From: Clostridiales bacterium
GTDB taxonomy: Bacteria; Bacillota; Clostridia; Christensenellales; Aristaeellaceae
Direction of reading: 5' to 3'
DNA: 41,493 nucleotides
Assembly: GCA_016930575.1 (NCBI GenBank)
Contig: JAFGGL010000057.1
Location: 1 to 41,493, forward strand
Shown piece after piece: positions 1 through 41,493 of the stretch. The stretch's first letter is position 1; the number at the start of each line of letters is the position of its first letter. The notes under the pieces are model-generated. The model ran no database searches. It saw nothing but the letters and a program-made list of their open reading frames with translations, and was not told the origin of the DNA. The position numbers were made by a program, and so were the translations under genes.

Positions 1-327
1 TCGCTGTACGACACGGCCTACCGGGGCGGTTACGCCCGCAGGCTCACCCTCACCTACCAGTTCCCGGACGGGCAGATCATGACCATCGATTCCATCCGCC
101 CCCCCGGCGCGGTCGCGCTGCTGGAGGATTCAGGTTACGTCATCCGCGTGGACACTTTGTATACCATGGGCGGCATGGACGCCGTGCGCATGGATTCGGG
201 CGACTACGTCCGCCTGGCGGCGGAGGGGCCGGAGGCGGCCTATGTGGTGCATTTCCCGATAGTCCACCAGGATCAGCTGACGGACTATCTGCGCTACACC
301 GGATTGATAAGAATCGACAGTGAATAA
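1..327 (+). CDS. C-terminal fragment of an unrecognised protein (5' truncated)
   Basis: The reading frame is open from the first base of the window and ends at a TGA at 325-327, giving about 108 residues; the true start lies upstream. An internal ATG at 79 gives an 82-residue product but upstream codons continue in frame, so it is probably not the start. The visible part has mixed polar and hydrophobic segments suggestive of beta strands, no membrane segment and no motif I recognise. It lies 16 bp upstream of the ABC transporter on the same strand, so co-transcription is plausible. No function is assigned. Confidence 0.6.
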   Translation, partial: SLYDTAYRGGYARRLTLTYQFPDGQIMTIDSIRPPGAVALLEDSGYVIRVDTLYTMGGMDAVRMDSGDYVRLAAEGPEAAYVVHFPIVHQDQLTDYLRYTGLIRIDSE

Positions 328-343
328 CGCGAGGAGTATATAG

Positions 344-2107
344 ATGCAGCCCGATATCCGCACGATGAAGAACCCGGTATTACTCAGGCGCTTTGCTCCC
401 TATTATAAAAAGTACATCCCCACGCTGCTGCTGGACCTGCTGTGCGCGGCCGCCACCACGCTTGCCGACGTGGCGTTGCCGCTGATCGTGCGCAGCATCA
501 CCCAGATGGCCATCGACGACGCGGCGGCGCTGACGGTCGTCTACGTGCTGCGCGTCGGGCTTTTCTACATCGCGCTGCGCGTGGTGGACGCCGCGGCGGA
601 CTACTATATGACCGCGCAGGGGCATATCATGGGCTCGTATATCGAGCGCGACATGCGCTTTGATCTGTTCAACCACCTGCAAAAACTCAGTTTTTCTTAC
701 TACTCCGACGCGAAGGTCGGGCAGATCATGGCGCGCATCACCTCGGACCTTTTCGAGATCACGGAGTTCGCGCACCACTTCCCCGAGGAGATGTTCATCG
801 CGGCGATCAAGATCGTCGCTGCATTCGTCATCCTGTTCGGCATCAACCCGATGCTGACGCTGATCGTCTTTGCCGCGCTGCCGCTGATGTATATCATCGC
901 GCGGATCTTCCGCGACAGGATGCGCCGCACCTTTCAGCAGCGGCGGCATCAGCTTGGCGAGATCAACGCGCAGGTGGAGGACAGCCTCCTGGGAATCCGC
1001 GTGGTGAAATCGTTCGCCAACGAGCCGCTGGAGATCGAGAAATTCAAGATGAGCAACGACAAGTTCATCGACATCAAGCGCAGGAGCTACCGGCTGCTGG
1101 CGGGCTTTTCGATGTCCCGCCGCATCGTGGACGGGCTGATGTACATCGTGGTGGTCATCGCGGGCGCGCTGTTCCTGCGCGACGGGGCGATCACCGCGGG
1201 CGACTATGTGGCCTACCTCCTGTTCGTGTCAACGCTGCTTGCGTCCATCCGCCGCATCGTGGAGTTCACCGAGCAGTTCCAAAACGGGATGACGAGTATC
1301 GAGCGCTTCTGCACGCTGATGGACGAGATCCCCGACATCGAGGACCTGCCCGGCGCCAGGGAACTCAGGGACGTCAAGGGCGAAGTGAGCTTCGACCACG
1401 TGTCCTTCCATTACAGCGACAACGACCGCGACGTGCTGGCGGACATCAACCTGAAGGTGCCCGCGGGCGAGCGCGTGGCGCTGGTCGGGCCCAGCGGTTC
1501 GGGCAAGACCACGCTGTGCAACCTGATTCCCCGCTTTTACAACCTGTCCGGCGGGCGCATTTTGATCGACGGGCAGGACATCACTACCCTCACGCAGCGC
1601 TCCCTGCGCTCAAATATCGGCGTGGTGCAGCAGGACGTGTACCTGTTTTCCGGCACGGTGTTTGACAACATCGTCTACGGCCTTCCCGGCGCCACCGGGG
1701 AAAAGGTGGAGGAAGCGGCAAAGCTTGCGGGCGCGCACGAGTTCATCTCCGCGCTGCCGGACGGCTATAATACCTATGTGGGCGAGCGCGGGGTGAAGCT
1801 CTCCGGCGGGCAGAAGCAGCGCATCTCCATCGCGCGCGTGTTCCTGAAGAACCCGCCGATCCTGATTCTGGACGAGGCCACCTCGGCGCTTGACAACGAA
1901 AACGAGCGCATCGTGCAGAAATCGCTTGAAAAACTCTCCCGGGGGCGCACCACCTTTACCATCGCCCACCGCCTGACGACCATCAAAAACGCCTCCACAA
2001 TCTGCGTGCTGACCGAGAAAGGCATCGAGGAGCAGGGCTCGCACAGGGAGCTTTTGCAAAAGGACGGCGTGTACGCGGGGCTTTACAGGATGTATACCGA
2101 GGATTGA
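344..2107 (+). CDS. ABC transporter, fused permease and ATP-binding domains
   Basis: A 587-residue half-transporter of the exporter type (MsbA/LmrA/MdlB-like). The N-terminal ~310 residues hold about six membrane segments typical of the ABC_membrane domain. The C-terminal part is a complete nucleotide-binding domain: Walker A GPSGSGKTT near residue 382, Q-loop region VVQQDVYLFSG, signature LSGGQKQR near 486, Walker B ILILDEATSALD near 505, and the H-loop histidine in IAHRL. Such proteins act as dimers in the cytoplasmic membrane to export lipids, peptides or drugs using ATP; the substrate cannot be told from sequence. The start has a GAGGAG ribosome binding site just upstream. The next gene overlaps its stop codon, suggesting translational coupling. 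Confidence 0.93.
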   Translation: MQPDIRTMKNPVLLRRFAPYYKKYIPTLLLDLLCAAATTLADVALPLIVRSITQMAIDDAAALTVVYVLRVGLFYIALRVVDAAADYYMTAQGHIMGSYIERDMRFDLFNHLQKLSFSYYSDAKVGQIMARITSDLFEITEFAHHFPEEMFIAAIKIVAAFVILFGINPMLTLIVFAALPLMYIIARIFRDRMRRTFQQRRHQLGEINAQVEDSLLGIRVVKSFANEPLEIEKFKMSNDKFIDIKRRSYRLLAGFSMSRRIVDGLMYIVVVIAGALFLRDGAITAGDYVAYLLFVSTLLASIRRIVEFTEQFQNGMTSIERFCTLMDEIPDIEDLPGARELRDVKGEVSFDHVSFHYSDNDRDVLADINLKVPAGERVALVGPSGSGKTTLCNLIPRFYNLSGGRILIDGQDITTLTQRSLRSNIGVVQQDVYLFSGTVFDNIVYGLPGATGEKVEEAAKLAGAHEFISALPDGYNTYVGERGVKLSGGQKQRISIARVFLKNPPILILDEATSALDNENERIVQKSLEKLSRGRTTFTIAHRLTTIKNASTICVLTEKGIEEQGSHRELLQKDGVYAGLYRMYTED

Positions 2108-2616
2108 GTAAAATGCGTATTTCCAAACCAACGCCGGATGCGCTTCCCGATATCTGCCGCCTGTACCAAACCGTGATCGGGGATATGCACGCGCGCGGCC
2201 TGTACCAGTGGGAATGGGGGAAATACCCCTACGAAGCGCTGCTTGAGGAGGATATCGCCCTGAGCCGCCTGTACCGCATGGACGACGAAGAAGGGCTTGC
2301 GGGCGTGTTCGCCCTGGTGACAGGCGGCCATGAGAAAGAGTACAGGGATATCGACTGGCGGATGGGGAACAACCCCGTGTGCCTGCACCGCATCGCCGTG
2401 CTGCCGGGCCGCGGCGGCCGGGGGTACGCCGCGCAAGCAGTAGCCTTTGCAAAGGAGTACGGCAGGAGTATCGGCTGCGACGCCTTCCGTGTGGACACCT
2501 ACGCTGAGAACACGCGGGCGCTGAAATTCTTCCGCGGCGTCACGGCACGCGAGGCCGGCACCTTCCGGCTGAGGGGTTTTGAAAAAGAATATCATTGTTT
2601 TGAGGCCGCGCTCTGA
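2104..2616 (+). CDS. GNAT family N-acetyltransferase
   Basis: A 170-residue protein with the GNAT fold. The acetyl-CoA pyrophosphate-binding motif is visible as RGGRGYAAQ after the strand LHRIAVLPG (residues ~97-112), and the C-terminal part has the typical N-x-RALKFFRG helix. The frame opens with TTG at 2104, overlapping the stop of the ABC transporter; an ATG at 2113 (fourth codon) is an equally possible start. The acceptor substrate is unknown. Position suggests expression with the ABC transporter upstream. Confidence 0.87.
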   Translation: MSKMRISKPTPDALPDICRLYQTVIGDMHARGLYQWEWGKYPYEALLEEDIALSRLYRMDDEEGLAGVFALVTGGHEKEYRDIDWRMGNNPVCLHRIAVLPGRGGRGYAAQAVAFAKEYGRSIGCDAFRVDTYAENTRALKFFRGVTAREAGTFRLRGFEKEYHCFEAAL

Positions 2617-2683
2617 GCGGCGTCCGGGCGGACAGAAAACCGCAACAATTCAGCAAAATCCGTAACAAAACGGCAATAACGTA

Positions 2684-2712
2684 TTTACTTCTCCGTAATT
2701 ATTTGCTATACT
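2684..2712 (+). promoter_or_regulatory. Predicted sigma-A-type promoter for the peptidoglycan-binding protein
   Basis: TTTACT (2684-2689) and TATACT (2707-2712) are separated by 17 bp, about 50 bp before the start codon at 2765. The surrounding DNA is AT-richer than the flanking genes. Predicted from consensus match only. Confidence 0.5.
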
Positions 2713-2764
2713 GGCCCCATCAGAGAAAGGCGCGCTGCGCGTTCGTTCGAAAGGGGAATTTCAC

Positions 2765-4411
2765 ATGAGATCCAGAGGCCTACGCATCGCATTGCGGGCC
2801 TTGGCGCTTGCGCTGATCCTGGCGCTGCTTGGCGTTTCGGGCGCGGCGGCGCTTACGCTTTACGCGACGTTGGAATACGGCGACAGCGGTAACGACGTAA
2901 CGAAGTTGCAGCAGGCGCTGCTTACGCTCGGTTTCGACCCCGACGGCGTGGACGGACACTTCGGCAGGGGCACGGAAAGGGCCGTGAAGCTGTACCAGGA
3001 AAGCATCGGGCTGACGGCGGACGGCAAGGCCGGCACGCTGACATTAAGCGCCCTGTACGAGGACACGGCCGACGATACGACCGCGTACGCCGTGGCGACC
3101 AGTTCCTCCACCCTGCAGTACGGCGACAGCGGTGAACGCGTGCGGCTTTTACAGGACGCCCTCAAAGGCCTCGGATACGCCATAGGTACGGTGGACGGCA
3201 AGTTCGGCCTGCTCACGCGCGCGGCCGTGGTCGCCTTCCAGCGTGATCATGATATCACAGCCGACGGGCTTGCGGGCACCAAAACGCTGAACCTGCTGTA
3301 CAGCAGCGCGAATTCATCTTCTACTGATTCCTCGTCTTCTTCAAGTTCATCGTCCACCCTCTCCGCTTCGCTGCGCAGGGGCAGCAGCGGCAGCGAAGTA
3401 CTCAAAGTGCAGACCAAGCTCAAGGAACTTGGGTATTATACCGGCAGCCTGGACGGCGATTTCGGCAGCGGCACGCTGGCGGCGGTATTGTCATTCCAGC
3501 AACGAAACGGCCTGAAAATGGACGGCATCGTAGGCTCCGGCACATACGGGAAATTATTCTCCTCCTCGGCGGTCTCTTCCGGGTCGTCGTCTGCCGCGGG
3601 CACAAGCTCCGAAAGCCTGCGCTACGGCGATACGGGCAGCGCGGTGAAAACCATGCAGCAGGCGCTCAAGAACCTCGGCTACAGCGTGAGCGCGGACGGC
3701 GTGTACGGCGTGATCACGCAAACGGCCGTCATCGCCTTCCAGCGCAGGAACAGCCTGACCGCCGACGGCGTGGCCGGCAGCAAGACGCTTGAAGCGCTCT
3801 ACGGCGGCTCGGCAGTTCCCTACGGCGGCTCGTCCTCCTCGGCAACGCCGACGCCCGCGCCGACAGCAACGCCTGCGCCGACAGAGATCCCCTCGACGGA
3901 GCTGACGCAGACGACCTCCACCTCCGCCAGTTCGGGCCTGAGTTCGGCGGCATACGGCTCGGTTTCGGGCCCCGGCGGCGCGACGGTAAAGTGCCTGTAC
4001 TGGTATACGGAGATCAAACCCTATCTTTCCACCGGCGCGCACCTGACCATATACGATTATCAGACGGGGCTTACCTGGAAGCTTCGGGTATACAGCCGCG
4101 GCCGGCACTGCGACTCAGAACCGCTGACGGCGGAGGATACCGCCACGATGTACGAGGCATTCGGCTCCATCACCTGGACGCCCAGGCCGGTGTACGTACA
4201 CCTGCCTGACGGGCGGTGGACGCTTGCGACCATGCACGACGTGGCGCACCTGTCCGGCGCGATTTCGGATAACGATTTCGACGGCCACCTCTGCGTGCAC
4301 TTCCTGCGTACGTTACCTGAAACGAATGTGCTCGACCCCAACTACGGCGTCACGCACCAAAACGCCATCCGCACCGCGTGGAAAGCGCTGACGGGCGTTA
4401 CGATACCGTGA
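2765..4411 (+). CDS. Secreted protein with four peptidoglycan-binding domains
   Basis: A 548-residue exported protein. Residues 1-30 form a signal peptide (basic RSRGLR, then a hydrophobic stretch ending ALA-type). Four PG_binding_1 repeats follow, at roughly residues 36-98, 117-179, 203-265 and 285-347; each shows the GDSG-x-V-x-x-Q-x-x-L and F-x-x-x-x-G-L-x-x-DG-x-x-G-x-x-T pattern. Serine-rich linkers separate them, and a Pro/Thr/Ala linker follows the fourth. The C-terminal ~150 residues are a distinct globular domain containing a conserved-looking FDGHLCVHF segment with His and Cys. This is reminiscent of cysteine L,D-transpeptidases but is not the canonical HGC motif. The protein probably binds the cell wall; the activity of the C-terminal domain is unassigned. 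The start has AAAGGGGA upstream, and a terminator follows. Confidence 0.88.
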   Translation: MRSRGLRIALRALALALILALLGVSGAAALTLYATLEYGDSGNDVTKLQQALLTLGFDPDGVDGHFGRGTERAVKLYQESIGLTADGKAGTLTLSALYEDTADDTTAYAVATSSSTLQYGDSGERVRLLQDALKGLGYAIGTVDGKFGLLTRAAVVAFQRDHDITADGLAGTKTLNLLYSSANSSSTDSSSSSSSSSTLSASLRRGSSGSEVLKVQTKLKELGYYTGSLDGDFGSGTLAAVLSFQQRNGLKMDGIVGSGTYGKLFSSSAVSSGSSSAAGTSSESLRYGDTGSAVKTMQQALKNLGYSVSADGVYGVITQTAVIAFQRRNSLTADGVAGSKTLEALYGGSAVPYGGSSSSATPTPAPTATPAPTEIPSTELTQTTSTSASSGLSSAAYGSVSGPGGATVKCLYWYTEIKPYLSTGAHLTIYDYQTGLTWKLRVYSRGRHCDSEPLTAEDTATMYEAFGSITWTPRPVYVHLPDGRWTLATMHDVAHLSGAISDNDFDGHLCVHFLRTLPETNVLDPNYGVTHQNAIRTAWKALTGVTIP

Positions 4412-4428
4412 CAAAACATAAACCGAAT

Positions 4429-4454
4429 AATCCCTGCGGCGCAGGGATTTTTCT
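4429..4454 (+). terminator. Rho-independent terminator after the peptidoglycan-binding gene
   Basis: AATCCCTGC (4429-4437) pairs with GCAGGGATT (4441-4449) across a three-base loop and is followed by a T-rich run. It lies 18 bp after the stop codon of the upstream gene. Confidence 0.85.
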
Positions 4455-4501
4455 TGTATAATGAAACGAATGCATGGGTCACCATTCGATTGGGAGAGGT
4501 T

Positions 4502-4927
4502 ATGAACGTTATTTCGATCAAGCGCAGCCTGCGGGAGATGAAACGGCTGGAGGTCAGACTAAGATTCGGCGATACGCCTTCCCCGCATCCGCCGCTGGTG
4601 TGGGAGAAATTCTTCGATCTGCAGAACACGGGCAGGGGGAAGTATACGCTGGATGCGCTGGCCTTGATGGACCGGGAAACTTATCAGAGTTTGATCGGGG
4701 AGTACTGGTCGTTCGTGTATAACGAACTCATCGGTGAGATGGATTTCCGCGCCGTCCGTTACGATACGGACGTTTTGCTCCGCTGGGGGCTGGGCTTCGA
4801 CGCGGACGAGGCCGCCGTCAAGCGGCGCTTCCGGGCGCTTGCCAAGCGGCACCATCCGGACGCCGGCGGCAACGCGGAGGATTTTATCGAATTGATGCGG
4901 GACTACAGAAAACTCGTCGGGAAATAG
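4502..4927 (+). CDS. J-domain (DnaJ-like) protein
   Basis: A 141-residue protein whose last ~50 residues form a J domain: the helix LGFDADEAAVKRRFRALAKR is followed by the HPD tripeptide (HHPDAGG, near residue 118) and a final helix. The HPD motif is what stimulates Hsp70 ATPase activity, so a role as an Hsp70 co-chaperone is expected from the family. The N-terminal ~90 residues are mainly helical and charged and match no domain I recognise. The start at 4502 is preferred because GGGAG lies at proper spacing; an in-frame TTG at 4454 sits inside the preceding terminator tract. There is a TATAAT at 4457-4462 but no good -35 box. The flavoprotein gene follows 21 bp downstream. Confidence 0.82.
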   Translation: MNVISIKRSLREMKRLEVRLRFGDTPSPHPPLVWEKFFDLQNTGRGKYTLDALALMDRETYQSLIGEYWSFVYNELIGEMDFRAVRYDTDVLLRWGLGFDADEAAVKRRFRALAKRHHPDAGGNAEDFIELMRDYRKLVGK

Positions 4928-4948
4928 ACGAACGGGGAGGAGAACTCG

Positions 4949-5368
4949 ATGGATACCAAGGCGATTGAGATCATGAACGAACGGTTCGGAAAGGACACGG
5001 AGCTTGCGCTGGCGACGATGGACGGGGAGCGTCCGGCGGTGCGCATCGTGGACGCGTATTACGAGGACGGCTGCTTTTATGCGATCACCCACGCGCTGTC
5101 GGGCAAGATGAAACAGATCGCCCAAAATCCCGCCGTGGCCGTCTGCGGACAGTGGTTCACGGGGCGCGGCGTCGGCGAGAACCTGGGCTGGCTGCGCGAC
5201 GAGAAAAACAAGGCGATCTTGCGGAAACTCAAAACCGCCTTCGCCGCCTGGTACGGCAACGGGCATATCAACGAAGCCGATCACAACACGATCATTCTGA
5301 AGATAAGACTAACAGACGGCGTGCTCATGAGCCACGGCACAAGATATGATTTGGATTTTACCAGATGA
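4949..5368 (+). CDS. Pyridoxamine 5'-phosphate oxidase-like flavoprotein
   Basis: A 139-residue single-domain protein of the PNPOx-like split-barrel family. The N-terminal strands (ELALATMDGERPAVRIVDAYYEDGCFYAITH) and the SGKMKQIAQNPAVAVCG segment match FMN-binding family members common in anaerobes; the C-terminal HGTRYDLDF is also typical. These proteins usually bind FMN, F420 or heme-related cofactors, and most have no assigned substrate, so true PdxH activity should not be assumed. GGGGAGGAG lies upstream of the ATG. It is probably co-transcribed with the J-domain gene and ends four bases from the convergent glycoside hydrolase. Confidence 0.86.
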   Translation: MDTKAIEIMNERFGKDTELALATMDGERPAVRIVDAYYEDGCFYAITHALSGKMKQIAQNPAVAVCGQWFTGRGVGENLGWLRDEKNKAILRKLKTAFAAWYGNGHINEADHNTIILKIRLTDGVLMSHGTRYDLDFTR

Positions 5369-5372
5369 CTGA

Positions 5373-8300
5373 TTACATAGTATTGTTGCCTAGAAGAACC
5401 ACCGGGCCCAACAGTCCCGAGATGAGGGCTTCGGGTTCTCTGTCGATGTTGTCCTCGTTCCAGTAGCGGTTCCATGAAAGCGCCATGCCCTCGTCCACGA
5501 GCATGTGCAGGCGCTCGCAGGCGGCGGAGTTGGCCACTACAACGGCGATCACGTTTTCGCCGTCTTTTAATTGTTCGGTAATGTCCATACGGTACGGCTC
5601 CCATATGCGCGTGCCGCACAGCGCGCCGTTTACCCAGACCTCCGCATAGAAGCATACTTTCCCCAGGTCCAGCATATAGCGGCGACCGGGTTTTTTTGGG
5701 ATCGTCGCGCTTTTTTGATACAGCGCGCGGCCCGAGAACCAGCTTAAACCGCGCTCCCGCCAATCGCCCAGCGGCACGGTCTGCGGCGCAAGGTGAACGC
5801 GGATCGTATCCAACAGCCCGCCGTCCGGGGAGGGCGCGGCGACGTCCAGCTCCAGCTCGTGAATTCTCCCGTCCGGAGGCAGGGTAGCAAAACCGTCCGT
5901 AAAGGACACGGGTTTCCCGTCCAGCCGCGCCGTGAAATCTCCTGCAATATCCGGTTTATCTATACGCATAGCACCCGCGAGCAGCGTGACCGTATACCGC
6001 ACGGCGCGCGGATACAGAGGCAGCTTGCCGAATAAGGGCAGATCGCCCCAGGGCTGTATCGGCGGCCTGCCGCGCTCCCACGCCCAAACCCAATCTGTAT
6101 CGTTCAGTCCCGGCATGACGTGGCAGAGCACCGTTTTGGGATCGACGGTTTTCACGGTTTCCGGTGCGATATTTGTCCAATTCGGCTGCACTGCGGCGGC
6201 GACCGCCCAGGAAGAATCGGAGAGCAGTTCGATCGTTTCTTCTTCCGTGTGGATCTCGCCTTGCAGCAGCAGCGACGCCAACGCTTCGGGCGGGAGGGTT
6301 TCGGCCTGGGTGAGTTCGCGGCTGTCCAGCGGCGTGTTGGTGTGCACATGCACGGCGATCAGGTTGCGCCCGATGCGCAGATGCTCCGCGATATCCAGCG
6401 TGCACGGCTGCCGCTTGCTGTCATGCCGCGCGGCTTCCCGGCCGTTGATATACAGCGTAAAACGGTTGACGGCGGCAATGCACACGCGCGCTGAGAGTAC
6501 CTTGCCTTTCATCGTCAGCGGCTTGACGAAATACAGGTCGCGCTTGTCCGCGTCGTCGCCCCAGCCCACGCGCCGCCCGAGCCAGTTCGACTTCCACAGG
6601 CTGACGTGCCGCCCGCAACGGCCGTTCTCCTCCGCCGTGTTGCGGATGCGGATATTGCTTCTGAAGCCTGTCTGCACGTCGGTAAACCTCGCCAGAGGAA
6701 TGGAAAGAATCGTTTCTTTCGCGCCGATTTCCCACTTGGAATCATAGCTTTGGTCCAGCGGCAGGAACGACCAGTCGCCGTCCAGCGGTACGGTTTCCGC
6801 GCCTGTTTCCGTGGGCGGGAGCGCTTCCTGTTCGCATCCCGTCAGCAGCCAGCAGGCCTCGTCCGCCTCCAAAGCGAGATTGACGAGCAGCCTGCCGTTT
6901 TCCCGCGCATACGGCAGCGGCGTTGCCTCTCCGCTTTCCGGGTTCAGCTTTTGCACTGCGCCCCGCCCTTGCAGCGACAAGCGCAGGCGGCGCGGCTCCG
7001 GCAGGATGCTTGCCAGCATGTACATATCTTGTCCGTCGATCACGCGGTGGTTGGCGTACAGCTTATCCCGCGCGCCTTCCACGATCTCGATATCCGGCGC
7101 GAAGTGTTTTTGGTAGCGGCGGAGCAGCTCCGTTACCGATCGTGCGGATTCCCCGGACGGCTCTCCTTCGCCTGCGGGGAAAAACAGCACCAGACCGCCC
7201 TGGTCCCGTAGCATGTTCAGCTTTTCCGACAAAGCATCTGTCATGCGGATATTCGACGGAAGAATCAGCAGCCGGAATTTTTGCCTGCCCGCGCATAGCC
7301 GCCCGTTTTCCACCCGCGCCGACAGCAGGCTGTCCGCATCGATATAATCCATATCAATTTGATTTTCCATAAATGTTCGCAAAATCGCATGAAACTGCCT
7401 GTCCGTCTCCCGCGCGACTTCGTCCGGTTCGCCCGCGACGGTATGCGCGGTCATCCCGCCGATCGGGTAATACAGGCCCGCGTCTGCCGCGGCTTCCCCG
7501 AGGCTGTTCATGGTGGATACGCGGTGGATGTATTCGGCAAAGTGTTTGAAGTATTTCCAGTAGGGATTTTGATAAAAGAAACTCGCTGGCCAGTCGCCCT
7601 GCGAACCCTGATGCTCGCAGTCGTTGTAAAACCCGTGCAGGACGAACATGTCGATGCCCGCCGCGCCCAGCGCGTTCACGCCGCGCTTGTATTCCTGCAG
7701 CGTGCAGCCCCAGCCCGCGCCGCCCATCGCCTCGGACATCGCGCGGGGCTTATCGTACAGCCGCGCTACCGATACGGCGTACTTGGGCTCGTGCATGGCG
7801 ATCCCGCGCGGGTAGCGGTAGCGGTAATCGTGGCAGTCCGCGCCCGGGATGTGCAGGCGCCGTATCGTGCGGAAGTAGTCCCCCTGCCTGCGCGGATGAT
7901 GGGCGAGGTCTTCCTCGGTGTGGCCGGTCAGCCGCAGTTTGTTTTCCGCGCACCAGTCCGCGATCTGCCGGAAAAACGCCTTCTCGTATAAATCCGCCAG
8001 CAGGTCGTAATAATCCCCGCGTACTTTCCGTGCCTGCTCACCGTCCCCCTCCATCAGCGCGGGAAGGCATTCCAGCAGGTCGTAGCCGTACGCTTTCTCA
8101 AACGCTTCCGGCAGCGCGTCCGTCCACGGCAGGGGACGGGCGGCGAGGTAGATTTCATCGAAGAATATCCCGGGGATAGTTTTCCCGAACTCATCCCCGT
8201 AGCGCGCTTTGTATACCTCGTGGGTGCAGGCCAGAAAATCGCGGATGGCGCCGGGGTTCAGATAATCCACGGCGGTTTCATAGACGCACTCGTAAAACGC

Positions 8301-8741
8301 CATCGTCCGCCCGCCTTCCAGTGGGCAGGCCGCGACCAGGCGGCGGTTTGCGTCCGGTTCGCCGGTGATGATCTCTGCGAAAAGCCCCTTGGCCATATTC
8401 TGCCGCCCTTTCGCGAGCACGCGGGAGGGCGCCTGCAGGCCGTGGGAAAAGGTGCTGCCGCAGGTGCCCGAGGGCCAGGCGTATTCGTCGTACAGCCAGG
8501 GATAAAACCCAATCTCCTTTGCATGGTGTACGCAGTCGTCCATCACGCGGAACCAGGCCTCGCCCATATACGGCGTTTTCAGGTAGGCGCGCGCGTGCAT
8601 GAAGGCGTTGCAGACGCCCTTTTTCTGCATCTCGTCCATCTGCCAAAGCATGTGGGAGGATTTGAGCTCGCCGTTCCAGAACCAGAACGCGCAGGCCGAA
8701 AACTCCGGCGGCGGCGACTGGATGGCTTTGACAATGTCCAT
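5373..8741 (-). CDS. Large glycoside hydrolase, GH106 (alpha-L-rhamnosidase)-like
   Basis: A 1122-residue cytoplasmic-looking protein with no signal peptide. The N-terminal half starts PPPEFSACAFWFWNGEL and reads like the barrel of GH106-type enzymes: IFFDEIY, LTGHTEEDLAHH and AMSEAMGG supply candidate acidic residues. The C-terminal half contains beta-sandwich carbohydrate-binding/GH2-like segments, including FYAEVWVNGALCGTRIWEPYR and a final jelly roll typical of GH106 and GH2. GH106 members cleave alpha-L-rhamnosides in plant or bacterial glycans; the exact family and substrate here are inferred and less certain than the hydrolase call. The ATG at 8741 is preferred over the GTG at 8747, because AAGAGG lies five bases upstream of it. 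It is divergently transcribed from the polysaccharide deacetylase. Confidence 0.8.
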   Translation of the reverse strand: MDIVKAIQSPPPEFSACAFWFWNGELKSSHMLWQMDEMQKKGVCNAFMHARAYLKTPYMGEAWFRVMDDCVHHAKEIGFYPWLYDEYAWPSGTCGSTFSHGLQAPSRVLAKGRQNMAKGLFAEIITGEPDANRRLVAACPLEGGRTMAFYECVYETAVDYLNPGAIRDFLACTHEVYKARYGDEFGKTIPGIFFDEIYLAARPLPWTDALPEAFEKAYGYDLLECLPALMEGDGEQARKVRGDYYDLLADLYEKAFFRQIADWCAENKLRLTGHTEEDLAHHPRRQGDYFRTIRRLHIPGADCHDYRYRYPRGIAMHEPKYAVSVARLYDKPRAMSEAMGGAGWGCTLQEYKRGVNALGAAGIDMFVLHGFYNDCEHQGSQGDWPASFFYQNPYWKYFKHFAEYIHRVSTMNSLGEAAADAGLYYPIGGMTAHTVAGEPDEVARETDRQFHAILRTFMENQIDMDYIDADSLLSARVENGRLCAGRQKFRLLILPSNIRMTDALSEKLNMLRDQGGLVLFFPAGEGEPSGESARSVTELLRRYQKHFAPDIEIVEGARDKLYANHRVIDGQDMYMLASILPEPRRLRLSLQGRGAVQKLNPESGEATPLPYARENGRLLVNLALEADEACWLLTGCEQEALPPTETGAETVPLDGDWSFLPLDQSYDSKWEIGAKETILSIPLARFTDVQTGFRSNIRIRNTAEENGRCGRHVSLWKSNWLGRRVGWGDDADKRDLYFVKPLTMKGKVLSARVCIAAVNRFTLYINGREAARHDSKRQPCTLDIAEHLRIGRNLIAVHVHTNTPLDSRELTQAETLPPEALASLLLQGEIHTEEETIELLSDSSWAVAAAVQPNWTNIAPETVKTVDPKTVLCHVMPGLNDTDWVWAWERGRPPIQPWGDLPLFGKLPLYPRAVRYTVTLLAGAMRIDKPDIAGDFTARLDGKPVSFTDGFATLPPDGRIHELELDVAAPSPDGGLLDTIRVHLAPQTVPLGDWRERGLSWFSGRALYQKSATIPKKPGRRYMLDLGKVCFYAEVWVNGALCGTRIWEPYRMDITEQLKDGENVIAVVVANSAACERLHMLVDEGMALSWNRYWNEDNIDREPEALISGLLGPVVLLGNNTM

Positions 8742-8776
8742 ATACACCTCTTGATACGTCTGGGTTCTTTAGCAGT

Positions 8777-8805
8777 ATCTTACTGCATATCCCAAATCTT
8801 TACAA
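8777..8805 (-). promoter_or_regulatory. Predicted promoter of the glycoside hydrolase
   Basis: On the minus strand TTGTAA (8805-8800) and TAAGAT (8782-8777) are separated by 17 bp, about 35 bp before the start codon. It lies back-to-back with the deacetylase promoter. Confidence 0.5.
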
Positions 8806-8812
8806 GCAGCCA

Positions 8813-8841
8813 TTGACCGCGGAGGGGAAAAGCGGTATCAT
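8813..8841 (+). promoter_or_regulatory. Predicted promoter of the polysaccharide deacetylase
   Basis: TTGACC (8813-8818) and TATCAT (8836-8841) with 17-bp spacing, ending about 50 bp before the ATG at 8893. The close back-to-back arrangement with the opposite promoter could allow joint control. Confidence 0.55.
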
Positions 8842-8892
8842 CGGAGGGAATACATCGTTACACATATTAAGCCGATCGGAGATTCCTGACCG

Positions 8893-9579
8893 ATGAAACC
8901 CTGTTTAGCGACTTTTTTGCTGCTCCTGTGTATCATTCATATCCCTTCGACGGCCCGGGCGGACTGCAACTATACGACGTATTACCATGGCGACTGCAAC
9001 TCGATGAAGATCGCCATCACCGTGGATGACCTGTACGAACCGGTGAACCTGAAACGCATCCTCGACCTGTGCCTGAAGTATGATATCCGCGTAACGTTTT
9101 TTACGCTGGGTATCGTTATCCACCCCGAAAACGCCGCGCTGTGGCAGCGCATCGTGGACGAAGGGCATGAGATCGGCAACCATACCTACGGCCACCTGAA
9201 TATCACGGACATGACGGACGAACAGTTCAAACACCAGCTCACGATCACGCAGGACGCACTCAACGCGGTGCTGAGAGAACCGTACACGATGCGCCTGTTC
9301 CGTCCGCCGTACGGCAGGTACAACCGGTATGGATGCGTGAGGAAGCTGAAGGAACTGGGATATCCGTATATGATTCTGTGGTCTGTCGGCCTGGAAGACG
9401 TGCAGCGGACCTATAAGAGCGTCAAAGGCGGCAGCATCATCCTGTTTCACACCAACTGGCAGGATGTGAAGTGCCTGGAGGAGAACCTGCCCAAGCTGCT
9501 GGACGCCGGGTTTGAGCCGGTCACGGTCAGCGAACTGTTGGATCTCCCTCCGGCAATGGAAACAAAGGCAGGCGAGTGA
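8893..9579 (+). CDS. Secreted polysaccharide deacetylase (NodB domain)
   Basis: A 228-residue protein. Residues 1-23 are a signal peptide ending STARA, followed by a short Cys-containing segment. The NodB domain spans about residues 38-215. Metal-binding and catalytic features are visible: TVDD (D45, D46), a GNHTYGH histidine pair (H97, H101), RPPYG, and a late FHTN segment. Family members are metal-dependent hydrolases that remove N- or O-acetyl groups from peptidoglycan, chitin or exopolysaccharide outside the membrane. The first motif is TVDDL instead of the usual TFDDG, a mild divergence. It may act on cell wall or on the exopolysaccharide encoded nearby; this is inference. Confidence 0.9.
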   Translation: MKPCLATFLLLLCIIHIPSTARADCNYTTYYHGDCNSMKIAITVDDLYEPVNLKRILDLCLKYDIRVTFFTLGIVIHPENAALWQRIVDEGHEIGNHTYGHLNITDMTDEQFKHQLTITQDALNAVLREPYTMRLFRPPYGRYNRYGCVRKLKELGYPYMILWSVGLEDVQRTYKSVKGGSIILFHTNWQDVKCLEENLPKLLDAGFEPVTVSELLDLPPAMETKAGE

Positions 9580-9726
9580 TCATATCCCGGCCCTGCGCAC
9601 GCAGGACAAAGCCGTGCATAACGGTGCAAAGGCACGCCCGCGGAACCGACTCGGCGCCGCTGGGCGGCAATCCGCTGTTTGCAACGGAATATATCGTTAT
9701 TCGAACTGGAATATAGACCGGAAGGC

Positions 9727-10644
9727 CTATTCTTTTTGATACATCTCCCAAAGGGCTTTCAGCACCAGTCGGTTATCAGCTTCGGCCTTGTCGGCGGGCA
9801 GGATATACGCCTGGTTCACATGCCTGCGGCGTTTGTCGAAATAGGGGTTCAGCCCCGCGTAATCCCGAAAGCCGAAGGGCTGGAGCACCAGCGTTACGTC
9901 GTCCGCCGCGCGTGTGAAAAGGCTTTCTTTCAGCCTCTTTTTCCACTGCTTTTTAGTAGACGATTGGAAAAGCGCATCCAACAGCAGCGCCTCGAAGTGC
10001 ATGGGCGTGGGCAGGGCGTGATACGCTCCGTCCGTCGCCAGCACAAGCACGCCTTTTTGCGGCAGGTCCGCCGCCGTTTCATGCAGGCCGAAGGGCTGAT
10101 CCGCGCACAGGTAGTTGGCGATCGGCGCGTCCAGGTACAGGCTTTCGAACGCGTCGCATTTCGTGGCGTAATCGTCCCGCGTAAGCTGCCGCAGGCCCCT
10201 GTCGGTCAGCATGTATCCGCGCGTGTTGCCGGCCCAGTACAGCGCCGCGCCCTGCGGGTACACAAGCGCGATCGCCGCGGTACTCGGCAGCGTGCGCACC
10301 ATGCTGCCGGTGACGGCGGAGGGCTGCTTCAAATACCTCGCGCTGAACTCCCGTGCGGTCCGGGCAAACAGCGCGCTCAGGTCCTCCGCTGTGTTTTCAC
10401 GCGGCAGGGCGGCGGCGTTCTCCCCGAACCATTCCTCCAGGCATCCGGCATACAGGCCGGAGGCGATGTGCGCGCCGGTGCGGTTGTCAAGTTGCGCATA
10501 GCGCCGCCCGCCCACGCCGCCGCAGCCGTCGAAGGCCGCAAGCAGGCGCACGCCTTCGTGCCGCAGGCACAGCGCGATATCCTCGTTGGGTTCTTTCCCC
10601 GCCGAAAACGACAGCTTCAGCGCGGGAAGGGTGTTCTTGCCCAT
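9727..10644 (-). CDS. PP2C-like serine/threonine phosphatase
   Basis: A 305-residue protein with PPM/PP2C features: an N-terminal NED (residues 20-22), FDGCGGVGG (from residue 38), a central VLATDGAYHALP segment and a C-terminal DDVTLVLQPF. These positions correspond to the metal-binding aspartates of the family. No membrane segment or kinase domain is visible, and no partner kinase gene lies beside it, so the target is unknown. The variant DGCGG instead of DGMGGH is divergent, so the substrate class is uncertain. The gene is divergent from the exopolysaccharide operon, separated by about 170 bp containing both promoters. Confidence 0.78.
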   Translation of the reverse strand: MGKNTLPALKLSFSAGKEPNEDIALCLRHEGVRLLAAFDGCGGVGGRRYAQLDNRTGAHIASGLYAGCLEEWFGENAAALPRENTAEDLSALFARTAREFSARYLKQPSAVTGSMVRTLPSTAAIALVYPQGAALYWAGNTRGYMLTDRGLRQLTRDDYATKCDAFESLYLDAPIANYLCADQPFGLHETAADLPQKGVLVLATDGAYHALPTPMHFEALLLDALFQSSTKKQWKKRLKESLFTRAADDVTLVLQPFGFRDYAGLNPYFDKRRRHVNQAYILPADKAEADNRLVLKALWEMYQKE

Positions 10645-10673
10645 ATCGTTTGCCTTTCTCTGTTCCTGTGTCT

Positions 10674-10702
10674 ATCATACAAAAACATTCGCCCGGGCGC
10701 AA
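10674..10702 (-). promoter_or_regulatory. Predicted promoter of the PP2C-like gene
   Basis: On the minus strand TTGCGC (10702-10697) and TATGAT (10679-10674) are 17 bp apart, about 30 bp upstream of the ATG at 10644. Confidence 0.5.
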
Positions 10703-10730
10703 GACGGCAAACACGCGCCGGTTTCACGCA

Positions 10731-10759
10731 TGGAAAATACTCTCATTTCATTGTATAAT
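10731..10759 (+). promoter_or_regulatory. Predicted promoter of the exopolysaccharide operon
   Basis: TGGAAA (10731-10736) and a perfect TATAAT (10754-10759) lie 17 bp apart. A transcript would start near 10766, which excludes the in-frame ATG at 10765 as the start codon of the first gene and supports 10816. Confidence 0.6.
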
Positions 10760-10815
10760 GGGATATGCGAGTAACTGCCGCGGATGCCGCCGGCGCAGGC
10801 GGGAAAGGGATCGGT

Positions 10816-11448
10816 ATGACGAATTATGCCCGGTACGGCAAGCGTCTTCTGGATATCGTGCTCAGTTTGCTGGGGATGATCGTTTTATCGCCCCTGTTTT
10901 TGGGCCTCGTAATCGCCATCAGGCTGGACAGCCGCGGCCCCGTGATGTTCAGGCAAAAGCGCGTCGGCATCCATAAAAGCCATTTCAACATCATCAAATT
11001 CCGCACCATGCGCATTGATACGCCAAAGGACGTCCCGACGCATATGCTTAAAAACCCCGGACAGTGGATCACGCCCGTGGGCAAGTTTCTCAGGAAAACC
11101 AGTTTGGACGAACTGCCGCAGCTCCTACAAATCTTCACGGGGAAGATGAGCATCGTCGGCCCGCGCCCCGCGCTGTGGAACCAGGATGATTTGATCGCCG
11201 AACGCGACAAGTACGGCGCCAATGATACCCGCCCCGGGCTGACCGGCTGGGCGCAGGTCAACGGCCGCGACACGCTTATGATTCCCGACAAGGCGAAGTT
11301 GGACGGCGAATACGCGCGGCATGTTACCATTAAAATGGATTGGATCTGCTTTGCGAAAACTGTCCGGCACGTGCTGCGCCGCAGCGGCGTGATCGAGGGC
11401 GGTACGGGCAGCCAACGGGCGGAAAACGGGAAGGAGGTCGAAGGATGA
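10816..11448 (+). CDS. Initiating undecaprenyl-phosphate sugar transferase
   Basis: A 210-residue member of the bacterial sugar transferase family (small PglC/WcaJ-C-terminal type). It has one N-terminal membrane segment (LLDIVLSLLGMIVLSPLFLGLVIAI), then the catalytic core with the KFRTM segment, LRKTSLDELPQ, MSIVGPRPAL and RPGLTGWAQVNGR. Family members transfer a sugar phosphate from a nucleotide sugar to undecaprenyl phosphate on the inner face of the membrane, the first step of repeat-unit assembly. The sugar is not predictable here. AAAGGG lies at good spacing before the ATG at 10816. Its stop overlaps the next start (ATGA), so it is the first gene of a tightly coupled operon. Confidence 0.92.
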   Translation: MTNYARYGKRLLDIVLSLLGMIVLSPLFLGLVIAIRLDSRGPVMFRQKRVGIHKSHFNIIKFRTMRIDTPKDVPTHMLKNPGQWITPVGKFLRKTSLDELPQLLQIFTGKMSIVGPRPALWNQDDLIAERDKYGANDTRPGLTGWAQVNGRDTLMIPDKAKLDGEYARHVTIKMDWICFAKTVRHVLRRSGVIEGGTGSQRAENGKEVEG

Positions 11449-13418
11449 TGCGGCGTATCTTGATCACCGGCGCGAACAGCTACCTGGGCACGTCGCTGGA
11501 AGCGTATCTGAAACAATGGCCCCAGGAGTATGCCGTCGATACCGTGGATATGATCGGCGATTCCTGGCGGGATAAGGATTTCAGCGAGTATCAGACGGTA
11601 TACCACGTGGCGGGGATCGCGCATTCCGATTTCGGAAAGATTGCCGGCGACAGGGAAGCGCTGTACCGGCGCGTGAACACCGACCTTGCCGTGGAAACGG
11701 CAAAAAAGGCGAAAGCCGACGGTGTGAAGCAGTTTATCTTTATGAGCACTATTGTCGTCTACGGCAAGAGCGCTGAAATTGGGAAACAAAAGGTCATCAC
11801 CCGCGAAACAGTGCCGGAACCCGATAACATCTACGGCAAAACAAAACTAAAAGCGGAAGAAGGCCTGAAAGCGCTGGAGGATGACGGTTTCAAACTATGC
11901 ATCCTGCGACCGCCCATGATATATGGCAGGGGCTGCAAGGGCAATTACGCCCGCATGAGCAAATGGGCGAAGAAGCTCCCCGTGTTTCCAGAAATCAGGA
12001 ATCAGCGGTCGATGCTGTATCTGGAAACGCTGTGCGAACTGATTCGGCAGCTGATCGATCGTAATGAACGGGGCGTGTTCTTTCCCCAGAACAGTGAATA
12101 CATTTGTACTTCGGAGATGTTTTCCGCGATCGCCCGGGCAAACGGACGACATGTCCGCCTGACAAGGGCATTCAATCCTGCCCTTCGCCTGCTCTCTAGC
12201 TGGATGACCGTTATCAATAAAATATTCGGCAGCATCGTATACGACAAGGGACTTTCTGAATACGATTTCAAGTATCGGACAACGGATTTTTACGAAAGCA
12301 TCCGCTGCATCGAAGGCGCAGGCTGGAAGCGGGTGTTGATGCTCGGTAACCACGACGTTGTAATCTACAACTTCCGGCTGGAACTGGTGGAGCGCTTGCT
12401 AAAAGAAGGATATGAGGTGTATATTTCTTCGCCGTATGGCGAGCGTATTGAGGCCCTGAAAAAATTGGGAGCACACTATATTGACACAAAGGTGTCCCGG
12501 CGTGGCTTGAGTATTTGGGAGGACTACGCACTGCTGAGGAATTACCGCAGGATGATGAAAAAGATCAATCCGGACATCGTGTTTACCTATACCATCAAGC
12601 CAAACATCTACGGCGCGATGGCCTGCGCGAAACGCCGCATTCCCTGCGTGGCGAACATCACGGGGCTTGGCACGGCCGTGGAAAACGGAGGATTTCTGCA
12701 GGCCGTGAACTTGTGGATGTACAAGTATGCGTTTCGGAAAATCCGGCGTGTGTTTTTTCAAAACGAGGAGAACATGGCGTTTTTCGCAAAACACAAAATC
12801 GCCGTTGACCGACACGCGCTGCTGCCTGGGTCGGGCGTGAATCTTGAACGCTTTTCCCCGCTTCCCTATCCGGATGAAAACACCGTTGAGTTCGCATTCA
12901 TATCACGTATCATGAAGGAGAAGGGGATCGATCAATACCTCGATGCAGCCAAGGCAATACGGGAGAAGTATCCGCATACCTGTTTCCATGTGTGCGGATT
13001 CTGCGAGCAGGCGTATGAAGAAGAATTGAAGGAACTCGACAAATCCGGCGTGATTCTCTATCATGGTATGGTGCGGGATATCCGCGAGATCTTAAAAACC
13101 GTGCATTGTACGGTACACCCGACCTACTATCCCGAGGGCTTGTCCAACGTGCTGCTGGAAAGCTGCGCCTGTGCCCGCCCCATCATCACCACCAACCGCA
13201 GCGGCTGTAAAGAGGTGATTGAGGACGGCGTCAACGGTTACGTTGTGAAACAGAAGGACAGCGATGATCTGATCCGCAAACTGCAGCAATTCCTGGCATT
13301 GAGCCAAAAGGATCGCATCCAAATGGGACAAAACGGCAGGAAAAAGGTTGAGATAGAATTCGACAGGCAGATTGTCGTGGATCGGTACTTGTTGGAAATT
13401 GGAATGGATATTGGATAA
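11445..13418 (+). CDS. Fusion of NAD-dependent sugar epimerase and GT4 glycosyltransferase
   Basis: A single 657-residue frame carries two enzymes normally encoded separately. Residues 1-~290 are an extended SDR (TGANSYLG nucleotide-binding loop near residues 8-15, MSTIVVYG, Y-x-x-x-K in IYGKTKLK), like NAD-dependent epimerases of surface-sugar loci. From residue ~295 (WKRVLMLGNHDVVIYNFR) a full GT4-type glycosyltransferase follows: a donor-domain FISRIMKEKGID, then YPEGLSNVLLESCACARPIITT with the E-x7-E-like pair, and CKEVIEDGVNGY. The GT half begins exactly as stand-alone enzymes do, except that Trp at 12324 replaces the expected initiator. GGAGG lies seven bases before the ATG at 11445. 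The likely role is making and/or adding a sugar to the lipid-linked repeat unit. Confidence 0.88.
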   Translation: MMRRILITGANSYLGTSLEAYLKQWPQEYAVDTVDMIGDSWRDKDFSEYQTVYHVAGIAHSDFGKIAGDREALYRRVNTDLAVETAKKAKADGVKQFIFMSTIVVYGKSAEIGKQKVITRETVPEPDNIYGKTKLKAEEGLKALEDDGFKLCILRPPMIYGRGCKGNYARMSKWAKKLPVFPEIRNQRSMLYLETLCELIRQLIDRNERGVFFPQNSEYICTSEMFSAIARANGRHVRLTRAFNPALRLLSSWMTVINKIFGSIVYDKGLSEYDFKYRTTDFYESIRCIEGAGWKRVLMLGNHDVVIYNFRLELVERLLKEGYEVYISSPYGERIEALKKLGAHYIDTKVSRRGLSIWEDYALLRNYRRMMKKINPDIVFTYTIKPNIYGAMACAKRRIPCVANITGLGTAVENGGFLQAVNLWMYKYAFRKIRRVFFQNEENMAFFAKHKIAVDRHALLPGSGVNLERFSPLPYPDENTVEFAFISRIMKEKGIDQYLDAAKAIREKYPHTCFHVCGFCEQAYEEELKELDKSGVILYHGMVRDIREILKTVHCTVHPTYYPEGLSNVLLESCACARPIITTNRSGCKEVIEDGVNGYVVKQKDSDDLIRKLQQFLALSQKDRIQMGQNGRKKVEIEFDRQIVVDRYLLEIGMDIG

Positions 13419-13480
13419 AACATAGAAAATAGCAATACTTGCTGGAATGATCGCTTATATTGATTAGGTGAAATTACTTA

Positions 13481-14419
13481 ATGGAAGAAGTTGATATTTT
13501 GCATGGTATAGAAACAAAAGACATCGCTTTCATTATTGCCGGAGAAGGGCTTATTTACCAAGGGTGTAAATTAACTGGATTTGATATTTTCCATCCATAT
13601 AAGGATCGGAATCTATTTATGAGAGTTTTGCGGGAAGTCTGGCAAATACTTAGCGTGCCTAGAGTTGATATTTTCTATGAAAAGAATGTACTTCGTCATC
13701 AATTCGAGCATATCATCATTTTTGACGTGTTGATTACTCGCCGGTATCTGACATGGATAAAAAACAAATTCCCGCAATCGAAAATACACTTTATTTACAA
13801 TAATATGGTTGGTTTTGCCAGGCATCTGAAGCCCGATCAATTGCCACCATGGATAGAGGTGTGGACCTTCGATGACTATGACAGTAGAGTATATGGCATC
13901 AGGAAATACCACAGTTATTATTTCCCCTCACTTTGTATGGAACCACAGGAAAAGCAGATCGACGTATTTTTCGTCGGAAAAGATAAAGGAAGAGCTGAAT
14001 ATCTGCTAAATCTTGAACAACGACTCAAGGATATGGGATTGAAAACGAAATTCATCATCACGCCGGATGGCAGGTTTACAAAACATAAGCCGTTTTATTC
14101 GGATTATGTGCCCTATTGGGTAATTTGCGAATATCTATCAAAAACAAAGGCAGTTCTAAATGTATCGATGGATAATCAAGAGGGGATGACGGTCAGAGAT
14201 CTTGAAGCTATTTTTAACCATATTAAGTTGATTACTACAAATAAATCGATTCGGAGTCATCCTGTGTTTTCAAATGATATAGTTTTTATACTCGATAAGG
14301 ATAAAATGGAGAGTTTACCGGAATTTTTAAATTCTACCTATCCGCCGATCGATGATGATATTATGGCTCGTTTTACCTTCGGACACTTTATCAGGCAGGT
14401 AACTGGAGTATATGTATGA
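13481..14419 (+). CDS. Putative glycosyltransferase (GT-B-like)
   Basis: A 312-residue soluble protein. The second half reads like the donor domain of a GT-B enzyme: KQIDVFFVGKDKGR begins a new Rossmann fold, and EGMTVRDLEAIFNHIKLITTNK matches the pattern seen in capsule/LPS glycosyltransferase-like proteins. No close family name is certain. It is AT-richer than the upstream genes, and its start lies 62 bp after the fusion gene with AGGTGA upstream. Its place between a glycosyltransferase and the polymerase supports a role in repeat-unit assembly, but donor and acceptor are unknown. Confidence 0.65.
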   Translation: MEEVDILHGIETKDIAFIIAGEGLIYQGCKLTGFDIFHPYKDRNLFMRVLREVWQILSVPRVDIFYEKNVLRHQFEHIIIFDVLITRRYLTWIKNKFPQSKIHFIYNNMVGFARHLKPDQLPPWIEVWTFDDYDSRVYGIRKYHSYYFPSLCMEPQEKQIDVFFVGKDKGRAEYLLNLEQRLKDMGLKTKFIITPDGRFTKHKPFYSDYVPYWVICEYLSKTKAVLNVSMDNQEGMTVRDLEAIFNHIKLITTNKSIRSHPVFSNDIVFILDKDKMESLPEFLNSTYPPIDDDIMARFTFGHFIRQVTGVYV

Positions 14420-14542
14420 GTTCCATAGAGTATTGGAACCATAACAAACGAGGTGGCGGGTTGCATATATGTAAATTTGGCTAGTGCAAATTTTTCGCTA
14501 AACATTTGGTAGTATCACTAAACTGTATAGAGGTTGTGCAAA

Positions 14543-15685
14543 TTGGGTATCAGTCTATTATGTATATTGTGTCTTTGGGGGTTGCTAAAACCGAAGTCGA
14601 AGGCGGCTACTATTTCGTTGCTTTTGTTTATGTGGGTTTTGTTTGGATTCAACCTACAATCTCCAGACCGAGCCAGTTATGAATTCATGTACGGCAACCT
14701 GTATCTCGATAGTTATTATTCTTTATATGAACCGGGATTTACTGTGTTGATGGATATTTGTTTAAGACTTGGTTTGAGTTTTCAAGGTTTCCAAGTAGTA
14801 CTTGCAACCCTATATGTTTTGTTGATTTATGCTTCTATTAGAAAATATACGAAATATACATCGTATGTATTGGCCTTATTTATAATAGCTCCATTTTTAT
14901 GGTATATCTCAGGTATAAGAGTGGCATTGGCGGCCGCAATAGTCATATTTTCATTTCAATATCTTCTTTTGGGTGGCAAGAAGAATACGTTTTACTTCTG
15001 CTTGGGGATTGTTGTATCAGTCTTGTTCCATTATTCATCCTGTCTCTATTTACTGTTCTTACTGGGTAGGAAACGTGATTTCAAGAAACGGAAAATTCTT
15101 GTCATTCTCTTTCTTGTGACCGTTCTGAGCGTTATTATTCTCAGGACTAATATGCTATACATCATCGTTAACCAATTTACGTCTAGATATAAAACGCTGC
15201 AGTGGTTCAACAATAATGCAGATGTAATTGGCCGGCCATCACTAATAGGGGCCGTTTCTGCCTTAGCCATTCTTTTTGGGAATGTATACGTTACATATAT
15301 GGTAAAAAGGTATTTCGAAAAACACTCTACTGAAAAAGACCGTTTTAGCTTAGTTAATAGAAAATTCTCCTATTTAGTTTATAATTGCAATTGTGCTATG
15401 CTTCTTCTAATTCCTTTGATTCTATTAAATCTAAATTTCTTTAGGCCAATTTATGGCTTGCTTATTCTCAATGCTTGTTCTGTCGCGAATATGATTGATG
15501 CACAGAGGCGGAAAAGAGTACGTAACCGTCTAACTTATGATAATTGTAGTATAAAGAACGCATATATGTCACTGGTAATCATTGTGTGGTCATTATTCAT
15601 TGCGTTTTATCAGGAATATCCTTGCCTTAATACAATTGATTCCGTTTATTATATTATATCCAAAAATTTGTTGTTTCCGTTCTAG
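14543..15685 (+). CDS. EpsG/Wzy-type polysaccharide polymerase
   Basis: A roughly 380-residue integral membrane protein with about ten hydrophobic segments. The pattern DRASYEFMYGNLY near the start, GIRVALAAAIVIFSFQYLL and SVLFHYSSCLYLLFLLG is typical of the EpsG family, the Gram-positive counterpart of Wzy polymerases that join lipid-linked repeat units outside the membrane. Two TTG starts are possible: 14534 and 14543. The second is preferred because AGAGG lies nine bases upstream of it. The gene is strongly AT-rich compared with the start of the operon, consistent with acquisition from another source. About 120 bp without a gene precede it; I see no clear promoter there. Confidence 0.82.
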   Translation: MGISLLCILCLWGLLKPKSKAATISLLLFMWVLFGFNLQSPDRASYEFMYGNLYLDSYYSLYEPGFTVLMDICLRLGLSFQGFQVVLATLYVLLIYASIRKYTKYTSYVLALFIIAPFLWYISGIRVALAAAIVIFSFQYLLLGGKKNTFYFCLGIVVSVLFHYSSCLYLLFLLGRKRDFKKRKILVILFLVTVLSVIILRTNMLYIIVNQFTSRYKTLQWFNNNADVIGRPSLIGAVSALAILFGNVYVTYMVKRYFEKHSTEKDRFSLVNRKFSYLVYNCNCAMLLLIPLILLNLNFFRPIYGLLILNACSVANMIDAQRRKRVRNRLTYDNCSIKNAYMSLVIIVWSLFIAFYQEYPCLNTIDSVYYIISKNLLFPF

Positions 15686-15709
15686 TTTACACTGTTTGGA
15701 GGACTCAAG

Positions 15710-17167
15710 ATGCCAGAAGTATCAAAAAACCAGTTTGTGAATGGCTTGATATGGAAAACATTTAATTTGTTCTTGACAAAGGGCATTAATATCATTCTCA
15801 CTATTATCTTAACAAGGATCCTTGATCCTATGCATTTTGGATTGATGACGGTATGGATCGTTATAATCAATGTTGGCGGTGTTCTGGCGATCGGCGGTTT
15901 AGATGTAGCGCTGGTGCAGAAAAAAGATATCGACAATGAAGACTTTTCCACTGCGCGGGTCGTGGCGTTGGGGAGAGCCGCAATACTGTGTTTGGCGGTC
16001 AATTTGATTGCGCCTTTGTTTTCCAACTTCTATCAGACCGAACTCTTGGTATTATTGGTTCGTGTTGCGAGTATTGATTTCTTTTTCCAGGCCTTTACGA
16101 TCGTCAGTATTGCAAAGGCGTCGCGGGAGATTGATTTTAAAAAACTGTTTATTGCCGACTTTGTCTCCACAATTATCGGTGGTCTGGGCGTTATATTCAT
16201 GTTCTATACCAATCGGCTGGATTGGATTCTGATAACGAACGTGATTGTTCACCGGATAGCCTATGCAATCATGTTGTATTTTCTTGACGAGAAAACTCAC
16301 TACTTCAAGTATAACAAGGACAAGCACAAACCTATAACAAGACGTGGATACAAGGCAATGGCAAACAATCTTTTCGATTTGATTGCGGGCAGCGCCACAG
16401 GATTGTTTTTGGGTATGAAGTGGTCCGCGACGGAGGTAGGTTACTATAATAGAGCGGAAAAGATCACGCAAACCGTCGGGCTGGAAACCTATAACATGAT
16501 CTCTGGAATACTTCTGCCTACGTTTGCATCCTATCAGCAGGATAGAGAAAAATTGAAGAGCGTCGCTAGAAAAATCACCACATTGAGCTGTTATATCATG
16601 TTTCCCGTTATGTGCTTTCTAGCATTAAGCGGCAGGCTGATCGTTCTTGCGCTGTTAACAGATAAATGGCTGCCGATCGTGTTTCTGCTTCAATTGTCCT
16701 GTGTGAAATTTGCAATGAACCCGCTGCGGCAAATATCAATGCATTTGAATTATTCAGTTGGCATGTATAAACGGAATATGCAGATTGAGAGCTGCAGAAT
16801 GATCTTGATACTGCTCTCGATTGTAGTTCTAGCGATCTTGCATTTGCCGCAGCTTTATATTATATCGATTGCGGCTGCGGTTATCGCGATTATAATCACG
16901 GTGCTTTATTTACTTTCGTTGCGTAATGCTATCGGATACTCTATCATCGAACTCGTTAAAGATCTGGTACCGATTATCATTCTAACGGCAGCACCCATGA
17001 TTCCGACAGTGATTTTCCTGCGTACCAGTACAGCGAACATTCTAAATTTGATCATCGCGTTTATTCTGTATTGCGGTGTATATATAGGACTATCGGCACT
17101 TCTTAAGGTTGAGGTTTATCGCTATGCCCGCACTTCTCTAAAGGGATTTATTCAGAGGAGAAAATAG
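15710..17167 (+). CDS. Wzx-type polysaccharide flippase
   Basis: A 485-residue protein with about 14 membrane segments, beginning NGLIWKTFNLFLTKGINIILTIILTRIL and LDPMHFGLMTVWIVIINV, as in the PST/MOP flippases (WzxC/TuaB-like). It should move undecaprenyl-linked oligosaccharide repeat units across the cytoplasmic membrane before polymerisation by the adjacent EpsG-type protein. GGAGG lies upstream of the ATG, 24 bp after the polymerase gene. Together with the polymerase it defines a Wzx/Wzy-dependent locus. Confidence 0.9.
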   Translation: MPEVSKNQFVNGLIWKTFNLFLTKGINIILTIILTRILDPMHFGLMTVWIVIINVGGVLAIGGLDVALVQKKDIDNEDFSTARVVALGRAAILCLAVNLIAPLFSNFYQTELLVLLVRVASIDFFFQAFTIVSIAKASREIDFKKLFIADFVSTIIGGLGVIFMFYTNRLDWILITNVIVHRIAYAIMLYFLDEKTHYFKYNKDKHKPITRRGYKAMANNLFDLIAGSATGLFLGMKWSATEVGYYNRAEKITQTVGLETYNMISGILLPTFASYQQDREKLKSVARKITTLSCYIMFPVMCFLALSGRLIVLALLTDKWLPIVFLLQLSCVKFAMNPLRQISMHLNYSVGMYKRNMQIESCRMILILLSIVVLAILHLPQLYIISIAAAVIAIIITVLYLLSLRNAIGYSIIELVKDLVPIIILTAAPMIPTVIFLRTSTANILNLIIAFILYCGVYIGLSALLKVEVYRYARTSLKGFIQRRK

Positions 17168-17168
17168 C

Positions 17169-18389
17169 ATGTACACAAAGATACTAATCGAGTACGAGGT
17201 CTATGGGCAGACTGCGGAGATGCTGCATGCCTTTTTCCTCGAAATGCAAAATGCTTTTAAAATTCAAATCAACGCAAAACGATCTATCGCTATCAAAAAC
17301 ACAGATATACAATGGAGCGATGTCATCATCTCCGTCAGAAGTACCTGCAGCATATCTAGTGGTATTGCAGCATTATGTAAAAAACTTCAGCGTTTCCATA
17401 TCGTTCTGCTGGACGACAATTTATTCAACCACCGCCGACAAGATTGGTTTATGAAACGGCGGCAAAAGGCTCTGGGAGATACGCTTCACAATACGGATCT
17501 GTTATTGACACCGAATCCTTTACTTGCCAAGGATATTGGTGAAGCATACGCAGTAAAAAGAAGCGCACATATTGATACGACGATCCATGAGAGTGAGATT
17601 ACACCCTTTGCCGGACATTCAGCACCGGTAGGTGACGTTGTAAGAATTGTGTATTACAGCAATGATGGAACCAGTTCGTATTTTACCACATTATTGGCAA
17701 AGGCCTTTGAGGAGATCAGCAAATCAAACCGGTATAAAATCGAAATGACGTTGATCGGTATAGAAACACTTACGGATTCTCTAGGCTGTAGCCAGGTTAA
17801 ATTGATTCCGCACCTGAGCTATACGGATTTTAAGAAGTTCCTAAGAAACGGCCATTTTGATATAGGCCTGGCCCCGGTAATCGAGGACGACGATTTCTCA
17901 AAATATAAGTACTTCAACAAATATATGGAGTATTCAGCGGCTGGAATTCCAGGTATTTATTCAAACTGCCCTCCCTATACGTTTGTGATAAAGGATGGGT
18001 ATAACGGATTTCTTAGCAATAACACGACGGGTGACTGGCAGCAAGCAATCATCAGCGGAATCGAGAATAATGAAAACCGGGTTGCATGTATTCAAAATGC
18101 ACAGCACAGCCTAAAGACTGATTTTTCGTTTGAGAAGGTTTCGACAGCCTTACTCCAAGAAATCCCGGAGCTGTTGACTTATCGCGCACCAAAGGTTAAG
18201 ACAAACGGAATGAAATGGGTTAAACTAAAGTACAGTGTATTCATTTTTTCTGAGAGAATTGACTCTACCTTCCGAACGATGCGTCAAAGCGGCTTTTGCG
18301 GATTGGTCAGACGGACAATGCTTTTTATAAGAACGAATAAGCAAACTGCTCATGAACGAAGGGAAATGCAAAAAAAGGAAGGAGCCTAA
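17169..18389 (+). CDS. Glycosyltransferase (GT4/GT1-like)
   Basis: A 406-residue GT-B-fold glycosyltransferase. The N-terminal domain is divergent. The C-terminal donor domain is recognisable: VRIVYYSNDGTSSYFTTL begins the Rossmann fold, GHFDIGLAPV follows, and KYFNKYMEYSAAGIPGIYS is the usual E-x-x-A-x-G-x-P signature, then VIKDGYNGFL. It starts one base after the flippase stop codon, so it is co-translated with it. The last ~60 residues, after the donor domain, are basic and could contact the membrane or an acceptor. Donor sugar is unknown. Confidence 0.83.
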   Translation: MYTKILIEYEVYGQTAEMLHAFFLEMQNAFKIQINAKRSIAIKNTDIQWSDVIISVRSTCSISSGIAALCKKLQRFHIVLLDDNLFNHRRQDWFMKRRQKALGDTLHNTDLLLTPNPLLAKDIGEAYAVKRSAHIDTTIHESEITPFAGHSAPVGDVVRIVYYSNDGTSSYFTTLLAKAFEEISKSNRYKIEMTLIGIETLTDSLGCSQVKLIPHLSYTDFKKFLRNGHFDIGLAPVIEDDDFSKYKYFNKYMEYSAAGIPGIYSNCPPYTFVIKDGYNGFLSNNTTGDWQQAIISGIENNENRVACIQNAQHSLKTDFSFEKVSTALLQEIPELLTYRAPKVKTNGMKWVKLKYSVFIFSERIDSTFRTMRQSGFCGLVRRTMLFIRTNKQTAHERREMQKKEGA

Positions 18390-19097
18390 ATGGGAAACAT
18401 GCACAGCGTCAGTAAATGGCTGTTCAAGAACATAGCGGTATACTCGTTTTTCCGAACGCTATTATTTCCGATTCGCAAAAGGATTCGAATCGCTAGTTTC
18501 AACGTAAAATGGAGAAAAAAGAACCGGCATAATTTTACGACTGTAAATAATATGTTTCCTCTTGATAAAGTCAATGTGGGAAACGGTACTTACGGTGAAC
18601 TCAACGTACATGCATTCGGCGATGAAAACGAAGGGCTTTCGATCGGCAATTATTGCTCTATCGCAGAAAACGTTCATTTTTTACTTGGAGGAAACCATCC
18701 GATGGATACATTGTCCACGTATCCGTTCAGAGAATATATTTTAAAAACTGCTTCGGAAAAGCTGCTTGTTCATCAGACAGGATCAAAGGGAACTATCACT
18801 GTTTCTGACGATGTTTGGATCGGTCATGGTACAATAGTTTTATCAGGCGTACATATCGGGCAAGGAGCTGTGATCGGAGCCGGGAGTATCGTTACCAAAG
18901 ATATACCGCCGTATGCCATATTCGCCGGAGGGAATGTGCGAAGATTCAGGTTTGAACAAGATGTTATAGACAAGATGGTCCACATTCATTATGCGGGATT
19001 CGGCGAAAAGGAACTTGAGAAGTTGAAAGGAATAATTGATCAACCTGTTACTGAAAAAAACGTTGATGAAATTATCGAATTGTTACGTAATCCATAG
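18390..19097 (+). CDS. CatB-type hexapeptide O-acetyltransferase
   Basis: A 235-residue left-handed beta-helix acyltransferase of the xenobiotic/CatB type. The hexapeptide pattern is visible in LSIGNYCSIAENVHFLLGGNH, followed after a loop by VSDDVWIGHGTIVLSGVHIGQGAVIGAGSIVTKDIPPYAIFAGG. The His of GGNHPMD corresponds to the family's catalytic histidine. In capsule loci these enzymes O-acetylate a sugar of the repeat unit using acetyl-CoA. The gene is directly adjacent to the glycosyltransferase stop. The first ~60 residues are basic and not part of the helix. Confidence 0.87.
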   Translation: MGNMHSVSKWLFKNIAVYSFFRTLLFPIRKRIRIASFNVKWRKKNRHNFTTVNNMFPLDKVNVGNGTYGELNVHAFGDENEGLSIGNYCSIAENVHFLLGGNHPMDTLSTYPFREYILKTASEKLLVHQTGSKGTITVSDDVWIGHGTIVLSGVHIGQGAVIGAGSIVTKDIPPYAIFAGGNVRRFRFEQDVIDKMVHIHYAGFGEKELEKLKGIIDQPVTEKNVDEIIELLRNP

Positions 19098-19101
19098 TAA
19101 A

Positions 19102-19160
19102 ATTGCTGATTATGAGAGGCTTTTGGTGCATACAAGTCCAAAACTTATAAGCCTAGCAAT
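19102..19160 (+). promoter_or_regulatory. Interrupted hairpin upstream of rmlA
   Basis: ATTGCT (19102-19107), AGGCTT (19117-19122) and TTGG (19123-19126) pair in order with CCAA (19138-19141), AAGCCT (19149-19154) and AGCAAT (19155-19160), leaving an asymmetric bulge. There is no T tract after it, so it is not a classical terminator. It ends about 18 bases before the start of rmlA and could be a leader structure or RNA-processing site; function is inferred. Confidence 0.4.
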
Positions 19161-19178
19161 GTTGAAAGGGGATTCCAT

Positions 19179-20063
19179 ATGAAAGGAATTATTCTTGCCG
19201 GAGGCGCCGGGACCAGGTTGTATCCGCTTACAATGGTAACGTCGAAGCAACTGCTGCCGGTATACGATAAGCCGATGATCTATTACCCGCTTTCCACCCT
19301 GATGCTGGCGGGTATACAGGATATCCTGATCATCTCCACACCGACCGATACGTCGCGTTTTCAGGATTTACTGGGAAACGGAAGCGAATTCGGCGTGAAG
19401 TTCTCCTACAAGGTACAGCCATCGCCGGACGGACTGGCGCAGGCGTTTCTGATCGGAGAGGAGTTTATCGGCGACGATCTGTGCGCGATGATACTGGGCG
19501 ATAACATCTTCTACGGCAACGGTCTTTCGGCCAATCTGAAAGCCGCCGTGAGTAATGCTGAACGGGGGATTGCTACCATCTTCGGCTATTACGTGGACGA
19601 TCCGGAACGTTTTGGCGTTGTGGAGTTTGATCAAAACGGCAAGGTGCTCTCTGTGGAAGAAAAGCCAGAGCACCCCAAATCGAACTACTGCATCACCGGT
19701 TTGTATTTCTATGACAACAGGGTTGCGAAGTTTGCCAAGCAGGTAAAGCCAAGCAACCGGGGGGAGCTGGAAATCACATCGCTGAACGATCTGTATTTGC
19801 AGAGCGGTTCGCTGCATGTGAAACTTCTAGGCCGCGGCTACGCGTGGCTGGATACCGGCACCATGGACAGCTTGGTGGATGCGGCGGACTTTATCCGTAT
19901 GATCGAGAAAAGGCAGGGGATCAAAATCTCAGCTCCGGAAGAAATCGCGTTCCATAACGGTTGGATAGGCAGGGAGCAGCTTTTGGTCGCGGCGAAAAAA
20001 TACGGGAAATCTCCCTATGGTAAACATTTGCAAAACGTAGCAGATGGTAAACTGCAATACTAG
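19179..20063 (+). CDS. rfbA: Glucose-1-phosphate thymidylyltransferase (RmlA)
   Basis: A 294-residue nucleotidyltransferase of normal RmlA length. It makes dTDP-glucose from dTTP and glucose 1-phosphate. The N-terminal [11 protein letters not shown] signature, [27 protein letters not shown] (metal-binding Asp), [17 protein letters not shown] and [11 protein letters not shown] are all present. AAAGGGG lies at good spacing before the ATG. It opens the nucleotide-sugar block rmlA-rmlC-rmlB, and base composition returns to GC-richer from here on. Confidence 0.97.
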
Positions 20064-20087
20064 GGAAGCTGTGAGGAGGACTAACAA

Positions 20088-20645
20088 TTGGAGAAATTCA
20101 ACACCGGATTACCCGGCGTGTATCGCTTGCAGCCCGTTGTTTTCGGCGATGATCGCGGGTATTTTGTAGAAACCTATAACCGGGATATGTTCGCCAGCCT
20201 GGGCATTCACAACGTGTTTGTGCAGGATAATCAATCCTTCACACAGAAAAAACACACATTGCGCGGTATACATTTCCAGAAAAATCCGATGGCGCAGGCT
20301 AAGCTGGTGCGTGCCATGCAGGGCGCTGTGATGGATGTGGTTGTAGATCTGCGTAAGGAAAGCCCTAACTACCTAATGTGGACGGCGATTGAACTGTCGG
20401 GAGAGAACAAGCAGATGCTCTTTATTCCCCCCGGCTTTGGCCACGGATTTATAACGCTGACCGACAACGTTGTTTTCTGCTACAAGGTCGACGCTTTCTA
20501 CAGCAAGGAATGCGACCGCAGTATCCGTTACGACGATCCGCAAATCGGTGTGGACTGGAACGTGCTGCATCCAATTCTGTCCGGAAAGGATGAAAACGCG
20601 CCTTTCCTTAAAGACAGCGATTGTAATTTCATCTACGAAGGATAA
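20088..20645 (+). CDS. rfbC: dTDP-4-dehydrorhamnose 3,5-epimerase (RmlC)
   Basis: A 185-residue cupin-fold epimerase of usual length that converts dTDP-4-keto-6-deoxyglucose to dTDP-4-keto-L-rhamnose. Seen: GYFVETYNRDMFASLGI, the DNQSFTQKKHTLRGIHFQ segment with the catalytic His, VDLRKESPNY, and PPGFGHGF. The start is TTG at 20088 with a strong GAGGAGG just upstream; no ATG is suitably placed. It follows rmlA by 24 bp. The presence of the 3,5-epimerase implies an L-configured 6-deoxy sugar product. Confidence 0.95.
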   Translation: MEKFNTGLPGVYRLQPVVFGDDRGYFVETYNRDMFASLGIHNVFVQDNQSFTQKKHTLRGIHFQKNPMAQAKLVRAMQGAVMDVVVDLRKESPNYLMWTAIELSGENKQMLFIPPGFGHGFITLTDNVVFCYKVDAFYSKECDRSIRYDDPQIGVDWNVLHPILSGKDENAPFLKDSDCNFIYEG

Positions 20646-20693
20646 ACGGCGCTTATCGGTAAAGCGCGACCAACAGTAAGGAAGATACGAGAC

Positions 20694-21713
20694 ATGACAA
20701 TGATCGTAACCGGCGGTGCCGGATTTATCGGCGGCAATTTCGTTTATTACCAGTTACAAAACTTCCCGCAGGATCGCGTGGTGTGCTTTGACAACCTCAC
20801 GTATGCTGGCAATCTGAAAACGCTTGATGAAGCGATGAAAAACGATAATTTCCGTTTCGTTAAGGGCAATATTGCCGATCGCGAAGCTGTGTTTCAGCTG
20901 TTTGAAGAAGAGAAACCGGATATCGTGGTCAACTTTGCAGCCGAGTCCCATGTGGACCGCTCAATTGAAGACCCGGGCATTTTTTTGACGACCAATATTA
21001 TGGGCACGCAGGTGCTGATGGACGTCTGCCGCAAGTACGGTGTCGGGCGTTTTCATCAGGTGGGTACGGACGAGGTCTACGGCGACTTGCCGCTGGATAG
21101 GCCGGATTTATTTTTTACCGAAAATACGCCTATCCATACATCCAGTCCGTACAGCGCGTCCAAAGCAGCGGCCGATTTACTGGTGCTGGCGTATCATCGA
21201 ACGTTCGGCATGCCGGTCACCATTACCCGCTGCTCAAACAACTATGGGCCCTTCCATTTCCCGGAGAAGCTCATTCCGCTGATGATCACCCGTGCGATGG
21301 GAGACGAGAGCTTGCCAGTGTACGGCGCCGGGGAAAATGTGCGTGATTGGCTCTATGTGGAGGATCATTGCTCAGCCATCGATCTGGTGGCGCGCAAAGG
21401 GCGCGTTGGTGAAGTGTATAACATCGGGTCGCACAACGAGCGCACCAACCTGCAGGTCGTTAAAGCAATTTTGGCGGAGTTGAAGAAACCCGAGAGCCTG
21501 ATTTGCTTTGTGAAGGACCGGCCTGGGCATGACCGCCGCTACGCTATCGACTCGTCCAAACTGCAAAACGAATTAGGTTGGCAGGCGAAGACGGATTTTG
21601 ACGAAGGGATCCGCAAAACGGTACGCTGGTACCAGGACAACCAATCCTGGTGGCGGGAAATCCTGCAGGGCAGCTATCGGGATTACTACACCAATATGTA
21701 CGGCAACCGCTAA
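20694..21713 (+). CDS. rfbB: dTDP-glucose 4,6-dehydratase (RmlB)
   Basis: A 339-residue extended SDR of normal length that makes dTDP-4-keto-6-deoxyglucose using bound NAD. The NAD loop TGGAGFIGGNF, AAESHVDRSI, the catalytic GTDEVYGDL, YSASKAA (Tyr-x3-Lys), NNYGPFHFPEKLIPL and DHCSAIDLV motifs match RmlB well. AAGGAAG lies upstream of the ATG. Its product can go to RmlC or directly to an aminotransferase; no RmlD reductase gene is found in the window. Confidence 0.96.
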   Translation: MTMIVTGGAGFIGGNFVYYQLQNFPQDRVVCFDNLTYAGNLKTLDEAMKNDNFRFVKGNIADREAVFQLFEEEKPDIVVNFAAESHVDRSIEDPGIFLTTNIMGTQVLMDVCRKYGVGRFHQVGTDEVYGDLPLDRPDLFFTENTPIHTSSPYSASKAAADLLVLAYHRTFGMPVTITRCSNNYGPFHFPEKLIPLMITRAMGDESLPVYGAGENVRDWLYVEDHCSAIDLVARKGRVGEVYNIGSHNERTNLQVVKAILAELKKPESLICFVKDRPGHDRRYAIDSSKLQNELGWQAKTDFDEGIRKTVRWYQDNQSWWREILQGSYRDYYTNMYGNR

Positions 21714-21750
21714 AAAATCAACACACCGCAATATGATGGAGGATTAACTG

Positions 21751-22899
21751 ATGGCTATTCAACTGTTTGTTCCGACGTTTGATGTCGACGCCTGCCTTTC
21801 CGAGATTCGCGAATGCCTGGATAAAGGCTGGACGGGTATGGGCTTTAAAACCGTCGAGATTGAAAAGGCGTGGTGCCAATACACCGGATTTCCGTATTCG
21901 TGCTATATAAACTCCAACACCGCCGGTTTGAATATGGCGGTTGAGATTCTGAAGATGCAAAACGGCTGGGTAGACGACGATGAAATCATTACAACCCCGC
22001 TTACGTTTGTTTCAACGAACCATGCGATACTTCTTGGGGAAATGAGGGCGGTTTTTGCGGACGTGGACGATACTCTCTGTTTAGATCCTGAGGAAATCGA
22101 GAAGAAGATCACAGACCGGACCCGTGCGGTGATGTACGTGGGTTTCGGCGGCAATACAGGCCGCTATGAAGACGTTGTCGCGCTGTGTAAAAAGCATAAC
22201 TTGAGATTGATTCTGGACGCGGCGCATATGGCCGGCACGCGGCTCAATGGCGTGATACCGGGCAGGGAAGCCGACGCGGTGATCTACTCCTTCCAGGCGG
22301 TGAAAAACCTGCCAACCGGCGACAGCGGCATGATTTGCTTTATGGACGAGGAATACGCCAGGATCGTGCGAAAACTGGCATGGCTTGGCATCAATAAGGA
22401 TACCTACACCAGAACCGTCAGCGAAGGCGGCATGTATAAATGGAAGTACGATGTGGAGTACGTCGGTTATAAGTACAACGGCAACGCCTTGATGGCGGCC
22501 GTTGCCCTGGCGCAACTGCCGCATCTGGATAGCGACAACGCCTACCGTCGTCAACTGTCGCAGTTGTACACAGAGGGGTTAATAACCTGCGGTGACAAAG
22601 TCAAACTGATATCGGTGCCGGAAGGGTGTGAATCGGCGCAGCATTTGTTCCAGATTATGGTGGAAGACAGGGACGGCCTGATGGCCTACCTCAACTCACA
22701 CGAGATCTATCCCGGCGTGCATTATGTGGATAACATTGAATACAGCATGTACCGTTATGCCGAGGGCACCTGTCCCAACGCTCGTTATGCCAGCGACCAT
22801 ATTATTTCCCTACCGCTTCACATGCGGCTGACCCGCGAGGATGTGCAAACGGTCGTTGATACAATTCTCTCATTCGTCAATTACAGGATGAAGATATGA
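21751..22899 (+). CDS. DegT/DnrJ/EryC1 family sugar aminotransferase
   Basis: A 382-residue PLP-dependent aminotransferase of the nucleotide-sugar type. The PLP-Asp is in LILDAAHMAGT, and the Schiff-base Lys is in SFQAVKNLPTGDSGMICF, where Asp replaces the common Glu of the GEGG segment. Family members transfer an amino group from glutamate to C3 or C4 of a keto-sugar nucleotide. The position after rmlA-rmlC-rmlB and directly before an acetyltransferase (ATGA overlap) points to a 4-amino-4,6-dideoxyhexose made from a dTDP-4-keto sugar, analogous to WecE/VioA/PerA-type reactions. Regiochemistry is inferred. Confidence 0.9.
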   Translation: MAIQLFVPTFDVDACLSEIRECLDKGWTGMGFKTVEIEKAWCQYTGFPYSCYINSNTAGLNMAVEILKMQNGWVDDDEIITTPLTFVSTNHAILLGEMRAVFADVDDTLCLDPEEIEKKITDRTRAVMYVGFGGNTGRYEDVVALCKKHNLRLILDAAHMAGTRLNGVIPGREADAVIYSFQAVKNLPTGDSGMICFMDEEYARIVRKLAWLGINKDTYTRTVSEGGMYKWKYDVEYVGYKYNGNALMAAVALAQLPHLDSDNAYRRQLSQLYTEGLITCGDKVKLISVPEGCESAQHLFQIMVEDRDGLMAYLNSHEIYPGVHYVDNIEYSMYRYAEGTCPNARYASDHIISLPLHMRLTREDVQTVVDTILSFVNYRMKI

Positions 22900-23420
22900 G
22901 TACGCTGCATATTCGTCCCATCACTATCGAGGATACGGACAATATCGTTAAATGGCGCAACTCCCGGGACGTTCGTGAAAATCTTTTTACACAGACGGAG
23001 CTTACCGCTGAGCAGCACCTGCAGTGGCTACAACATTATGTTTATCCAGGGCTATGTCGACAGTTCATCGTTGAAGTCGAAGATGATGGCATCAAAACTC
23101 CGATTGGTACAACATTCATAAAAAACATAGATGTCGAAAAAAAAACGGGTGAGTTTGGCATATTCATTGGTGAATCTGCTGCGAAAGGTCGTGGTTATGG
23201 CTCTCAAGCTACACGTCATATTCTCACCTATGCTTTTGATGAATTGAAACTTCGACAGGTAAGCTTGTCGGTATTTTCTGACAACGAGGGCGCTGTTTAT
23301 ATCTATCGAAAACTTGGGTTTCGTACGGAAGAAGTACAACATATGAAGTTTCCCGGCATGAGAAGAAGCAGGACAGTTTTGTTTATGACGCTTGCCAGAG
23401 AACAATGGAAGAAGAGTTGA
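22896..23420 (+). CDS. GNAT N-acetyltransferase, probably acting on an amino sugar
   Basis: A 174-residue RimJ/PseH-like GNAT protein. IRPITIEDTDNIVKWRNSRDVRENLF is the typical N-terminal helix pair of the group; acetyl-CoA binding is marked by IGESAAKGRGYGSQATRHIL; the C-terminal RKLGFRTEE follows. It overlaps the aminotransferase by four bases, implying coupled translation, so it most likely N-acetylates the amino sugar made by that enzyme. An alternative is a general ribosomal-protein-type acetyltransferase, made less likely by context. The 3' half is AT-richer than its neighbours. Confidence 0.85.
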   Translation: MSTLHIRPITIEDTDNIVKWRNSRDVRENLFTQTELTAEQHLQWLQHYVYPGLCRQFIVEVEDDGIKTPIGTTFIKNIDVEKKTGEFGIFIGESAAKGRGYGSQATRHILTYAFDELKLRQVSLSVFSDNEGAVYIYRKLGFRTEEVQHMKFPGMRRSRTVLFMTLAREQWKKS

Positions 23421-23448
23421 AAGAGTATAGTAAGCCAACAAGAGGTGA

Positions 23449-24456
23449 ATGGTGATCAATACGTATTTAGTCACCGGCGCAGCCGGATTCATCGGATATC
23501 ATCTTGCCAAAAGACTGCTGGATGAAGGCTACGCGGTGGTTGGGTTTGACAATCTGAACGATTACTACGATGTGACGCTTAAAGAATGGCGTGTCCGGCA
23601 GCTTCAAAGCCAATCGGATGCGTTTACTTTCATCAAAGGCGATATTGCGGATGAGCAGACAGTGGGAACCATATTCGCAGAATATCAGCCTGATGCCGTG
23701 GCGCATCTGGCGGCGCAGGCTGGCGTGCGGTATTCCATCCAAAACCCCCGCACGTATATCGATTCTAACATCATCGGTTTTTTCAATATTCTGGAATCCT
23801 GCCGGCATCATCCCTTGAAGCACTTGGTGTACGCCTCGTCGTCTTCTGTGTACGGAAACCAGGAAAAGACGCCGTTTTCCGTGTCGGACAACGTAGACCA
23901 CCCCGTCAGCCTGTACGCTGCGACCAAGAAATCCAACGAACTGATGGCGTACACTTATGCGCACCTTTACGGCATTCCCTGCACGGGCCTGCGGTTCTTT
24001 ACCGTATATGGGCCGGCGGGCCGCCCGGATATGGCGTACTTCGGTTTTACGCGGAAGATATTAAACGGCGAGACCATCCAAGTGTTCAACCACGGCGACC
24101 TCTACCGTGATTTCACCTATATCGACGATGTTATCGACTGCGTATGCAGGGTGCTGTCTTCGCCTCCGCAGGGAGAGGATCCGGCGAAGATATATAATAT
24201 CGGCAATAATAAACCCGTAAACCTATTACACTTCATTGAGGTGCTGGAGCATGCGCTGTCCGGCGTTTATAACCGCGAGATCTGCGCTAGAAAGGAATTT
24301 CTGCCCATGCAGGCGGGAGACGTCTACCAGACCTATGCCGATGTGGATGACCTGGTTCGTGATTTCGCATTCAAACCGTCCACACCCATTGAGACAGGAC
24401 TTGAAGAATTCGCTAAATGGTATCATGCGTTTTATATGGACAGAACTGAGCGCTGA
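23449..24456 (+). CDS. NAD-dependent epimerase, UDP-glucuronate 4-epimerase-like
   Basis: A 335-residue extended SDR. TGAAGFIGYHLAKRLL binds NAD; HLAAQAGVRYSIQNP, YASSSSVYGNQEKTPFS, YAATKKSNELMA (Tyr-x3-Lys) and TVYGPAGRPDMAYFGFTRKI are hallmarks of UDP-glucuronate 4-epimerases of capsule loci (Cap1J/WcaG type). It would supply UDP-galacturonate from UDP-glucuronate; no UDP-glucose dehydrogenase is in the window, so the precursor must come from elsewhere. The ATG at 23449 follows AAGAGGTG closely; GTG at 23452 is an alternative. It is the last plus-strand gene of the main operon. Confidence 0.9.
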   Translation: MVINTYLVTGAAGFIGYHLAKRLLDEGYAVVGFDNLNDYYDVTLKEWRVRQLQSQSDAFTFIKGDIADEQTVGTIFAEYQPDAVAHLAAQAGVRYSIQNPRTYIDSNIIGFFNILESCRHHPLKHLVYASSSSVYGNQEKTPFSVSDNVDHPVSLYAATKKSNELMAYTYAHLYGIPCTGLRFFTVYGPAGRPDMAYFGFTRKILNGETIQVFNHGDLYRDFTYIDDVIDCVCRVLSSPPQGEDPAKIYNIGNNKPVNLLHFIEVLEHALSGVYNREICARKEFLPMQAGDVYQTYADVDDLVRDFAFKPSTPIETGLEEFAKWYHAFYMDRTER

Positions 24457-24678
24457 ATGGTTAATCATATGCAATTTTACCGTTTCGGTTGAACTGTGAG
24501 TTTTGCGGAAACCAACCACCAGAAGAGAAAGAAACCATTACGAGATATATTCAAAACAACTGCAATTGTTTTAGGGATATCTGTAATTTTTGAATTTTCG
24601 GCATCTCAATGATCTTCTTTTTCCTGCTGAGTGTTCAGGATGATAAAGAGAAGGTTTCCAGCCTGCTGGTTGTCGTAC
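24457..24678. other. Gene-free spacer with two short overlapping frames
   Basis: This 222-bp spacer separates convergent genes. It holds no clear terminator. Two short plus-strand frames overlap by ATGA: GTG 24496 to 24612 (38 residues, one hydrophobic stretch) and ATG 24609 to 24709 (hydrophobic start MIFFFLLSV). They could be remains of a decayed membrane-protein gene, but nothing recognisable supports this. Confidence 0.3.
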
Positions 24679-25959
24679 TTAAGCCTTCATGCGGTTATGT
24701 TCTGCCTTAAGTATATAGGCGATGCTTGCGCACATGACGAGCGAAAGCTCATTGGAATAGAAGACCGTGTTAATGGAAAACAAAACAATAAACATCAGCC
24801 ATTGTAGCCACAGGTGCGGCTGTACGTCCCGGCGGAGTTGAAAAACACCCTTGGCCGCTTTATGGCCGATGACCCAGACGCCTCCGATAAAGCCAATGAG
24901 CCCGGCCAGACCAACGCCTGCCAGCAGATCCAGGAGTTCGCTGTGTTCGCCGATGATCTTGCCCGTGTTAAATGCGGAACCGACGAGAGGCGAGGCGAGA
25001 AAGCTGTCCGCAGATAATTTGTAGAAGTAGGCCCTCGACGGAGAGGCGATGACGCCGTTCATCGCGTCCAGTATGGAATTCATGCTTATGGAAACGCTTA
25101 CCAAGTCGTGTTCGGTCGCTATCTGCGCCGCCCATGTGACCAGGGACAGTCTGAACAAATACGTAAGGATGAAGAGAGGCAAAATCAATACAAACGATAC
25201 GGGGACCGACATTTTTCTAAAGATCCTGCGTAAAAGCGCGGACAGCAACTCTATGATCGTAATGACGGTGGCAAGGATGATTGCGTAGGAGTAGAAGGAT
25301 ATAACGATTACTATAAGGAGCAAAACATAGAAGGCAAGCATTCCGGCCCGTTTCCATCTGTTGCTGTTGATGATCCTGTATGCAACGACCGGAAGAAGCA
25401 ATACGGACATATATACAAACCCGAATCCGCCGATATTTTGCTGCATGATCGAATCCTTCAAGGCTTGTATTGTTCGATCCCCATTGCCCAGCACTCTCGA
25501 ATACAAACTGAATTGACCGGATTCCATGTAGTAAAACAAAAGCCAGAATATCGTGGTAAGGGCGGTGATCAGGACCACGATGAAAAATGCCGGGAATATC
25601 CACCTGTACAGCTTGGGATTGTTTTGTTCACCGGCATAGGCAAACCACAGCAGCGGGAACCAAAACATGACCTGCTGAACGTAAAAACCGGCCTTCGCAC
25701 TGCCGCCGCGATCCAGAAAGACCGCAAGAATCAACGGGAGTAGCGCGACCATCAAGATACGGGATATGAAAGAATGTGATTTTTCCTGCAATGTGTTTCC
25801 GTCGATGACGACGCCTATGCCGAATACCATTACCGCCAACGCACCGGTAACGGCGCGGCATGTCGTCTGTACGGCCGGCAGCAGCAGCCACACCATATAC
25901 AGAAGCATCGAAACATTGACGATTTCAGCAGAGATGCGCTTGTGCATAAATTTCATCAT
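24679..25959 (-). CDS. O-antigen ligase/Wzy-like membrane protein
   Basis: A 426-residue integral membrane protein with about ten to twelve hydrophobic segments and one long external loop (about residues 255-350). The GEHSELLDLLAGVGLAGLIGFIGGV segment after the loop matches the Wzy_C pattern of O-antigen ligases and polymerases. A longer frame exists up to 26268, but the extra N-terminal residues are unlike a membrane protein; the ATG at 25959 has GGGAGAG upstream and opens directly into MHKRISAEIVNVSMLLYMVWLLLP. It is transcribed against the main operon, so it may be a second polymerase or a ligase attaching polymer to the cell surface. Confidence 0.82.
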   Translation of the reverse strand: MMKFMHKRISAEIVNVSMLLYMVWLLLPAVQTTCRAVTGALAVMVFGIGVVIDGNTLQEKSHSFISRILMVALLPLILAVFLDRGGSAKAGFYVQQVMFWFPLLWFAYAGEQNNPKLYRWIFPAFFIVVLITALTTIFWLLFYYMESGQFSLYSRVLGNGDRTIQALKDSIMQQNIGGFGFVYMSVLLLPVVAYRIINSNRWKRAGMLAFYVLLLIVIVISFYSYAIILATVITIIELLSALLRRIFRKMSVPVSFVLILPLFILTYLFRLSLVTWAAQIATEHDLVSVSISMNSILDAMNGVIASPSRAYFYKLSADSFLASPLVGSAFNTGKIIGEHSELLDLLAGVGLAGLIGFIGGVWVIGHKAAKGVFQLRRDVQPHLWLQWLMFIVLFSINTVFYSNELSLVMCASIAYILKAEHNRMKA

Positions 25960-26034
25960 TATCGGCTCTCCCCATATCAATCCGTGCGTGATTATCAATA
26001 GCATTCGACATCCGCTCTTTCGCATCCTGCCATG

Positions 26035-26063
26035 TTGATTACACGTTGCGTATGGTATATACT
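26035..26063 (+). promoter_or_regulatory. Predicted promoter of the chain-length gene
   Basis: TTGATT (26035-26040) and TATACT (26058-26063) are 17 bp apart in the divergent region between the ligase-like and Wzz-like genes. The leader to the ATG at 26206 is about 140 bases. I found no convincing minus-strand promoter here. Confidence 0.5.
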
Positions 26064-26205
26064 TAGATAAAGAATGAATAACCCGGATTCGGAAGATTAT
26101 GCGTATTGGCAATTCCTGCGGATTTGTGATATGTTTTTTATGTACTGAAGGCAAATTTCTCATACGCATGGGATGAACGCAACATGGGAAGAGGGGAATA
26201 TTGAC

Positions 26206-27654
26206 ATGAATGAGAACAGCGAAGTCAATTCCTGGGAAGAACCATATCGGGAGATCACCCTTCGTCAATTGGCCTTCTATGTTCTCAAGAGGTGGAGGCT
26301 TCTGCTCCTTGCCGCGCTGCTTTGCGCCGTCGGCGCACTTTTGATTTCTTCAGTTTTTCTTGCCTTGGAAATGACGGATGAAGAGTACGAGGACGTCGTT
26401 GAAAAAGAATACAATGATAGCGTGGCCGACTATACCGACAGGATACAGACACTGGAAAGAAAGATCGTGGATTTGGAGGACGATTTGGTCTGGCAACAGG
26501 CATACAACCAGGATTCTACGCTGATGAAGGTCGACCCGTATCACAAAAAGGTTTCCACAATGACTTACTACGTCGATGCGGACGAGCCGGTCGTACCGGA
26601 TTACCTGGAGCAGTATGTTAGCCGCAACGACAGTTTGCTTAAAACCTATATGTTGTATTTGAGCGGGGGAGATTTGTATTCGCAGCTTCTGGAACGCTTC
26701 CCCGATATCAAGGACGTCAACTGCCTCCGGGAAATCTTCTCGGTTGTGATGTATGAAACTACGGGGATGATCACCATCACAGTCATCGGCAACGATGACG
26801 AAACCGCACAGACGATATTCGGCATCGTCAGGACCGGGATGGCGGAGATTTACAAAGAGGCGTCCAAAACGATCGGCGAGCACGAACTCACAGAGATTGA
26901 CAGCAACACCTATATGTGTCAGGATCGGTTCTTGGCTGATAAGCAGCAGCAGAGTTTGGAGACGATCTTTACGCTGAATACCCAGTTGAGAGTAACGAAG
27001 ATCGAACTGGACGATTTGAACGAAGAATTCAAGGAACTGGTGCATGTGCCTTTATGGCGCAGGATCGTTATGCAATTTCTACGGACCGCGGTTTATACCG
27101 CGTTCGGCGGATTGATCGCCATGGCACTTCTGCTGGCGATATATTATGCTTTATCGGACAGGATACTTGACGCCGATAAACTGCGGTATGCCGCCAAGCT
27201 TGATATACTGGGCGCGATTCCACGCGGGAAACATAAACGGAAACGGCGGCTTTTGGACAGGGCGGCGGCAGCAGTGGGCGGCGTTACGCTGAAAACGGCG
27301 GAGCGTGAAGATGCGCTGGCGCTGACCGCGCGGAGCATTTTCGCATTCGTGTCGGCCAAAGGGATTACGGAGGGGAACATTGCGCTTGCGGGCAGCATCG
27401 CGGCGGCGGAACTTATGGAGATCGCCGACGTATTCAACGACGCCGTTGCGGACGCGAAACTTAAGTTTTCGGCGGCCGGCAATCCCATGCGCAACGCTTC
27501 CGCCGTGGATGGTATAACGGCGTCAGGCATCGCGGTCATCGTGGAGAAGCAGGAGCAATCATCCTGTACGGACGTCGTGAAAGCGGTCGACCGCATCACC
27601 GCCTGGGGTAAGCCGGTGCTTGGCGCCGTGCTGCTTGATGCCGACGCGATGTAG
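26206..27654 (+). CDS. Wzz-type chain-length protein with degenerate BY-kinase-like tail
   Basis: A 482-residue protein. The first membrane helix (RWRLLLLAALLCAVGALLIS) starts near residue 30; a long acidic, coiled-coil-rich extracytoplasmic region follows; the second helix (YTAFGGLIAMALLLAIYYAL) lies near residues 295-320, as in Wzz/CapA polysaccharide co-polymerases. A cytoplasmic tail of about 160 residues follows. It starts with LDILGAIPRG, then runs like a bacterial tyrosine kinase domain (ARSIFAFVSAKG, IALAGSIAAAELMEIADVF, GIAVIVEKQ, KPVLGAVLLDAD) but lacks the GKST Walker A and a Tyr-rich C-terminus. The start at 26206 has GAGGGG upstream; 26173 is an alternative. It should control polymer length together with the Wzy proteins. 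Confidence 0.82.
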   Translation: MNENSEVNSWEEPYREITLRQLAFYVLKRWRLLLLAALLCAVGALLISSVFLALEMTDEEYEDVVEKEYNDSVADYTDRIQTLERKIVDLEDDLVWQQAYNQDSTLMKVDPYHKKVSTMTYYVDADEPVVPDYLEQYVSRNDSLLKTYMLYLSGGDLYSQLLERFPDIKDVNCLREIFSVVMYETTGMITITVIGNDDETAQTIFGIVRTGMAEIYKEASKTIGEHELTEIDSNTYMCQDRFLADKQQQSLETIFTLNTQLRVTKIELDDLNEEFKELVHVPLWRRIVMQFLRTAVYTAFGGLIAMALLLAIYYALSDRILDADKLRYAAKLDILGAIPRGKHKRKRRLLDRAAAAVGGVTLKTAEREDALALTARSIFAFVSAKGITEGNIALAGSIAAAELMEIADVFNDAVADAKLKFSAAGNPMRNASAVDGITASGIAVIVEKQEQSSCTDVVKAVDRITAWGKPVLGAVLLDADAM

Positions 27655-27689
27655 TGCTGATTGAGGAAAAACCGGATCATTCTCCAGTT

Positions 27690-27724
27690 GGAAGCCGGCA
27701 GCTTCAAAAGAGTTTCCGGCTTCC
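27690..27724 (+). repeat. Inverted repeat after the chain-length gene
   Basis: GGAAGCCGG (27690-27698) and CCGGCTTCC (27716-27724) form a perfect 9-bp stem with a 17-base loop, 36 bp after the stop codon. No T tract follows, so it is a weak terminator at best. Confidence 0.5.
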
Positions 27725-27774
27725 GGCATTCTTGACAGATGGAACTCGTTAAAATACAATAAGTGGCGCATCCG

Positions 27775-27794
27775 TGCGCCTATAGCTCAGCAGG
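27775..27794 (+). repeat. Duplicated 5' end of tRNA-Arg (left copy of 20-bp direct repeat)
   Basis: TGCGCCTATAGCTCAGCAGG occurs here and again at 27951-27970, where it is the start of the intact tRNA-Arg gene. Here only the acceptor 5' strand and part of the D arm are present, so it is a fragment and not a functional tRNA. Confidence 0.9.
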
Positions 27795-27950
27795 CAACGT
27801 CAGCGAACGTGTGTCCAGTGGACACCACGGCGAAGCCGTGAGCGAGCTGAGGTTGAGACGTTTCACAAAGCAATGTGAAGCGGCAGCGAGCAGTGCGACA
27901 ATGAAACGGACGGACACAGCAACTGGCACAGCCCTCCAACGTACCAAGCA
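27795..27950. other. Hairpin-rich 156-bp insert between tRNA repeats
   Basis: The DNA between the two 20-bp repeats is rich in dyads: GTGTCCA/TGGACAC around one base (27811-27825), CACGGC-GAA-GCCGTG (27826-27840), TTCACA/TGTGAA with a six-base loop (27862-27879), and an alternative GTTTCA/TGAAAC pairing (27860-27865 with 27902-27907). The adjacent strong hairpins suggest a structured RNA or a small non-autonomous mobile element. No convincing protein is encoded; a minus-strand frame across it and the tRNA is considered spurious. Confidence 0.5.
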
Positions 27951-27951
27951 T

Positions 27952-28028
27952 GCGCCTATAGCTCAGCAGGATAGAGCGTCCGCCTCCTAAGCGGAAGGCC
28001 GCGCGTTCAAATCGCGCTAGGCGTGCCA
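27952..28028 (+). tRNA. tRNA-Arg (anticodon CCU)
   Basis: A complete 77-base cloverleaf including encoded CCA. The acceptor GCGCCTA pairs with TAGGCGT (G-U at the first pair). The D stem is GCTC/GAGC. The anticodon stem TCCGC/GCGGA encloses CTCCTAA with anticodon CCT, and the T arm GCGCG-TTCAAAT-CGCGC is perfect. It reads AGG codons. A strong terminator follows five bases later. Confidence 0.95.
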
Positions 28029-28032
28029 TACG

Positions 28033-28070
28033 AACCCCCCCGAAGAAAGATGCTTTCGGGGGGTTTTCGT
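28033..28070 (+). terminator. Rho-independent terminator after tRNA-Arg
   Basis: CCCCCCGAA (28036-28044) pairs with TTCGGGGGG (28055-28063) across a ten-base loop and is followed by TTTT. Confidence 0.9.
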
Positions 28071-28113
28071 TAATTGATAATGAATGGGAAAACGGAACAG
28101 ATCATACCAGTTC

Positions 28114-28144
28114 TTGACAGGTATACTCAAAAAGTATAACCTGT
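28114..28144 (+). promoter_or_regulatory. Promoter-like TTGACA overlapped by an inverted repeat
   Basis: A consensus TTGACA (28114-28119) is followed by TATAAC at 28135 with only 15 bp between. ACAGGTATACT (28117-28127) and AGTATAACCTGT (28133-28144) form an inverted repeat with one extra base in the right arm, covering the spacer and -10 region. This arrangement suggests an operator controlling the leucine-rich repeat gene. Confidence 0.45.
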
Positions 28145-28196
28145 AATTATAAAAGGGCTTGACCGCTGCGACAATTTCAAAAGGAGTTGTGATGTA

Positions 28197-30751
28197 ATGA
28201 AAAGATTATTTACACTGGTGATGATATTCGTGGCATGGGTTGCTTTTTCTGGCGTGGGAAAGGCTGAAGATGCAAATCCTGTCTATACATCATGGGACTA
28301 TGACTATACAATCAATACGGAAGGAAATGCGGTGATTGCCCAATACAACGGTACAGAGGCATCCGTTTATGTGCCTGCGGCGCTGGGCGGGTATGCGGTT
28401 GATGGGATCGGCGATATGGCGTTTCTCGGCTGTAATACGCTGAAATATCTTGAGTTGCCCGATAATCTGCAGTCAATTGGCGTCAGTGCATTCGCGTTCA
28501 CTCCGCTCGAATCGATTTCCTTTTCCGGCGATCTTCTATCCATCGGAAGCGCTGCGTTTTCGGGCTGTGAAGAGCTAGAATCAATCAACCTGCCAGATAG
28601 CCTTACGTCGATCGGCGATTATGCCTTTTCCGGCTGTTTGTCACTTCAATCTTTCAGATTGCCCGACGGCCTCCAATCCATCGGTGATTATGCTTTTTTT
28701 CAATGCCCCTCGCTTACGTCAATAAGATTGCCCGACAGTGTCGTTACTATAGGAGAAAACCCGTTTCTTGAATGTGAAGCGCTTGCTTGTGTACATCTAA
28801 CTCCGGGCAATCCGGTATTTGTTTCCATTGACGGTGTGCTGGGTCGTTGGGAAGATATGGCGTTGCTTGTCTACCCCGCAGGAAAAGCAGCGGAAACTTA
28901 TGATGTTCCTCAAGGGACTCAGGTCATAGGCGTACGCGCTTTTTATGGCTGTAATTCGCTTACAAAGGTCAATCTACCGGATAGCCTTCAGTCTATTGGC
29001 GACGCTGCGTTTGTGAAATGCGACTCGCTTACCGCCATCACTGTATCGCCGGACAATTCAAATTTCGTTTCCATTGATGGCGTGCTGTTTCATGCGGAGG
29101 ACAGAGCGCTGGTTGCCTATCCGGCCGGGAAAACGGAAACAGAGTACAGCGTCCCGGAAAATACACTGTCGGTCGGCGACCATGCATTCTGCAGCTGCAG
29201 TGCCCTTCGGTCTGTTCGTCTGCCCGAAGGCCTGCAATCCGTCGGCAATTCGGCGTTTGGCTTTTGCGAAGCGTTGCAATCTGTCAGCCTTCCCGCCAGT
29301 GTGCAATCCATCGGCGACAAGGCATTTACCTTCTGCGAAACGCTGGCTTCCGTCAATCTGCCGGACAATCTTCAATCGATTGGATATAGCGCTTTTTCCT
29401 ACTGTTCCGCGCTTTCGTCAATCAACCTTCCCGTAAGCATCCAGTACATAGGCAATGGCGCGTTTCGGGGGTGTGACGCCCTTACCCTGACTGTGGCGCA
29501 GGGATCGTACGCGCATCAATACGCTGCGGATAACGGGATCCCCTTCGAGTTTGCCGGCGGTTCCGCGGCGGACGCCACAGGCCAGGAATATACCTCAGGC
29601 AACTACAAATATGCGCTAGATGCGGAGGGAAACGCGGCGATTACAGCCTATCTGGGGCAGAATGACGAGGAATCGATAACCGTTCCGACGGAACTGGACG
29701 GGCATTTCGTTACCGGTATCGGCGAGGATGTTTTTACTGCTTCCGGTCACTCAGGTCCATCGGCCTTCCCGACACCCTTGAGGATATCGGCGCATACGCG
29801 CTGGGTGAATGCAATTCCCTTACATCCATTGCCCTGCCGGCCAGCCTGCAGTCGATTGGACACCATGCATTTTTGGGATGTTCGTTTAATGCCGTCAGCT
29901 TACCCGCCGGTCTTGAGTATATAGGCATAAAGCCGTTCGTGAGCTGCAGTTCGCTTACATCGATAAGCGTAGATCCTGGCAACCCTGTTTTTACCGCTGA
30001 CAACGGCGTGCTGATCAACAAAAGCGATATGACACTGGTTGCGTATCCCGCGGGGAAAACCGTTACGGAATACAGCGTCCCGCAGGGCATCACGGCCATC
30101 GCTGCAGGAGCGTTTTTCAATGCTCACAGGCTCACCGCCGTCAATTTGCCAGACAGCCTCGAGTCCATTGGCGACAATGCGTTTGACAGCTGTTGGTCGC
30201 TCACATCCATCCGTTTGCCTGAAAATTTGCAGTATATCGGCGAAGGGGCGTTCGCGAGCTGTGTTTCGCTTCCATCGATCGGCATCGACCCTGACAATCC
30301 TGTATTTGCTGCTGAAAACGGTGTTTTGTTTAATAAACAAGATATGACGCTGGCGGTTTATCCCGAGGGGAAAGCAGACACGGAATACAGTGTCCCGCTG
30401 GGTTGTATGGCCATCGGCGATGGAGCATTCCTCAGCAACCGCCAGCTCATGTCCATCAGTTTACCCGACGGTCTTCAGTCTATCGGCTCGCTTGCATTTG
30501 CCCATTGCATCGCGCTTGAATCCGTCACGCTGCCCGCCACCCTGGTATCCATTGATTACCTGGCGTTCTATTGCTGTAACTCGCTCACAACCGTCACGCT
30601 GCCTGACAGTTTGCAGACTATAGCGAGTGACGCGTTCAGAGGCTGTGAGAACCTCACCCTGATCGTTACCCGTGATTCGTTCGCGCATCAATATGCTGCG
30701 GATCACGGAATCCCCTTCATGTTTGCTGACGATTCCGCGATTGGAAACTAG
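28197..30751 (+). pseudogene. Secreted BspA-like leucine-rich repeat protein, frameshifted
   Basis: Residues 1-23 are a signal peptide ending VGKA. Then come BspA-type LRR_5 repeats with the consensus LPDSLQSIGDYAFSGC, alternating with inserts NPVFVSIDGVLF...ALVAYPAGK. The frame is intact to codon 515. At 29742-29743 one base is missing: GCT is followed by TC and then CGG TCA CTC in another frame, where the repeats resume and run to the stop at 30749-30751. Without correction the product ends at 29924 after ~60 unrelated residues. The whole gene would encode about 850 residues in two homologous modules, each ending SxAHQYAAD(N/H)GIP. No LPXTG, dockerin or membrane anchor is visible. Such proteins are surface or secreted adhesion-type proteins; whether the shift is real or an assembly error is open. 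Confidence 0.85.
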
Positions 30752-30771
30752 GGGTATCACGTCTCCAGATG

Positions 30772-30804
30772 AACCCCCGACAGCAATACGCTTTCGGGGG
30801 TTTT
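30772..30804 (+). terminator. Rho-independent terminator after the BspA-like gene
   Basis: AACCCCCGA (30772-30780) pairs with TCGGGGGTT (30794-30802), followed by more T residues, 21 bp after the stop codon. Confidence 0.88.
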
Positions 30805-31072
30805 GCCGGTTATATGCGTCAAACAGGCCATTGAGAGCGGGTTTCGAAACGCCCGGAGCGGAACATGCGGCAGCCGTCGGATATGTTTCGGAATCCTCAC
30901 ATGATCGCCGAACCATGCGAAACCGCATAAACTCAACGAGTGATCGATTGACGAATATGTGTATGTCAACACGATAAAAGGAAGCCTTGGCGGAGCAAGA
31001 ATGCGGCACCACGGGCGCATACCCTGCGGTAAATAGAGGGGGATGCAGTGCGGCGCCGTTGGTTGTTATAAA
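30805..31072. other. Gene-free stretch before trxA
   Basis: About 270 bp with no protein-coding frame I can support. It contains small dyads only, such as TTGAC/GTCAA around 30948-30968, and a TTGACG without a good partner -10 box. Confidence 0.4.
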
Positions 31073-31124
31073 TTTGTCGCTTGGTGACAAAGTCACGGAA
31101 AACAGAATCACCGGATGGTATACT
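31073..31124 (+). promoter_or_regulatory. Overlapping palindromes and -10 box upstream of trxA
   Basis: TTTGTC (31073-31078) and GACAAA (31086-31091) form one dyad; GTGAC-AAA-GTCAC (31084-31096) forms a second, perfect one sharing bases with it. A TATACT at 31119-31124 could be the -10 box, with no strong -35. The dyads lie where an activator would bind, and a Crp/Fnr regulator is encoded next door; the link is inferred. Confidence 0.4.
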
Positions 31125-31157
31125 GCGATGGTAATAACCGTTAAGGAGTGAATTTCA

Positions 31158-31469
31158 ATGGCAGTTGTAACCATTACCGGTAAGAATTTCGACGCGGAGG
31201 TTATGCAGTCCGGCAAGCCTGTGCTGATTGATTTTTGGGCGGCCTGGTGCGGCCCGTGCCGTATGGTGAGCCCCATCGTCGACGAGATCGGCGAAGAGGA
31301 ACCTTCGATCAAGGTCGGCAAGGTGGACGTGGACGCCAATCCCGAACTCGCGCAGAAGTTCGGCGTTATGAGCATCCCCACGCTGGTTGTGATCAAGGAC
31401 GGCAAGGTCGCCCAGCGCGTCGTCGGCGCAAGGCCGAAGGCTGCGATCAAAGAGTTGCTGGGCTTATAG
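31158..31469 (+). CDS. trxA: Thioredoxin
   Basis: A 103-residue single-domain thioredoxin of normal length. The active site WAAWCGPC (Cys31, Cys34) is intact, as are the cis-proline in MSIPTL and the buried Asp in LIDFWA. It reduces protein disulfides in the cytoplasm, normally with electrons from thioredoxin reductase, which is not in this window. AAGGAG lies before the ATG. It is convergent with the Crp/Fnr gene and lies near the CoA-disulfide reductase, which suggests a shared redox or sulfur context. Confidence 0.96.
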   Translation: MAVVTITGKNFDAEVMQSGKPVLIDFWAAWCGPCRMVSPIVDEIGEEEPSIKVGKVDVDANPELAQKFGVMSIPTLVVIKDGKVAQRVVGARPKAAIKELLGL

Positions 31470-31476
31470 CAGTGAA

Positions 31477-31511
31477 GGAAAATGCCGGGGAGTTTGCTCC
31501 CGGCGTTTTCC
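31477..31511. terminator. Bidirectional terminator between trxA and the Crp/Fnr gene
   Basis: AAAATGCCGGG and CCCGGCGTTTT form a near-perfect stem with A/T runs on both sides, in the 41-bp gap between convergent stop codons, so it can serve both genes. Confidence 0.85.
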
Positions 31512-32182
31512 TATATGAGCTTCCTGAGTTTTAGTTTATCCAGAATTTCCACGCCGCCGCGGTGCACCGCCACCATGCCTTCCTCGGCGAAGTATTTGAG
31601 CATCCGGCTCACCACTTCCCGCGCGCTACCTACGTAGCGCGCGATCTGCTCGTGGGTCATGGTGATGTTGTCTATACCGGTTTTTGCTGTCTCGTCAAGC
31701 AGGAAAATGGCCAGCCGGCGGTCGAAACTCATAAAGAGGATCTGCTCCATCGCCCACATCACCTCGGAGAAACGCTCGGTGGTGACGCGCAGGGCGAAAT
31801 TTTCCGCGTAGACGTTGCGCTCCATCACCCGGGAAAACGCGCGGGTGTCGATCAGGCACACTTCGGTCGGGCGTACGGCGTCGATGAACAGGTCGAATGT
31901 GATGCTGCTTATAAGGCACGAGGCCGACAGCACGCACACCGCGTCGCCGCCCAGGCGGAACAGCGTGACCTCCTTCCCCTCATCCGAGAGGATATAGGCG
32001 CGCAGTTCCCCGGATTTCACCAGCAGGATACCGACGCAGTCGTCGATGCTGGAGTGCACGTTCTCGCCGGATGCAAAGGTGGCGGTCTTCAGGTGCTTCG
32101 TAAGCAGGGCAGCCTCTTCCCCGGTCAGCTTATTCCAGAACGGGAGCATGGATTTTACGAACGCCAGTTTATCAGTTTGCAT
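31511..32182 (-). CDS. Crp/Fnr family transcriptional regulator
   Basis: A 223-residue protein: an N-terminal cyclic-nucleotide-type beta barrel (about residues 25-115), a long dimer helix, and a C-terminal winged helix with MTHEQIARYVGSAREVVSRML as recognition region (near residues 173-193). There is no N-terminal Cys cluster for an Fnr-type iron-sulfur centre. Cysteines occur at positions 49, 83 and 89, the last two in AVCVLSASC. Genes of this type often sit beside CoA-disulfide reductase genes in Clostridia (recollection, not checked), so redox or sulfur-species sensing is suggested. The ATG has GAGGTG upstream. It is divergent from the reductase. Confidence 0.9.
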   Translation of the reverse strand: MQTDKLAFVKSMLPFWNKLTGEEAALLTKHLKTATFASGENVHSSIDDCVGILLVKSGELRAYILSDEGKEVTLFRLGGDAVCVLSASCLISSITFDLFIDAVRPTEVCLIDTRAFSRVMERNVYAENFALRVTTERFSEVMWAMEQILFMSFDRRLAIFLLDETAKTGIDNITMTHEQIARYVGSAREVVSRMLKYFAEEGMVAVHRGGVEILDKLKLRKLI

Positions 32183-32200
32183 AATTCACCTCATGTCCAC

Positions 32201-32228
32201 ATTTTATCATATAACTAAGGGAGGGCAA
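32201..32228 (-). promoter_or_regulatory. Predicted promoter of the Crp/Fnr gene
   Basis: On the minus strand TTGCCC (32228-32223) and TAAAAT (32206-32201) are separated by 16 bp, about 20 bp before the start codon. Confidence 0.4.
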
Positions 32229-32322
32229 AGCCCGACTAGCCACCGAAATTTCCGAAGGAAATAAATGGCGTAGCCTCGCACAAGCATGGCGCAGGGCGAG
32301 GCCGCAAAAGGAGAACAGCACC

Positions 32323-34026
32323 ATGAAAAGCCGGAAAGTACTCATCATCGGCGGCGTCGCGGGCGGCGCGTCCGCGGCGGCCAGGCTGCGGAGGCTCGAC
32401 GAACACGCGGAGATCATCCTGTTCGAGCGGGGAGAGTATATCTCCTTTGCCAACTGCGGCCTGCCTTACTATATCGGCGGCGAGATCACCGACAAGTCCG
32501 AGCTGACGTTGCAGACGCCCCGCAGCTTCCATGCGCGCTTCAACGTAGACGTGCGTATCCAGAGCGAAGTGACCGCGATACACAGGGACACGAAAACCGT
32601 GACCGTGCAAAATATAAAGACCGGCGAGAGTTACGAGGAAAACTACGACAAGCTCATCCTCTCCATGGGCGCCGAACCCGTGGTGCCGCCGATCGACGGG
32701 ATACGAAACGACAGGGTGTTCACGCTGCGCAACATCCCCGACACCTACAAGATCAAGGGCTTTATCGAGGAGAACCATCCCATGACCGCCGTGGTGGTCG
32801 GCGGCGGGTACATCGGCGTGGAAATGGCCGAAAACCTTAACAGCGCGGGGCTTGACGTGACGATTGTGGAGATGCTCGACCAGGTCATCGCGCCGCTGGA
32901 CTACGACATGGCGGCCGACGTGCACCGCCATATCATCGAAAAGGGCGTCACCCTCATGCTGAAAACCACCGTGAAGGCCGTGAAGCAGCAGGGCAACCGC
33001 CTGCAGGTGGCGCTGGACAAGGGCGAGATTCCAGCGGATATGGTCATCCTCGCCATCGGCGTGCGGCCTGAGAGTAGGATCGCTAAAGACGCGGGATTGA
33101 CGGTCAACACGCGCGGCGCGATTGTGGTCACCGACGACATGCGCACCACCGACGAGGATATTTTCGCCGTCGGCGACGTTGTGCAGGTGACGGATTTCAT
33201 CACCAGGGAGCCCGCGCTCATCCCGCTGGCGGGGCCCGCCAACAAGCAGGGGCGCATCGCCGCGGATAACGTCTGCGGCGGGGACAGCCGCTACACGGGT
33301 ACGCAGGGGTCGGCGATTCTGAAGGTGTTCGACATGACGGTCGCCACCACCGGCGTCAACGAGAAGACCGCCAAGCGGCTTGGCCTCAACTACGACAAAG
33401 CGTTTACCTATTCTGCGAGCCACGCAAGCTATTACCCCGGCGCGCAGAGCATGGCGATCAAGACGGTCTATGAAAAGGTGACCGGCAAGATCCTGGGCGC
33501 GCAGCTTGTGGGGTACGAAGGCGTGGACAAGCGCTGCGACGTGTTGGCGGCGGCCATCCGCTTCGGCGCGACGGCGGAAGACCTGACAAAACTGGAACTG
33601 GCGTACGCGCCGCCCTATTCATCGGCGAAAGACCCGGTGAACATGGCAGGATATGTAATCCAGAACCTATTAACCGGCAAGATGAAGAACTTCCATTGGC
33701 ACGACGTGGACGCCCTGCCCCGCGACGGCAGCGTGACGCTGCTGGACACCCGCACGCGGGGCGAGTACCTCAACGGGCATATCGAAGGCTTCGTCAACAT
33801 CCCGCTGGACAGCCTGCGCGATCACCTGGACGAGCTGGATAAGTCCAAGCCCGTGTACGTTACCTGCCAGGTGGGGCTGCGCGCCTATATCGGCGCACGT
33901 ATCCTTTCGCAAAACGGCTTTGATACATACAACCTGGCCGGGGGTTACCGCCTGTACGCAAGCATTTACGGCATCGCGCCCATCCACGTTATGCGGATCA
34001 ACCCCGAAACGCAGCGGCCGGAATAA
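32323..34026 (+). CDS. CoA-disulfide reductase fused to a rhodanese domain
   Basis: A 567-residue flavoprotein. Residues 1-~445 are a pyridine-nucleotide disulfide oxidoreductase: FAD loop IIGGVAGGASAAARLRR, the single active Cys45 in SFANCGLPYY, the NAD(P)H loop VVVGGGYIGVEMAENL, and the second FAD motif DIFAVGDVV. Residues ~465-567 are a rhodanese domain with active Cys515 in VTCQVGLR. CoADR-Rhd enzymes reduce CoA disulfide or CoA persulfide/polysulfide with NAD(P)H in the cytoplasm; the rhodanese domain handles sulfane sulfur. AAGGAG precedes the ATG. It is divergent from the Crp/Fnr gene, its probable regulator. Confidence 0.93.
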   Translation: MKSRKVLIIGGVAGGASAAARLRRLDEHAEIILFERGEYISFANCGLPYYIGGEITDKSELTLQTPRSFHARFNVDVRIQSEVTAIHRDTKTVTVQNIKTGESYEENYDKLILSMGAEPVVPPIDGIRNDRVFTLRNIPDTYKIKGFIEENHPMTAVVVGGGYIGVEMAENLNSAGLDVTIVEMLDQVIAPLDYDMAADVHRHIIEKGVTLMLKTTVKAVKQQGNRLQVALDKGEIPADMVILAIGVRPESRIAKDAGLTVNTRGAIVVTDDMRTTDEDIFAVGDVVQVTDFITREPALIPLAGPANKQGRIAADNVCGGDSRYTGTQGSAILKVFDMTVATTGVNEKTAKRLGLNYDKAFTYSASHASYYPGAQSMAIKTVYEKVTGKILGAQLVGYEGVDKRCDVLAAAIRFGATAEDLTKLELAYAPPYSSAKDPVNMAGYVIQNLLTGKMKNFHWHDVDALPRDGSVTLLDTRTRGEYLNGHIEGFVNIPLDSLRDHLDELDKSKPVYVTCQVGLRAYIGARILSQNGFDTYNLAGGYRLYASIYGIAPIHVMRINPETQRPE

Positions 34027-34045
34027 TCAAGCGCGCGATAAAGGC

Positions 34046-34080
34046 AAAAAACCATCTGCCATGACGGCAGATGGTTTTTT
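34046..34080 (+). terminator. Rho-independent terminator after the CoA-disulfide reductase
   Basis: AAAAAACCATCTGCC (34046-34060) pairs perfectly with GGCAGATGGTTTTTT (34066-34080) across a five-base loop, 19 bp after the stop codon. Confidence 0.95.
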
Positions 34081-34123
34081 CGGATTCACCGATAGGTTTC
34101 TTAGATCTGCGGCGTCGAACCGG

Positions 34124-34456
34124 TTAGTATCTCCACCATTCGAAAACGTTGGCCGTCTTCGTTCTGACTCCTCTTCCCACCAAGGTGGGCACCTTGTTCG
34201 CGGCAAGCCTGCTCAGTATCTCAGGCGCGGCATACCCGACGAGAAGCGCGTCCAGTACGGTTTTTATGCTTTCACCGATGACATACACCGTGAGCCCGCC
34301 GACGACAGCCAGAATCAACATGGACAGCAAACTTGTCATGATATCTGAGGTTTCCTTGGCCGAAACCTCTTTCAGATTTTTCACGATCCGAAGCAATTCG
34401 GCAACAATGCCGCCGATGCAGCCAAAAAGAATCATGTCCCATTGCAGCGTGAACAT
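34124..34456 (-). CDS. Small membrane protein of unknown function
   Basis: A 110-residue protein with an N-terminal hydrophobic stretch (MILFGCIGGIVAELLRIV) and a second membrane segment (LLSMLILAVVGGLTVYVIG), separated by a charged loop; the C-terminal ~35 residues are polar and basic. No family is recognised. GAGGAGG lies at good spacing before the ATG, and a promoter-like pair is present upstream, so expression is likely. It stands alone between terminators. Confidence 0.65.
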   Translation of the reverse strand: MFTLQWDMILFGCIGGIVAELLRIVKNLKEVSAKETSDIMTSLLSMLILAVVGGLTVYVIGESIKTVLDALLVGYAAPEILSRLAANKVPTLVGRGVRTKTANVFEWWRY

Positions 34457-34532
34457 ACGTTACCTCCTCAAATTGATTGTCTGAAAGTTACAAGAAACAG
34501 CGGTCCGGATGTCTGAACGAACTCTTTACGGT

Positions 34533-34562
34533 ATCATATCATAAGCAGTGTTTTAAGTACAA
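34533..34562 (-). promoter_or_regulatory. Predicted promoter of the small membrane protein gene
   Basis: On the minus strand TTGTAC (34562-34557) and TATGAT (34538-34533) are 18 bp apart in an AT-rich stretch, about 75 bp before the start codon. The rest of 34563-34685 shows no gene. Confidence 0.4.
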
Positions 34563-34685
34563 ATTAAATCTTAGCAACCTTACCGTAAGAATCATTTAAC
34601 AATTGTAACAGGAACTATATCAATGCCCGCTTCTTCAACGGAATAAAACGCAGCCTGACGCTTTAATCAAATTCTAACGAAACCC

Positions 34686-34718
34686 AAACCATCCGCCGGT
34701 TGCTCGGACGGATGGTTT
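34686..34718 (-). terminator. Terminator-like hairpin after the DUF1836 gene
   Basis: AAACCATCCG (34686-34695) pairs with CGGATGGTTT (34709-34718). It lies 20 bp beyond the stop of the minus-strand gene and has T residues on both strands. Confidence 0.75.
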
Positions 34719-34737
34719 TTGCTATGATGACGTTACG

Positions 34738-35280
34738 TTATTTTTTCTTCGCTGGTTTTGCGGCTTCAGCCTTCGGTTCCTTTACGGGTTCTTGTTTCCC
34801 CTTCTTGGGCTTGGCGCTTTGCAGCAGGTTGTTGCAAAGTAGCTGGTACGCCGCGCCCTGCACCGCGCAGGCCATCAGCGGCAGCGGTTGGGTATCGCTG
34901 AGTGCGGAGAATACGGCGCGCTGGGTTTTGCAGAAGCTTTCGTAATGTGCCTGCATGGCGTTGTCCGCGGGCGGCTGCACCAGCGTTTTCATGTTCTCCG
35001 ATGATATGGATTGCTTGAGCACGCAGATCATCAGCAGCTGGGCCAGGTGTTCGCGGCCGTACTTCTTGGCGACGGGGCGGTCCACCAGCCCGATCTTTAC
35101 GTAGTTGTTCACCATCGAGGGCGTGAAGATGCGGTCGCCGTCCATGAACAGGTCACGGCAACAGCGCTCAATAAACGTGATGACCTGATCCATGTACAGC
35201 CCGAGATCCGGGATCAGATCCCAGGGAACAGGCGCAAACGCCTTGAGCCGCGAGGCGAACTGCTGTTGGATGACTGTCAT
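34738..35280 (-). CDS. DUF1836 domain protein
   Basis: A 180-residue protein. WDLIPDLGLYMDQVITFIERCC followed by FTPSMVNNYVKIGLV and KKYGREHLAQLLMICVLKQSIS matches the DUF1836 (BS_ykrK-type) family, which resembles a MerR-like helix-turn-helix and is widespread in Firmicutes. It may bind DNA, but this is not established. The last ~25 residues are Lys/Pro/Ala-rich and disordered, beyond the family core. CGGAGGTC lies upstream of the ATG. It is divergent from the SGNH hydrolase gene. Confidence 0.85.
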   Translation of the reverse strand: MTVIQQQFASRLKAFAPVPWDLIPDLGLYMDQVITFIERCCRDLFMDGDRIFTPSMVNNYVKIGLVDRPVAKKYGREHLAQLLMICVLKQSISSENMKTLVQPPADNAMQAHYESFCKTQRAVFSALSDTQPLPLMACAVQGAAYQLLCNNLLQSAKPKKGKQEPVKEPKAEAAKPAKKK

Positions 35281-35382
35281 AAATGACCTCCGAACCTCGT
35301 ATCTTCATACCGCGTGACGATCGTATTATCAAGTACAGCATAACACAATATGTAAAATGGAGCAAGCGGCAGAATTTATCAC

Positions 35383-35411
35383 TTGACAAACTATTCTATA
35401 TGTTGTAATCT
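35383..35411 (+). promoter_or_regulatory. Predicted promoter of the SGNH hydrolase gene
   Basis: A consensus TTGACA (35383-35388) and TAATCT (35406-35411) with 17-bp spacing, 34 bp before the ATG. Confidence 0.65.
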
Positions 35412-35445
35412 GGTAACGGATACTAGATATTAAGGATGTGCATCT

Positions 35446-36135
35446 ATGTTCGATTCCGAAATCCACGTCTGGGGTGATTCGATCGCCGTGGGCATCACCT
35501 ACAGCGAAGCGCGCAAGCGTTATGTGATCTCCAGGGAGCGCTGTCCTAAGCGGATCTCCGAAGGGTTGAATTTAAAGGTGGTCAATAATTCCAAAATGGG
35601 TGCCACGGTTCTGGACGGCCTGGAGCGTTTTGAGGCGTCCGAGCCGGTGGAAGGCGCGCTGTGCGTGTTGGAATACGGCGGCAACGACTGCAATATGGAC
35701 TGGGCGAAGGTCGCCGAGAATCCCGACGCGCCGCCGCAGCCCAGGGTGGAGCTTTCGGTCTTTACCAAAAAGCTTGAGGAGTTTATCGGAAAGATCAAGG
35801 AGAAGGGCATGAAGCCTATGCTCATCACGCCGCTGCCGCTGCACGCGGAGAAATTTTTCAACTGGATTTCCCAGGGATTGGACGGCGACGCCATTTTGAA
35901 GGCGGTCGGCGAGGTGCAAAACATCTACGGCTGGCAGGAGCGCTACGCCATCGCCGTGCGCAACGTGGCCGCGAAAACGAAAACCCCGCTTCTGGATTTG
36001 CGGGATACCATGCTTTCCAACAAGGACTACCCCTCTCTGATCTGCTGTGACGGCATGCACCTGATGGACGAGGGATACCGCTTTATCGGCGATACGCTGC
36101 TGCGAAGGATAAAATCGATACCGGGCTGCGCATAG
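35446..36135 (+). CDS. SGNH/GDSL-family hydrolase
   Basis: A 229-residue cytoplasmic-looking esterase-type protein. Block I is VWGDSIAVG with the nucleophile Ser near residue 12; the GGND motif (YGGNDCNMDW) is block III; the catalytic Asp-His pair is in CDGMHLMDEG. Family members hydrolyse acyl esters of lipids, sugars or thioesters; the substrate is not predictable. There is no signal peptide. It has its own promoter and terminator, so it forms a single-gene unit. Confidence 0.9.
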   Translation: MFDSEIHVWGDSIAVGITYSEARKRYVISRERCPKRISEGLNLKVVNNSKMGATVLDGLERFEASEPVEGALCVLEYGGNDCNMDWAKVAENPDAPPQPRVELSVFTKKLEEFIGKIKEKGMKPMLITPLPLHAEKFFNWISQGLDGDAILKAVGEVQNIYGWQERYAIAVRNVAAKTKTPLLDLRDTMLSNKDYPSLICCDGMHLMDEGYRFIGDTLLRRIKSIPGCA

Positions 36136-36159
36136 CCGGCGCAGGAAATGACCGCAATC

Positions 36160-36185
36160 AAGGGGCCGAACCGCCGGCCCTTTTT
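36160..36185 (+). terminator. Rho-independent terminator after the SGNH hydrolase
   Basis: AAGGGGCCG (36160-36168) pairs with CGGCCCTTT (36175-36183) across a six-base loop, followed by T residues. Confidence 0.88.
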
Positions 36186-36211
36186 GCTGTATAAATTTTT
36201 TTCTGCAGGCA

Positions 36212-36248
36212 TTGACAACAATATCACAATATCATAATATATAGATAT
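36212..36248 (+). promoter_or_regulatory. Promoter and possible operator of the ArsR-antiporter operon
   Basis: A consensus TTGACA (36212-36217) and TAATAT (36235-36240) are 17 bp apart. ATATC elements in the spacer and a GATAT at 36244-36248 make partial dyads, as expected for autoregulation by an ArsR-type repressor. Confidence 0.6.
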
Positions 36249-36307
36249 ACAAATAAAGCGACGCGTATGCGGCGGTTTGAAATTTTGGCAATACTGACCG
36301 TAAAGAG

Positions 36308-36604
36308 GTGTTGAACATCAAAGACGCAAAGGAAAGGCTCAGGCAGATCACAAAAAAGGCGGAGTTGCTCAAGGTGATCTCGCATCCCGTCAGGCTGTGT
36401 ATCATCAGGGGGTTGCTCAACGACCCCGGATGCAACGTGAGCAAGATCATGGGCTGCCTGGATATGCCGCAGTCCACCGTGTCCCAGCACCTCGCCAAGC
36501 TCAAAAGCGCGGGAATCGTGCAGGGCGTGCGCAACGGCCTGGAGGTCAACTACTACGTCATCAACGAGGACGCGAAGAAAATCGTGGATTGCATCATCGA
36601 ATAA
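36308..36604 (+). CDS. ArsR-family transcriptional regulator
   Basis: A 98-residue winged-helix protein of normal ArsR size. ISHPVRLCIIRGLL is the usual opening helix; CNVSKIMGCLDMPQSTVSQHLAKLKSAGIVQGVRNGLEVNYYVIN covers the recognition helix and wing. Cysteines in LCIIRG, GCNVS and GCLDM could ligand a metal or respond to redox or persulfide, but no canonical CxC metal motif is present. GTG at 36308 or TTG at 36311 may be the start; spacing to AGAGG is short for both. It is first in the antiporter operon, 29 bp before the mrpE-like gene, and probably controls it. Confidence 0.88.
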   Translation: MLNIKDAKERLRQITKKAELLKVISHPVRLCIIRGLLNDPGCNVSKIMGCLDMPQSTVSQHLAKLKSAGIVQGVRNGLEVNYYVINEDAKKIVDCIIE

Positions 36605-36633
36605 GGTACGGACTTTGTAAAGAAGGAAGACAT

Positions 36634-37122
36634 ATGATGAAAAAATGGATTTCCGCGTTTATTGTCCTGTGGCTCGCGTGGGTGCTGATCGCGGGGTTTG
36701 CGCCCTACGAGCTGTTGCTGGGCGGCGTCGTGGCGCTGATTCTGTCGCTGCTCATCTCCCGCTATGTCGGCTATTCGTTCGGGGTAAGCGCCGTTATCGG
36801 GCTGTTTAGGTTCATCTTCGTCTACATACCGGTGTTCCTTTACAGGCTGGTGCTGGCGAACTTCGATATGGCCTACCGGGTACTGAGCCCGAAGCTGCCC
36901 ATCAGCCCCAGGATCGTCAAAGTCCCTACGGGCTTGCAAAGCGATTTTAAAAAACTCGTGCTGGCGAATACAATCACGCTCACGCCGGGTACGCTGTCGC
37001 TTGACGTGGAGGACGACGGGGTGCTGGTGCATTGGGTGAACGCGCAGGGGGAGAGCGGCGAAGAATACAAAAAAGCCATTTCGCTGGACTTCGAAAGTCT
37101 GTTGGGAGGGAAGGCCGAATGA
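36634..37122 (+). CDS. mrpE: Na+/H+ antiporter subunit E (MrpE/MbhA-like)
   Basis: A 162-residue membrane protein with two to three N-terminal hydrophobic helices (WISAFIVLWLAWVLIAGF, LLLGGVVALILSLLIS, VIGLFRFIFVYIPVFLYRLV) and the conserved TITLTPGTLSLDVEDD segment of MnhE. It is a small structural subunit of the multisubunit antiporter. AGAAGGAAGA precedes two adjacent ATG codons (36634, 36637). It is the first membrane gene of the operon and overlaps mrpF by four bases. Confidence 0.92.
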   Translation: MMKKWISAFIVLWLAWVLIAGFAPYELLLGGVVALILSLLISRYVGYSFGVSAVIGLFRFIFVYIPVFLYRLVLANFDMAYRVLSPKLPISPRIVKVPTGLQSDFKKLVLANTITLTPGTLSLDVEDDGVLVHWVNAQGESGEEYKKAISLDFESLLGGKAE

Positions 37123-37373
37123 CAGCCAATATCGCAGTTTTCGCCCTTGTCGGCGTCGGCGCGCTCTTCGCGCTGATCCGGCTGCTTCTCGGGCCCACGC
37201 CGTTTGACCGCGTGGTGGGGCTGGATACGCTCAACATCATCGTCACCGCGCTGATCGCGTTTCTGGCGTTCGTCTTCAAAAACTCCCTGTACCTGGACAT
37301 TGCGCTGGCCTACGGCATCCTCTCCTTTGTGGAGACCGTAGTATTCGCGAGATTCCTGGAGGGCAGAAAATGA
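37119..37373 (+). CDS. mrpF: Na+/H+ antiporter subunit F (MrpF/MbhB-like)
   Basis: An 84-residue protein with three membrane helices. GPTPFDRVVGLDTLNIIVTAL is the family signature in the first loop, and DIALAYGILSFVETVVFARFLEG closes it. The ATG at 37119 overlaps the mrpE stop (ATGA) and has GGGAGGG upstream; longer in-frame extensions run inside mrpE and are rejected. Confidence 0.92.
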   Translation: MTANIAVFALVGVGALFALIRLLLGPTPFDRVVGLDTLNIIVTALIAFLAFVFKNSLYLDIALAYGILSFVETVVFARFLEGRK

Positions 37374-37675
37374 GTATTTTAGGATATATCTTCATGATTT
37401 TCGGCGCGGCGTTCCTGGCGCTGGGCGGTTTCGGGGTGTTCCGTATGCCCGACGTATTCAACCGTATCCAGGCGGGTACGAAAGCCACGACGCTTGGCGC
37501 GTTCTCGCTGATTCTGGGCGTCGGGCTGGCCAACCCGGACTGGCTGATCAAAGCCATACTCATCATCGTGTTCATCGCGATCACCAACCCCGTGGGCAGC
37601 TCCGTGCTGGCCCGCGCGGCGTACAAGAAAAACGTGAAGCAATACGTCAAGGAAGACGGAAAGGCGGGTGAGTAG
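37370..37675 (+). CDS. mrpG: Na+/H+ antiporter subunit G (MrpG/MbhC-like)
   Basis: A 101-residue protein with three membrane helices. The core GGFGVFRMPDVFNRIQAGTK and the third helix IIVFIAITNPVGSSVLARAAY are diagnostic of MnhG/MrpG. It overlaps mrpF by four bases (ATGA). Confidence 0.93.
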   Translation: MSILGYIFMIFGAAFLALGGFGVFRMPDVFNRIQAGTKATTLGAFSLILGVGLANPDWLIKAILIIVFIAITNPVGSSVLARAAYKKNVKQYVKEDGKAGE

Positions 37676-37676
37676 C

Positions 37677-37931
37677 ATGAGTTTGATGGATATCCTGGAG
37701 CTCGTGCTGGGGATTGCCATGGTCGTGCTGGGCGTGGTCGCGGTCAACGCGAAAAAGAAGATCACATCCGTCATCCTGCTGTCGGCGTTGAGCATGCTGG
37801 CGGTCGTCGCGTTCGTGATCATGCGAGCGCCGGACGTCGCAATCACTGAGGCTGTGATCGGCTCCGGGCTTGTGACCGGCCTGTTCGTGTTCACGCTCTT
37901 TACGAAAAAGAACGAAGGTGAGGACGCATGA
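37677..37931 (+). CDS. MbhD/DUF4040-type antiporter subunit
   Basis: An 84-residue protein with three membrane helices and the conserved APDVAITEAVIGSGL segment. It corresponds to the DUF4040/MbhD domain, which in ordinary Mrp systems is part of the C-terminal region of MrpA. As a separate small protein it is typical of Mbh/Mbx-type operons. The ATG at 37677 is preferred over the GTG at 37668; GGGTGAG lies upstream. It overlaps the next gene by four bases. Confidence 0.88.
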   Translation: MSLMDILELVLGIAMVVLGVVAVNAKKKITSVILLSALSMLAVVAFVIMRAPDVAITEAVIGSGLVTGLFVFTLFTKKNEGEDA

Positions 37932-38701
37932 AACAAGCCGTATCCATCGTATTGGTACTGTTGCTCGGCGCGTTCATCTTCACGGCGCTGTATTTCGCCG
38001 ATTCTTCGCCTTTGCAGTTCAAACCCTACGGGGACGCGGATCTGAGCGGGCGCGTGTCGCAGGGCTATGTGGATAAGAACGTGACGGCAGACGCCGCATC
38101 GGAAGAACCCGCCGCCGTGGTATACGGCGAGACGAAGAACGCGGAAACGGGATCTGCCAACATCGTGACCTCCGTGGTCGTCAACTACCGCTCGTTTGAC
38201 ACGCTGGGCGAGGTGACGGTGCTGTTCGTCGCGGCGCTGGGCGTGGGGCTGCTGCTCTCGGGCAAGCGCAGGCGGCAGGAAGCTGCGTTCCAGCCGAGCT
38301 TCATCCTCAAGCACGGCGTGCGCATCGTACTGGGTATTATGGTGATCTTCGGGGTCTACCTCTTTACGCACGGACACCTCACACCCGGCGGCGGTTTCTC
38401 CGGGGGCAGCATCATCGCCGCCGCCGTGCTGCTTCTATACGTATCGGACAATGCGTTTAAGGCGAAGGTCAAGGCCTTCAAGATCGCCGAAGGCGTGGCC
38501 GGCTCGCTGTACGTGGTCGCGGGACTTCTGGGGCTTGCGCTGGGCGGCTACTTCCTTTACAACTTCCTGCCTACGGGCGTGGTCGGAGACTTGTTAAGCG
38601 CCGGAATCGTGCCCATCGTCTATATCCTGATCGGGCTGAAGGTCGGCAGCGAGATCTCCGGCGTGATCGCGGGCTTTGCCACAGAGGAGGAAGCGCTATG
38701 A
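37928..38701 (+). CDS. Fused MbhE-MrpB antiporter subunit
   Basis: A 257-residue protein. The N-terminal ~100 residues are like MbhE (end of MrpA): one signal-anchor helix, an extracytoplasmic polar loop, then TSVVVNYRSFDTLGEVTVLFVAALGV. From about residue 118 an MnhB/MrpB domain follows: FILKHGVRIVLGIMVIFGVYLFTHGHLTPGGGFSGGSIIAAAV, then two more helices ending YILIGLKVGSE. In Mrp complexes these parts are adjacent subunits, so the fusion is structurally reasonable. It overlaps mrpC by four bases. Confidence 0.9.
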   Translation: MKQAVSIVLVLLLGAFIFTALYFADSSPLQFKPYGDADLSGRVSQGYVDKNVTADAASEEPAAVVYGETKNAETGSANIVTSVVVNYRSFDTLGEVTVLFVAALGVGLLLSGKRRRQEAAFQPSFILKHGVRIVLGIMVIFGVYLFTHGHLTPGGGFSGGSIIAAAVLLLYVSDNAFKAKVKAFKIAEGVAGSLYVVAGLLGLALGGYFLYNFLPTGVVGDLLSAGIVPIVYILIGLKVGSEISGVIAGFATEEEAL

Positions 38702-39033
38702 TACAGTATTTTGCCATCGCGCTGATGCTGGTGGGCGTCTACGGGCTGCTGACGCAGAAAAACGTCATCAAGCTCATCGTTTCGCTCAACATCTTCGAGG
38801 TCGGCCTCAACGTGTTCATCATTTCGGTGGGGTACGTATCAGGCGGCATCGCGCCGATCCTGACCTCGCAGAACAATACCTCCGCGCTGCTGTACGTGGA
38901 TCCGCTTCCCCAGGCGCTGGTGCTGACGTCCATCGTTATCGGCGTGGGCGTAACCGCGCTGGCGCTGGCGTTCGCGCGCAGGCTGCATAACCAATACGGG
39001 ACCTACAATCTGGACGAAATGGAGGGCGAATAA
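38698..39033 (+). CDS. mrpC: Na+/H+ antiporter subunit C (MrpC/NuoK-like)
   Basis: A 111-residue NuoK-type protein with three membrane helices. LIVSLNIFEVGLNVFIISVGY carries the conserved membrane Glu (IFEVG), and DPLPQALVLTSIVIGVGVTALALAFARRL is the family signature. It overlaps the preceding gene by four bases and ends one base before the next. Confidence 0.94.
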   Translation: MIQYFAIALMLVGVYGLLTQKNVIKLIVSLNIFEVGLNVFIISVGYVSGGIAPILTSQNNTSALLYVDPLPQALVLTSIVIGVGVTALALAFARRLHNQYGTYNLDEMEGE

Positions 39034-39034
39034 G

Positions 39035-40489
39035 ATGTTGATGGATATTCTCAGCAATCCCGTCCTCCTGATCGCCGTCCCGCTGCTGTTTGCGTTCCTC
39101 GCCGTCTTCCTCAAGAAAATCGACAAGGTTTTGCTCGGTGCGGCCGCCGTGCTCAACATCGCAGGCGCGGCGTTGATCGCGGTGCTTTACGAAGGAACCA
39201 AAATCATCGAACTGGGCGGCTTCAAGCCTCCCTTCGGCATCAGCCTGGTGCTGGACGACTACTCGCTGATCGGAATTGTATTGCTCAATGTGATTTTCGG
39301 ATTGATTCTGCTGCTGTCCGGCAAGCATGTGCAAAAATACGCGATGGTGCTGCTGGTCGCGCTTGCGGCGCTTAACGGCGTCATCCTGACGGGCGACCTG
39401 TTCAACCTGTTCGTCTTCCTGGAGATCGCAGCCATCGCCGCCTACATCTTTACGGCCATGGACAAGGGCTTCAAGCATTCCTTCAATTACCTCGTGGTCG
39501 GCACGCTGGGTTCGGGGCTGTTCCTGTTCGGCATCATCCTGCTGTACAACGTCTTCGGGTCGCTTAACATGTTCGACATTCAGGAGAAACTGTCGCAAGC
39601 CAATCCGGCCGACAGCGGCGCGCTGGCGCTGCCGCTGGTGATGATGTTCACCGGCCTTTCGGTGGAAGCGAAGCTCATGCCGTTCGGCGGCTGGGTGAAG
39701 GGCGTGCTGAAAAAGGCGAACACGCTGGTCGGCGCGCTGATCGTTTCGGCCTATGCGCTGGCGGTGCTGCTGGCGCTCGGGCGTGTGATAAGCACGGTGT
39801 TCTTCATGAGCGGCGCGGTGCGGATCGCCTTCACGGCGGTCGCCGCGGGCACGCTGGTCTTCGCGGAAGCTTCGGCGTTCTCCAGGAAGAACCTGCGCGA
39901 GGTGCTGCTGTTTTCGTCCGTGGCGCAGTCGGGCCTTGTGGCGCTGCTGTTCCTCTACGGGCTGACGGTGCCCGCCGTGCTGGTGCTCGCGGGCAACGTC
40001 GTGAGCAAACTGGTGCTGTTCACCGTCGCGGGCAAGTTCGCGCATGATCTTGGGACCGATGACATCGGCGATCTCAAGGGCGTGTTCATCAAATTCCCGC
40101 TCGTCGGCGTCGGGTTTACGGCGTCGGCGATGTCGCTGATCGGCCTGCCGCTGTTCTTCGGCTTTGTCGCCAAGATCAACGCGCTGGTCGGGCTGTTTGA
40201 TGCGGGCAACGTATGGCTGCCGATCATCATCCTCGTGATGGCGGTGGTGGAAGGCGCGTACTTCGTGCGTATCCTGACCACGCTTTGGAACACCGGGGAC
40301 GAAGGCGAACTTTCGTCCAAGGACAAGCTGAAAACGTTCAAGCTCAACGGCAGTGCGGTCGTCGGCGCCGTATCGGTCGCCGTCGCCGTGGTTATCGTCG
40401 CGCTGGGCGTCCTGCCCATCCTCAATATCAAACAATTCTTTTCTGTTGACTTCATGACGTTTATCGGTCAGCTGTTGGGGGGTATGTAA
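39035..40489 (+). CDS. MrpD/MbhH-like proton-translocating subunit
   Basis: A 484-residue NuoL/M/N-type antiporter with about 14 membrane helices. GDLFNLFVFLEIAAIAAYI carries the key Glu of helix 5, and EAKLMPFGGWVKGVLKKAN (near residues 211-230) carries the helix-7 Lys. The usual PFHxWLP after this Lys is replaced by PFGGWVKG, a form I associate with Mbx-type subunits. GGAGGG precedes the ATG at 39035. It should translocate protons or sodium in the membrane complex. The following gene is a second homologue. Confidence 0.9.
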   Translation: MLMDILSNPVLLIAVPLLFAFLAVFLKKIDKVLLGAAAVLNIAGAALIAVLYEGTKIIELGGFKPPFGISLVLDDYSLIGIVLLNVIFGLILLLSGKHVQKYAMVLLVALAALNGVILTGDLFNLFVFLEIAAIAAYIFTAMDKGFKHSFNYLVVGTLGSGLFLFGIILLYNVFGSLNMFDIQEKLSQANPADSGALALPLVMMFTGLSVEAKLMPFGGWVKGVLKKANTLVGALIVSAYALAVLLALGRVISTVFFMSGAVRIAFTAVAAGTLVFAEASAFSRKNLREVLLFSSVAQSGLVALLFLYGLTVPAVLVLAGNVVSKLVLFTVAGKFAHDLGTDDIGDLKGVFIKFPLVGVGFTASAMSLIGLPLFFGFVAKINALVGLFDAGNVWLPIIILVMAVVEGAYFVRILTTLWNTGDEGELSSKDKLKTFKLNGSAVVGAVSVAVAVVIVALGVLPILNIKQFFSVDFMTFIGQLLGGM

Positions 40490-41493
40490 ATGAGTTTTCA
40501 ACTGAGCGTAAGCCTGGTGATCGCCGGGCTGTTCGCGGCCTCCGTGCTCGCCTGGCTGCTGACGAAGGTAAACAAGGCGCTGGGCGCGTGGGTGACGGTC
40601 GTCGCCTCCTCCGCCGCGCTGGTGCTGATGGCGCTGCTGCACGCGCAAATCGGCAGCACCGTGAAGCTGTTCTTCCTGGAATTCACGCTGACGCAGTACG
40701 GCTGGTTTTTCTCGGTCATCATGCTGGCGGTGTTTGCGTGCGTGTCGTTTTTCAACATCTACTGGATGAAGAAGATCGTCCACCCCGCGGCGTATAACCT
40801 GCTCTACCTGCTGGCACTCATGGGCACCCTCGGCGCGTTTGCCGCCAAAGACTTTATCACGCTGTTCATCTTCTGGGAGACCATCGTGTGGTCGTCGACG
40901 TTCATCATCCCGCTTGGCAAATCGCGCAAGGCGTCGGTGACCTACTACGCGTTTTCCGCGTTCGGTTCGCTGGCTATGCTCTACGGCATATTGTTCCTCT
41001 ACGGCAGGTTCGGCTCGTTTGAGATCGCGGGCGTGCTTATTAAGGCCGCGAATGACCCGACGGCAGCCATCGTGGCGTTTATCACCATCGGGATCGCCGG
41101 GCTGATTAAACTGGGCGTGTTCCCGTTCCATATCTGGCTGCCGCAGGCGCACGGCAACGCGCCGGACACCTTCTCGCCCATCCTGTCGGGCGGGCTGGTG
41201 AAGGCGGGCGGCTTCGCGGCCTTCCTGGTCGTCGCGGTCATGCCGTCGTACAAAGCGTTTGCCAACAACGTCGAGTTCCTTGGCAAGCAGCTTGCCATGC
41301 CCGTGCCCAACTACGCGCTGGCGATCCTGGGCGCGGTCAGCATCGTGGCCGGCACTTTGATGGCCATCAGCCAGAACGATTTTAAAAAACTCATCGCGTA
41401 TTCGTCGGTGGCGAATGCCGGCTACATCGTCATCGGGCTCGCGATGGCGGGCGGGCTTAGCACCGGCGGCGCGCTGATGCACATCTTCGCCCA
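40490..41493 (+). CDS. Second MrpD/NuoL-like subunit (3' truncated by window)
   Basis: The frame opens with ATG directly after the stop of the previous gene and is open to the window end (334 codons). It is a second NuoL/M/N-type subunit: FIFWETIVWSSTFIIPLG carries the helix-5 Glu, IAGLIKLGVFPFHIWLPQAHGNAPDT carries the helix-7 Lys and the canonical PFHIWLP loop, then PILSGGLVKAGGF and a broken helix with NDFKKLIAYSSVANAGY. Unlike the previous subunit it keeps the standard loop. The remainder lies outside the window. Confidence 0.92.
   Translation, partial: MSFQLSVSLVIAGLFAASVLAWLLTKVNKALGAWVTVVASSAALVLMALLHAQIGSTVKLFFLEFTLTQYGWFFSVIMLAVFACVSFFNIYWMKKIVHPAAYNLLYLLALMGTLGAFAAKDFITLFIFWETIVWSSTFIIPLGKSRKASVTYYAFSAFGSLAMLYGILFLYGRFGSFEIAGVLIKAANDPTAAIVAFITIGIAGLIKLGVFPFHIWLPQAHGNAPDTFSPILSGGLVKAGGFAAFLVVAVMPSYKAFANNVEFLGKQLAMPVPNYALAILGAVSIVAGTLMAISQNDFKKLIAYSSVANAGYIVIGLAMAGGLSTGGALMHIFA

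Follow-up and report, generated by a model that had tools for sequence, protein, structure and literature searches.

An antiporter gene series at a clostridial contig end is predicted to be the membrane half of an Mbx (MBS-type) operon with a fused FAD/NAD(P) domain

The window analysed here, which is the entire contig C4 of a clostridial genome (G000:C4, 41,493 bases), ends in a series of antiporter genes on the plus strand (positions 36634-41493), and the question raised by this locus is whether they constitute a rearranged Mrp antiporter or part of a larger respiratory complex. The initial annotation had read eight genes in the order E-F-G-MbhD-(MbhE+MrpB)-C-D-D′, with overlapping or nearly overlapping junctions, and this reading was borne out in full. 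All eight ORFs matched the expected Pfam families above the cut-off (MNHE, MrpF, PhaG_MnhG, MbhD, MbhE and MnhB in one protein, Oxidored_q2 and, twice, Proton_antipo_M), and E-values from 1.8e-9 to 3.6e-37 across eight consecutive genes exclude chance (Table 1). Overlaps of 4 bases are present at the junctions E/F, F/G, MbhD/EB and EB/C (EB being the MbhE/MrpB protein), and one of 8 bases at G/MbhD, given a GTG start; C and D are separated by a single base, and D directly abuts D′. In the MbsE protein of Pyrococcus furiosus, the available text of PMC7684303 assigns the MbhE and MrpB roles to helices 1-2 and 3-6, respectively. The ordinary Mrp plan, i.e. a full-length MrpA, a single MrpD and no redox arm, is not what the operon shows.

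Table 1. Genes at the end of the window and immediately upstream of the antiporter series.
Gene product	Position	Strand	Remarks
GDSL protein	35446-36135		flanks the operon
ArsR/SmtB-family regulator	36308..36604	+	upstream of the operon; Pfam HTH_5 and NCBIfam HTH_metalloreg above cut-offs
MrpE / MbxA (MbsA)	36634..37122	+	PF01899, E 3.6e-37; ATG at 36634 or 36637
MrpF / MbxB	37119..37373	+	PF04066, E 1.4e-18
MrpG / MbxC	37370..37675	+	PF03334, E 4.8e-25
MbhD-like subunit / MbxD	37668..37931	+	PF13244, E 8.8e-16
MbhE + MrpB, single protein	37928..38701	+	PF20501 and PF04039; same as MbsE of P. furiosus
MrpC / MbxG	38698..39033	+	PF00420, E 1.7e-22
MrpD / MbxH	39035..40489	+	Proton_antipo_M; closest solved structure MbsH (6u8y_H)
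MbxH′ (D′, second MrpD-like), first 334 codons	40490..41491	+	Proton_antipo_M; interrupted by the contig end

Because the window is the whole of C4, this contig holds no sequence further downstream. The remainder of D′ was located elsewhere in this genome, at an end of contig C44 (L024:16072-16914, minus strand), where it is followed by genes for NuoH, NuoB, NuoC, NuoD and a NuoI-NfnL protein (L024:16120 down to 11141). When aligned to the intact homologue in locus L027, the ends of C4 and C44 fitted in frame with one base missing, and the two contigs show 59-83% identity to a single intact operon across its 13 genes; we infer the join from this fit to the homologue, rather than having read it as continuous sequence. 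Very probably, then, the operon on C4 goes on into the redox half of an Mbx/MBS-type complex on C44. On this view the assembly has divided a 13-gene Mbx (MBS-type) operon between the two contigs, its membrane half being the part in the window. A continuation into NuoB/C/D/H/I-like genes had been anticipated in the initial annotation, and it was also observed on single contigs of other Clostridia, after D′ in L027 and L028. Given the C4-C44 join, the operon does not end after the second MrpD, and no full MrpA follows.

It might be objected that C4 and C44 are not adjacent, or that one of them is a contaminant, and that a rearranged Mrp antiporter ends shortly after D′. The source genome is indeed a draft of 78 contigs (95.2% complete with 4.97% contamination, both values being estimates), and a close D′ was absent from all 39 other relatives searched. 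We consider this very improbable, in view of the in-frame fit of the contig ends, of the identity of both contigs to a single intact operon, and of a DUF1836 gene lying 1.3 kb from MrpE. The latter showed 61-67% identity in four of five same-genus genomes (no match was found in the fifth, which is 66% complete) and at most 44% outside the genus, a gradient which ties C4 to the source lineage and rules out that this contig is a contaminant, while C44 is supported solely via the operon match.

Ten of the 13 loci contain the full set of 13 subunit genes in identical order, counting our own (split over two contigs) and that of G252 (whose last gene is cut by the contig end); the remaining three are cut earlier by contig ends. 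Nine of a set of 11 loci (L029-L037, from Desulfobacterales and others) were set aside as only distantly homologous and of a different kind. Five of them (L030, L032, L035, L036 and L037) gave a NuoD-like match of 22-25% identity, each time lacking CxxC, and none of the nine gave a hit for NuoI-NfnL. A plasmid search with D′ yielded 291 records, all of them below 60% identity.

The motifs of the large subunit had been proposed as the means of telling Mbx from Mbh, and they gave a clear answer. A membrane-bound hydrogenase (Mbh, group 4 NiFe) would share the modular plan and the E-F-G-MbhD order, but two MrpD-like subunits speak against it, and both NiFe CxxC pairs of NuoD are changed to CxxE (RIC-x-x-E and C-x-P-E) in all 13 loci, the MbsL counterparts being RICVPE and NCPPDIDR. 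MBS is described in PMC7684303 (available part) as retaining two of the four NiFe cysteines; the loss of half of the NiFe ligands in this same fashion indicates Mbx, not Mbh, and rules out a hydrogenase. As PF00374 found no match anywhere in the genome, and MBH scored far below MBS against NuoD, Mbh may be regarded as practically out of the question. Searches against the PDB covered four whole subunits (NuoD, NuoB, D′ from L027, and D) as well as the fusion protein. The MBS structure 6u8y came first for all four, including NuoD (282 bits, with complex I at 229 and MBH at 111) and NuoB (231 bits vs 127). The best match of D was MbsH (6u8y_H, 184 bits; next MrpD, 106) and that of D′ was MbsH′ (6u8y_X, 248 bits vs 149), the 615 residues of the L027 protein aligning to residues 56-610, i.e. 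to MbsH′ including its C-terminal extension. In a tree of NuoD, where MBS is represented by one row and for which the tree tool warns of long branches, the 13 sequences group with P. furiosus MbsL (support 100/99), to the exclusion of complex I and of a NiFe hydrogenase.

Some features of the redox half recall complex I, and could be taken to indicate a quinone reductase that resembles complex I but has an NADH module of an unusual kind. The loop histidine of complex I (GPQHPxxHG), absent from MbsL, is retained in the NuoD of 12 of the 13 loci, and NuoB has a vicinal cysteine pair (CTGCC) in our locus, L027 and L028, that is in 3 of the 11 loci in which NuoB was read, the other eight having CTGCG, as in MbsJ. 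With this additional cysteine, the cluster, whose open form is the proposed active site of MBS, could be closed. However, the position of Nqo4 Y87 is occupied by Val in the NuoD alignment, and the tree places NuoD with MbsL. Moreover, the single UbiA-family protein found in the genome is a decaprenyl-phosphate phosphoribosyltransferase, so that no MenA-type step was found in this 95.2% complete genome; on this evidence a quinone acceptor was judged unlikely, and the quinone reductase as a whole appears very improbable.

The last gene of the operon encodes NuoI, with two [4Fe-4S] motifs, fused to a C-terminal NfnL/GltD-type FAD/NAD(P) domain of about 450 residues; the fusion is present in all 13 loci, 10 of which were found through the fusion itself. 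The NuoI-type match that scored best in the PDB was 6u8y_N (99 vs 53 bits), while the C-terminal part matched NfnL with 236 bits and carries motifs for two more [4Fe-4S] clusters at its N-terminus, as well as Rossmann motifs for FAD and pyridine nucleotide. By sequence, the protein is a homologue of PRK13984 (NF010590, putative oxidoreductase) outside strict membership, aligning over its full length (2-606) with a score of 866.6 bits, below the cut-off of 946, which Thermotoga maritima exceeds. According to the available text of PMC10482914, a Glu ligates the FAD-proximal cluster of Nfn, its number (E126) being read here from the NfnL alignment. The same column is occupied by the Lys of IRWLKR in all 13 loci and by K170 of 9bov_A, an equivalence counted by hand on the alignments; since Lys replaces the Nfn Glu, as in StnC, the flavin is predicted to be non-bifurcating. 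At the NADP site, LE was read in 12 of the 13 loci, followed two residues further by one Arg in nine of those 12, and ARKP in G757. The Arg pair of NfnL is missing, and this one motif suggests that NADH is perhaps preferred over NADPH. A predicted structure of NuoI-NfnL had a mean pLDDT of 38.8 and was set aside.

The operon most likely encodes a membrane-bound ion pump which derives from Mrp and belongs to the complex I superfamily. More specifically, we propose, giving it an even chance, a pump of Mbx/MBS type in which an NAD(P)H module is combined with ferredoxin-type clusters, and which would reduce sulfane sulfur and would not bifurcate electrons. Electrons would enter or leave at the fused FAD domain, with NAD(P)H (perhaps NADH) as partner, at the NuoI clusters, with ferredoxin as partner, or at both, a ferredoxin link being plausible from the two NuoI motifs. 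Their path would then lead to the NuoB cluster in the NuoB/NuoD/NuoH chamber, where an acceptor would be reduced; this reaction would power the pumping of H+ by D and D′ together with Na+/H+ exchange by the Mrp portion. The likeliest candidate for the acceptor is perhaps sulfane sulfur (polysulfide or persulfide). Reduction of sulfur by NADH yields little energy, judging from the potentials, which counts against this assignment, as do the complex I loop histidine and the CTGCC motif against the proposal in general. In T. maritima, mbxA and nsr are reported to rise with sulfur (PMC9431562, available part).

A rather less probable, though still serious, alternative is an ion-pumping ferredoxin:NAD(P)+ oxidoreductase, an alternative to Rnf, in which reduced ferredoxin would be oxidized at NuoI and NAD(P)+ reduced at the FAD domain. 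The fused NfnL-like domain offers the NAD(P) site missing from archaeal MbsN, and bacterial Mbx is so described in the accessible portions of PMC3608648 and PMC4596419, according to which the clades of Thermoanaerobacter differ in this respect, clade 3 having the complete mbx cluster and clades 1 and 2 having Rnf. On the other hand, an RnfD/NqrB-family subunit is encoded in our genome, so that the role may be redundant, and T. maritima carries Mbx and Rnf together (PMC9431562, in part). In addition, a flow from NuoI to NfnL only would bypass the chamber of NuoB, NuoD and NuoH, at which redox and pumping are coupled in the relatives, yet these subunits are retained in every locus whose contig extends far enough.

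Among the neighbouring genes, an ArsR-type gene precedes the operon and shares its orientation in L027, L028, G227, G252 and G757, and is divergent in G290; it was undetected in the loci of G651, G589 and G522. A CoA-disulfide reductase/rhodanese protein is encoded 2.3 kb before the ArsR gene of the window, but was absent from the stretches examined near the other 12 operons and was discarded as a conserved partner; the sulfur link of the neighbourhood therefore rests on one genome, and our confidence was lowered. The GDSL gene flanks mbx in Caldanaerobacter as well (PMC4596419, available part). In the sequence examined around nine other Mbx loci, however, no GDSL gene turned up, and three same-genus genomes (G003, G004 and G005) have the GDSL-DUF1836 pair with no Mbx next to it, so that its position was judged a coincidence. 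A methyltransferase-like gene recurs beside Mbx operons. For the 305-residue protein encoded downstream in L027, nearly all the Foldseek matches listed for the predicted model (57.4 pLDDT) were methyltransferases, the best with an E-value of 6.6e-3 and none at E <= 0.001, which gives a hint that this protein may be methyltransferase-like.

Mbx was already known in bacteria; what is new here is this member, the argument for an NAD(P)H module, and the recurrent methyltransferase-like neighbour. Neither the argument nor the fusion was found in the open-access literature searched. The bacterial version took its name from its archaeal relative, initially under the label of a ferredoxin:NADP oxidoreductase and subsequently under that of a likely sulfur reductase. 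The fused domain offers a direct explanation for a possible use of nicotinamides by the bacterial enzyme, in contrast to archaeal MBS. Tentatively, and with somewhat less than even confidence, we propose a distinct NAD(P)H-linked, Na+/H+-pumping enzyme which acquired an NfnL/GltD-type FAD domain on NuoI, in place of NuoEFG, independently of complex I, as a second solution within the superfamily, with a NuoB/NuoD site which, in the clade of the window, stands between those of MBS and complex I, and with a methyltransferase-like partner. The fused domain suggests that NAD(P)H input to the complex I superfamily arose more than once. MBS itself is seen in PMC7684303 (available part) as the bridge that leads from hydrogenase to complex I.

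Compared with known systems, the enzyme shares with respiratory complex I the homologous NuoH/B/C/D/I and antiporter-like subunits, but its nucleotide module is of a different family (no NuoE/F/G gene was seen in the operons read), an Mrp Na+ module is present, and NuoD is of the Mbx type. NfnL/NfnB and the GltD domain of StnC have the same two N-terminal [4Fe-4S] motifs and the same FAD and NAD(P) Rossmann motifs; by way of difference, the domain is here fused to the NuoI of an ion pump, has Lys for the Nfn Glu, as StnC does, and lacks the NADP-site Arg pair. Bacterial Mbx has been described, in the available parts of PMC9431562, PMC3608648 and PMC4596419, from T. maritima, Thermoanaerobacter and Caldanaerobacter subterraneus subsp. 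yonseiensis. These have a 13-gene mbx cluster as well, and their MbxL is without the two CxxC motifs (PMC4596419, in part). The closest counterpart is MBS of P. furiosus. The operon order E-F-G-MbhD-MbhE/B-C-D-D′-NuoH-B-C-D-I is that of the MBS genes. P. furiosus MBS (formerly Mbx; PDB 6u8y, PMC7684303, available part) has 13 subunits in one-to-one correspondence, an MbhE/MrpB fusion, two MrpD-like subunits, and a NuoD that keeps one cysteine per NiFe pair. It differs in that our group has GPQHPxxHG in 12 of 13 NuoD and CTGCC in 3 of 11 NuoB, and in that NuoI, unlike archaeal MbsN, carries the NfnL/GltD-like domain.

All eight genes of the antiporter operon that the initial annotation had described, with Mbh/Mbx order, two MrpD homologues (D and D') and truncation at the window end, were confirmed, their junctions being overlaps of 4 or 8 bases, abutting, or a 1-base gap. 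The contig (G000:C4), which is the window in full, stops inside D', so that the 8 kb downstream proposed for reading lie beyond it. NuoB/C/D/H/I-like genes had been guessed to follow, and they are present in the same genome: the search with PF00346 (NuoD family) returned one gene, located on contig C44, at whose end (L024) the remainder of D' precedes them. The last codon of C4 has two bases only, and C44 starts at the next codon of the intact homologue in L027, leaving one base missing; from this fit we infer that the contigs adjoin, and they were kept separate. The same gene set lies on a single contig in L027 and also in L028, both of them named Clostridia MAGs. Identity to L027 over the 13 operon genes is 53-84% for L028 and 59-83% for the window/C44 genes. 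The D' gene of L028 is split across two frames, reflecting either a sequencing error or a broken gene.

Coordinates of the operon genes and of other features discussed in the text
Feature	Location	Strand	Remarks
E	window 36634-37122
F	window 37119-37373
G	window 37370-37675
MbhD	window 37668-37931
MbhE+MrpB	window 37928-38701
C	window 38698-39033
D	window 39035-40489
D'	window 40490 to window end
Operon continuation	C44 end (L024)	-	D' C-terminal part (open at contig end), NuoH 321 aa, NuoB 187, NuoC 174, NuoD 368, 608-aa protein, 311-aa protein
Gene after fused subunit	L024:10129-11064	-
Gene after fused subunit	L027:16868-17785
Gene after fused subunit	L028:11510-12430
Split D'	L028:4726-6578
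C44 past operon	L024:5667-9320		hybrid-cluster (prismane) protein, cupin, 239-aa ferredoxin-like protein, Crp-type regulator
ArsR-family regulator	window 36308-36604		before operon
CoA-disulfide reductase-like protein	window 32323-34026		C-terminal rhodanese domain
Crp-type regulator	window 31511-32182		divergent from preceding feature
Run resembling surface polysaccharide genes	window about 9000-27000		sugar nucleotide synthesis, flippase, transferases; judged by eye from ORF list
Antiporter-only operon	G000:C41, L025:6451-17682	-	11 genes: E-F-G-MbhD-MbhE/MrpB-C + five antiporter-type subunits

Thirteen loci were read, namely our own, L027, L028 and those of ten other genomes matching a profile built from three copies of the 608-aa protein (E <= 1e-100). 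All 13 subunit genes were found in 10 of them (our own on two contigs; G252 with the last gene cut), and three loci are cut by contig ends. It should be noted that the presence of the 608-aa protein in 13/13 loci is partly built in, because ten were selected through it.

The genes of the Pyrococcus furiosus membrane-bound sulfane reductase (MBS, formerly Mbx) have the letter order A-B-C-D-E-G-H-H'-M-J-K-L-N. Its 13 subunits, whose roles are described in passages of PMC7684303, are matched one to one by the operon. The comparison with solved structures covered the 608-aa protein and four other subunits. MBS (6u8y) was the clear top match for NuoD, NuoB, D and D' (the last in its L027 copy); for the 608-aa protein the best NuoI-type match was 6u8y_N and the best overall NfnL. 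The proposed check of the large subunit for NiFe-binding CxxC pairs had the Mbx outcome: both pairs of NuoD are CxxE in 13/13 loci (RICVPE and CSPE in our own), MBS itself retaining two of the four cysteines according to passages of PMC7684303. In a NuoD-like tree of 22 rows, for which the tool gave a long-branch warning, the 13 bacterial rows group with MbsL, the NuoD-like chain of MBS (support 100/99), leaving outside 5 distant rows, the 2 rows of complex I and the hydrogenase-like protein of G002, which has CxxC. On this sequence evidence, i.e. the top matches to MBS, the CxxE motifs and the grouping with MbsL, the operon is Mbx, neither an Mbh hydrogenase nor a plain Mrp antiporter.

The 608-aa protein is a fusion of NuoI (residues 1 to about 125) with a domain that, among solved structures, is closest to NfnL (residues 154-604, 236 bits). 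Archaeal MbsN, with 208 aa in 6u8y, aligns to no more than the first 121 residues of the fusion protein. Its motifs are consistent with two NuoI clusters, two more [4Fe-4S] clusters, and predicted FAD and pyridine nucleotide sites. The family is catalogued as 'putative oxidoreductase' (NCBIfam PRK13984), which the protein matches over its full length with 867 bits, under the curated cut-off of 946; among 14 control genomes searched at E <= 1e-100, PRK13984 was found in Thermotoga maritima only, above cut-off, in a protein that presumably sits in the mbx cluster of that organism. The lysine of the motif IRWLKR, kept in 13/13 fusion proteins, aligns with residue 170 of 9bov_A and E126 of NfnL (hand count on printed alignments), and the match to StnC chain 8oh5_C begins at the same position as that to 9bov_A. 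According to passages of PMC10482914, K170 of StnC seems to ligate the cluster adjoining the non-bifurcating FAD. Because the two lysines align, we predict by analogy that the fused FAD domain would be a plain two-electron/one-electron switch, without bifurcation. The Arg equivalent to NfnB R201 is retained (Y-R-L in 13/13), which is not decisive alone. NfnL has an arginine pair after GGGNTAMD, in contrast to LE in 12/13 fusion proteins; this replacement would point to NADH as the nucleotide, and does so weakly because nine of those 12 have one Arg two residues on and G757 has ARKP.

In the reading that we favour, electrons would enter from NAD(P)H via the fused FAD domain, from ferredoxin via the NuoI clusters, or from both, and pass to the NuoB cluster; an acceptor would be reduced in the NuoB/D/H chamber, and its reduction would power ion transport in the Mrp-derived arm. 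The acceptor may be sulfane sulfur, as supported by the homology to MBS, by the sulfur induction of T. maritima mbxA along with nsr reported in a part of PMC9431562, and by the upstream rhodanese-domain protein, whose best matches are CoA-disulfide reductase models (below cut-offs) and which is possibly of the same enzyme class as the NSR of sulfur reducers. In our own genome no MenA-type prenyltransferase and no PF00374 hydrogenase were found, and an RnfD/NqrB-family subunit is present; all three were counted in favour. Against sulfane sulfur stand the CTGCC motif of NuoB, the absence of the CoA-disulfide reductase-like gene from the stretches examined beside the other 12 operons, and the poor energetics of NADH as sole donor. 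Mbx could instead be a ferredoxin:NAD(P)+ oxidoreductase, a reading named in passages of PMC3608648 and PMC4596419 and strengthened by the fused NfnL-like domain, which we consider possible, on the doubtful side.

The ArsR-family regulators of our own locus, L027 and L028 share three cysteine positions (VRLC/IRLC, PGC or PSC, GCLD or SCLD), of which other loci retain only some; the protein is possibly a redox or persulfide sensor. The gene after the fused subunit occurs in 10/13 loci and shares 21-35% identity with its L027 copy; it was not found in G290 and G757, and the G252 contig stops earlier. The copies scanned had no Pfam or NCBIfam match, and modelling gives a weak hint of a SAM methyltransferase fold. 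On contig C41 of the same genome, the five antiporter-type subunits of L025 are consecutive: two (497 and 484 aa) were recognised by homology and three (511, 678 and 678 aa) through Pfam. The 19.5 kb examined there contained nothing matching NuoB or NuoD. A complex made up of antiporter parts only, five of its subunits being pump-like, would be out of the ordinary. Four D'-like matches, of unassigned kind, lie on one contig in 11/23 genus and family relatives.

The fusion profile had matches in 4/398 phylum-drawn and 8/391 class-drawn genomes, our own included in both. Among 39 other relatives, which include five congeners, 14 gave D'-like matches, none close, the best (35%) being in G002, where the locus has a hydrogenase-like NuoD with CxxC. 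In this congener, G002:C124 (L026) carries a cluster that resembles a NiFe hydrogenase, has multiple antiporter genes and retains the two CxxC motifs (ICGIC, DPCFSC); Mbx was not found in its genome (60% complete). The DUF1836-GDSL pair adjoining the operon recurs in G003, G004 and G005, there without neighbouring Mbx. This patchy occurrence fits horizontal transfer, previously reported for mbx in a part of PMC4596419, or repeated loss.

Bacterial Mbx is already in print, and our operon adds one more member. The NAD(P)H module of the fused subunit, of which no discussion was found in the open literature searched (key subscription papers being outside its scope), provides one new, testable functional idea. 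Compared with MBS, whose MbsL lacks the complex I loop histidine, NuoD has GPQHPxxHG (Nqo4 H38 by alignment) in 12/13 loci. NuoB shares the CTGCG of MbsJ in 8/11 and has CTGCC in our own locus, L027 and L028 (3/11). The MBS proximal cluster has three cysteine ligands only, its open iron being proposed to reduce polysulfide (passages of PMC7684303); the extra cysteine could close this cluster. For the clade to which the window belongs, CTGCC thus speaks more than any other result against equating the complex simply with MBS as a sulfur reductase.
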